From: Bacteroidales bacterium
GTDB taxonomy: Bacteria > Bacteroidota > Bacteroidia > Bacteroidales > FEN-979
Assembly (NCBI GenBank): GCA_030681475.1
Contig: JAUXWT010000039.1
Coordinates: 1 to 42,324 of the forward strand
Length of the DNA stretch: 42,324 bases
Reading direction: 5' to 3'
Below, piece after piece: positions 1 through 42,324 of the stretch (position 1 is its first letter; each line of letters starts with the position of its first letter). Under the pieces are notes generated by a model. That model worked only from the letters and a program-made list of their open reading frames with translations, had not been told where the DNA came from and made no database searches. The translations under genes were made by a program, and so were the position numbers.

Positions 1-115
1 TTAATGTCAAAGACCACCGCAAATGCCGAAGGCATGGCATTATAATGTCACCACTTCGTGGTTTATGATGTTTGGCAAGGCCTAATTCTATAAAAATGTC
101 AACCCTTCGGGTTTT
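1..115. repeat. Cluster of short palindromic repeat units
   Basis: No gene is visible here. Three small inverted repeats with tight loops lie at 23-35 (ATGCC/GGCAT), 50-62 (ACCAC/GTGGT around TTC) and 101-113 (AACCC/GGGTT around TTC). The heptamer AATGTCA recurs at 3-9, 44-50 and 95-101, and directly abuts the second and third hairpins, so the stretch looks modular. Comparable palindromes occur at 17179-17297. This suggests a dispersed palindromic element of the genome rather than a terminator, because no long T-run follows. Whether the units are repeated elsewhere in the genome cannot be seen from this window. Confidence 0.55.
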
Positions 116-139
116 AAAATTCAACACTTGATTCGCATT

Positions 140-1087
140 ATGAATAAAACTTTATTAATTATCCTCTCCGTATTAATTTCCTGCAGCATCTCAGCCCAGG
201 ATATTAAGAAAGTGGCTAAAGCCAAATCCGATGTTCTGACCGCAGTTTCCGCAGATACATCCGGAAAAAACTGGTTGGTTCAGGGTACCGGATCACTTCA
301 ATTTTCACAAGCCGCTTTCAGCAACTGGGCTGCCGGTGGACAGAACTCCCTTGGTCTGGTTGCCTGGGTCAACTTTAAGGCCAACTACAAAAAAGGCAAA
401 CATGTCTGGGGAAACACGGTCGACCTTGGTTATGGCTTCAACATCCTTGGAAAAGGAAGCGATGCCCAGTTCAATAAAACCAACGATAAACTCGAAATCA
501 CTTCCGCCTACGGTTATGAACTCCATAAGAACCAGAAATGGTATCTTACGGTGCTGACGAATTTCCGGACTCAGTTTGATGCGGGTTACAACTATCCTGA
601 TGACAGTACGGTGATTTCCAAAATCATGTCCCCGGGATACCTCGTTCTCGGTCTCGGTGTAACATATACACCCGTAAAATGGTTCTATGTTTACGTTTCA
701 CCGGTTTCTGGAAGACTAACCTTCGTGACAGACCAAAAACTTTCAGATTCCGGCTCATTTGGCGTGAATGCCGGAAAAAACATCAAGGGAGAATTTGGCG
801 CTTATCTGCGCGCCGATCTCAATAAAGACCTGGCCAAGAATATCAACCTTGCTACCACACTCGAACTTTTTTCTGATTATTTGGATCAGTTCGGCAATGT
901 TGATGTCAACTGGAGTTTGCTGCTCAGCTTAAAAGTCAACAAGTGGCTGGCTGCATCGATACAAACCCAATTGATCTATGATGACAACGTAAATATCGTA
1001 ACCGATCCTGTCAAAGAGCCGAAAGGGGGCCCCCGCACTCAATTCAAAGAGTTGCTTGGCATCGGATTGACGTACAAGTTCAAGTAA
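140..1087 (+). CDS. DUF3078 family outer-membrane protein
   Basis: A 315-residue exported protein. The ATG at 140 is preferred over an in-frame TTG at 128, because it begins directly with a signal peptide (about residues 1-20, ending SISAQ). The mature part has the DUF3078 pattern: a start with GSLQFSQAAFSNWAAGG, a middle rich in alternating aromatic strands, and an end with a conserved TYKFK tail. The family is typical of Bacteroidota and is predicted to form an outer-membrane beta-barrel; its function is not established. The tail ends in the aromatic-rich strand usual for barrel insertion. The gene stands alone, 52 bp before the next coding region, which has its own promoter-like box, so a role in starch use is not implied. 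Confidence 0.85.
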   Translation: MNKTLLIILSVLISCSISAQDIKKVAKAKSDVLTAVSADTSGKNWLVQGTGSLQFSQAAFSNWAAGGQNSLGLVAWVNFKANYKKGKHVWGNTVDLGYGFNILGKGSDAQFNKTNDKLEITSAYGYELHKNQKWYLTVLTNFRTQFDAGYNYPDDSTVISKIMSPGYLVLGLGVTYTPVKWFYVYVSPVSGRLTFVTDQKLSDSGSFGVNAGKNIKGEFGAYLRADLNKDLAKNINLATTLELFSDYLDQFGNVDVNWSLLLSLKVNKWLAASIQTQLIYDDNVNIVTDPVKEPKGGPRTQFKELLGIGLTYKFK

Positions 1088-1115
1088 CCGATCCCATTGT
1101 TATTGATAATTTCAG

Positions 1116-1123
1116 TAACTTTG
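1116..1123 (+). promoter_or_regulatory. Candidate promoter -7 box (TAnnTTTG)
   Basis: TAACTTTG matches the Bacteroidota -7 consensus TAnnTTTG exactly and lies 16 bp before the ATG at 1140. The best upstream -33-like element, ATTG at 1096-1099, is only 16 bp away, closer than the usual 19-21 bp. Good -7 box, weak -33 element. It would drive the small protein and the branching enzyme downstream. Confidence 0.4.
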
Positions 1124-1139
1124 TAAGAAAAGAAAGACG

Positions 1140-1412
1140 ATGGGAAATCATTCAGATCATAACGAACATCTTACCCACGAAGAACTTAAGTTCAGGGAAC
1201 ATGCAGAACGTGCAGGTCATTTTATCAAGATTGACTTGTTTCGTTCAGCGCGCGAGGAATACAAGGCAGCGCTTCAATACAAGCCAAACGACGCCGAATG
1301 CATCAGGCAGATTGAAGCCATGAACGTAAACATTGCACGCGACAGAAAAACCGTGCTGGTGGTTGCACCGCTGGTCATTATCCTTATTGTTGCCGTGGCT
1401 TTGCTGGTTTGA
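1140..1412 (+). CDS. Small tail-anchored protein with one TPR-like helix pair
   Basis: A 90-residue protein with no signal peptide. Residues 1-30 are very rich in His, Glu and Asp. Residues about 25-63 look like one tetratricopeptide-like unit (AGHF..A..EY..AL.Y.PND.E). Residues about 72-90 are a single hydrophobic helix ending at the C-terminus, so the protein is probably anchored in the inner membrane with its soluble part in the cytoplasm. The end of the gene lies 21 bp before the branching enzyme start, which suggests cotranscription. I do not recognise a named family. A scaffold role for glycogen metabolism is conceivable but rests only on position. Confidence 0.65.
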   Translation: MGNHSDHNEHLTHEELKFREHAERAGHFIKIDLFRSAREEYKAALQYKPNDAECIRQIEAMNVNIARDRKTVLVVAPLVIILIVAVALLV

Positions 1413-1433
1413 TTTTTAACCACTCCCAAACCA

Positions 1434-3464
1434 ATGAAAGTTAAAAAGACCAAAAAGATTGCCCTTGTCCGGAATGATCCATGGCTTGAACCTGTTGCGG
1501 CTGAGATCAACCACCGGTATGAGAGATATTTGCAGACCCTCAGCGAAATAGAACAGAACTGGAACACGCTGAGCGAATTTGCAAATGGCTACGAGTTTTA
1601 TGGCTTTCATTATAACCGGGTAAACAAAGGCTGGCATTACCGTGAATGGGCTCCAAAAGCTCAGGATCTTTATCTGTTTGGCGACTTCAACAACTGGCAG
1701 CGATATTCACACCGGCTTACGCCAAACAAATATGGTCAATGGGAGATATTCCTTCCCGATGATGAATACAAAGACCGGTTTATTCATCAAAGCAGGGTCA
1801 AGATCATGGTACATTCCGGCGCCGGATGGCATGAAAAAATTCCGGCATATATTCACCGGGTGATCCAGGATCCGGCTTCGCTGGTTTTTTCAGGCCAGCA
1901 TTGGGCCCCGCCGCGCGCTTTCGACTGGTCGGGCGATAACTTTAACATCCACAAACTGAATGAGTTATTGATTTATGAGTGTCATATTGGTATGGCACAG
2001 GAACATCAATCGGTAGGTACATTTGTTGAATTTGCCGATCACCTGATCCCGTACATCAAAAACTCAGGCTACAACGCCATCCAGTTGATGGCCATTGCCG
2101 AACATCCTTACTATGGTTCGTTCGGGTATCACGTCACTAATTTTTTTGCTGTTTCCTCACGCTTTGGAACCCCGGAAGAACTGAAATACCTGATCAGGAA
2201 AGCACATGAACAAGGTATTGCCGTTTTAATGGATGTTGTACATTCTCATTCCGCTAAGAATACCATGGAAGGCCTTAATCAGTTCGATGGTTCCGACGAT
2301 CAGTATTTCCATCCTGGCGACCGCGGAAATCACCCCCATTGGGATTCAAAATGTTTTAACTATGGTAAACGTGAAGTATTACAGTTCCTCCTGTCCAACA
2401 TCAAATACTGGTTGAAGGAGTTTCATTTCGATGGTTTCAGGTTTGATGGCGTTACTTCCATGATGTATTTTGACCATGGATATCGTGAAGTCTGGGACCG
2501 CGACGGCTATTTTAAAGATGGGGTGGAGTGGGATGCCCTCGTCTATCTTCAACTTGCCAATACCCTGATCCACAAGGTCAAACCACATGCTGTGTCCGTT
2601 GCAGAAGATGTAAGTGGCATGCCGGGATTGTGCCGCCCCATCCGCGAAGGCGGTATCGGTTTTGATTACCGGCTTGCCATGGCGATTCCCGACTACTGGA
2701 TCAAGGTTTTAAAGGAGAAGAAGGATGAAGAATGGGATATCCATGAATTGTGGTCGGTGATGACCGATCGCCTGCCCGACATTAAAACCATAGCTTATTG
2801 TGAATCTCATGACCAAGCCCTTGTCGGCGATCAAACCATTGCCTTCAGGCTGATGCAGAGTGAGATCTATTTCAAGATGAGCAGAAAGGACGAAAGTCAC
2901 GTCATCGACAGGGGCATAGCCCTTCACAAAATGATACGGCTCATCACCATTTCACTTGGCGGACAGGCCTACCTGAATTTTATCGGTAACGAGTTCGGGC
3001 ATCCCGATTGGGTGGACTTCCCACGCGAAGGGAACAACTGGAGCTACCAGTATGCCAGGCGTCAATGGTCGCTGCTTCAGAACCCCGACCTGAAATACAG
3101 GTACCTGGCAGCTTTTGACAAGGAAATGATCACGATGGTTAAATCATACAGACTATTTGATGAAGGTTTTGGTGTTCAGTTGAATATGGACAGCGAAAAC
3201 CAAACCATCATTTTCCAGCGGCAAGGACTCATCTTCATTTTCAACTTCCACGTGAGCAAGTCAATTCCCGATTATGAATTTGCAGTTCCTGTTCCCGGTG
3301 ATTACCGGATCATTCTGAATACCGACCGTCCGGAATTTGGCGGACACGACAGGGTAAATGACAAATTGGTTTACACCACGCTTTATCATCCGGAAACCGA
3401 GACACACCGATTGATCATTTACAACACCAACCGTACTGCGCTTGTCTTTGAACAGGTAAGTTAG
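1434..3464 (+). CDS. glgB: 1,4-alpha-glucan branching enzyme, GH13_8 (eukaryote-like) type
   Basis: A 676-residue cytoplasmic enzyme that should cut alpha-1,4-glucan chains and rejoin the pieces as alpha-1,6 branches in glycogen. An N-terminal CBM48 domain is at about 60-150 (WAPKA...LFGDFNNW). The GH13 barrel follows with DVVHSHS at 267-273, GFRFDGVTS at 334-342 (nucleophile Asp338), AEDVSG at 390-395 (acid/base Glu391) and ESHD at 457-460 (Asp460). GNEFGHPDW at 518-526 and the all-beta tail are typical of the branching enzymes shared with eukaryotes and Bacteroidota. Length fits that subgroup (about 670-700). No signal peptide. It sits 21 bp after the small tail-anchored protein. All catalytic residues are present. 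Confidence 0.93.
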   Translation: MKVKKTKKIALVRNDPWLEPVAAEINHRYERYLQTLSEIEQNWNTLSEFANGYEFYGFHYNRVNKGWHYREWAPKAQDLYLFGDFNNWQRYSHRLTPNKYGQWEIFLPDDEYKDRFIHQSRVKIMVHSGAGWHEKIPAYIHRVIQDPASLVFSGQHWAPPRAFDWSGDNFNIHKLNELLIYECHIGMAQEHQSVGTFVEFADHLIPYIKNSGYNAIQLMAIAEHPYYGSFGYHVTNFFAVSSRFGTPEELKYLIRKAHEQGIAVLMDVVHSHSAKNTMEGLNQFDGSDDQYFHPGDRGNHPHWDSKCFNYGKREVLQFLLSNIKYWLKEFHFDGFRFDGVTSMMYFDHGYREVWDRDGYFKDGVEWDALVYLQLANTLIHKVKPHAVSVAEDVSGMPGLCRPIREGGIGFDYRLAMAIPDYWIKVLKEKKDEEWDIHELWSVMTDRLPDIKTIAYCESHDQALVGDQTIAFRLMQSEIYFKMSRKDESHVIDRGIALHKMIRLITISLGGQAYLNFIGNEFGHPDWVDFPREGNNWSYQYARRQWSLLQNPDLKYRYLAAFDKEMITMVKSYRLFDEGFGVQLNMDSENQTIIFQRQGLIFIFNFHVSKSIPDYEFAVPVPGDYRIILNTDRPEFGGHDRVNDKLVYTTLYHPETETHRLIIYNTNRTALVFEQVS

Positions 3465-3479
3465 CCTGTGATATTTTCG

Positions 3480-3487
3480 TATCTTTG
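3480..3487 (+). promoter_or_regulatory. Candidate promoter -7 box (TAnnTTTG)
   Basis: TATCTTTG matches the Bacteroidota -7 consensus exactly, 32 bp before the ATG at 3520. No well spaced -33 TTTG is obvious; the closest TTTG, at 3447-3450, is 29 bp away. It would give the T9SS binding protein its own transcript. Confidence 0.4.
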
Positions 3488-3519
3488 TGCGGTAATCCTG
3501 AGCTAAATTTTACGATCCT

Positions 3520-5157
3520 ATGAACCTTTACATTCGTTCTGCCATTATCCAGACTGTCCTGCTGTTGATGACTTTGGCGCCGGCGGTATCCATGTTGTTT
3601 TTTTCCATCAATACTGTCAGCGCAAACCCCGATACCACCTGGTCGGTCTCATTTCGCCTGAATATGACCAAGGCCGTAAACAACAACATCTTTTCCCCGG
3701 ATTCAGACCATGTTTATCTCGTCATGGACGGAATTGAACCGCTTAAACTGGTTCAGGGTCCCGGATATACATACTCAGTCAGTCTTTTCAACCAACTTGA
3801 TTCGGGTGTTGTTTACAGCTACAAATTCAGGATCAACGACTCTGTCTGGGAGACAGTTAACCGTACTTTTACACCTAAACCAGGTATGGTGGATGTGTCG
3901 ATGTGGTGGAATGATGAAGCGGTCAATTACACTACTTTCATTGTGAACATGAAGTATGCCGTGCAATACAGCCTCTTTGATCCATCAGTTGATTCAGTCA
4001 GCATCGTAGGTACCATGAACACCATGCAGGGCTCGCCAAAAATGAACCGGATCGACACAACGCTCAATTACGCTTATGTGTACAGTTTAGATCCGGGTTC
4101 CATTCAGCAATATAAATACCGCATCAACCTGGGCGATAGCGCCACCGGACAAATGGAATTACTTTACAAGCCAGACCGTATCATCCGGATCCCTGACACC
4201 CTGCTTGAAGTTACCAATGATTTCAACAATTTTAATCCGGCTAAACGACTCATGACTTTTAAGTGCGATATGAGTTATTATATCGAAGCACACCACTTCA
4301 ATATGGCTTACGACTACCTTGACATTGCCGGAAATTTCAATGGATTTGGCGCAAACGATGCCCTCTTCGACACCAACGGCGACACAATCTATACGCTTGA
4401 AACCTATATGGATACGACATGGATCCACCAGGGGCCGCTTGAGTTCAAATTCCGTATCAACGGTGACTGGAACAGCGCCGAGTTAACCGGAAAGCCAAAC
4501 CGCACCTATGCATTCCATGATACCGTCAATTTGAATCCGAACATCTTCACCTGTTTTTATAATGACCTCAATCCATCAATACCAACCCCACCATGGGCTT
4601 ATAATGTTGACATCCAGGGGCTGCTGATCTATAAAAAGTTTCTGAGCGGGATATATTCCTATGAGAATGTGAATGGCATCCCCGAAGGCGTCTCTTCTTA
4701 CCGCTGGCTCCGGAGCAACAATTCACTTGGCCTTGACGCCACACCCATTGATTCCGCTTTGAAAATCACCTATGTTGTTGATACCCTTGATATCGGGAAG
4801 TGGCTGGTGTTTGAAGTCACTCCGAAAGGGGTCAGCGGTGATTCTGCCATCGGGAAACCGGTGAGGGCCGTTTCATCAAACAGCGTTTCCGCCTGGGATG
4901 TGGGCATGGGTGAACGTTCAGCTTTGATTTCTCTGGTTTATCCGAATCCGGCATATGATTACATTACCATTGAAACAGGAAAGCAGATGGACAGGGTTGA
5001 GATCCTCAGCTATCTGGGTAAGACAGTTCTGATCAAAGAAGATATCGGATCAACCTCCGTAAGACTGCCGGTTGGACATTTGCCCAAAGGGTTTTACCTG
5101 TTAAAGGCTACGGCTAAATCCGGAGAATGGGGCGTAGCGCGGATGATCAGGAATTAA
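3520..5157 (+). CDS. T9SS-exported protein with three starch-binding-like beta modules
   Basis: A 545-residue secreted protein. A signal peptide covers about residues 1-35. Three related beta-sandwich modules follow at about 41-130, 138-232 and 245-345. Each opens with a strand such as FRLNM, FIVNM or FKCDM, continues to a phrase like YLDIAGNFNGF, and ends with YKFRIN-type strands, as in CBM20/CBM48/SusE-like glycan-binding folds. A further Ig-like domain lies at about 358-448 (GIPEG.SSYRWLRS). The last 78 residues (468-545, starting VYPNPAYD) are a type A T9SS sorting domain, so the protein should reach the cell surface or medium. No catalytic motif is present. Position next to the branching enzyme suggests alpha-glucan binding; ligand is inferred, not shown. 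Confidence 0.75.
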   Translation: MNLYIRSAIIQTVLLLMTLAPAVSMLFFSINTVSANPDTTWSVSFRLNMTKAVNNNIFSPDSDHVYLVMDGIEPLKLVQGPGYTYSVSLFNQLDSGVVYSYKFRINDSVWETVNRTFTPKPGMVDVSMWWNDEAVNYTTFIVNMKYAVQYSLFDPSVDSVSIVGTMNTMQGSPKMNRIDTTLNYAYVYSLDPGSIQQYKYRINLGDSATGQMELLYKPDRIIRIPDTLLEVTNDFNNFNPAKRLMTFKCDMSYYIEAHHFNMAYDYLDIAGNFNGFGANDALFDTNGDTIYTLETYMDTTWIHQGPLEFKFRINGDWNSAELTGKPNRTYAFHDTVNLNPNIFTCFYNDLNPSIPTPPWAYNVDIQGLLIYKKFLSGIYSYENVNGIPEGVSSYRWLRSNNSLGLDATPIDSALKITYVVDTLDIGKWLVFEVTPKGVSGDSAIGKPVRAVSSNSVSAWDVGMGERSALISLVYPNPAYDYITIETGKQMDRVEILSYLGKTVLIKEDIGSTSVRLPVGHLPKGFYLLKATAKSGEWGVARMIRN

Positions 5158-5891
5158 CCCAGTAAAAAATCCAGGTCATCCCCCGATTGAAATTCCTGAG
5201 TCTCCTTCCCAAAACGGAATACCCGCAACGATCGTTTTCCAACATGGATAATTGCGTCTCCTGTTACTTTTAAAAGACATCCTTCACGCAGGCCAGCTAC
5301 GGTCATCTCACGGTTCACTGTTAAAAACTCCATGATGCGCTGTTCACGGGTTTCACCGGCATGGCCTTCAGGACTGGCATCCAGATAGTGCGGGTTAATC
5401 TGAAAAGGTACCACATTGAGGCAGTCAAAGGAGGCGGGCTCGCTGATGGGCATGTCGTTTGTTGTTTTCATAGTCGGACAGGCCACATTTGACCCGGCAC
5501 TCCAGCCAACGAATGGTTTACCCTGGGATATTTTGCTGCGAATGGCTTCCATCAAACCCTGTTGATGCATCATCCTGGTCAGGTGGAACGTGTTTCCTCC
5601 TCCAATCACTATTGACTCTGCTTCCATCACCGCTTGAACCGGATTGGGTTCACGGTGAATTGATTTCAGGGAGAAACCCATTTCAGAGAATATCTTCTTC
5701 ACGCGTTCTTCGTAAAGGTCGAATGATTTTTCAACACTCAGGCTGGTGAGGTTCACCCCGGCATATGGAACAAATAACACGTTGTGCACACCGAATCCTG
5801 AGAGGAAGTCCTTGATATGCGTACGTGGCCATGCAAGGTATTCTTCACCCGCATTTGTTGAATTGCTGATCAATAAAAGATTTCGTATCAT
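5154..5891 (-). CDS. pepE: Dipeptidase E (alpha-aspartyl dipeptidase, peptidase family S51)
   Basis: A 245-residue cytoplasmic serine peptidase expected to hydrolyse dipeptides with an N-terminal aspartate. The nucleophile elbow GWSAGSN is at 129-135 (Ser131). Asp146 (TTNDMPI) and His168 (NPHY) sit at the same offset from the Ser120/Asp135/His157 triad I recall for the enterobacterial enzyme, so the triad looks complete. GGGNTFHL at 97-104 is another family hallmark. Length is usual for the family. It is convergent with the T9SS binding protein, the two stop codons overlapping by 4 bp, and divergent from the transporter at 5967. It appears to be a housekeeping gene unrelated to the starch cluster. 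Confidence 0.92.
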   Translation of the reverse strand: MIRNLLLISNSTNAGEEYLAWPRTHIKDFLSGFGVHNVLFVPYAGVNLTSLSVEKSFDLYEERVKKIFSEMGFSLKSIHREPNPVQAVMEAESIVIGGGNTFHLTRMMHQQGLMEAIRSKISQGKPFVGWSAGSNVACPTMKTTNDMPISEPASFDCLNVVPFQINPHYLDASPEGHAGETREQRIMEFLTVNREMTVAGLREGCLLKVTGDAIIHVGKRSLRVFRFGKETQEFQSGDDLDFLLG

Positions 5892-5899
5892 AGGATTTA

Positions 5900-5936
5900 T
5901 TTGGACTATAAAAGTAATAGAAAGTTCTTACTTTTG
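5900..5936 (+). promoter_or_regulatory. Candidate promoter for the transporter/malQ/GH13 operon
   Basis: TACTTTTG at 5929-5936 matches the -7 consensus TAnnTTTG and TTTG at 5900-5903 could be the -33 element. The 25-bp spacing is longer than the usual 19-21. The box ends 30 bp before the ATG at 5967. It lies in the 75-bp divergent gap shared with pepE, and is the only gap large enough to hold a promoter for the seven-gene plus-strand run. Confidence 0.42.
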
Positions 5937-5966
5937 AACCCTTGATGATAAAAAATATTGTATCCG

Positions 5967-7256
5967 ATGAAGGATAAACCCAAACTGGGATTCTGGCAGA
6001 TCTTGAATATGAGTTTTGGATTTCTCGGAATCCAGTTCGGCTTTGCATTGCAAAACGGTAATGCTTCACGCATTTTAATGACTTTTGGCGCCGACGTACA
6101 TCACCTGAGTTGGTTTTGGCTGGTTGCCCCCATTACAGGTATGGTCATACAGCCAATCGTTGGATATTTCAGTGATAAAACCTGGGGTCGGCTTGGCCGG
6201 CGAAGGCCATATTTTTTAGTCGGCGCATTATTGACCAGCGTGGCGCTTGTACTTATGCCCAATGCGCCGCATCTGGCTTCATTTATCGCTCCCATGTTTA
6301 TCGGCGGAGGATTACTGATGATCATGGATGCCGCGATCAATATCTCCATGGAGCCTTTCAGGGCGCTTGTTGCCGACAAACTGCCTGAGAAACAGCATAC
6401 ACTGGGCTTTTCGGTTCAAACGCTGCTCATCGGGACCGGGGCTGTTGTTGGATCATGGCTTCCTTATATCCTTGGCAACTGGCTGGGCATATCAAAAACC
6501 GGAGAGGCAGCCGGGCTTGTCCCCGACAATGTCACCTACTCATTTTACATCGGGGCATTTGTTTTGCTGGCCACAATATTGTGGACTGTTTTCACCACCT
6601 CGGAATATCCACCTGAGCAGTTGGTTCAAAATGAAACCGAAGAACGACCGGGGAAGTTTTTTATTCCCCGGATCATGGTCAAGTTATTACTCGTTCAATT
6701 TTTTTCATGGTTTGCCTTGTTTTCGATGTGGGTTTTTACAACACCGGCAGTTGCGCTCAGGTTTTATGGTACCACAGATGCAAATTCAATCCCTTTCCAG
6801 GACGCCGGTGACTGGGTCGGAATTTTGTTTGGAATATACAACGGTGTTTCCGCAATGATCGCATTGTTACTTCCGGTTGTGGCCAAAAGGCTCTCAAAAA
6901 AGATCACCCATGCTATTGCCCTGTCTATAGGAGGCTTGTCGTTGCTGTCATTTCTGATATTCACCGATCCTCATTTCCTGATCATCCCAATGATCGGTAT
7001 CGGTATTGCCTGGGGAAGTATCCTGGCCATGCCCTATGCCATGCTTGCAAGTTCAATTCCTCCGAAAAAAATGGGTGTTTACATGGGCTTGTTCAACATG
7101 TCGATCACCATTCCCCAGATTGTCAGTGGTATTGTGAGTGGACTGATCCTGAAATATTTCTTCGCCGACAATCCTGTCCTGTGTATTGTCATGGCGGGTG
7201 TCAGCATGATCTTCGGTGCGATCAGTGCGCTTTTTATAAGGGAAAAACTTACGTAA
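5967..7256 (+). CDS. MFS sugar transporter, SLC45/sucrose-carrier type (first copy)
   Basis: A 429-residue inner-membrane carrier with about 12 membrane segments. The ATG at 5967 is chosen over the in-frame TTG at 5958. The loop between helices 2 and 3 reads [16 protein letters not shown], the motif typical of the SLC45/plant sucrose carrier and GPH-like group of the major facilitator superfamily; [17 protein letters not shown] in helix 4 is another family signature. Relatives next to starch genes in Bacteroidota are usually annotated as maltose or maltodextrin carriers. It is the first gene of a run that continues with malQ 30 bp downstream. Substrate (maltose or maltodextrin by proton symport) is inferred from context. 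Confidence 0.85.
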
Positions 7257-7258
7257 AT

Positions 7259-7312
7259 AATGCAAACAATGCAAGCAATGTAGACAATGCAAACAATGAA
7301 GATAATGGAAAC
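7259..7312. repeat. Six-copy 9-bp tandem repeat carrying the malQ start codons
   Basis: Six consecutive 9-bp units begin at 7259, 7268, 7277, 7286, 7295 and 7304 with consensus AATGyAArC. Each unit contains an ATG, giving in-frame ATGs at 7260, 7269, 7278, 7287, 7296 and 7305. A TAG at 7281 follows the third. The repeat starts 2 bp after the transporter stop codon and runs into malQ. The same repeat in reverse orientation lies in the GH2 gene at 27142-27186. Confidence 0.85.
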
Positions 7313-8843
7313 CATTTTAAGAGAGAGGGCGGGTGGAATTTTGCTCCATCCTACGTCGCTTCCCGGCAACTATGGGATTGGCACACTTGGAAAGGCAGCA
7401 TTTGATTTTATTGATTTCCTTGTCAGGGGAAAACAACAATACTGGCAAATTCTTCCTTTAGGGCCTACCGGTTACGCCGATTCACCATACCAGTGTTTTT
7501 CAGCACATGCAGGCAATCCCAACCTTATCGACCTTGATTTACTCGTGAAGTCCGGGTTGCTCCATGCCGAAGACCTTTCAGACTTTCCAAACCTGCCAAA
7601 AGAGCGGGTTGATTTTGAAGCGGTACAGGATGCCAGGTTGCCATTGCTGCAAAAGGCCTATCATTCCTTTAATTTGTATGCGAATACCTTCGAAAAGTTG
7701 GCATACCGCAATTTCCAGAAAGACCAGTCGAATTGGATAAATGATTACGCATTGTTCAGGGCGATCAAAGCAAATCGGGAACAAAAGCCCTGGTACCATT
7801 GGGAAAGTCCGTTGAAAATCAGGAATTCTGAGGCGATGATGGCCATGAAGGAACTGCTTCACGACGAGATCGATTTCCATAAATTCATGCAGTTCCTCTT
7901 TTTCAGGCAGTGGATGGCTGTAAAAGAATACGCCCACCACCAGCAGGTTAAAATAATCGGGGACATCCCGTTATATGTCGCCTTTGACAGCGCCGATGCA
8001 TGGGCAAATCCTGAAATCTTTGAGTTTGACGATAACCTCAACCCCATTCGCGTTGGTGGTGTTCCACCGGATTATTTCAGTGAAACCGGACAATTATGGG
8101 GAAACCCGCTGTTCCGTTGGGATGTATTAAAAAAGACAAACTTCAGATGGTGGATCGACCGCATACGCACCAGCCTTTTTCTTTACGATATCATCAGGAT
8201 TGATCATTTCAGAGGCTTTGCAGCCTATTGGGCTATCCCATACGCAGAAAAAACAGCCGTCAACGGGGAGTGGATCCCAGGCCCGGGTAAAGAATTCTTC
8301 AATGCCATGCAAGCTGAGTTTGGCGTATTGCCGATCATTGCCGAAGATCTGGGTGTCATCACCCCGGATGTTGAGGAATTGCGTGACGGATTCGGTTTAC
8401 CCGGGATGAAGATCCTTCAGTTTGCATTCGATGCCTCGGAAACCAACGACTACTTACCGCACAACTATATTAAAAATTGTATTGTCTATACCGGAACACA
8501 TGACAATGATACTTTAACAGGCTGGTTTAAAAATGCCACCCCTGCCGACCAGCAATACGTGCTTGAATACATCAATACCGATGAAAAAGAGATTCACTGG
8601 TCGTTCATCCGTCTTGCCTGGGCTTCGGTGGCTAACCTGGCAATTGTACCCATGCAGGATTTAATGGGATTAGGCACGTCAGCGCGAATGAATCTGCCCG
8701 GGACCACTCAAAACAACTGGCAATGGAGAGCACAGGCAGATTTTTTTACACCAGAACTTGTAAAAAAACTGGCACACCTGACATCACTTTATGGGAGATC
8801 AAAAATTAATAAAACTGATGATAAAATGAATGTTATTATTTAA
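7287..8843 (+). CDS. malQ: 4-alpha-glucanotransferase (amylomaltase), GH77
   Basis: A 518-residue cytoplasmic enzyme that transfers alpha-1,4-glucan segments between maltodextrins, releasing glucose. HPTSLPG..GIG at 21-32 and LPLGPTGYADSPYQ at 56-69 are GH77 hallmarks. Catalytic residues are Asp306 (RIDHFRG), Glu353 (AEDLG) and Asp406 (THDND). The length matches the short bacterial amylomaltase form (about 500), without the extra N-terminal domains of the long Bacteroides form. The start is uncertain: ATGs at 7287, 7296 and 7305 all lie in the 9-bp repeat, and homology begins only near residue 14 (RAGGILLHPTS). The earliest is reported. It is 30 bp after the transporter and 12 bp before the SusA-like gene. 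Confidence 0.93.
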   Translation: MQTMKIMETILRERAGGILLHPTSLPGNYGIGTLGKAAFDFIDFLVRGKQQYWQILPLGPTGYADSPYQCFSAHAGNPNLIDLDLLVKSGLLHAEDLSDFPNLPKERVDFEAVQDARLPLLQKAYHSFNLYANTFEKLAYRNFQKDQSNWINDYALFRAIKANREQKPWYHWESPLKIRNSEAMMAMKELLHDEIDFHKFMQFLFFRQWMAVKEYAHHQQVKIIGDIPLYVAFDSADAWANPEIFEFDDNLNPIRVGGVPPDYFSETGQLWGNPLFRWDVLKKTNFRWWIDRIRTSLFLYDIIRIDHFRGFAAYWAIPYAEKTAVNGEWIPGPGKEFFNAMQAEFGVLPIIAEDLGVITPDVEELRDGFGLPGMKILQFAFDASETNDYLPHNYIKNCIVYTGTHDNDTLTGWFKNATPADQQYVLEYINTDEKEIHWSFIRLAWASVANLAIVPMQDLMGLGTSARMNLPGTTQNNWQWRAQADFFTPELVKKLAHLTSLYGRSKINKTDDKMNVII

Positions 8844-8855
8844 AACTTCATAAAC

Positions 8856-10703
8856 ATGCGTGGTCTTTCACTTTTTCTGCTTGTTCTGATTCCATTCCGG
8901 ATTTTTTCACAGCAAATAACCCTTGACCGTGTTGAACCCCCTTATTGGTGGACAGGTTTTAAACACAACAACCTGCAATTGATGGTTTATGGTAAAAATA
9001 TTGGATCCACAACCGTATCGCTTGACTATCCCGGTTTAGTCCTGAGAAAAGTTCACAAGGTTGAAAACCCAAATTACCTGTTTCTTGATCTGACCATAAA
9101 CAAGGCTATCCGGCCAGGCGTTGCCACGATTGGCTTCAAACTCAGGGATAAAGTAGTTGGCGCCTGCCATTATGAATTGAAGGAACGAAAAATCAATTCG
9201 GCCCGGCGAAAAGGTTTCAGTGCTAAAGATGTAATTTACCTGCTGATGCCCGATCGTTTTGCCAATGGAGATACCTCCAACGACGTGTCTGCAGGAATGA
9301 TCGAACCGGTTGACCGGTCAAACAAGGATGGCCGGCATGGTGGTGACCTGAAAGGTATCCGCGACCACCTGGACTATCTCCGGGATTTAGGAATAACAGC
9401 CTTATGGATCAATCCCTTGCTGGAAAACAATATGACCAGGTACTCCTATCATGGTTATTCCACCACAGATTATTACAGGATCGATCCACGGTTCGGAACC
9501 AATGAAGATTATGTTAAGCTCAGCGATGAACTTCATCAGCGGGGAATCAAATTGATCATGGACATGATCTTCAACCATTGCGGCAGCAACCACTGGTGGA
9601 TGAATGACCTGCCTACAAAAGATTGGGTGAATCAATGGCCGGAATTTACACGCACAAACTACCGGGCAGGAACATATAATGACCCTTATGCATCGAGAGC
9701 CGACAGCAACAAATTCCTTAAGGGTTGGTTCGACATCACCATGCCCGATCTGAACCAGACCAACCCGTATGTCAGGAACTACCTTATCCAGAACAGCATC
9801 TGGTGGGTTGAATTCGCAGGACTTGATGGTATCAGGCAAGACACGCATCCATACGCCTTTAAGGAGATGATGTCGGACTGGGGAAAACGCATGCTGGAAG
9901 AATATCCTGACTTCAATTTTGTCGGGGAATGCTGGCTGAATAACCCGGCATCTGTGGCATACTGGCAAAAAGGTTCGAAAAACAAGGACGGTTACGACTC
10001 CTGGCTTCCCAGTGTTTTTGACTTTCCGTTATACGATGCGCTTAATAAATCCTTTAATGAAGCCGAAGGCTGGAATACGGGGATTATCAGGCTCTTTGAA
10101 GTACTGGCCCAGGATTTTTCATACCCGGACCCTGAAAACATTGTGGTTTTCGCCGACAACCATGATGTAAACCGTTACCTGGATTCACAAGGTGATGATG
10201 TTCGAAAACTTAAAATGGCCATGGCATACGTACTTACCATCAGGGGCATTCCGCAAATCTATTATGGAACGGAGATCCTGATGACGACAGGAGCGGATAA
10301 ATCAGGGGACGGCCCAAAAAGGAAGGATTTTCCCGGGGGATGGCCCGGCGACCTGCGGGATGCCTTTACAGAGCAGGGACGAACCACCGCAGAAACAGAT
10401 ATGTTCAACTACCTCAGGAAAATATTACACTGGCGAAATTCAGCAGAAGCAATTCATACGGGCAAATTCAAACATTTCATCCCGGAAGATGGCATTTATA
10501 TATACTTCAGGTACAATTCACAAAGTACGGTGATGGTCATTATGAACAACAATGAAGAAACAAAAACCATTGAGACCAGACGTTACAAAGAGTTTCTCGA
10601 TAAACACAATTCAGGCATAGAGATCATCTCGGGAAGTATCTTAAATGATCTGTCCAAACTTACTATTCCAGGAAAATCAGCAGAGATCATCGAACTCAGG
10701 TAG
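8856..10703 (+). CDS. susA: SusA-like periplasmic neopullulanase/cyclomaltodextrinase (GH13)
   Basis: A 615-residue exported GH13 enzyme. A signal peptide covers about 1-19 (ending FSQQ). An N-terminal cyclomaltodextrinase-type beta domain lies at about 20-110, starting with a Val-Glu-Pro-Pro-x-Trp-Trp motif near residue 26. The barrel begins at YLLMPDRFANGD. Conserved GH13 sites are DMIFNH at 236-241, GIRQDT at 325-330 (nucleophile Asp329), VGECW with Glu358, and DNHD at 434-437 (Asp437). The domain order and length resemble Bacteroides SusA, which cleaves imported maltooligosaccharides and pullulan in the periplasm. It is 12 bp after malQ. Exact product specificity cannot be read from the sequence. 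Confidence 0.9.
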   Translation: MRGLSLFLLVLIPFRIFSQQITLDRVEPPYWWTGFKHNNLQLMVYGKNIGSTTVSLDYPGLVLRKVHKVENPNYLFLDLTINKAIRPGVATIGFKLRDKVVGACHYELKERKINSARRKGFSAKDVIYLLMPDRFANGDTSNDVSAGMIEPVDRSNKDGRHGGDLKGIRDHLDYLRDLGITALWINPLLENNMTRYSYHGYSTTDYYRIDPRFGTNEDYVKLSDELHQRGIKLIMDMIFNHCGSNHWWMNDLPTKDWVNQWPEFTRTNYRAGTYNDPYASRADSNKFLKGWFDITMPDLNQTNPYVRNYLIQNSIWWVEFAGLDGIRQDTHPYAFKEMMSDWGKRMLEEYPDFNFVGECWLNNPASVAYWQKGSKNKDGYDSWLPSVFDFPLYDALNKSFNEAEGWNTGIIRLFEVLAQDFSYPDPENIVVFADNHDVNRYLDSQGDDVRKLKMAMAYVLTIRGIPQIYYGTEILMTTGADKSGDGPKRKDFPGGWPGDLRDAFTEQGRTTAETDMFNYLRKILHWRNSAEAIHTGKFKHFIPEDGIYIYFRYNSQSTVMVIMNNNEETKTIETRRYKEFLDKHNSGIEIISGSILNDLSKLTIPGKSAEIIELR

Positions 10704-10721
10704 CGAGGTGGCGAGGTAGCG
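10698..10721. repeat. Three-copy 8-bp tandem repeat spanning a stop codon
   Basis: Units AGGTAGCG, AGGTGGCG and AGGTAGCG start at 10698, 10706 and 10714. The first unit contains the TAG stop codon of the SusA-like gene (10701-10703). The rest of the 58-bp spacer is A-rich and shows no clear promoter box. Confidence 0.7.
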
Positions 10722-10761
10722 AAATAAAAATAAAATCTTCCAGTTGTAAATACTTTCACAG

Positions 10762-12054
10762 ATGTTAAGAATCCAAAAAAGCCTCTCGAACGTTTTTTAT
10801 ATCATTCTTGGTCTGCCCAGCACTGCCATGGGTTTCGCCCTTTCCATCCAGATAGCTGTTTTAAGCTGGATCCTGCGCACAAAATACAACCTGGAGATTG
10901 ATCAGATCGGCATTGTATGGGCGGCCGGTCCCATCGCAGGCATCCTTGGGCAACCCATTATCGGATTGATCAGCGACAAGGCGTGGTTTTGGGGAGGCAG
11001 GAGAAAACCATTCATTATTATTGGCGGTGTTTTAGCTGCTTTGATGATCTTTGCTTTGCCTAACATCGACAAGATCAGCAACTTCTTCGGCATAGCCAGC
11101 ATCATGGCTGTTGCCATCACGGTAGCCCTCACCCTCGACCTGGCCATCAACATCAGTTTCAACCCTACGCGGTCGATCATTGCTGATGTGACCCCTGAAG
11201 GTCAGCCACGTACGAAAGGTTATACCTGGATGCAATCCATATCAAACCTGTTCGGCAGTGGCGCGTACCTGATGGGTGCATTGATCGGTAATTATTTCCT
11301 GATCTATGCAGGCGTTGCGATCGTCCTCGTTTTCTCCATTGGCCCCCTGCTGTTCATCGAAGAGCCAAGAGAACTGGACATAACGGAAAAGGATGAAGAG
11401 GCTGATGGCGTTTTAAATCCAGGGGCCAATACTGAAAAACATTCGCCACCGGCCACGCAATGGGGAGAGCTCATGAAACTTTTTGTTGCACACGGGTTTT
11501 CGTGGCTGGGGATCCAGACCATGTTCGTTTACATGTTTGCATTCCTTGAGCAAAAACTGCCTGCGGTCCATGACATGCCGGTGGCAGACCGAAATTCCCG
11601 GCTTGGCCAGATGATCGGATGGTCGTTCTTTATCCTTAACGCGGTCGGGGCGATCTGGCCCGCATTCCTGCTTGAGCCGATGAGTAAAAAACTCGGGCGG
11701 GTGAAAACCCATTCCCTGATGGTGGGCTCCATGGCCCTCGGGTATTTCGGCATTGTATTTTTCGCATCCTCGGCTATCATGTTATACTCCATGATGTGCA
11801 TCCTTACACTCGGATGGGCTGCCGTAGTGAGCCTGCCGTTTGCCATCATGTCCGAGAAGGTGGATAAAAACCGGATGGGGTTCTTCATGGGGATCTTCAA
11901 CCTGTCGGTCGTATTGCCACAACTTGTGGCCAGTTCGCTGGTAGGGACCATTATAAAAAATGCAAACGACAAAGGGATCACCTTCATTATCAGTGGTGTT
12001 TCGCTGGCAATTTCTGCCGCGCTCTGGTTGTTTGTTTCTGACAAAAAAAAGTGA
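10762..12054 (+). CDS. MFS sugar transporter, SLC45/sucrose-carrier type (second copy)
   Basis: A 430-residue carrier with about 12 membrane segments, related to the protein encoded at 5967 but clearly divergent. The loop after helix 2 reads GLISDKAWFWGGRRKP and helix 4 contains LDLAINISFNPTRSIIAD, matching the SLC45-like signatures. A longer, charged central loop (about residues 196-230) separates the two halves. It begins 58 bp after the SusA-like gene, and its stop codon overlaps the only upstream in-frame GTG of the next gene. Probably a second maltose or maltodextrin importer in the inner membrane. Two such carriers in one operon may differ in preferred oligosaccharide length; this is inference. 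Confidence 0.85.
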   Translation: MLRIQKSLSNVFYIILGLPSTAMGFALSIQIAVLSWILRTKYNLEIDQIGIVWAAGPIAGILGQPIIGLISDKAWFWGGRRKPFIIIGGVLAALMIFALPNIDKISNFFGIASIMAVAITVALTLDLAINISFNPTRSIIADVTPEGQPRTKGYTWMQSISNLFGSGAYLMGALIGNYFLIYAGVAIVLVFSIGPLLFIEEPRELDITEKDEEADGVLNPGANTEKHSPPATQWGELMKLFVAHGFSWLGIQTMFVYMFAFLEQKLPAVHDMPVADRNSRLGQMIGWSFFILNAVGAIWPAFLLEPMSKKLGRVKTHSLMVGSMALGYFGIVFFASSAIMLYSMMCILTLGWAAVVSLPFAIMSEKVDKNRMGFFMGIFNLSVVLPQLVASSLVGTIIKNANDKGITFIISGVSLAISAALWLFVSDKKK

Positions 12055-12059
12055 TCAAA

Positions 12060-13220
12060 ATGATGGGTATGAACAGCTTAAGAACATTGATCATCGTGTT
12101 GTCTCTTGGTTTAGGGATCCAGGTGACTGGCCAGAACTTCAAACAATTTATCAGCCGTTTGAATTCATTGCCGGAAGCACAACGGCAGGCGGTGGCTGAC
12201 AGTTTGATGAAGGCAGCCCAAACCATTCCACTGATTGAAAATGACACAACAGTTCACTTTTTATATAACGGTGACGGAAAATCAGTTGAATTGGCAGGAG
12301 ATTTCACAGGATGGAAGTCCGGCATCCGGATGAATCACATCAGCGGATGTAATTTCAGGTATTATACCGCCACGTATGAAGCCGATGCGCGTCTCGAATA
12401 TCAATTCGTGATCAATTCCACCGATTGGATCCTTGATCCTTCAAACCCCAACAAATTCAAGGGCGGGCTTGGACAAAATTCGGAATTCAGGATGCCGGGT
12501 TATCGTGTTCCGCCTGAAATATCTTTTTACCCCGTCATTCCTCACGGCATGATCAGGGATACCACCATATACAGTACCGTACTGAACAACGACAGGGAGA
12601 TCTTGATCTATCTTCCGCCCGGATACCCCGCAGAAGGTACCTCCTACCCGGTCATCCTGTTTCACGACGGAATTGAATATATCCGATTATTCAATGCCGG
12701 AAACGTTCTGGATTACCTCATCGCCAAACAAATGATGTCACCTGTGATTGCCGTATTTGTGCCACCGGTTGACCGCGAGGCGGAATTCTCCGGCAACAAA
12801 ATCGATAGCTACACCCAATTCATTACCGGCGAGATGATGCCTTTGATCGACTCGCTGTACCCTACCAGCCGCGATCCCTCTGACCGGGCCATGGCGGGAA
12901 TTTCCAACGGGGGCAACATTTCGCTCTATATCGGCATGAAACACCCTGAAGTATTCGGAAAAATATCCGCACAATCAAGCAATATTCAAACAGTAATCAG
13001 CCGGACATTCTCGACCGGGAAAATGCTTGACCTCGAACTATATCTCGATATCGGCGCCTATGACCTTGATCCGCTGATGCCTATGGTGCGTAACTTCCGT
13101 GATATATTGGCTGCCAGAGGTTACGAATACCAGTTCAATGAATGGCATGAAGGACACAGCTGGGGCAATTGGCAGTGTCATTTGCGTATGCCGCTGATAC
13201 AGTTTTTTCCGTACCGGTGA
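12060..13220 (+). CDS. Exported alpha/beta-hydrolase esterase with N-terminal CBM48-like domain
   Basis: A 386-residue exported protein (ATG at 12060; ATGs at 12063 and 12069 are alternatives). A signal peptide covers about 1-24 (ending VTGQ). Residues about 62-145 form a CBM48-like glycogen-recognition domain (VELAGDFTGWK, YQFVIN, DPSNP). Residues about 165-386 are an esterase D/Fes-like alpha/beta hydrolase: ILIYLPPGY, GISNGG at 280-285 (nucleophile Ser282), and HEGHSW at 363-368 (His366); Asp330 or Asp335 may complete the triad. Relatives are annotated as enterochelin-esterase-like or CE1-like. With this fused domain in a starch operon it may remove acyl groups from alpha-glucans, but no substrate is proven. 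Starts 5 bp after the transporter stop. Confidence 0.82.
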   Translation: MMGMNSLRTLIIVLSLGLGIQVTGQNFKQFISRLNSLPEAQRQAVADSLMKAAQTIPLIENDTTVHFLYNGDGKSVELAGDFTGWKSGIRMNHISGCNFRYYTATYEADARLEYQFVINSTDWILDPSNPNKFKGGLGQNSEFRMPGYRVPPEISFYPVIPHGMIRDTTIYSTVLNNDREILIYLPPGYPAEGTSYPVILFHDGIEYIRLFNAGNVLDYLIAKQMMSPVIAVFVPPVDREAEFSGNKIDSYTQFITGEMMPLIDSLYPTSRDPSDRAMAGISNGGNISLYIGMKHPEVFGKISAQSSNIQTVISRTFSTGKMLDLELYLDIGAYDLDPLMPMVRNFRDILAARGYEYQFNEWHEGHSWGNWQCHLRMPLIQFFPYR

Positions 13221-13281
13221 AAACTTACCGGAAGAAAGGCCTTTATCGGCAACAATGAAGTATTAAAGCAAAATTAAAAAC

Positions 13282-15666
13282 ATGAAAATCATACACTTGC
13301 CTTTTATCGCTGCCAGCTTCACCGTGGCGCTCTGGAGCTGTTCCTCAAACAATGACATTTCCGTGGCGAAAGAGCCCCAGATGATCAAACTTTCAGCCCC
13401 CATTCTGGTCGATGCCGATTCAACCGTGATCATGCTGGCCGATTACCTGGTGAATCCAAAACAGATCGATTCACTTGAACTTGACAAATCGCTGACCGCG
13501 ACGATTTCTGCAGATTCGACACAAATGGTGATCAAACCGGCCGCAAGGGATTTCCCAAAACTTTCTGTTTTGAAACTTTGGTCGGAAGGTTACTCTTATT
13601 CATTGATGCTGAAAAAATCGAACAGACTGAAATTCCGTTTTACCTTTGATCCGAAGAATAAAAAATACAAACATGTGCAGATCAAGGGCCAGATGAACGA
13701 ATGGAACGCCGCATCGGGATATCTTTTTGAAAAAGACGGCAAATGGCACATCGACTTCCATCTCTATCCTGGTAAGTATCAATATAAATTACTGATCGAC
13801 GGAAATGAGATCTCCGATCCTGCCAATACCGATTCGGTCAGCAATGGCTTGGGCGGATTTAATTCGCTGCTGACCCTCGGAAATCTCAACCAGTCGGGGC
13901 TGCCAGACTTATATACCTCTTCTGCCGAAGGAAGGAAGATCGTGATCGGTCTGAATAACAACGCCGACTCCATTTTTGTCTTCTGGCAGAACTATCTGCT
14001 TGAAAAAAAATTCTGGAAAAGGGACAGTAACGGCATCGTCATTGAGATTCCGCGAAAAGCCAGGGAATTCGGGCGAAGTTTTATACGGGTTTGGGCCTTT
14101 AACAAATCAGGTATATCAAACGAGGTACTTGTACCATTGGAAAAGGGGAAAATTCTTTCCGATCCTAAAAATCTTAGCCGAACTGACCGTGAGGCGATAG
14201 TGATGTATTTCCTGATGGTCGACCGCTTTAAAAACGGAAACCCGGAGAATGATTCTGCTGTCAATGACAAGGAGATTGACCCCAAGGTGAATTACATGGG
14301 CGGGGACCTCGCAGGGATCGCAAGGGAAATCAAAGATGGTTATTTTACCAATCTTGGGATCAATACTTTATGGATATCGCCCGTCACTCAAAATCCTTAT
14401 ATCGGGTATGTTGAATATCCTGCCCCACACCGCAAATTCTCAGGCTATCACGGGTACTGGCCAATTACCCTCACCACGGTGGATACCCGCTTCGGCAATG
14501 GTGATGAACTCAACAGGCTGGTCAATGAAGCCCACAGCAACAACCTCAACGTTATCCTCGATTTTGTGTCGCACCATGTTCACCAGGAATACGCTGCGCT
14601 GAAAGCTCATCCCGAATGGATTACTCAGGTTGACCTCCCCGGGAAGAGGAAAAACATCCGGATGTGGGATGAACAGCGTCTAACAACCTGGTTTGATGTA
14701 TTCCTTCCCACGTTCGACCTCGCCAACCCTGAAGTAGCCGATATGGTATCCGACTCGGCAGCTTTCTGGATCAAAGAGTACAACCTCGACGGTTTCCGCC
14801 ATGATGCGGCCAAACATGTGCCTGAAAATTACTGGAGGATGCTGACCCGAAAACTCGATCAGCAAGTGGTGATTCCTGAGCAGAGAGCTGTTTTCCAGAT
14901 CGGCGAAACTTTTGGGAGCCGTGAACTTATCGGAAGTTATATCAATCCGGGCATGCTGGATGCCCAGTTCGACTTTAACCTTTACTGGGATGCCAAATCA
15001 GCCTTTGCCATGGATAATTTTTCGTTCCGCGACCTCAACTACTCATTGCAGCAAAGTTTCAGCTACTACGGAGATCATCATCTTATGGGCAACATCACAG
15101 GAAACCAGGATATGCCGCGGTTTATTTCCTATGCAAGTGGCGCGTTGAGTGTCAATGAGGATGCCACGGAGGCGGGGTGGAAGCGCGACATCCGGGTGAA
15201 AGATACGGCAGGGTATCAAAAACTCGCTTGTCTCCACGCGTTCAATATGACCATCCCCGGCATTCCGGTGATCTACTATGGGGATGAATTCGGCATGGCT
15301 GGCGCCGGCGACCCCGATAACCGCCGCATGATGAAATTCGACAGTCTCAATCAGCATGAGCAACATCTCAAGGAGATCACTTCAAAACTGGCCCATCTCA
15401 GGACTGCCAACCTGTCACTGGTATATGGGGATTTCAGTACACTGAAAGTCAACGACAAGACGTTTGTGTACCTGCGCTCCTATTTTGATAAAGCAGTGAT
15501 CGTGATTTTCAATAAAGACAGATCGGCGAGAAAAATCGAATTCGAAATCCCTGACCGTTTCAGCGAGAGCGTCTTCATGGCCCAATCCGGTAATAAATTC
15601 GTTAAGGACAAAGGAAAAGTAAGCCTTGATCTTCAGGGTAATTCATTTGAAATTCTATCAAATTAA
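13282..15666 (+). CDS. GH13 alpha-amylase-family lipoprotein with CBM48-like N-terminal domain
   Basis: A 794-residue lipoprotein: lipobox LWSC with Cys20. Residues 30-110 form a small beta domain; 115-200 form a CBM48-like fold (HVQIKGQMNEWN...YKLLIDGNEISDP), followed by another beta domain to about 300. The GH13 barrel begins at YFLMVDRFKNGN (309). DFVSHH is at 427-432, GFRHDAAKH at 504-512 (nucleophile Asp508), and GET at 541-543 (acid/base Glu542). The usual NHD motif is replaced by GNQD at 607-610, Asp610 being the third acid and Gln609 replacing His. Membrane-anchored in the periplasm or at the surface, it should cleave maltodextrins or starch. It lies 61 bp after the esterase. Confidence 0.88.
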   Translation: MKIIHLPFIAASFTVALWSCSSNNDISVAKEPQMIKLSAPILVDADSTVIMLADYLVNPKQIDSLELDKSLTATISADSTQMVIKPAARDFPKLSVLKLWSEGYSYSLMLKKSNRLKFRFTFDPKNKKYKHVQIKGQMNEWNAASGYLFEKDGKWHIDFHLYPGKYQYKLLIDGNEISDPANTDSVSNGLGGFNSLLTLGNLNQSGLPDLYTSSAEGRKIVIGLNNNADSIFVFWQNYLLEKKFWKRDSNGIVIEIPRKAREFGRSFIRVWAFNKSGISNEVLVPLEKGKILSDPKNLSRTDREAIVMYFLMVDRFKNGNPENDSAVNDKEIDPKVNYMGGDLAGIAREIKDGYFTNLGINTLWISPVTQNPYIGYVEYPAPHRKFSGYHGYWPITLTTVDTRFGNGDELNRLVNEAHSNNLNVILDFVSHHVHQEYAALKAHPEWITQVDLPGKRKNIRMWDEQRLTTWFDVFLPTFDLANPEVADMVSDSAAFWIKEYNLDGFRHDAAKHVPENYWRMLTRKLDQQVVIPEQRAVFQIGETFGSRELIGSYINPGMLDAQFDFNLYWDAKSAFAMDNFSFRDLNYSLQQSFSYYGDHHLMGNITGNQDMPRFISYASGALSVNEDATEAGWKRDIRVKDTAGYQKLACLHAFNMTIPGIPVIYYGDEFGMAGAGDPDNRRMMKFDSLNQHEQHLKEITSKLAHLRTANLSLVYGDFSTLKVNDKTFVYLRSYFDKAVIVIFNKDRSARKIEFEIPDRFSESVFMAQSGNKFVKDKGKVSLDLQGNSFEILSN

Positions 15667-15722
15667 CAACGCAGACCTGAATTATTAACTTCGTTGACAG
15701 TCCAGGTTGAAAAAATGAGGTT

Positions 15723-17081
15723 ATGAAAAAAGTATCATTTCTCATCGCCGTGTCAATCACAGCGATCTGCTCCTGCAACCGTCAACCGGTAACTGAAAAA
15801 GTTGATCCTTCCGCACATGTTACCTGGAGCAGGAACGCGACCATTTACGAAGTGAACATCCGGCAATACACACCACAAGGCACTTTCAAGGCCTTTGAGC
15901 AGGAATTGCCCCGATTGCAAAAAATGGGAGTCGACATCCTCTGGCTGATGCCAATCAACCCGCTGGGTGAGAAAAACCGGAAAGGAAGCCTTGGCAGCTA
16001 TTATTCCGTGAGTGATTACCTGTCAGTCAATCCGGAGTATGGAACGAAGCAGGATTTCGTTGATTTGGTTAAAAAAGCCCATGAACTCAGCATGAAAGTG
16101 ATCGTTGACTGGGTGGCTAACCACACTTCATGGGATAATGATCTGATCACCAAGCATCCTGAATGGTACAAGAAAGACTCGACCGGGAATATCGTCCCGC
16201 CTGTTACCGACTGGTCCGACGTTGCCGCGCTTGATTACAGTCAGCAGGATTTACGGGAATATATGACCGACGCGTTGCTCTACTGGATCAGGGAGGCCGA
16301 CATTGACGGGTATCGCTGCGATGTTGCGGGGATGATGCCGGTCTCTTTCTGGCATGAAGCGATCCCAAAATTGAAACAATACAAACCCGTTTTCATGCTG
16401 GCCGAAGACGCATCACCCAAAATGCACGATACCGGCTATTTCGATGCTACCTATTCATGGGATCTGTTTCACATGATGAATCAGATTGCACAAAAAAAGA
16501 AAACTGCAGATAAGATCGACTCCCTGTTTGCTGCTGAAAAAAAGAACTTTCCTGCAGATTCCTACCGGATGCTGTTTACTTCAAACCACGATGAAAACTC
16601 GTGGAATGGCACGGAATACGAACGATTGGGGGCCGGTGCACGCACATTTGCCGTCCTTACCTTCACCTTTCCGGGAATTCCGTTGGTTTACAGCGGACAG
16701 GAATCGGCGATGAACAAGCGGTTGCGTTTTTTCGACAAAGATACCATCTCATGGGGAAACTATCCGCTGGAATCCTTTTATACAACTCTGATGCAATTGA
16801 AGAAAAAGAACGACCTGATTGCAAGTGGTGATAGTGGTGGCCGGTTCATCAAGGTTGGTTCCAGTAATGATAAGTCGGTATATGCTTTCCTCCGGAAAAA
16901 GGGTATCAGGCAGATCTTTGTTATCCTCAATTTTTCCGACACCGATCAGACTGTGGTATTCAAGGGGAGTAATTTCACAGGCAAATACAGGGAACTGTTT
17001 ACAAGCCAGGAGAAAGAGTTTAGAGCCGGCGACAAAGTTGCGCTGTCTCGCTGGCAGTATCTTGTATATGAAAATGAATGA
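15723..17081 (+). CDS. GH13 alpha-amylase-family lipoprotein, compact form
   Basis: A 452-residue lipoprotein (ICSC, Cys18) consisting of little more than the GH13 catalytic domain and a short beta tail. The barrel begins at ATIYEVNIRQYTPQGTF (39-55). DWVANHTS is at 129-136, GYRCDVAG at 196-203 (nucleophile Asp200), AED at 227-229 (acid/base Glu228) and SNHDEN at 287-292 (Asp290). There is no extra N-terminal binding domain. Such compact lipoproteins usually act on maltooligosaccharides as alpha-amylase or oligosaccharide-trimming enzymes. It is the last gene of the plus-strand run, 56 bp after the preceding GH13 gene and about 245 bp before the hairpin terminator. Confidence 0.88.
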   Translation: MKKVSFLIAVSITAICSCNRQPVTEKVDPSAHVTWSRNATIYEVNIRQYTPQGTFKAFEQELPRLQKMGVDILWLMPINPLGEKNRKGSLGSYYSVSDYLSVNPEYGTKQDFVDLVKKAHELSMKVIVDWVANHTSWDNDLITKHPEWYKKDSTGNIVPPVTDWSDVAALDYSQQDLREYMTDALLYWIREADIDGYRCDVAGMMPVSFWHEAIPKLKQYKPVFMLAEDASPKMHDTGYFDATYSWDLFHMMNQIAQKKKTADKIDSLFAAEKKNFPADSYRMLFTSNHDENSWNGTEYERLGAGARTFAVLTFTFPGIPLVYSGQESAMNKRLRFFDKDTISWGNYPLESFYTTLMQLKKKNDLIASGDSGGRFIKVGSSNDKSVYAFLRKKGIRQIFVILNFSDTDQTVVFKGSNFTGKYRELFTSQEKEFRAGDKVALSRWQYLVYENE

Positions 17082-17326
17082 TTCGAGGGAAATTCGTGAC
17101 ATGTGACGCGTGACGCTTAACAGGAACTTCTTAACAACAATTTGTTAAAATTCAATTGTTAACGGTGATTGCCGCCATATCCCGTTAGGGATTTAATCTG
17201 GGTAGGGAATGATTGGAAGGATGATTAATTCGTCCCGTACGGGACGAGATTGAATGCGATAGACACAAGGGCTACGCATATCAGATGCCTAACGGCACAG
17301 AGCTAATATTTAGCGTCATGGGTAAA
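17082..17326. repeat. Intergenic region with palindromic repeat units
   Basis: No coding region is seen between the convergent GH13 and susE genes. The stretch 17095-17120 contains overlapping GTGAC repeats. Palindromes follow at 17179-17192 (ATCCC/GGGAT, loop GTTA), 17231-17246 (a perfect 16-bp palindrome centred on GTAC) and 17286-17297 (TGCC/GGCA, loop TAAC). Core sequences CCCGTTAGGG, CCCGTACGGG and CCTAACGG are variants of one theme, so this is probably a degraded dispersed palindromic element like that at 1-115. Confidence 0.5.
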
Positions 17327-17370
17327 AAAAACAAGAGGCTGTCATGAGTACGAGACAGCCTCTTGTTTTT
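17327..17370. terminator. Bidirectional rho-independent terminator
   Basis: A perfect 17-bp inverted repeat (left arm 17327-17343, right arm 17354-17370) with a 10-nt loop. The GC-rich core GAGGCTGTC is flanked by an A-run on the left and a T-run on the right, so it can end transcription from both convergent units: the GH13 operon (+) and susCDE (-). It ends 13 bp before the susE stop codon. Confidence 0.85.
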
Positions 17371-17383
17371 CAATTGAAGAATA

Positions 17384-18445
17384 TTAGTTCTTCTCCAGTT
17401 TATACTTGTAGATCGGGTTGCTCAGGTTGAGCGTAACTGTATAATTACCGGCCGATGGCACTGCAATATTGGCGCCGCCTGCTTCTAATGAGCCATTGGC
17501 TCCATCGTCGCCGTAATTAAGATCCCAAGCGCCATTTGCCCTGAATTTAATGTCAGCGGCTGTAAGCTCCAAAGTCACTGTCCACACCTTATTGGCCGCA
17601 TCGTATGTCATGGGGGTGTCGTTATCCCATCCGCCCGGTGTAGCGCTACCTATTACCCCCCAGGTAGTTTTAAGTTTTGTATATGTTAATCCGACCAAGT
17701 CAACATTGAGCTTGTAATACCCTGCCTCTGCAGCCACGATGTTATCACCACCCGGCTCAAGCGTTCCATTAGCCCCGGTGTCGCCCCAGTTATTATCCCA
17801 GCTTGGCCCCTGGGTGAACTTGAACTCGGTATTGGGATCCGGGAAATTGATATAGCCTTCATACTTCCCGTTAGATTTCACCGATGCGATGGTTGTGGTG
17901 GAATCTTCGGGATGCCAGCCCTGGTAGTTGCCTGGCACACCCAATAACGGGTAGATGATAGGCACATAGTACGGCGTGATGGTTTGTTTTACCACCGCCG
18001 AATAAACAGGTTTGATCGAATCAAGCGTAACTCCGTTGTTATCTTTCACAACCGTCTTTATCCTGAACTCCATGGCTAATGGCTCAGGATTCTTCGGCTC
18101 AAACAACAATGGAAGCAGTTTGCCATTCAGTTCATAGTTCATGATGGAAAACTCTCTCACGGTATTTACAGAGCCTAGCGCCGACGGATCAGCAAAATTG
18201 TTACCCTGTTTATCCATCTGGAGTGTGTAGGTTGGAATGACCATGGCACCGTAACCGGTTGCAGTCCAGGTGAACTTCAACATCTGTGCAGAATCAGTTT
18301 TCTGCAATACTACTGTTGCCCCGCCAGGTACCGTTAATGAAGGCGTTCCCGGCGATGAATTCAAAATGGCTTTTGTTTCATCCTTTTTGCACGACAGCAA
18401 GCTGAACAAACCAATGGTCAGTATAAATATTGTTATTTTTTTCAT
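17384..18445 (-). CDS. susE: SusE-like surface starch-binding lipoprotein
   Basis: A 353-residue lipoprotein (LLSC, Cys19). Residues 25-155 match the N-terminal SusE domain (SPGTPSLTVP...FTWTATGYG). Two tandem glycan-binding modules follow: 163-258 (LLGVPGNYQGWHP...YYKLNVDL) and 261-353 (WGVIGSATPGGWD...YKYKLEKN). Both have the Trp-rich GxYQGW or GGWD motifs of SusE/SusF modules, which hold alpha-glucans at the outer face of the outer membrane. It starts 20 bp after susD and is the last gene of the unit. There is no separate susF; this SusE has a SusE N-domain plus two modules, and nearly the same two modules occur inside the neighbouring SusD. Confidence 0.9.
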   Translation of the reverse strand: MKKITIFILTIGLFSLLSCKKDETKAILNSSPGTPSLTVPGGATVVLQKTDSAQMLKFTWTATGYGAMVIPTYTLQMDKQGNNFADPSALGSVNTVREFSIMNYELNGKLLPLLFEPKNPEPLAMEFRIKTVVKDNNGVTLDSIKPVYSAVVKQTITPYYVPIIYPLLGVPGNYQGWHPEDSTTTIASVKSNGKYEGYINFPDPNTEFKFTQGPSWDNNWGDTGANGTLEPGGDNIVAAEAGYYKLNVDLVGLTYTKLKTTWGVIGSATPGGWDNDTPMTYDAANKVWTVTLELTAADIKFRANGAWDLNYGDDGANGSLEAGGANIAVPSAGNYTVTLNLSNPIYKYKLEKN

Positions 18446-18465
18446 AATTTATTGGTTTTAACAGA

Positions 18466-20688
18466 TTAATATCCAGTATTTTGCTTGAGATTTGGATTTG
18501 CAGTAACATCGGATGCAGGGATCGGGAACAGGTTGTAGGTTGAACTGACCGCCTGACCATCCTTTGAGCCGCCTTTCCAAGGCCACAAATAGGTTCCATT
18601 GCTGAACTGTCCAAAACGGATCAGGTCAGTCCTGCGATGTCCTTCCCAATACAATTCACGGGCTCTTTCATCCAGGATGAAAGGAAGGTCGAGTTCCGAA
18701 ACCTGGATCTTGCAACGCTCATCCTGGCCGAAGGCACGCATACGTACGTTGTTAACAAGGGTAAGGGCTGTACCCAGATCACCTCCGCTACCCTGGCGCT
18801 TCACCGCTTCGGCATACATCAGGTAAACATCAGCAAGACGGAACATCGGAAAATCAGTATCCACAAAGGTTGCATCAAAACCGGGCGCCCCGGTACTGGT
18901 GACATTGGTGAATTTAGGGACTGCATAACCATCGGTGAATACCCCGATATCATTGATCTCAAGTGATTGACCGTTTGTATAGAACATATATCGCGAATCA
19001 ACTAAAGGCGCCTGGTTCAGCTCGATGAGGTAAGTATAATCCGGTGCGCCGAGTTTCATGGTCACTTTATACTCTCCTGATGAGGGGATCGCAATATTGT
19101 CGCCCCCTGCCTCAAGAATGCCATCGGCTCCGGTATCACCGTAATTAATATCCCATCCGCTGTTTGCGCGGAATTTTATCTCCTTTCCGGTTCCTCCGGT
19201 CAGGTTAATTACAACCGTCCAAACGTCATTGGTTGCATCCAAGGTCATCGGCTGGTCAGAATCCCAACCTCCGGCAGTTGCCGAACCGATCACACCCCAT
19301 GTCGTCTTGACAACCGTGTATGTCAGTGCGGTCATGTCAACATTGATTTTATAATAACCTGCATCTGCAATCTCGATGTTGCTTCCCGGGTGTGCCAGCA
19401 TGCCGGTTGAAGTCCCGTCATCACCGTAGTCATTTGTCCAGTCGGGCGTCGTGCAGATCTTAAACTGAGTATTTGCTTCAGCAAAGTTCAGATAGCCTTC
19501 GAATTTGTTGTCGCTGGCTACTGATTTAAGCACAGTCGTTGTCTTGGCCGGATCCCATCCCTGGTATGAACCGGGAACATACACAACCGGATATGCACTG
19601 ACATTCCTGTGCGGTTTGGGTGAAGACCACGGCAGATCAGCTTGTTCGGGAAATTTATTCACCAGGGCGCTGGTGGTGCGGATACCGCCCCATCCTCCGC
19701 CGATGCCGTAGTCGCCGGGAACCATGCTGCCACCAACGGCGGCATGAACGATGAAGGTCGTTCCACCCCAGGTTTGTGAACGTGCGCCGTCGAAGGTAAC
19801 CATGAAAATCCCTTCATTGGAAAAGTTGTTATCGGCAGTAAACAGGTTCTTATATTCAGGTTCGAGACTGTAACCGGCGCTGATCACCTTATTGCAATAG
19901 GTGATGCATTCGGTGTACTTGGTTTGTCCGATATACACTCCAGCATTCAGATACAGCTTGGCAAGGAGTGTCCAAACAGCAGCCTGCCCTGCACGGCCAT
20001 ACTCTGCACCTTTGACGGAGGACATCAACGGTTCAACGGCTAAAAGTTCACTTTCGACATAATTAAACAGGTCTGCACGGGGGATCTGTGTCGGAAAGAA
20101 TTTGCCTACAGGATCATTCTCGGTAACAAAAGGCACATTACCAAAAAGATCCAGTGCATGATAGTAACTCAATGCCCTCAGGAAACGGGCTTCGTTACGG
20201 TATTGCTCAATCATCGTCTGATTCGCTCCGGTCAACCCACGCTCGGCAAGTTTACTCTCTGTAGATTCCCTGATGAACTCATTGCAGATACAGACCTGGT
20301 AAAAGATTCTGTAATACATGGCCGAAATGAATACATCGCTGGAGCCCCAGTTCTGACCATGAAAGTTCTTGATAGTCTGGTCGTTCCATCCGATAACTGC
20401 TTCATCGGTGGTTAATTCCTGGTGATACCAGTAACCACGCATATATTCACCAAATCCCTCATCAATCCCCTTGATATCAGGTTTGCCGGCAGGACCCTGC
20501 TGGCCCGACATCGAAAGTCCGGCGTACAATTTGGCGAGAACCGCTTTATAGTTTGCCGCGGTTTTATACACATTGGCAGAGTTCATGTCGTTCGGATCAA
20601 TGGGTTGCGTATCCAGATCCTTGACGCAGGAGGCAAAGAACATGGTTATTGCCATGACCATGCTTGATATTTTGAATATTCTTTTCAT
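18466..20688 (-). CDS. susD: SusD family starch-binding lipoprotein with two inserted SusE-like modules
   Basis: A 740-residue surface lipoprotein (FFASC, Cys21). Residues 1-362 carry the SusD TPR core (RNEARFLRALSYYHALDLFGNVPFV at about 164-188 is a family hallmark, seen here only in part: RALSYYHALDLFG). Residues 559-740 carry the rest of the SusD fold (PMFRLADVYLMYAEA at about 614-628; the ending LFPIPASD..ANPNLKQN). Between them, residues about 363-558 are two SusE-type glycan-binding modules. Without them the protein would be about 545 residues, the normal SusD length. It partners SusC, sitting on the barrel as a lid and capturing alpha-glucan. It starts 20 bp after susC and ends 20 bp before susE. 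The reading frame is intact throughout. Confidence 0.92.
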   Translation of the reverse strand: MKRIFKISSMVMAITMFFASCVKDLDTQPIDPNDMNSANVYKTAANYKAVLAKLYAGLSMSGQQGPAGKPDIKGIDEGFGEYMRGYWYHQELTTDEAVIGWNDQTIKNFHGQNWGSSDVFISAMYYRIFYQVCICNEFIRESTESKLAERGLTGANQTMIEQYRNEARFLRALSYYHALDLFGNVPFVTENDPVGKFFPTQIPRADLFNYVESELLAVEPLMSSVKGAEYGRAGQAAVWTLLAKLYLNAGVYIGQTKYTECITYCNKVISAGYSLEPEYKNLFTADNNFSNEGIFMVTFDGARSQTWGGTTFIVHAAVGGSMVPGDYGIGGGWGGIRTTSALVNKFPEQADLPWSSPKPHRNVSAYPVVYVPGSYQGWDPAKTTTVLKSVASDNKFEGYLNFAEANTQFKICTTPDWTNDYGDDGTSTGMLAHPGSNIEIADAGYYKINVDMTALTYTVVKTTWGVIGSATAGGWDSDQPMTLDATNDVWTVVINLTGGTGKEIKFRANSGWDINYGDTGADGILEAGGDNIAIPSSGEYKVTMKLGAPDYTYLIELNQAPLVDSRYMFYTNGQSLEINDIGVFTDGYAVPKFTNVTSTGAPGFDATFVDTDFPMFRLADVYLMYAEAVKRQGSGGDLGTALTLVNNVRMRAFGQDERCKIQVSELDLPFILDERARELYWEGHRRTDLIRFGQFSNGTYLWPWKGGSKDGQAVSSTYNLFPIPASDVTANPNLKQNTGY
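19015..19602 (-). other. Tandem SusE-like glycan-binding modules inserted in SusD
   Basis: This part of susD encodes residues about 363-558. Module 1 (about 366-458) begins VVYVPGSYQGWDP; module 2 (about 461-557) begins TTWGVIGSATAGGWD. They align in the same order with SusE residues 163-353; by eye about 61 of 92 positions of module 2 are identical. In one stretch of 15 identical residues around the TTWGVIGSAT motif, 11 are encoded by different codons, so this is an old, selected duplication and not a copying or assembly artefact. The insertion is in frame and sits in a loop between LPWS and DSRYMFYT. Confidence 0.88.
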
Positions 20689-20708
20689 AATATATAGATA
20701 TTAAAAGG

Positions 20709-23700
20709 TTACAGCGAAATGTTTACACCCAGTACATAAACCCTGGACCGCGGATATATGTTGTTGTCGATACCCAGGTTGATTTCAGGATCAAGACCTT
20801 CATATTTGGTTATGGTAAACACATTGTTCACAGTGAAAGAAAGGCGGAAGCCCAGTGTGTTCTTGATCAGGTTACCAAAATCATAGGCAAGTGTCAGGTA
20901 GTCCAGTTTAAAATAAGATGCATTCTGGATATAATAATCAGACAAATACTGCTGATTGACAAAATTCACATCAAAAACATCTGTTGTTACGTTGCCAAGA
21001 TAGGGTCCTTCCGGACGGAATAAATTAGAATAAACACCCCTGTTCGACGAGTTATTGTTATACATGTAGTTGCCAATGGCGGCATGACCTGCAGCAGACA
21101 AGGAGACCTTTTTATAATTCAGGGTTGTAAAAACCCCAAAAGTGGTCGTTGCGTTCGGACTCTTATAATGGTAGCGATCTGCATCTGTGATTTTACCATC
21201 ATTGTTGCGGTCAACATATAACCCTTCAATCGGGTTGTCGTTTTTATCATACACCTGCTGAAATACAAAGAAGGAGTTGCTTGGATATCCTACACTGTGG
21301 ATCTGGATAGTGTTTCCGACACCTCCTGAGATACCCCCGGTAAACACTCCCAGGTAGGTTGTATCGTCGATGGCCGTAAGTTTTGTAATTTTATTGCTGT
21401 TGACAGCCATATTGATATTGATATCCCATTTCCAATCCTTGGTAACGATGGGTTTTCCGCCAAGGCTGAATTCAAATCCCTTATTTTCCATATCGCCGAT
21501 ATTGGTCACGATATAGTTGGTCAGATTTGTGCCGGCAGGGACCTGGATCTCATTGATCAGATCGTTGGTGGTGCGGTTATAGTAATCAACAGATCCGGTT
21601 ATTCTATCTTTAAGAAAGCCAAAATCAAGCCCGATGTTCCAGGTCTTGGTGGTTTCCCATTTGATCCCTTTATCATACCCGTTCGGGCGGAGGGTCCGGT
21701 ACCAGACATTGCCAAACTGGTATGTTGACAGGGGGTCGCCAAGCGTGTACAATGGAAGGTATGGATACCAGTTATCCAGGATATCCTGCTGCCCTGTAAC
21801 ACCCCATCCCAGTCTGAGTTTCAATTGAGAAATGACTTTGGAATCCCGGAGAAAAGCTTCGTCGTTGATTTTCCATGCCAGCGCAGCGGAAGGGAAAAGA
21901 CCCCACCGTGTGCTTGATGAAAATTTCGATGAACCGTCGTCGCGGAGAGTAAAGGTTAACAGATACCTGTCGGCAAGGGTATAATTCAACCGGCCGTAAA
22001 AGGAGACAAGGTAATACTCTTTTTTAACCACGACAGTGGTGCGATATTTTATCGCGGTATCGTGCGGCACATTATTATTGAAGGTATTGTTTTCCACATA
22101 AAAATGCTGCCATGAATACCCGGCCATTACATCGAATTTACTATTAATGCTTTTAACCTCTTTTACATAGTTAAGGTAAAAATCGAGCAGGCTGTTCTTT
22201 TTGGTCTGGTCATACTTACGGTCGAGGCCCTTATTAAGAAAGGACCCGACCGATTCGTGCGGGATATCTGAATTGACAGGAATGTAAACTGTTCCTTCGC
22301 TCTTGGTATAATCGTAACCGAGGTTCAGGTTGGCACGCAGATCTGGTAAAAAATGAAGTTTGTAATCCAACTGTGCGTTACCGAGAAAGCGGTTTACCGT
22401 GGATTTGTCATCTTTTAATTCGAGCATGGCAACCGGGTTTTTTGTTGCCTGGTTGACAGGATCGCGCTGTCCGAGTGAATCGGCCGCCTGCAGCCATGCC
22501 CAGTAACCGCCGTAGTTCCTGTTTATGAGCGTCCGGTTTTCCATCACGGGTTTGGTCGGATCCATGTTAATGGCTGCCCCGATGGCCCCATTGTCGGCAA
22601 AGCGGTTCTTCTCATTCATATATTTTGCATGAACATTGAGTTTCAGGTAATTCTTGAAGAAGGAAGGGTTCAGGTTTGCGCCAATGGAGGTGCGCTTCAT
22701 ATTATCCGTCTTCAAATTACCATCCTGATAATCATAACCCAATGACACGCGATAGGGCATGGCGCTTACCGCTCCGGTTAATGCCAGGTTGTGGTCGGTG
22801 CCGATAGCTGAGCGAAAAACTTCCTTTTGCCAGTCGGTCGACGTAGTACTTGTCGTATCGAGCAGGCCAAGAACATCGGCCCTGTTCGGATATCTTTTCT
22901 TGACCAGGTTGCGAAACTCGTCTCCATTGAGGACTTTAGTCTTGTTCGGAACGGTAGATATGGAAATATTCCCTGAATATTCCAGTCCAAACTTCTTGCT
23001 GCCCGGGATCCCTTTCTTGGTGGTAATCAGGATGACTCCGTTGGAAGCCCGTGAGCCATAGATGGCTGTTGCAGAAGCATCCTTAAGAACCACATAAGTT
23101 GCAATATCGTCGGGATTGATCATACTCAGGGATCCACGCGCGCCGGATGTTGCAGCATTATCAATGGGTACACCATCGATAACCACCAAAGGATCGTTGG
23201 AGGCGTTAATGGAAGAGCCCCCCCTGATTCGGATAACAGCATCACCACCGGGAGCGCCGCCAAGTGTGGTAACCGTTACCCCGGGGATTTTACCGATGAT
23301 CGCTTGCTGAGGTGAAGTAATTCTGCCCTGGTTGAAATCTTTTTCCCCTAATGTCGCAACTGAACCCGTGGCATCCCCACGCTTAACAGTTCCGTAACCG
23401 ATCACAACCAATTCCTTAAGATTTCTCACGCCGGTAGACAGGGCGACATTCATCGTTTTCTGACCGGTAAAGGCGATCTCCTGGGTAGCAAACCCAACAT
23501 AGGAGAATACCAGAACATCACCACTATTTACCTGGAGTGAATAATTTCCGTCAACATCCGTAACCGTTCCGGTCGTTGTTCCCTTTATCACCACCGTTAC
23601 ACCCGGGATCGAAGTTCCATCCGAGGCATCTGTTACCAGTCCCGTCAGGGCTACTTCCTGTGCATATACTACCGATGCCGATGCAAAGGCGAGGACAAGA

Positions 23701-23735
23701 AACAGATGGCGTAACCAAAGTACACGTTTCTTCAT
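20709..23735 (-). CDS. susC: SusC/RagA family TonB-dependent outer-membrane transporter
   Basis: A 1008-residue outer-membrane transporter. A signal peptide covers about 1-25 (ending VVYAQ). A carboxypeptidase-regulatory-like beta domain lies at about 28-100 (LTGLVTDASDGTSIPGVTVV). The SusC-specific segment LKELVVIGYGTVKRGDATGS starts at 106 and includes the likely TonB box. The plug spans about 120-240 (IRIRGGSSIN, VIDGVPID, DASATAIYGSRASNGV). The rest is a 22-strand barrel ending RVYVLGVNISL. It imports oligosaccharides through the outer membrane using TonB energy, together with the SusD encoded 20 bp downstream. Size is normal. Ligand, starch or maltodextrin, is inferred from neighbours. 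Confidence 0.94.
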   Translation of the reverse strand: MKKRVLWLRHLFLVLAFASASVVYAQEVALTGLVTDASDGTSIPGVTVVIKGTTTGTVTDVDGNYSLQVNSGDVLVFSYVGFATQEIAFTGQKTMNVALSTGVRNLKELVVIGYGTVKRGDATGSVATLGEKDFNQGRITSPQQAIIGKIPGVTVTTLGGAPGGDAVIRIRGGSSINASNDPLVVIDGVPIDNAATSGARGSLSMINPDDIATYVVLKDASATAIYGSRASNGVILITTKKGIPGSKKFGLEYSGNISISTVPNKTKVLNGDEFRNLVKKRYPNRADVLGLLDTTSTTSTDWQKEVFRSAIGTDHNLALTGAVSAMPYRVSLGYDYQDGNLKTDNMKRTSIGANLNPSFFKNYLKLNVHAKYMNEKNRFADNGAIGAAINMDPTKPVMENRTLINRNYGGYWAWLQAADSLGQRDPVNQATKNPVAMLELKDDKSTVNRFLGNAQLDYKLHFLPDLRANLNLGYDYTKSEGTVYIPVNSDIPHESVGSFLNKGLDRKYDQTKKNSLLDFYLNYVKEVKSINSKFDVMAGYSWQHFYVENNTFNNNVPHDTAIKYRTTVVVKKEYYLVSFYGRLNYTLADRYLLTFTLRDDGSSKFSSSTRWGLFPSAALAWKINDEAFLRDSKVISQLKLRLGWGVTGQQDILDNWYPYLPLYTLGDPLSTYQFGNVWYRTLRPNGYDKGIKWETTKTWNIGLDFGFLKDRITGSVDYYNRTTNDLINEIQVPAGTNLTNYIVTNIGDMENKGFEFSLGGKPIVTKDWKWDININMAVNSNKITKLTAIDDTTYLGVFTGGISGGVGNTIQIHSVGYPSNSFFVFQQVYDKNDNPIEGLYVDRNNDGKITDADRYHYKSPNATTTFGVFTTLNYKKVSLSAAGHAAIGNYMYNNNSSNRGVYSNLFRPEGPYLGNVTTDVFDVNFVNQQYLSDYYIQNASYFKLDYLTLAYDFGNLIKNTLGFRLSFTVNNVFTITKYEGLDPEINLGIDNNIYPRSRVYVLGVNISL

Positions 23736-23807
23736 AAGTTTAAGTTTAACAAGTTTAACATTCCGTTAATTGATATTTTATAAGAATTGAAATTTAAAAA
23801 TGCGCTG

Positions 23808-23815
23808 CAAATTAA
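23808..23815 (-). promoter_or_regulatory. Weak candidate -7 box upstream of susC
   Basis: On the minus strand TTAATTTG differs from TAnnTTTG at one position and lies about 70 bp before the susC ATG. The 113-bp gap between the GH53 gene and susC is AT-rich, with AAGTTTAA repeats next to the susC start. A long leader or a secondary promoter for susCDE is possible; the evidence is thin. Confidence 0.22.
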
Positions 23816-23848
23816 CAAAAAATATATAGACCTTTTTTGATTAATAAT

Positions 23849-25045
23849 TTAAAAATCATATGACGTATTCATGTAATCAGCCGACGGCAAAATATTGCCT
23901 GAAAAATCAAACAGGGTGCAATTATCCCATGCGGAGCCTGTTCCCCATTTGTCGCGCATGGGAGATGTGATCCAGCCCGGTTCCCAGTACATGATACCGG
24001 TACCGCCCCCGTCAACAATCGCCTGGGTAAGATCCTTCAGGTATGCCGACTGTCCTGCAACAGTCAGCGGATACCCCCGGATGCTGTCCCCCTGACCAAT
24101 TATATTGGCGTATTCATCAGCATCACTACCTGTCCAGGGATAGGCCGTTTCCACGATCATGACCTGCTTGTTATAGGTCGCCCGGATGCTCTGAATGGCC
24201 TGTGTCACCTGATCCATACGATAAAAAGTCGACCACTTTGAGTAGTGGGATACGCCGAGGATGTCAAAGTCCGTTACCTTTCCCTTCTTTACGACACCCT
24301 CAATCCACCAGGTTGCATGCTGGAATTGAGCTACATGCAAGATGATTTTTGGTTTGATTTCCGACGAGGCTGAAAAATCACGCACTGCCTTTATCCCTGC
24401 ATTGAGTAACGCTCCGAATGGCAGCCAGTTATCATTTTTCACCTCTCCTACCGGAAACAACATCCCGGGATTAGTCTCATTGCCAACCTGCACCATTTCG
24501 GGCGTAAGTCCCTTGCTTTTCAGATAATTCAAAATTTTCAGCGTGTAGTTGTACACTGAATCTTTAAGCGCTGACGGATCCAATCCGACCCAGGTAGCAG
24601 GCGTTTCCTGGTGGTTGGGATCTGCCCAGGTGTCGGAGTAATGAAGGTTGAGATTAACCGCCATACCGGCATCTTTAGCACGCCGGATGGTCTTTTCAAC
24701 ATCATAAAGGTCACTGTATAATTTTCCCCCGGTAATTTCCGAAACCCAGGCAGGATTGTGCCATAATCGAACCCTGACCGTGTTGGCCCCATGGTTTTTC
24801 ATGATCAGGAATGGATCGGCTATTTTTCCTGAATCACTGTAAACACCACCATAATCTTCTATCTCGTTTACATAGGACAGATCTACTCCCATGCTGAATT
24901 TATCCCAGGCGTAAGGAACGGTAACAATTTCTTTCACCGGGTCGGGTTCAGATTTTTTTTGACTGCAGGAAAGAACTAATAAGCAAGGAGTTGCAAGGAT
25001 GATTAAGGCCTGCTTAACCCGGGTAACAGTATTGTTAAGAGACAT
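23849..25045 (-). CDS. Endo-beta-1,4-galactanase lipoprotein (GH53)
   Basis: A 398-residue lipoprotein (LVLSC, Cys27) of the GH53 family, which cuts beta-1,4-galactan side chains of type I arabinogalactan and pectin. SMGVDLSYVNEIEDYGG at 51-67, TVRVRLWHNPAW at 89-100 and LHYSDTWADPNHQ at 134-146 are GH53 hallmarks. The acid/base Glu190 lies in VGNETNPG and the nucleophile Glu299 in VETAYPW. Both are present and the length is typical. It is the first gene of the minus-strand unit that continues to susCDE after 113 bp, with a good promoter upstream. A beta-galactanase at the head of a starch-type Sus unit is unexpected. Confidence 0.92.
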   Translation of the reverse strand: MSLNNTVTRVKQALIILATPCLLVLSCSQKKSEPDPVKEIVTVPYAWDKFSMGVDLSYVNEIEDYGGVYSDSGKIADPFLIMKNHGANTVRVRLWHNPAWVSEITGGKLYSDLYDVEKTIRRAKDAGMAVNLNLHYSDTWADPNHQETPATWVGLDPSALKDSVYNYTLKILNYLKSKGLTPEMVQVGNETNPGMLFPVGEVKNDNWLPFGALLNAGIKAVRDFSASSEIKPKIILHVAQFQHATWWIEGVVKKGKVTDFDILGVSHYSKWSTFYRMDQVTQAIQSIRATYNKQVMIVETAYPWTGSDADEYANIIGQGDSIRGYPLTVAGQSAYLKDLTQAIVDGGGTGIMYWEPGWITSPMRDKWGTGSAWDNCTLFDFSGNILPSADYMNTSYDF

Positions 25046-25069
25046 TAATTATATGTGTTAAAAGGTTCA

Positions 25070-25098
25070 CAAATATAATTGCAGTAAATATACAACAA
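25070..25098 (-). promoter_or_regulatory. Promoter for the GH53-susCDE unit
   Basis: On the minus strand TATATTTG (25070-25077) matches TAnnTTTG exactly, with TTG at 25096-25098 upstream at 18 bp spacing. The box is 24 bp before the GH53 ATG. It shares the 169-bp divergent region with the plus-strand promoter at 25156-25189. Confidence 0.55.
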
Positions 25099-25155
25099 TA
25101 ATCATAATATCGGAATGACAGTAAGTTTTTTTTTCGTCAGCATGCATGGATGTGA

Positions 25156-25189
25156 TTTGTCTTTCTTTCTCCTTTTCCTTGTAAATTTG
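25156..25189 (+). promoter_or_regulatory. Promoter for the GH13-GH2 unit
   Basis: TAAATTTG (25182-25189) matches TAnnTTTG exactly, and TTTG (25156-25159) fits a -33 element at 22 bp spacing. It lies 25 bp before the ATG at 25215. It probably serves the amylase gene and, 28 bp after it, the GH2 gene. Confidence 0.58.
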
Positions 25190-25214
25190 CAGGAAACAGT
25201 TTAAACAAATAAAT

Positions 25215-27059
25215 ATGAATCGACCGTTTTTACTGCTCCAGGTTTTTCTATTAAGCTGCAGTGTCGCTTTTGCCCAACACAGCATGAATGGATTCAATCA
25301 GCCGCCTGAGTGGTCAAAAAGCGCCATTTGGTACCAGATTTTCGTTGAAAGGTTCTACAATGGAGATATCACAAATGATCCACAACCGGACAACATCAAC
25401 ATCCCTCCGCTAAATCTGATTGCCCCTGAAGGTTGGGCCGTGACTCCATGGACACAAGATTGGTACCTGCTGGAGGATTGGGCGCTGAAGGCTGGAAAAC
25501 CGTTTAACGAGATGGCACAGTACCGAAGATTCGGAGGCGACCTTCAGGGCGTCCTCGACAAATTGAACTATTTGCAGGAACTTGGCATCACGGCCATTTA
25601 CATGAATCCGCTGAACGATGCACCCTCACTGCACAAATATGATGCCCGCAACTACCATCATGTCGATGTCAATTTTGGTCCGGATCCCGAGGGCGATAAC
25701 AGGATCATCGCAAATGAAATCCCGGATGATCCCGGCACATGGAGATGGACTTCTGCCGACAAAATGCTCTTGAAATTGATTTCAGAAGCACATAAGCGCC
25801 AAATCAGGATCATCATGGATTATTCGTGGAACCATACCGGCGTGATGTTCTGGGCATGGGAGGATGTTTTAAAGAACCAGGAACGATCGGTCTGTAAAGA
25901 ATGGTACGCGATCAATTCATTTGACGATCCGGCCACACCCGGAAACGAATTCTCCTATTCCGGATGGGCAAATGTTGAAACCCTTCCTGAACTGAAAAAA
26001 GTTGATATCACTTCCGGCCGGATCTCAGGATATCCTTATGAAGGAAACATCAATGAAGGGGCAAAGCAGCATATTTTCGCAGTAACCCGGAGATGGCTTG
26101 CCCCTGATGGGAATGCCTCAAACGGGGTTGATGGTTTCAGGCTGGACGTAGCGGACCAGATCGGGCTTGGATTCTGGCGCGATTTCCGGAAACTGGTCCG
26201 CGGAATTAAATCCGATGCTTACCTTGTCGGGGAAATTTGGTGGGCCCAATGGCCTGACAAACTAATGAACCCGGTTCCATATGCCAGTGGAGAAATATTC
26301 GATGCTGTCATGTTTTACCAGGTGTATAAACCGGCCAGGTATTTCTTTGCTAAAACCGACCAAAGTATTGATGCCAAGGTGTTTAAAGACAGTCTTGAAT
26401 TTCAATGGAACAGGTTGCCTGTTGCCAACCGTTATGCCATGATGAATGTGTCGTCGTCGCATGATGCCCCAAGGTTACTGACCGATTTTTACAACACCAA
26501 CAGATATAAATTCAAGGCAAGTCCGAATGACGACCCCGGATATAAAACGGGAAAACCGGATGAGGAAACTTTTCAGCGGCTTCGACTTTATCTCTTTCAT
26601 GAATTTACCTCTGTCGGAGCGCCGCACATATGGAACGGGGAAGAGATGGGCATGTGGGGCGCCGATGATCCCCACTGCCGTAAGCCCTTGTGGTGGAAAG
26701 AGTTCACCTTTGAACATGAAACAAGAAACAATTTTCAACCGGGGGAGAAATTATATGACCCGGTGGGCTTTGATCAGCAGCAATTCGACTTGTATAAAAA
26801 ACTCATCCGGATACGAAAGGAAAATCCGGTCTTGATATACGGTGATATTGCCTTTATGGTGGCAGAAGGTAAAAAGTTGGTCTATAAACGCTATTACGTA
26901 GGCTCCGAAATCATGGTGATGTTTAACCTCGAACCAATACAACATACGTTCAATCTGCCTGAAAATGGTGGTTATACCGACCTTTTAACGAACAAAAGAA
27001 TAAAAGGAACAACAATATCGCTCGCCCCGCTGACGTGCGCCGTACTGAAAAAGTATTAA
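25215..27059 (+). CDS. Exported GH13 alpha-amylase-family enzyme
   Basis: A 614-residue exported enzyme. The N-terminus can be read as a signal peptide cut after VAFA (20) or, less likely, as a lipoprotein at Cys15. There is no N-terminal binding domain: the barrel begins at SAIWYQIFVERFYNGD (36-51). DYSWNHTG is at 202-209, GFRLDVADQ at 307-315 (nucleophile Asp311), VGEIWW at 338-343 (acid/base Glu340) and SSHDAPR at 414-420 (Asp417). NGEEMGMWGADDPHCRKP resembles neopullulanase or alpha-glucosidase-like GH13 members that act on short maltooligosaccharides. It is the first gene of the right-hand unit, divergent from the GH53-sus unit, sharing a promoter region and likely regulation. Confidence 0.88.
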   Translation: MNRPFLLLQVFLLSCSVAFAQHSMNGFNQPPEWSKSAIWYQIFVERFYNGDITNDPQPDNINIPPLNLIAPEGWAVTPWTQDWYLLEDWALKAGKPFNEMAQYRRFGGDLQGVLDKLNYLQELGITAIYMNPLNDAPSLHKYDARNYHHVDVNFGPDPEGDNRIIANEIPDDPGTWRWTSADKMLLKLISEAHKRQIRIIMDYSWNHTGVMFWAWEDVLKNQERSVCKEWYAINSFDDPATPGNEFSYSGWANVETLPELKKVDITSGRISGYPYEGNINEGAKQHIFAVTRRWLAPDGNASNGVDGFRLDVADQIGLGFWRDFRKLVRGIKSDAYLVGEIWWAQWPDKLMNPVPYASGEIFDAVMFYQVYKPARYFFAKTDQSIDAKVFKDSLEFQWNRLPVANRYAMMNVSSSHDAPRLLTDFYNTNRYKFKASPNDDPGYKTGKPDEETFQRLRLYLFHEFTSVGAPHIWNGEEMGMWGADDPHCRKPLWWKEFTFEHETRNNFQPGEKLYDPVGFDQQQFDLYKKLIRIRKENPVLIYGDIAFMVAEGKKLVYKRYYVGSEIMVMFNLEPIQHTFNLPENGGYTDLLTNKRIKGTTISLAPLTCAVLKKY

Positions 27060-27087
27060 TAACACATTAATAATCAAAACATTCAAC

Positions 27088-29577
27088 ATGTCCCCTCCTC
27101 TCCTCTCCGCTCAAAATTCGAAAAAAAACACCTGCCTACCTGCATTGCATACATTGCTTTCATTGTTTGCATTGCTTACATTAATTTTCAACCCCCTCAC
27201 AACTCCCGCCAGGGATGTTCTTACGTTAAGCTCAAACTGGAAATTTGCCAAAGGCCATCATGAAAACGCCTGGAAGATCAGTTTTGACGATTCAAAATGG
27301 GAGCACGTTACCATCCCGCACGACTGGGCCATCTCGGGTCCGTTTATCCCCGATGGTGACGGGAATACAGGTAAACTTTCCTGGAAAGGTGAAGGATGGT
27401 ATCGCACCACACTGGATATACCACTGGAATTCAAGGGCAAATGCGTTTACCTTGTTTTTGATGGCATCATGTCAGCTCCAGAGATCTTTCTCAATGGCAA
27501 AACGGCGGGTAAGTGGGATTATGGTTATAACTCCTTTTACCTGGATGTAACAAGCCTTATCCGGGTTAACAATCCCAACACGCTGGCCATCCATGTTGAT
27601 ACACGTAACCACGACAGCAGATGGTATCCTGGGGCAGGAATCTTCCGGAAAATACAAATGATTGCCGTCAATCAGCTTCATGTAGGAATTTGGGGAACAT
27701 ATATAACCACACCGCTTGTACATGCTGACCTTGCCGAGGTCAGGGTCGTCACGACTATCGTTAATAAATCCGTGAAACGTACGGATGAATTAAACATTCA
27801 GCACATCATCTTCAGCCCGATGGGTAAGGAAATTGCAAGAAAAATGATCCGGGGCAGCATGGCAACAGGCGAAAACAGCGACTTTGAGGTGACCATCCCT
27901 GTGATGGATCCTGAAAAATGGGATGTTAACCATGGAGCGCTCTATTCGGCTAAAACATTGATCTTCGAAGGTGATAATATCTTGGATTCTTGTATGACAC
28001 CATTCGGAATACGAACAATTCGTTTCACTGCGGATGATGGATTTTTCCTGAACGACAGGCGGGTTCAACTGAAGGGTGTGAACCTGCATCACGATCTTGG
28101 TCCCCTGGGCGCTGCGTTTAATCTCAGGGCGATGGAACGACAGCTTGAACTGCTGAAGTCTATGGGGTGCAATGCTGTGAGGACCAGCCACAATACAGCT
28201 GCACCGGAACTCCTGGACTTGTGTGATAAGATGGGAATGCTTGTATTTAATGAGGTTTTCGACAAATATGACCAGAAAGCAGACATCACGGCGAAAACCG
28301 ATTTTGAAGAATTTGCCTCCAGGAACATCCGGAATTTTGTAATTCGGGACCGCAACCACCCTTCTGTTTTTATCTGGAGCGTGGGCAATGAGATGGGCGA
28401 TGTGCAGAATAACCTCAACAATGGATTTCAGCAGTTGAATACCATGCTGAAGTATGTCAGGAAGTACGATACGACACGATTCACAACAATGGTGTGCGAT
28501 AACCGCAACAGCGCTGTGAACCGTCACTTCGACTTTTACGATGTTCACTGCTGGAATTATGGCCGCCGGTATGAACTTGCCCGTCAGATGGAGCCGTCAA
28601 AATCAGTGATCATCAGCGAATCGGCTTCAACGGTAAGCGCCCGCGGCTTCTACGAGCTACCCTTACCGGCCAGGAAAACAGATTTTACCAATTCATTGCA
28701 GGTGAGTTCTTACGATCTGCATGCCCCTTCATGGGCCGAAATCGCGGACGATGATTTCATGTGGCAGCAGGACGAACCATATGTTGCCGGAGAGTTTGTA
28801 TGGACAGGTTTTGATTACCTGGGAGAACCGACACCTTATACCAACGAATGGGCAAAGGAAAATGGCATGACCGACAAGGAGGCCGCTCACAGCTCCTATT
28901 TCGGGATCCTGGACCTGTGCGGCATTCCCAAAGACCGTTATTACCTTTACAAAAGCTATTGGAATCCTTCGGAAACGACCGTCCACATCCTGCCACACTG
29001 GAACTGGCCCGGCAAAGAGGGTGCAAGCATTCCGGTATTTGTTTATACCAATGGTGATTGCGCCGAATTGTTCCTTAATGGCAGGTCACTGGGAAAACGG
29101 TGTAAAGTGCCCGGTTCGAAAAATTCAGTGGAGCGCTTCCGGCTGATGTGGAATGACGTGGTCTATGAGCCCGGGATATTAAAAGCGGTGGCCTACAAAG
29201 ATGAACAGGCAATTGGTGAAGAAATCATGAAAACCGCCGGGGAACCTTATGCATTGAAATTGACCCCTGACCGTTTCGCACTCCAGGCTAATGGTGATGA
29301 CTTGTCTTACATCCTGGTTGAAGCTGTCGATGAACAAGGAACCGAATGCCCCCTCTCGGACAACGAGGTTGAGTTCACCATCATCGGCTCCGGGTCGATC
29401 GCGGGCGTTGGGAACGGAAACCCGCATTCGCTGGAACTGTTCCAGGCCAATAGGATTCACCTTTTTTATGGGAAAGCGATGCTGATCGTCCGGGCCGGCC
29501 ATATAAAAGAAGAAATCGGAATAATTGCCACAAGCAAAGGGTTGTTGCAAGATATGAAAACTGTAATTACTGAATGA
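27088..29577 (+). CDS. GH2 beta-galactosidase-like enzyme with DUF4982
   Basis: An 829-residue exported GH2 enzyme. The N-terminal hydrophobic stretch (about 18-38) acts as signal peptide, its core encoded by a 9-bp repeat. A jelly-roll domain spans about 44-195 (IPHDWAISGPF, GEGWYRTTL), an Ig-like domain about 200-305, and the barrel about 310-600 with acid/base Glu435 (VGNEM) and nucleophile Glu511 (ISESAST). A DUF4982-type domain follows at about 620-700, then a BIG-like C-terminal domain. Members are mostly beta-galactosidases and some have other beta-glycosidase activities. With the GH53 galactanase nearby, release of galactose from beta-1,4-galactooligosaccharides is the simplest guess. 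It is 28 bp after the GH13 gene. Confidence 0.88.
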   Translation: MSPPLLSAQNSKKNTCLPALHTLLSLFALLTLIFNPLTTPARDVLTLSSNWKFAKGHHENAWKISFDDSKWEHVTIPHDWAISGPFIPDGDGNTGKLSWKGEGWYRTTLDIPLEFKGKCVYLVFDGIMSAPEIFLNGKTAGKWDYGYNSFYLDVTSLIRVNNPNTLAIHVDTRNHDSRWYPGAGIFRKIQMIAVNQLHVGIWGTYITTPLVHADLAEVRVVTTIVNKSVKRTDELNIQHIIFSPMGKEIARKMIRGSMATGENSDFEVTIPVMDPEKWDVNHGALYSAKTLIFEGDNILDSCMTPFGIRTIRFTADDGFFLNDRRVQLKGVNLHHDLGPLGAAFNLRAMERQLELLKSMGCNAVRTSHNTAAPELLDLCDKMGMLVFNEVFDKYDQKADITAKTDFEEFASRNIRNFVIRDRNHPSVFIWSVGNEMGDVQNNLNNGFQQLNTMLKYVRKYDTTRFTTMVCDNRNSAVNRHFDFYDVHCWNYGRRYELARQMEPSKSVIISESASTVSARGFYELPLPARKTDFTNSLQVSSYDLHAPSWAEIADDDFMWQQDEPYVAGEFVWTGFDYLGEPTPYTNEWAKENGMTDKEAAHSSYFGILDLCGIPKDRYYLYKSYWNPSETTVHILPHWNWPGKEGASIPVFVYTNGDCAELFLNGRSLGKRCKVPGSKNSVERFRLMWNDVVYEPGILKAVAYKDEQAIGEEIMKTAGEPYALKLTPDRFALQANGDDLSYILVEAVDEQGTECPLSDNEVEFTIIGSGSIAGVGNGNPHSLELFQANRIHLFYGKAMLIVRAGHIKEEIGIIATSKGLLQDMKTVITE
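27142..27186. repeat. Five-copy 9-bp tandem repeat encoding the GH2 signal-peptide core
   Basis: Units GCATTGCAT, ACATTGCTT, TCATTGTTT, GCATTGCTT and ACATTAATT start at 27142, 27151, 27160, 27169 and 27178. In the GH2 frame they read ALH-TLL-SLF-ALL-TLI, five hydrophobic triplets. On the minus strand they match the repeat upstream of malQ (7259-7312). Confidence 0.85.
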
Positions 29578-29585
29578 TATGAATA

Positions 29586-29619
29586 TTGGATTCATTACCA
29601 TTGTTTTTATGTAAGTTTG
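29586..29619 (+). promoter_or_regulatory. Candidate promoter for the T9SS GH13 gene
   Basis: TAAGTTTG (29612-29619) matches TAnnTTTG exactly; TTG at 29586-29588 is a possible -33 element at 23 bp spacing. The box ends 20 bp before the ATG at 29640, which supports that start rather than the upstream in-frame TTG at 29586. Confidence 0.45.
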
Positions 29620-29639
29620 TTTGTTTAATCTCCTGCAAA

Positions 29640-32495
29640 ATGAAATATTTCAATTATGCATCCGCTATCCTGATCTTTTTCCTGATGTCAGGATATACCG
29701 TTGCACAGGTAGTTGTCACCACCCCTGCCTATCCCATCGATACGGACTCAGTTACCATACTTTTCGATGCCACGAAGGGCGACGCCGGGCTTATGAATGT
29801 GAGTCCTCCCATATATGCCCACACCGGCGTGATCACCAACCTCAGCGCCTCCGGTTCTGACTGGAAATATGTAATCGCTGCATGGAGTGTGAACCTGCCA
29901 AAAGCCCTGATGACTCCGCTTGGAAATAACATGTACAAACTCACCCTGAAACCTTCTATCCGTGCTTTTTACGGGGTTCCGGCTGCAGAACAGATCCTTA
30001 AAATGGCCTTCGTTTTCCGTAATTCCGATGGTTCAAAAACCGGCCGTAATACTGACGGCAGCGATATTTTCGCCGATGTTTACCCGGATGAGATGAGCGT
30101 GAATATCGTACTACCTGAAAATAAATCTCTTTTTGTCAAACAAAATACTTCAATTCCGATCTCGGCGATCAGTCCGGCGGCAGAAAGTATGATAATTTTT
30201 GTCAATGGTTCCCTGGTGAAATCCACAACCGGGAACACCATAACAGACACTATCCCGGCTGATAATTTCGGCCAGAACTGGATAAAAAGATGGGTTCGCA
30301 TAGAAGCCATGAATACCACCGGTTCAGCAGCCGACTCATTTTCATATACGGTGATCACGCCGGCGACCATTGCGGAACTGCCTCCGGGTGTTGAGGATGG
30401 CATCAATTACATCGATTCGGCCACTGTTGTCCTGTGCCTTTATGCGCCCCAAAAGGATAACGTATTTGTAATCGGCGACTTCAACGACTGGCAGATTGAA
30501 TCTGATTATTACATGAACATCACCCCCGATGGCAGCCGTTACTGGTTGCAGGTAAACAACCTTGTTCCGAAGCAGGAGTATATTTTCCAATACCTTGTCG
30601 ACGGGTCGCTGCGGATCGGTGATCCGTATGCCGATAAGGTCAGCGATTACAATGATGTGTACATCACACCGGCGACCTATCCCGGGTTAAAACCCTACCC
30701 GGCAACGAAAACCACAGGAATTGCCACATACCTGCAAACAAACCAGGAGCCTTACCCCTGGAACATGACCCCATTTACCCCACCTGCCGTAACAGATCTG
30801 GTTGTATATGAACTCCTTATCAGGGATTTCACGGAGGCTCACAATTATCCATCGCTTATTGACACCATTGATTATCTGAGAAGTCTGGGTATCAACGCTA
30901 TAGAATTGATGCCCATCATGGAATTTGAGGGGAACATCAGTTGGGGATATAATCCCGATTACTCCTTCGCCGTCGATAAATATTATGGTACGAAAAACGG
31001 ATTGAAACAGTTCATTGAAGCTGCACATTCCAGAGGAATTGCCGTCATACTCGACATAGTATGCAACCACCATTTTGGCAGCTCCCCCCTGGTGCAGCTA
31101 TACTGGGATGCCAACCTGCAACGGCCCGCCGCGAACAATCCATGGTTCAATCCCGTACCGAAACATCCTTACAATGTTGGTTACGATTTCAACCACGAAA
31201 GTCCGGCAACGAAAGCATATATGGAACGCCTCATCAGGTACTGGCTTAACGAGTATCATGTGGATGGCTACCGCTTCGACCTGTCCAAAGGATTCACACA
31301 GAAAAATTCCTATCCGGATAACGTCTCCCTTTGGGGGCAATACGATGCCCAAAGGATTGGCATCCTGGAAAATTATACCAGCGTGATCCATTCAGTGAAT
31401 CCCAACGCCTATGCAATCATGGAACACTTTGCCGACAACAGTGAAGAGAAGGAGCTGGCTGCGAACAACATGCTGCTTTGGGGGAATATGAACGGAAAGT
31501 ATTCAGAGGGTGCCGGGGGATGGAACAGTGGAAACAGTTCCGATTATTCCTGGGCATCCTGGCAAAACCGTGGATGGTCCCAGCCCAACCTGGTTGCCTA
31601 TATGGAAAGCCATGACGAGGAGAGAGTCATGTACAGGAATATCCAGTATGGAAATTCCACCAAACCGCCGTACAATATCAAAGATATCACAACCGGATTA
31701 AAAAGGATCGAATTGAACGCCAATTTCTTTTTTACCATCCCCGGCCCGAAGCAGATCTGGCAATTCGGGGAGATGGGCTACGATTATTCGATCAACTACC
31801 CAACCGGAACATCCGCTTCACGGCTCGACCCGAAACCCATCCGCTGGGACTATCTTGATGACTGGCGACGCAGATATACAAAAAATATTTTTGCTGCGCT
31901 CCTTGACCTGAAGAAGAGTCAACCGGTTTTTTCAACAACAGATTACACGCTGGATGTGGCAGGGGCCATCAAACGGATCTGGCTGCGGCATTCCACCATG
32001 GATGCCACTGTATTGGGCAATTTCGATGTGATTGACCGCAATATAACTCCTGATTTTACCAAAACAGGTCCATGGTACGATTTCTATGCGGGAGATACAT
32101 TGAATGTAACGGATATTGCCACACCAATGGAGTTTAAACCTGGCGAATACAGGCTTTATACTACCGTCAAGCTGGTTAAACCCTATTTTACTGCAATTGA
32201 CGAAACCCTGGCTGGCAAACGGGAAAAAGGACAAGCGCTGATCTATCCAAACCCTTCGGAAGGAATGTTCAATTTCATCATTGATCTGCCTCAGGCGTCA
32301 TTGGTCGAAATATCTGTTTTTAACCTGTTTGGAAATCTTGTTCAGAGATTTTCACCGGGACACCGCAGTCAGGGTATCAGTACCATTCAGTTGGACCTTT
32401 CAGGATCAAACAACAGGAAATTACAGCCCGGAGTCTATTTTTACCGTTTGGATGCAGGAAGGCTGCATGACCGCGGAAAACTCATTGCATACTAG
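29640..32495 (+). CDS. T9SS-exported multidomain GH13 alpha-amylase
   Basis: A 951-residue secreted enzyme. The ATG at 29640 gives a clean signal peptide (1-23, ending YTVAQ). Residues about 24-150 and 151-240 form two beta domains; 255-345 form a CBM48-like domain (FVIGDFNDWQ, YLVDGSLRIGDPYADK). The GH13 barrel begins at DLVVYELLIRDFTE (386). DIVCNHH is at 472-478, GYRFDLSKG at 543-551 (nucleophile Asp547), IMEHF with acid/base Glu595, and MESHDEER with Asp659. The tail from about 866 (ALIYPNPSEGMF...GVYFYRL) is a T9SS type A sorting domain. It should digest starch outside the cell, feeding SusCDE. The stop overlaps the next, convergent gene by 4 bp. Confidence 0.92.
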   Translation: MKYFNYASAILIFFLMSGYTVAQVVVTTPAYPIDTDSVTILFDATKGDAGLMNVSPPIYAHTGVITNLSASGSDWKYVIAAWSVNLPKALMTPLGNNMYKLTLKPSIRAFYGVPAAEQILKMAFVFRNSDGSKTGRNTDGSDIFADVYPDEMSVNIVLPENKSLFVKQNTSIPISAISPAAESMIIFVNGSLVKSTTGNTITDTIPADNFGQNWIKRWVRIEAMNTTGSAADSFSYTVITPATIAELPPGVEDGINYIDSATVVLCLYAPQKDNVFVIGDFNDWQIESDYYMNITPDGSRYWLQVNNLVPKQEYIFQYLVDGSLRIGDPYADKVSDYNDVYITPATYPGLKPYPATKTTGIATYLQTNQEPYPWNMTPFTPPAVTDLVVYELLIRDFTEAHNYPSLIDTIDYLRSLGINAIELMPIMEFEGNISWGYNPDYSFAVDKYYGTKNGLKQFIEAAHSRGIAVILDIVCNHHFGSSPLVQLYWDANLQRPAANNPWFNPVPKHPYNVGYDFNHESPATKAYMERLIRYWLNEYHVDGYRFDLSKGFTQKNSYPDNVSLWGQYDAQRIGILENYTSVIHSVNPNAYAIMEHFADNSEEKELAANNMLLWGNMNGKYSEGAGGWNSGNSSDYSWASWQNRGWSQPNLVAYMESHDEERVMYRNIQYGNSTKPPYNIKDITTGLKRIELNANFFFTIPGPKQIWQFGEMGYDYSINYPTGTSASRLDPKPIRWDYLDDWRRRYTKNIFAALLDLKKSQPVFSTTDYTLDVAGAIKRIWLRHSTMDATVLGNFDVIDRNITPDFTKTGPWYDFYAGDTLNVTDIATPMEFKPGEYRLYTTVKLVKPYFTAIDETLAGKREKGQALIYPNPSEGMFNFIIDLPQASLVEISVFNLFGNLVQRFSPGHRSQGISTIQLDLSGSNNRKLQPGVYFYRLDAGRLHDRGKLIAY

Positions 32496-35188
32496 TCCTT
32501 TTGCCCTGCTTTGACCAGCCGGTTCCATGCTGTGATAAAGGTTTTACGGAATATATTGAACCAATCATCCGCAGGAATATGATTCGCTAAAACTAGCTCC
32601 GGTTCATTCTTCGGCTCTTTCAAATAGTCCGCCTGTGCGAAATTTAACCCTAGTTGTTCCTGAAACTTTGACACATTCTTAGCAGGCAACCCCTGGCTGC
32701 GGGCAAGGAGTAAATACCGCAAAGTTTCCCTGAATTCATTCCGGGCAAAATAAAATGAAATTGCCTTTTCTGTTAAATAAGGGTTGTTTCGGGCTTGGAT
32801 GAAGTCAAAAATATTTTCTATCCGGATACCTAACCGTTCCAGTTGATGATTCTGAAAAGCTTGCATATTTTCATCCAGTTCAATTACGGCATCGGTATAG
32901 TTGCCTGATGCGACATTTGCACGGATATTTGCCAGTTTTTGCTGATAGGCTGCCGCTGCTCCGTATTTTGAAAGGGTATCCCGGATCGGTGTATCAGCAA
33001 TGTCACATTCAGGCATGCCGCTTGAAAATGACAGCGCCTCCTGAAAATTAACCAGGGCATTCACGAAATTCCTGAGCATAATGTTCCGGCCGGCCCTGAT
33101 CATCCTGAGATCAACCGAATCGGTTAGGTTCCTGCACTGCTGCTCCCTGATCTTTCCTTTGTAATGTTCCAAAGCGGCCATGAAATCGGGATCGCCACCC
33201 AAACCCAAGCTAAAACCGGCAGTTTCCGTACGCCGAAGGGCTGCCTTCGCCGAATCAAAATGGTTTGCCCATATTTTTTTCTGGGCTGCGCTCAGGTTCA
33301 CGATCAGATAATATTTCATGGACCGCCGGTAGATCGAATCAAATTCCCGGTTGCGATCGATCCTGTATTTTTCGGCCAATGATTTTCCTTCCTTCAACAA
33401 AGTGACTGCCAGGGTATATTGCCTCTTTTCGAGTGCAGTAGCGCCCTCCTGAAAAAGCTGTCTGAATTTTATTCCGGCCATGACCGGAGCGAGCGAATCG
33501 AGGTTGACAGCGCCCGTTTCCGTGACAGTTGTCTCCTCTCTCAGCGCTCTGGCCTGTTCATAATAATATAGCGCTGTGTCTGGTTCCTTGCGTTTTAGTG
33601 CATCCTTGGAAAGGTTCGCCGATAGGTTGCCTAACCCAAGCCGGGCCATTGATTTCTTTTCTTCCAATACTGTATTAATACGCGCCAGGTTACACGCCGG
33701 ATAGGCATTCTCAAACTGATGATAACAATCAAGGGCTTCAGCGTATCGTTTTTGGTTTAGCAACTGGTCGCAATCTGCATTCCTCAGAAAGAAAAGTCTG
33801 CTGAAAACCGCCTGGTAAGATGAATCGGACCTGATATACTTTTCATGTGACAGAGCATACTGGTCAGCTTTCGATAAATAGGTTTCTGCCAGGTGATAAT
33901 TGTGGTTGCTGATACAGGTAGAGGCAATCCCAATGTATGAATTCCAGATACCTTCAGCCGCCTTTGACTGAATAACTTCATCTGGTATTGTGCCTGACAG
34001 AAAAGGATTTTCGATAATAAACCGATGTCCGTTTTCCATCATCGAAAAGGCTGCTGCATACTGATTTTGATCCATGAGGTTCTGCGCGGCAGTCCGGTAT
34101 GAGGCATAGATCCGCCTGGAAACGTACTGCATGGTCGTGTCCTGCCTTGCATCGGGATACATTTTTGCAAGCAGGACTGCACCTATATTTTTCTCAGGCG
34201 GGAATGCGGACTGATCAAAAAAATGTTCGAGACAATCATCAAAAATTCTTCCCTGTTGCTGATCCATCAGGAAGGAGCGTTGAATGTATGATAACACTCT
34301 CGATGTAATATATGATGCCAGCCTGTCAGCATCAACATCCCAGGGAATGGCGCCGATCTTGTGTGTCTCATCAATAAAATTAAAGACGAGGCTGCGGGAA
34401 TGCCTGAACATCTGTTGATATTTTCGCATTAGTCCCGCTGGATCAAATGCGTTTCGCAGTAATCGACCCTCGAAATCACGGCTGTCAATCCGCCGGATCA
34501 CACTGCTAAGTTCCTCAACTTTCAGGTAATGATAAGGTAATAACCCTGCAATGTCAAGAGGCAGGTCAGTTGTGAATTTTTGCAACGAATCAAGTAACAA
34601 AACCGAGGCATAATAGTCATGGATAAGATCTAATCGTTCAATAAAAGTCAACAGCGCAAGTGAATCATAAAAGAATTCTGTCTCCCTCACCATCAGCGTA
34701 TCCACCATCGGGTTAAACGAAGCCACAGCAAGGCTGCAGATCATACTGTCAGCACGGGATATGGATCTAAGGGTTAGGGTCTCTTCAACAAACCCGGAAG
34801 TATCAGCCCGGTTTGCCCACCGTAGTTTCATGGTGATTTGTGATGGGAACAACACATCGCCGACCGGAAAACGGCGATAAACCGTATCGCCATCTACACC
34901 CGGATCAATCAAAGAGATAATCAATTTATGCTGTTCGTCATCTTGAATGACCGCCAAACCCAATTCACAGGTAATGCGTATCTGCACCAACCATGGCTCG
35001 CGCAACACATCCTTTGCCATTTCACGCAGGATGGAATTTCCGGATACGAACGCTTCCCCCCCTGACGGGCGGTAAGGGATCCTGAAATCTACCTTTTGCG
35101 TAGTGGTTGAGATGATTTGCTGGGCAGGCAATAACCCGGACAGACATATCAGCAGGATCAAAAGGAAACTTCTATTATAGGAAATCAT
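32492..35188 (-). CDS. Large exported helical protein of unknown function
   Basis: An 898-residue protein with a signal peptide (about 1-22, ending LLPAQQ) and no lipobox. Residues about 25-170 are predicted mixed beta strands. From about 180 to the end it is strongly helical, with TPR-like units in the second half (for example CLDHYHQF-type A..Y..F......A segments at about 470-520 and 570-640). No catalytic motif, T9SS tail or known domain name is recognised. It is convergent with the T9SS amylase (4-bp stop overlap) and divergent from the TPR protein at 35328. A periplasmic scaffold or assembly factor is possible, but nothing in the sequence fixes a role. Confidence 0.7.
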   Translation of the reverse strand: MISYNRSFLLILLICLSGLLPAQQIISTTTQKVDFRIPYRPSGGEAFVSGNSILREMAKDVLREPWLVQIRITCELGLAVIQDDEQHKLIISLIDPGVDGDTVYRRFPVGDVLFPSQITMKLRWANRADTSGFVEETLTLRSISRADSMICSLAVASFNPMVDTLMVRETEFFYDSLALLTFIERLDLIHDYYASVLLLDSLQKFTTDLPLDIAGLLPYHYLKVEELSSVIRRIDSRDFEGRLLRNAFDPAGLMRKYQQMFRHSRSLVFNFIDETHKIGAIPWDVDADRLASYITSRVLSYIQRSFLMDQQQGRIFDDCLEHFFDQSAFPPEKNIGAVLLAKMYPDARQDTTMQYVSRRIYASYRTAAQNLMDQNQYAAAFSMMENGHRFIIENPFLSGTIPDEVIQSKAAEGIWNSYIGIASTCISNHNYHLAETYLSKADQYALSHEKYIRSDSSYQAVFSRLFFLRNADCDQLLNQKRYAEALDCYHQFENAYPACNLARINTVLEEKKSMARLGLGNLSANLSKDALKRKEPDTALYYYEQARALREETTVTETGAVNLDSLAPVMAGIKFRQLFQEGATALEKRQYTLAVTLLKEGKSLAEKYRIDRNREFDSIYRRSMKYYLIVNLSAAQKKIWANHFDSAKAALRRTETAGFSLGLGGDPDFMAALEHYKGKIREQQCRNLTDSVDLRMIRAGRNIMLRNFVNALVNFQEALSFSSGMPECDIADTPIRDTLSKYGAAAAYQQKLANIRANVASGNYTDAVIELDENMQAFQNHQLERLGIRIENIFDFIQARNNPYLTEKAISFYFARNEFRETLRYLLLARSQGLPAKNVSKFQEQLGLNFAQADYLKEPKNEPELVLANHIPADDWFNIFRKTFITAWNRLVKAGQKD

Positions 35189-35208
35189 TCATTGAAGTTA
35201 ATGATCCG

Positions 35209-35216
35209 CAAAAATA
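35209..35216 (-). promoter_or_regulatory. Candidate -7 box for the large exported protein
   Basis: On the minus strand TATTTTTG matches TAnnTTTG exactly, 20 bp before the ATG at 35188. No convincing -33 TTTG at the usual distance was found. It sits in the 139-bp divergent gap that also holds the box at 35298-35305. Confidence 0.4.
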
Positions 35217-35297
35217 GGGAATTACCGAAAGGTGTAGCCTAAATTACAATCTAACTTGAAAAAGCTGATTTTTACAACCAGAATAAAGTTAAATTGA

Positions 35298-35305
35298 TAA
35301 CTTTG
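35298..35305 (+). promoter_or_regulatory. Candidate -7 box for the TPR/membrane/lpxD unit
   Basis: TAACTTTG matches TAnnTTTG exactly, 22 bp before the ATG at 35328. The -33 element is unclear. The same TAACTTTG octamer is used at 1116-1123. Confidence 0.42.
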
Positions 35306-35327
35306 TAATGGCTGACAAAACAACCTT

Positions 35328-37529
35328 ATGACCCGAAAGGAAATCGAACAACGGCATCAGAATACGTGTGAATTGATTTGTACACAAAAGTTGAAAAGTG
35401 CAATTGAGGAACTTGAATCGTTATTCCGGCTTACCACAAAGCCTGACTATTACTATCAACTGGAAATATATTCAGAGAATTATAAAACATTACTGCGCTA
35501 TGCCTTTGACGGTTATGACGATCCGCAACAGCAACAAATACTTGACGGACTTAGTGCATCCATGCTGAGCATGGCGGATGATATCCGTCAGACCCTCCTT
35601 GATAATGAATTGCAGGGAAAACGGATTGAGAAACGTTTATTAATGAGTCTGTTTGGGGATGATCCACAAATCATTACCGGCAGGATTGAAGAGTTGTTTT
35701 TTCACCGTGAAGTCAAAAAGCTGATTGAAGAAACAGACCGTGAACCCATCCGTCAATTGGACCAGATATTCAAACTTATCTGGTTAACCGGAAAACTCAC
35801 CGATGACCATATCAAATTGATTCAGCAAATTAACCGGTCAGATCAGATTGAATGGCATGAAAAATGTTTGGTCGTCAGCGCCCTCACCCTGAGTATTCTC
35901 AATCAATTTGATCAAAATAAGATTTTCCTCCTGCTGGAGTTTGTTGAAACCCGGGAAAACCAGGTGTTCCAGCGTGCACTTACTGGTCTGATCCTTGGAT
36001 TACTGCTGTATGATAAACGCCTGGCGTTTTATCCTGAAATTGTTGAAAAACTGAAGAAAGTAAGCGCCGACGAATCGATTATCCCTGAAATTGAATTGAT
36101 CCTGATGCAGTTACTGATGGCCAGGGAGACAGACAAGATTACCCGTGAATTTGAAGAAGAAGTTCTGCCGGAGATGAAAAAAATGATGCCAAAGATTGAG
36201 GACAAGCTCCAACTGACCGATCTAACCGAAGATGAAGAGATGGAAGGTAAAAACCCGGGATGGAAGGAGATCATCGGCGAGGTACCTGGTTTGTTTGAGA
36301 AAATCGAAAAATTCTCAAAAATGCAGATGGAAGGCGGCGATGTGTTTATGAGTACTTTTCAAATGTTAAAACGGTTCGACTTTTTCAACGCCATGAGTAA
36401 CTGGTTTGTCCCTTTTCACCGCGACCACCCCGAAATCAAAAGTAGTTTCTCGGATAATGAAGAGATCAACACCCGGCTATTGGAAAGCCTTGAAAAGGCG
36501 TTTTATATCTGTAATTCAGATAAATACTCCTTTGCCATTAATTTCAGGGCGATTCCAGATCAGCAACGAACGATGATCGTCGCAAATTTTGAAGCAGAAT
36601 TTGCGCAGATGACCGAGATGGCCACCGAAGAACAAATCCTTGATAAATCTCTGCTCAACAACTCCGTCTTCATACAATACATACAGGATCTTTATCGATT
36701 TTATAAACTCTTCCCGACAAAGCAGGAATTCGACGATATCTTCCAACGCAGAATCCGTGTAAACAGTTTATTTTTTTACAAAACCTTCTTTGAACGAGCT
36801 GGTTTTACCGAAAAACTTGCCTCCTTTCATTTTGAGAACGACCATTATAATGATGCCATTGAAGAATATGAAGGTCTGATGGAAAAGAACGGCCCCGCCA
36901 ATGAATACTTTGAGAAAATCGGCTATTGTTATCAGAAGATAAGGCGGTATGACAAAGCTGTAGAATACTACAAGAAAGCAGAACTTTTTGATTCCGACAG
37001 ACCGTGGATATTAAAAAAACTTGGATATTGCTCCCTTAAACTAAAGGATTACGCACAAGCCCTGGGCTATTTCAAAGATGCATCCACATTGCACCCGGAT
37101 GATGTTTCCCTGCAAATTCAGGTCGGACAATGTTACCTTAACCTTAAAGATTACGATCAGGCGCTTCATCAGTATGCCAAACTAAGGTTCTTTGTTCCGG
37201 ATAACCTGAAGATCCTCCGCCCTATCGCCTATTGCCAGTTTGTACTGGGTAAACATGATCTGGCAGCCGAACTCTATGCGCAGATCCTTAGCCTTACCTC
37301 AACGCCAACGGCCTACGACCTTATGAATGCAGCTCATGTAAGATTATGTCTCGGACAACGTAAGGAGGCGTTGCATTTATACCGTCAATCACTGCTCCAG
37401 AATAGTCCGGGCCGAAATGCCCTGATGGAGGCCTTCGACGAGGATTCTGAATTTCTTGTAAAAAATGGCATCCCTGCCAGAGAAATTCCCCTGATCCGCG
37501 ATTTCCTGATGTTCCAAACGGAAGCCTAA
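35328..37529 (+). CDS. Cytoplasmic tetratricopeptide-repeat protein
   Basis: A 733-residue protein with no signal peptide or membrane segment. Residues 1-490 are helical and charged, with no recognised domain. Residues about 500-700 carry a run of TPR units, clearest at about 510-545 (YNDAIEEYEGLMEKNGP), 544-577 (YEKIGYCYQKIRRYDKAVEYYKKAE is the consensus-like part), 578-611 (LKKLGYCSLKLKDYAQALGYF) and 612-645 (QVGQCYLNLKDYDQALHQYA). TPR arrays bind partner proteins. It starts a unit with the membrane protein (6-bp gap) and lpxD (11-bp gap). Specific function unknown. Confidence 0.78.
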   Translation: MTRKEIEQRHQNTCELICTQKLKSAIEELESLFRLTTKPDYYYQLEIYSENYKTLLRYAFDGYDDPQQQQILDGLSASMLSMADDIRQTLLDNELQGKRIEKRLLMSLFGDDPQIITGRIEELFFHREVKKLIEETDREPIRQLDQIFKLIWLTGKLTDDHIKLIQQINRSDQIEWHEKCLVVSALTLSILNQFDQNKIFLLLEFVETRENQVFQRALTGLILGLLLYDKRLAFYPEIVEKLKKVSADESIIPEIELILMQLLMARETDKITREFEEEVLPEMKKMMPKIEDKLQLTDLTEDEEMEGKNPGWKEIIGEVPGLFEKIEKFSKMQMEGGDVFMSTFQMLKRFDFFNAMSNWFVPFHRDHPEIKSSFSDNEEINTRLLESLEKAFYICNSDKYSFAINFRAIPDQQRTMIVANFEAEFAQMTEMATEEQILDKSLLNNSVFIQYIQDLYRFYKLFPTKQEFDDIFQRRIRVNSLFFYKTFFERAGFTEKLASFHFENDHYNDAIEEYEGLMEKNGPANEYFEKIGYCYQKIRRYDKAVEYYKKAELFDSDRPWILKKLGYCSLKLKDYAQALGYFKDASTLHPDDVSLQIQVGQCYLNLKDYDQALHQYAKLRFFVPDNLKILRPIAYCQFVLGKHDLAAELYAQILSLTSTPTAYDLMNAAHVRLCLGQRKEALHLYRQSLLQNSPGRNALMEAFDEDSEFLVKNGIPAREIPLIRDFLMFQTEA

Positions 37530-37535
37530 GCCTGT

Positions 37536-39167
37536 ATGGAAAATTCTAAAAAATGGCGGCTGACCGAATTGTTGGTATTTTCAATTTTCACCATCGTGAA
37601 CATGGCGCCATTTGTGGCGACAAGGTTTTTCCCAAGCATGGACGGGGCGTCACACCTCAGTAATTCGAACATCATCAACCAGCTTTTTTTCCACAATAAC
37701 AGCCTGTTCCATCAGTTTTTCATGATCAATCCCGAGCCGGTACCGAATTGGACTTCGCATCTGCTGATCTCCCTGTTCACCCTCGTTATGCCCGCTTTTC
37801 TGGCTGAGAAATTCCTGATCATCATATTACTGATTGGAACCCCTTTCGCTTTCAGAAACCTGTTGCAAACTGTATCTCCGAAAAATACGCTTTACAGCTT
37901 TCTGATCTTTCCGTTTACCCATTCCATGTTTTTCTTTTTCGGTTTTTTCAATTTCTGCATGGCTATCCTGCTCTTCCTCATCACTGTTAATTATTGGGTA
38001 CGCCATGAACATAGGGCGCTGAGCTTACAACACGTATTAACCTTATCAGTCCTGGTTGCCCTGACATACTTTTCTCACATCATGATCTTTGGCACGCTGC
38101 TGATCCTGATAGCCATGCATATAATTACCGGCAGTGTCATCACGTTGATCTGTAAAAAAAACAACCTGAAATCCATTTTCACACAATTTCTGGCTAAGAC
38201 ACTTGCCATTACCCTGGCAGCCATCCTGCCCCTTATGCTCTTCGGATATTTTTTTTATTCCCGTCCCGATATCCGTGAGATCAAATTCCTTGATCAGAAC
38301 GAATTGATCAGCATCCTGTTGTCACTCAGGCCTTTGATCTCCCTTAACCCGGCCATTGAAGGAAAAATCACAGTCATCCTCATCTATTTGATTGTTGCAC
38401 TTTGTTTCGCCGGTATAGTGTCCTTTATTATCAGGGTGACCAGGAAATACAACATCAAAGGTTCCAGGGAACTAACAACCGAAGAACAGGTACTTCCTCG
38501 ATTCAACTTTTGGTGGCTTCTTGCTTCCATGGTTGTATTGCTAACGTTATTTTTCTCACTCCCCGATGCATATGGAACTGCCAGCTATACCAATCTCAGG
38601 ATCGCTTTCGTATTTTTTATTGTTGTCATCCTGTGGATATCTGTTTTTCGTATTCCCTGGTACTTTGGGTTGATTGCGGCCGTTACCGGACTCTATGTAA
38701 ACACCATGCTGATCCGTTATTACACTCCCGGCATCCGCGACCTTGGAGAATTAGCTGCAACATGCAACAAAGCTGCAGACTTTGTGTCCCCCAACAGCCT
38801 GGTACTTCCGATATATTGCATGGATAACTGGTTTACCGGTCATTTTGTGGATTATATTGCTGTTGATAAACCCATTGTGATGGTTTATAATTATGAGTGC
38901 GAGTCAGGATACTTTCCGGTGAAATGGAACACCGCGATGAAACCGAATTATTTTATGGGCAATCCGTCAGTATCTGATAAGTACATCAATTTCGAACTCA
39001 CGAAAGAAAAACCATCACTCCCGCTGGATTACGTGTTCATCGTGGGTCATTACGACCCGGAAAAAGACTGGTTTTTCTCTACGCTGCATAAAATCCTGAC
39101 GGAATATTTTATCATGGTTTATGAGGCTGAGAATTGCAGCCTTTACCGCAATAAATTGTCTAAATAA
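37536..39167 (+). CDS. Multi-spanning membrane protein, GT-C glycosyltransferase-like
   Basis: A 543-residue inner-membrane protein with about 10-12 hydrophobic helices and a soluble C-terminal domain (about 400-543). An acidic site follows the first helix (SMDGASHL, Asp36 and His40), in the place where GT-C glycosyltransferases of the PMT/ArnT type hold their catalytic Asp, and the helices are interspersed with aromatic residues as in that fold. The resemblance is weak and I do not recognise a named family. It starts 6 bp after the TPR gene and ends 11 bp before lpxD, so a role in lipid A or envelope glycan modification is possible. Function should be treated as unknown. Confidence 0.6.
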   Translation: MENSKKWRLTELLVFSIFTIVNMAPFVATRFFPSMDGASHLSNSNIINQLFFHNNSLFHQFFMINPEPVPNWTSHLLISLFTLVMPAFLAEKFLIIILLIGTPFAFRNLLQTVSPKNTLYSFLIFPFTHSMFFFFGFFNFCMAILLFLITVNYWVRHEHRALSLQHVLTLSVLVALTYFSHIMIFGTLLILIAMHIITGSVITLICKKNNLKSIFTQFLAKTLAITLAAILPLMLFGYFFYSRPDIREIKFLDQNELISILLSLRPLISLNPAIEGKITVILIYLIVALCFAGIVSFIIRVTRKYNIKGSRELTTEEQVLPRFNFWWLLASMVVLLTLFFSLPDAYGTASYTNLRIAFVFFIVVILWISVFRIPWYFGLIAAVTGLYVNTMLIRYYTPGIRDLGELAATCNKAADFVSPNSLVLPIYCMDNWFTGHFVDYIAVDKPIVMVYNYECESGYFPVKWNTAMKPNYFMGNPSVSDKYINFELTKEKPSLPLDYVFIVGHYDPEKDWFFSTLHKILTEYFIMVYEAENCSLYRNKLSK

Positions 39168-39178
39168 GTATAAAAAAA

Positions 39179-40210
39179 ATGAAATTCACTGCAACTCAGA
39201 TTGCCGGGATGCTTAATGGAACCATTGAAGGAAACCCGGAAACGACAGTCACAAAACTCTCAAAAATTGAAGAAGGCGAAGCAGGTTCCTTATCCTTTCT
39301 TTCGAATCCACTTTATACACCTTATATTTATACGACGAAGGCATCCATCGTCATTGTAAATAAAACATTTACTGCCGAACATCCTGTAGATGCCACACTG
39401 ATCAGGGTTGAATCGGCCGATGTTGGCTTTGCCAGGTTGCTGGAGATGTACAACCAGGTAAAAAATGACAGAACCGGAATCTCAAAACTCAGTTCCATTG
39501 CTGCTACAGTAGTATTGGGCGAAAAAGTGTTTGTGGGTGATTTTGCCGTTATCGGAGATCTCGTGGTGATTGGTGACAATGTAAAGATCCATCCGCAGGT
39601 TTATATCGGCGACAACTGTGTTATTGGCGACAATACCATCCTCTTTCCGGGGGTTAAAATTTATTCGGAATGTAAAATCGGGAAGAGCTGTATCCTCCAT
39701 GCCGGAACAGTGGTTGGAAGCGATGGTTTCAGATTCAATCAACAGGATGGTAAAAATGTCAAGGTTCCGCAAATCGGAAATGTGATCATTGAAGATGAAG
39801 TGGAAACAGGCGCCAATTGTACCATCGACCGGGCAACTTTCGGATCTACCATCATCCGGCAGGGAGTAAAACTGGACAACCTCGTTCATGTTGCCCACAA
39901 CGTTGAGATCGGAGAAAATACTGTTATCGCAGCAGCCACCGGTATTGCGGGATCCACCAAACTGGGTAAAAATTGCATGATCAGCGGTCATGTGGCCTTT
40001 ACCGGTCATATCACCATAGCCAATGGCACCATCCTCGGCGGTGCGACCGGTGTTTCAAAGAGCCTGACCAAGCCAGGACAGGCATACATGGGTTCGCCCG
40101 CCATGGAAGTTTCAAAATTCAGAAGATCTACCGTTCTTTTCCGTAACCTGCCCGAATTAGAGGCACGGATCAGTAAACTGGAGAATGATAATAAAAAAGG
40201 TTCCATCTGA
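39179..40210 (+). CDS. lpxD: UDP-3-O-acylglucosamine N-acyltransferase
   Basis: A 343-residue cytoplasmic enzyme of lipid A synthesis that adds the N-linked 3-hydroxyacyl chain to UDP-3-O-acylglucosamine. The N-terminal LpxD domain (1-100) includes SFLSNPLY at 39-46. A left-handed beta helix of hexapeptide repeats runs from about 105 to 300 (for example VGDFAVIGDLVVIGDN). GSDGFRF at 180-186 and LVHVAHNVEIG at 235-245 (catalytic His240) are family signatures. A short C-terminal helix (325-343) ends the protein. Length is usual. This is the last gene of the TPR/membrane/lpxD unit. Confidence 0.96.
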   Translation: MKFTATQIAGMLNGTIEGNPETTVTKLSKIEEGEAGSLSFLSNPLYTPYIYTTKASIVIVNKTFTAEHPVDATLIRVESADVGFARLLEMYNQVKNDRTGISKLSSIAATVVLGEKVFVGDFAVIGDLVVIGDNVKIHPQVYIGDNCVIGDNTILFPGVKIYSECKIGKSCILHAGTVVGSDGFRFNQQDGKNVKVPQIGNVIIEDEVETGANCTIDRATFGSTIIRQGVKLDNLVHVAHNVEIGENTVIAAATGIAGSTKLGKNCMISGHVAFTGHITIANGTILGGATGVSKSLTKPGQAYMGSPAMEVSKFRRSTVLFRNLPELEARISKLENDNKKGSI

Positions 40211-40257
40211 CCTGGTTATCATAAATTCTATTATTTGCAAACATTAATATGTCAAAA

Positions 40258-40289
40258 CTTGACTTTGCCTTAATTATATAGTATATTTG
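40258..40289 (+). promoter_or_regulatory. Promoter for the plastocyanin-like protein
   Basis: TATATTTG (40282-40289) matches TAnnTTTG exactly with CTTG (40258-40261) at 20 bp spacing. It lies 70 bp before the ATG at 40359, leaving an AT-rich leader. It also supports the later start, because an in-frame upstream start at 40287 would overlap the -7 box. Confidence 0.58.
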
Positions 40290-40358
40290 TATGGAATTAG
40301 TCTAATTATATATAACTGGTTTTACCTCTATTACCATTATTATAATAAATACACTCAA

Positions 40359-41240
40359 ATGAAAAATAATATATATAAGATACAGTCTCTCATCTTGGCA
40401 TCATGTGTGCTATTGTCCATAAATTCTTTTGCCGTTAAGCACCTCGTGTCTGTCGGCAATTTCTTTTTTAACCCCGTAGCGGTTAATGCAAATGTTGGTG
40501 ATACGATACGTTGGGTTTGGAGCGCCGGGTTTCATACAACTACCTCAACCAGTGTTCCCACTGGCGCCGCAACCTGGAATGCACCCATTACAAGTTCAAA
40601 CCAGTCGTTCGAATATAAGATTGCCCTTTCGGGTACATACAACTATTTTTGCGCTGTACACGGTGCAGGAATGTCTGGTTCAATCGCGGTTTCAGCAGGT
40701 CCTCCCCCGATGCTGAATCTGCAGAACCTTGCCATTTTAACCGGACAAAACAATTGCTATGATGCGTCCCAGACCATAACGGTTGCCGGGGCTGGGACAT
40801 CATTTATTATTGAAAATGGAGGAGTTGGAACCATGATTGCCGGTCAGAATATTTTATTCCTGCCAGGAACACTCGTCAATCAGGGCGGTAATCTGCTCGG
40901 GCACATCACCACGAATGGTCAGTATTGCAATCCACCACCCGCCGCCATTGTCTCAGGGTTAGGAAATGATGGTAATATCAATGCACATTCGTCAAAGCCG
41001 GGTTTTACAGTCTACCCCAACCCCACCACAGGATTTTTCACCATTTTGATTAACAATGACCTGATATCATCACCAGTCAGGGTGGATGTCATAGGTTCGC
41101 TCGGGGAATCAGTGCTGACTGCAAACCTTATAAACTTGTCTGCGTATGGGGCCAATATCTCCGGGAAACCGGCTGGCGTTTATTATATCAGGTTGATTTC
41201 GGGAGACAAAACGGAGACGGTTAAAATAGTCAGACTTTAG
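40359..41240 (+). CDS. T9SS-exported plastocyanin-like cupredoxin
   Basis: A 293-residue secreted protein. The ATG at 40359 begins a signal peptide (about 1-25, ending NSFA). Residues 26-113 are a type I copper cupredoxin domain with a full ligand set: His59 (GFHTT), Cys98 and His101 (YFCAVH) and Met105 (HGAGM). A spacer domain with a Cys-Tyr segment (about 118-210) follows. Residues about 218-293 (VYPNPTTGFF...GVYYIRL) are a T9SS type A sorting domain. It should bind copper and carry electrons at the cell surface or outside; partner unknown. It stands alone, between lpxD and a hairpin terminator. Confidence 0.85.
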   Translation: MKNNIYKIQSLILASCVLLSINSFAVKHLVSVGNFFFNPVAVNANVGDTIRWVWSAGFHTTTSTSVPTGAATWNAPITSSNQSFEYKIALSGTYNYFCAVHGAGMSGSIAVSAGPPPMLNLQNLAILTGQNNCYDASQTITVAGAGTSFIIENGGVGTMIAGQNILFLPGTLVNQGGNLLGHITTNGQYCNPPPAAIVSGLGNDGNINAHSSKPGFTVYPNPTTGFFTILINNDLISSPVRVDVIGSLGESVLTANLINLSAYGANISGKPAGVYYIRLISGDKTETVKIVRL

Positions 41241-41295
41241 TGTTTGTCTTTAACCATGAAAAAATTAGGACTTCATGGATTTTATAGCTTAGAAT

Positions 41296-41345
41296 GAGGT
41301 TGTCTCAAAATTCCATTTCGGTTATAGGACTTTTAAGACAACCTC
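41296..41345. terminator. Bidirectional hairpin terminator
   Basis: A 10-bp inverted repeat (GAGGTTGTCT at 41296-41305, complement at 41336-41345) with a 30-nt loop that can pair further at AAAA/TTTT next to the stem. A T-run follows on the plus strand. It lies between two convergent genes (ends at 41240 and 41375). The stem core resembles that of the terminator at 17327-17370. Confidence 0.6.
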
Positions 41346-41374
41346 TTTTAATTGTAAGCGGAAAATATAGCGGG

Positions 41375-41764
41375 TTATTCGAAATCAGCAAAGGCCGGTG
41401 TTGATGGAGATAGAACATTTAAGTTGATTCCAAAGTTCAGGTCAATATCTTCAAAGGTCGCCTCATTTGGGAGAATCGGAGAAATGTCCTTTGTGCTTAA
41501 GTTAAATTCCGTTTCAACTTCATCCCCAAACAATGCTTCGACCGGTACCACCGGAGTCAATCCCTTAACGTCCATCAGCGAGATATCGCTCACGGTAACA
41601 TCCTCAAAAATTGCCTCACATGGAGTAACAGGCGCCAGGGCGTTCATGGTATTATTATTATAATCATAGCAATTTGGAGCAGAATTATTTTCGTTATTAC
41701 CTGCAAAAAGAACATTGACATTCAGTGCGAAAACTACTGCGATAATGATGTTTGTTTTCTTCAT
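41375..41764 (-). CDS. Small exported protein with four PxxPxEAxFE-type repeats
   Basis: A 129-residue protein with a signal peptide (1-21, ending LLFAG-like VLFA). The mature part is acidic and carries four copies of a 12-residue motif at 43-54 (LAPVTPCEAIFE), 69-80 (LTPVVPVEALFG), 94-105 (ISPILPNEATFE) and 118-129 (LSPSTPAFADFE), spaced 26, 25 and 24 residues apart. The last repeat forms the exact C-terminus. Cys32 and Cys49 may pair. No named domain recognised. It has a good promoter upstream and shares a terminator with the cupredoxin gene. A function cannot be assigned; the regular repeat suggests a bound surface or a propeptide-like structure. Confidence 0.72.
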   Translation of the reverse strand: MKKTNIIIAVVFALNVNVLFAGNNENNSAPNCYDYNNNTMNALAPVTPCEAIFEDVTVSDISLMDVKGLTPVVPVEALFGDEVETEFNLSTKDISPILPNEATFEDIDLNFGINLNVLSPSTPAFADFE

Positions 41765-41792
41765 GTTGATTTGTTTTTAATGTTTGATGAAG

Positions 41793-41825
41793 CAAAGATA
41801 CTATCGCCGGGTAGGGCATTTCAAG
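41793..41825 (-). promoter_or_regulatory. Promoter for the small repeat protein
   Basis: On the minus strand TATCTTTG (41793-41800) matches TAnnTTTG exactly, with CTTG (41822-41825) at 21 bp spacing. The box lies 28 bp before the ATG at 41764. This is the best-formed Bacteroidota-type promoter in the window. The rest of the gap 41826-42009 shows no gene or obvious structure. Confidence 0.62.
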
Positions 41826-42009
41826 CGATGAAGTGCCTGATATATATTGTTGCTGCTACGCAATTTTCTAGCGTATTTTTACGCAGGAATAATCCCTGAT
41901 GCGCCAAAACAATAAGTTCGATGTTTCTCAGTGCTGTTGATTGGCGGCAATTTATACGTACTTCCGGCCACAATTTTATTCAGATGGATGAAAAGTGCGG
42001 TTTCTTTCT

Positions 42010-42017
42010 TATTTTTG
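42010..42017 (+). promoter_or_regulatory. Candidate -7 box for the broken restriction gene
   Basis: TATTTTTG matches TAnnTTTG exactly, 19 bp before the ATG at 42037. No clear -33 element was found. Confidence 0.38.
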
Positions 42018-42036
42018 ATCTGTCAATTCCGTGAAC

Positions 42037-42231
42037 ATGACCGAAAACTATCTGTCCCCCCGCAAAGCCCTCAATAAAGCCTACCTCAAGGTAAAACCTG
42101 CGCGCGTTGACATTGAATCCTTCAGGAAGAACCTTGTTAAATTGCTTGACGGACTTGATGAAACGGAATCAGAAGAACATATTAAGGGCACCTCTAAAAA
42201 CCAATTGTTAATATATACGTCTGATTGTTAA
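42037..42231 (+). pseudogene. 5' fragment of an Eco57I-type restriction-modification gene (DUF7149-like N-terminus)
   Basis: Only the first 50 codons are family-like: TENYLSPRKALNKAYLKVKP, then IESFRKNLVKLLDGLDETESEEHIK. This resembles the N-terminal domain (DUF7149) found before the Eco57I-type methylase/nuclease in type II single-chain restriction enzymes of Bacteroidota, which normally continue for several hundred to over a thousand residues. The resemblance stops after the Lys codon at 42184-42186, and 14 unrelated residues lead to a stop at 42231. The break coincides with the apparent left end of an insertion sequence at 42187. The ATG at 42037 is preferred over the in-frame GTG at 42031. 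Family assignment is from memory of the conserved start; the rest of the gene is outside the window. Confidence 0.6.
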
Positions 42232-42263
42232 TAACTTAACCCTGTTTATGTCGTTGGATTTTT

Positions 42264-42271
42264 TATATTTG
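42264..42271 (+). promoter_or_regulatory. Candidate -7 box inside the IS end
   Basis: TATATTTG matches TAnnTTTG exactly, 19 bp before the ATG at 42291. It would drive the transposase-like reading frame. Confidence 0.4.
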
Positions 42272-42290
42272 CTGTATAAAAAAGCAAGCC

Positions 42291-42324
42291 ATGAAAAACA
42301 TAAACCCTCTCGGACTTTTTGACG
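42291..42324 (+). CDS. Start of a probable IS5-family-like transposase (cut by window end)
   Basis: Only 11 codons are present: MKNINPLGLFD. The LGLFD motif at this position resembles the start of IS5-type transposases of Bacteroidota. The call rests on this motif, the IS-like end 104 bp upstream and the promoter-like box 19 bp before the ATG. Too short to be sure of the family. Confidence 0.4.
   Translation, partial: MKNINPLGLFD

What the first reader, a model, noticed from the sequence alone, without database searches (positions are those of the whole stretch)
18466..20688. SusD with two SusE-type glycan-binding modules inserted in its fold
Seen: residues 1-362 and 559-740 are a normal SusD, and about 195 residues between them are two SusE-like modules. 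Removing them leaves about 545 residues, a usual SusD length. Known: SusD binds starch on the SusC lid, while SusE and SusF are separate lipoproteins with such modules. Inference: the fusion places two extra binding sites on the moving lid, so capture and import are coupled in one protein. I do not recall this architecture as standard; novelty needs a search.
Basis: partly seen in the sequence, partly recalled or inferred. Interest (0 to 1): 0.85.

Follow-up and report, generated by a model that had tools for sequence, protein, structure and literature searches.

The report
Starch-binding pair built into SusD lid
In this uncultured bacterium the lid protein of the starch importer carries two extra modules of a starch-binding type built into the middle of its fold, a conserved and apparently exchangeable arrangement seen in many relatives that offers a new way to test whether starch capture and import are physically coupled.

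Summary
ORF 18466-20688(-) encodes a 740-residue SusD interrupted at residues ~364-558 by two tandem SusE/SusF-type (X25) modules. AlphaFold2 models them as separate beta modules (insert alone: pLDDT 91.5); the insert's only PDB fold matches at E<=0.001 are Sca5 X25-2, SusF and SusE, all starch binders. SusD's aromatic starch site and four insert tryptophans are kept in 44-45 of 46 insert-bearing sequences.

It is not an assembly artefact and not a recent copy of the adjacent SusE. It occurs in 19 of 43 genomes of the family, in 7 more families of an order sample and 2 of a class sample. The inserts are compatible with one clade; their SusD cores are not (AU p 1e-38), so the cassette was gained, lost or exchanged. 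Two close genomes have almost identical SusD DNA to residue 355 but 75-77% identity across both modules, a probable swap. Four relatives carry one module at the same loop.

Most likely it puts an extra alpha-glucan-binding platform on the SusC lid. Binding, position relative to SusC and effect on uptake are inferred. Nine searches of an open-access library listed no description.

The parts
18466..20688 (-). SusD lipoprotein with inserted tandem modules, 740 aa (the finding)
   Evidence: ORF; Pfam; AF2
19624..20688 (-). SusD N-terminal part, residues 1-355, with lipobox-like Cys21 and starch-site equivalents W101, W307, W333
   Evidence: PDB alignment; C21, W101 and W333 invariant in the 33-row alignment; counts
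19306..19587 (-). inserted module 1 (residues 368-461), W378 and W417
19018..19299 (-). inserted module 2 (residues 464-557), W475 and W512
18469..18990 (-). SusD C-terminal part, residues 567-740
   Evidence: Pfam; PDB alignment
17384..18445 (-). adjacent SusE (353 aa): PF14292 N-domain plus the same kind of module pair (57% identity to the insert)
20709..23735 (-). partner SusC TonB-dependent transporter (1008 aa)
   Evidence: TIGR04056 768.6 bits, cut-off 368.25
13282..15666 (+). GH13 alpha-amylase family enzyme, starch context
15723..17081 (+). GH13 alpha-amylase family enzyme, starch context
7287..8843 (+). GH77 4-alpha-glucanotransferase, starch context
8856..10703 (+). cyclomaltodextrinase-type GH13, starch context

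Best explanation
The protein is the lid lipoprotein (SusD) of a starch importer into which an ancestral SusE-type tandem of X25 starch-binding modules was inserted, at a loop between two conserved SusD segments. SHOWN by computation: SusD fold and aromatic starch-site residues kept, two modules of the SusE/SusF/X25 fold with a conserved pattern of four tryptophans, retention across many families with low dN/dS, and a history of gain, loss or exchange of the cassette, with one clear probable swap. INFERRED: the pair forms an extended alpha-glucan platform on the cell-surface side of the lid; it holds a starch or maltodextrin chain next to the SusD site and the SusC mouth, so part of the work done by separate SusE/SusF proteins is fixed 1:1 to the transporter lid.
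For: Two-part SusD match. AF2 modules after a low-confidence linker; insert alone pLDDT 91.5, pTM 0.84; its only PDB matches at E<=0.001 are Sca5 X25-2, SusF and SusE. Aromatic arc W101, W307 (W/Y/F), W333 kept in 45 of 46 two-module sequences (one gap each); W378 and W417 in 44, W475 and W512 in 45 of 46. Starch locus: several GH13 enzymes, GH77, cyclomaltodextrinase, MFS transporters. Best NCBIfam family is starch SusD, 418.4 bits. Insert dN/dS 0.06-0.15 in the 12 of 28 genus pairs where it could be computed (NG86; many dS above 1.5, so rough). An ORF with the SusE N-domain directly follows in 42 of 46 insert-bearing loci; two of the other four end at a contig edge (domain profile built from these loci). 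In the whole genome PF16411 occurs only in this SusD and this SusE.
Against: No binding assay and no complex model; the orientation of the insert relative to SusC is unknown. The AF2 model has pLDDT below 50 at residues 94-108, which hold W101, so the geometry of the SusD starch site is not established. NF033071's strict cut-off (725 bits) is not met (418.4). Insert-free relatives mostly show the same single SusE and evidently manage without the insert: a second module-bearing protein was seen in only 6 of 66 insert-free loci, so the insert is not a simple replacement of SusF. By sequence the profile of insert and SusE pairs finds two BT3088 dextran-SGBP sequences (E 3e-6 and 6e-6) before SusF (E 3e-4) and does not list SusE; the window's SusE alone finds no SusE or SusF in the PDB. 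[quoted passage not shown] A GH53 gene precedes susC in the same direction.
Confidence: 0.72

Rival explanations
1. The modules are mainly a docking or spacing element: they recruit SusE or a surface amylase to the lid, with sugar binding secondary.
For: A separate SusE is retained next door in 42 of 46 insert-bearing loci. A paper title seen only in reference lists says that SusE facilitates starch uptake independently of starch binding (Foley 2018).
Against: The four tryptophans are kept in 44-45 of 46, as expected for a binding platform; the fold matches are to starch binders.
Confidence: 0.15
2. The modules bind another glycan (for example beta-1,4-galactan), making a lid of mixed specificity.
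For: A GH53 gene directly precedes susC on the same strand and a GH2 lies nearby; GH53 homologs recur in some other insert-bearing loci.
Against: The rest of the locus is mostly alpha-glucan machinery; fold matches are alpha-glucan binders; an insert-free locus (L161) also has GH53 homologs.
Confidence: 0.07
3. The insert is a variable surface domain, diversified by recombination to escape surface predators such as phages, with nutrition a secondary matter.
For: Probable cassette swap between L007 and L008, with a second divergent patch at residues 621-666 outside the insert; in 5 of 6 close pairs the insert differs more than the core.
Against: Tryptophans conserved and low dN/dS; one of 6 close pairs shows no difference (p 0.25).
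Confidence: 0.08
4. Assembly or binning artefact.
For: The window's genome is in 111 contigs, and 33 of 34 named records are titled MAG.
Against: 19 of 43 genomes of the family carry the complete ORF; G342 has it on a 1.4-Mb contig of a two-contig genome.
Confidence: 0.01
5. Recent local copy of the neighbouring SusE module pair.
For: 57% identity and adjacent genes.
Against: Window insert plus window SusE pair as sisters is rejected (AU p 0.001), while all 46 SusD inserts as one clade is not (AU p 0.81).
Confidence: 0.01

Closest known systems
SusD of Bacteroides thetaiotaomicron (3ck7, 3ck9)
   Same: Fold (target-normalised TM 0.79-0.80), aromatic starch-site residues aligned, partner SusC
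   Different: No inserted modules; a shorter stretch (about chain 318-369, unaligned) lies at the insertion point
SusE and SusF (4fch, 4fe9)
   Same: Tandem X25-type modules; fold match to the insert
   Different: Separate lipoproteins; the SusE here has its own PF14292 N-domain, which the SusD lacks
Sca5 X25-2 / Sas20 domain 2 of Ruminococcus bromii (7rpy)
   Same: Tandem X25 pair with a four-tryptophan platform that binds maltoheptaose (passages of PMC9112005); best PDB fold match to the insert
   Different: Part of an amylosome protein, not a transporter lid
SusG with CBM58 inserted in domain B
   Same: Precedent within the Sus system for a starch-binding module inserted inside another domain (passage of PMC11267923)
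   Different: The host protein is the amylase, not the lid; a different module
Looped/open SusD groups in marine Flavobacteriia (PMC11093988, passages)
   Same: Variation of a binding-site loop in alpha-glucan SusDs
   Different: About 17-residue loop, no inserted module mentioned in the passages seen

Membership tests
SusD family (PF07980) | Pfam model above cut-off | tested here: met
   120.3 bits vs 23.1
SusD family (PF07980) | SusD fold | tested here: met
   Foldseek of the AF2 model: 3jys TMt 0.86, 3ck9 0.79
SusD family (PF07980) | paired susC gene | tested here: met
   TIGR04056 768.6 bits in the adjacent gene 20709-23735
SusD family (PF07980) | lipoprotein signal with acylated Cys | tested here: inconclusive
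   Cys21 invariant in 33 rows; no signal-peptide program run
Starch SusD (NF033071) | score over curated cut-off 725 | tested here: not met
   418.4 bits; none of 393 genomes of the order sample, nor the 14 control genomes, has a match over it, so the cut-off is narrow
Starch SusD (NF033071) | aromatic starch arc W98/Y296/W320 (B. theta; numbering and roles recalled) | tested here: met
   aligned to W101, W307, W333
SusE/SusF-type module (PF16411 / X25) | PF16411 above cut-off | tested here: met
   65.1 vs 27.5 bits; both modules over it
SusE/SusF-type module (PF16411 / X25) | PF22058 X25 above cut-off | tested here: not met
   23.2 vs 27 bits
SusE/SusF-type module (PF16411 / X25) | SusE/SusF/X25 fold | tested here: met
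   7rpy, 4fe9, 4fch at E 2e-7 to 3e-6 (query TM 0.36-0.51 for the pair)
SusE/SusF-type module (PF16411 / X25) | binds alpha-glucan | not testable with these tools
   needs binding assay
SusE protein (PF14292) | PF14292 N-terminal domain | tested here: not met
   absent from this SusD at E<=1; the only PF14292 match in the genome is in the adjacent gene

The most novel reading that the evidence does not exclude
A recombining capture cassette: tandem X25 modules are an interchangeable part of SusD lids in starch importers of uncultured Bacteroidota, gained, lost and swapped as a unit at one permissive loop, giving the moving lid its own long-chain alpha-glucan platform, so that capture by the SusE/SusF-like part and import by SusC are mechanically coupled and tuned by allelic exchange of the cassette.
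Probability: 0.4. Interest if true: 0.75.

Novelty: new variant of a known kind. Interest (0 to 1): 0.58.

Why it matters
Whether the starch system works as a stable complex or by transient assembly around immobile SusE/SusF is open: the utilisome paper contrasts the two models and argues from an AlphaFold model that SusE, SusF and SusG are unlikely all to bind one SusCD (passages of PMC7618045). A natural SusD with the SusE-type pair fused into it at 1:1, with close relatives that lack it, is a ready-made experiment on that question. The L007/L008 pair, near-identical in SusD up to the insert and different in the insert, is a natural domain-swap control. It also shows a lid loop that accepts about 200 extra residues.

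Tried and rejected
Assembly artefact: rejected, see the family, order and class surveys. Recent copy of the neighbour SusE: rejected by AU test. Insert replaces SusF: no clean trade-off. In the run of same-strand genes after SusD a second module-bearing protein was seen in 0 of 46 insert-bearing and 6 of 66 insert-free loci; runs were built mechanically from ORFs of 100 aa or more with gaps up to 400 bases, and a number of contigs or fetched stretches end early.

Single origin by vertical descent alone: rejected for the SusD cores (AU p 1.2e-38; 45 of 90 rows, the set; later counts use 46 because L116 was added), while the 46 two-module inserts as one clade are not rejected. All these are quick LG+G4 trees with many open forks, and recombination inside the core would also disturb them. 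In the free insert tree two other rows, L065 and L107, lie inside the insert group behind a starred branch. Core and insert distances correlate moderately (Mantel r 0.57 over 44 rows, permuted maximum 0.19; L097 and L116 left out). Gain, loss and recombination were not separated case by case.

One-module inserts: grouping L120/L157 with their own SusE module 1 is not rejected (p 0.86), with the sampled two-module first modules it is borderline (p 0.068); L118/L119 with second modules is not rejected (p 0.45). These tests used random subsets of 25 of 46 inserts and 25 of 85 or 86 SusE modules, so independent origin is not settled. In the single-module tree few columns were available and the first-module group needed 9 changes.

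Two longer starch SusDs of the order sample without a two-module length (G421 611 aa, G285 591 aa): no module hit in the SusD; the neighbouring gene has module hits in G421 and only a hit below threshold in G285. Sampling is biased toward insert-bearing sequences because the query carries the insert; with an insert-free family model is less biased: of the 150 matches listed (list cut by the tool) 18 have frames of 680 aa or more, 129 of 500-580, two of 591-611, and one (G348) is cut by a contig end.

Full report
OBSERVATION. ORF 18466-20688 on the minus strand encodes 740 residues. Pfam finds SusD_RagB (120.3 bits, cut-off 23.1), SusF_SusE with two stretches (65.1 bits, cut-off 27.5) and a sub-threshold X25 match. 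The PDB search aligns it to SusD in two pieces, and no best stretch listed lies in 363-558. In the genome (111 contigs, 98.67% complete) the whole protein is found once and its insert has one other match, the next gene; PF16411 at E<=0.001 hits only this SusD and that SusE, two modules each, and PF14292 only the SusE.

STRUCTURE. AlphaFold2 with 33 sequences gives mean pLDDT 81.7, pTM 0.71: a helical SusD core, beta modules at about 368-461 and 464-557, and pLDDT below 50 at 17-29, 94-108, 349-355, 358-363 and 706-709. The stretch 94-108 holds W101, so the starch-site geometry is not established. Against the PDB the whole model is SusD (3jys TMt 0.86; 3ck9 0.79). The insert alone (residues 358-566, 29 sequences) reaches pLDDT 91.5 and pTM 0.84, and its only matches at E<=0.001 are Sca5 X25-2 (7rpy), SusF (4fe9) and SusE (4fch). 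TM-scores for the pair are moderate (0.36-0.51, query-normalised), as expected if the angle between modules differs. In Sca5 X25-2 and its homolog two X25 modules form one extended site with four tryptophans and bind maltoheptaose, and single modules failed to bind (passages of PMC9112005). The insert keeps two such tryptophans per module (W378, W417; W475, W512); residue-by-residue correspondence with Sca5 was not computed.

CONSERVATION. Over 116 SusDs (46 two-module, 4 one-module, 66 none; the distant outgroup rows and a second, 499-aa SusD of L187 were dropped before counting) the equivalents of the SusD aromatic arc are kept: W101 45 of 46 and 65 of 66, W307 as W/Y/F 45 of 46 and 66 of 66, W333 45 of 46 and 66 of 66 (two-module and none). 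The position of B. theta W96 is mostly I. The roles of those B. theta residues are recalled, not from a call. Insert W378 and W417 are kept in 44 of 46, W475 and W512 in 45 of 46. Insert dN/dS is 0.06-0.15 in the 12 of 28 genus pairs where it could be computed, against 0.05-0.25 for the core; most distances are near saturation. This points to purifying selection on the insert.

DISTRIBUTION. Family: 19 of 43 genomes (own included) carry the full-length insert-bearing ORF, 63-81% identical in the relatives; three congeners (G010, G019, G024) carry the same SusD without it. Order sample: 17 of 393 genomes full-length, plus G141 (688 aa, both modules) and G348 (cut by a contig end), in 8 families, the window's included. 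Class sample: G431, G626, G740 and G513 (cut at its start by a contig end) of 395, in two further families. Phylum sample: G626 and G740 again, of 395. The samples overlap. G342 has it on a 1.4-Mb contig. With an insert-free family model in the order sample, 141 of 393 genomes have a starch-type SusD at E<=1e-60, and 18 of the 150 listed matches have frames of 680 aa or more. One-module forms at the same loop: G755, G1057, G1028, G1001.

EVOLUTION. On the core tree the two-module state needs 9 changes, at least 5 forced by strong branches; forcing all two-module cores together is rejected (AU p 1.2e-38). The inserts, in contrast, are compatible with one clade (AU p 0.81) apart from SusE pairs; in the free tree they share a branch (SH-aLRT 98) with only two other rows, L065 and L107. 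The window's insert and the window's SusE pair are not sisters (AU p 0.001). The simplest reading is that the cassette arose from a SusE-type pair, probably once, and was then exchanged and lost repeatedly. Within the window's genus the three insert-free SusDs nest among insert-bearing ones, which reads as loss or replacement.

CASSETTE SWAP. L007 (G015) and L008 (G009) differ at 1 of 1080 nucleotides in residues 1-355, at 66 of 291 and 70 of 279 in modules 1 and 2, at 5 of 162 in residues 567-620, at 42 of 138 in 621-666 and 1 of 222 in 667-740. Outside, the DNA is 90-100% identical per 90-base window over the 4.8 kb before the insert (SusC and the first part of SusD included) and 98-100% over the roughly 450 bases after SusD to the contig end. 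The likeliest reading is replacement of the cassette by recombination. A strain chimera in one assembly cannot be excluded, but that too would need two insert alleles behind one SusD. Of 6 close pairs tested, the insert differs significantly more than the core in 5 (Fisher p from 2e-45 to 9e-4) and not in one (p 0.25); four of the six come from one group of near relatives, so they are not independent.

CONTEXT. The window is a starch locus: GH13 enzymes, GH77, cyclomaltodextrinase, MFS transporters, SusC-SusD-SusE, with a GH53 before susC and a GH2. SusE directly follows in 42 of 46 insert-bearing loci; L005 and L037 end there, and L095 (G626) and L096 (G740) have no SusE next. The same kind of pair also occurs in other proteins of relatives (L109-L112; Fib_succ_major, fn3 or Lcl_C domains), so it is a shuffled part.

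MECHANISM. Most likely the insert is an extra alpha-glucan platform on the lid. Shown: folds, conserved binding-type residues, locus. Inferred: starch binding, outward position, effect on uptake. The utilisome work describes a mobile binding protein that docks near SusD and the hydrolase, and leaves the starch system's arrangement open (passages of PMC7618045). Here part of that function would be covalently on SusD. Against: insert-free relatives do without it, and a passage in PMC10316084 reviews that SusD polysaccharide binding is dispensable when SusE homologs are present.

LITERATURE. Nine searches of the open-access library listed no paper whose title or abstract start describes a SusD with inserted SusE/SusF/X25 modules. 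Listings were complete and partial in the others (20 of 21, 44, 31, 63 and 34 papers; 10 of 19). Subscription papers are mostly absent from the library. One paper holds SusD, X25 and starch together, PMC9112005. Passages, not full texts, were read of PMC11093988, PMC7618045, PMC10316084, PMC9112005, PMC11267923 and PMC6298971.

VERDICT. Real, conserved, not found described, and a new variant of a known system rather than a new kind.

Noticed in passing
window 23849-25045 (-): A GH53 (endo-beta-1,4-galactanase family) gene directly precedes susC on the same strand in an otherwise starch-type locus; GH53 homologs recur in related loci (among those listed: L032, L034, L039, L040, L121, L134, L143, L155, L117), also in insert-free L161 (14 hits shown of 19).
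   Followed up: partly
L007/L008, SusD residues 621-666: A second short divergent patch (42 of 138 nucleotides) in otherwise near-identical SusD sequences, outside the insert.
   Followed up: partly
L109:3560-6064, L110:4698-6560, L111:2079-6053, L112:4106-5506: The same module pair in other proteins with Fib_succ_major, fn3 or Lcl_C domains.
   Followed up: partly
L006, L008, L009, L043, L074, L077-L080: Some insert-bearing loci have a downstream SusE of a divergent type whose modules barely match the insert profile, so SusE type and insert vary independently.
   Followed up: no
window 32492-35188 (-): 898-aa ORF with no Pfam or NCBIfam match at E<=0.001 and no homolog at E<=1e-40 in the loci fetched by then.
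   Followed up: no
L117:2727-4499 (-): 591-aa protein with five hits to the module-pair profile near an insert-bearing SusD that lacks an adjacent SusE.
   Followed up: no
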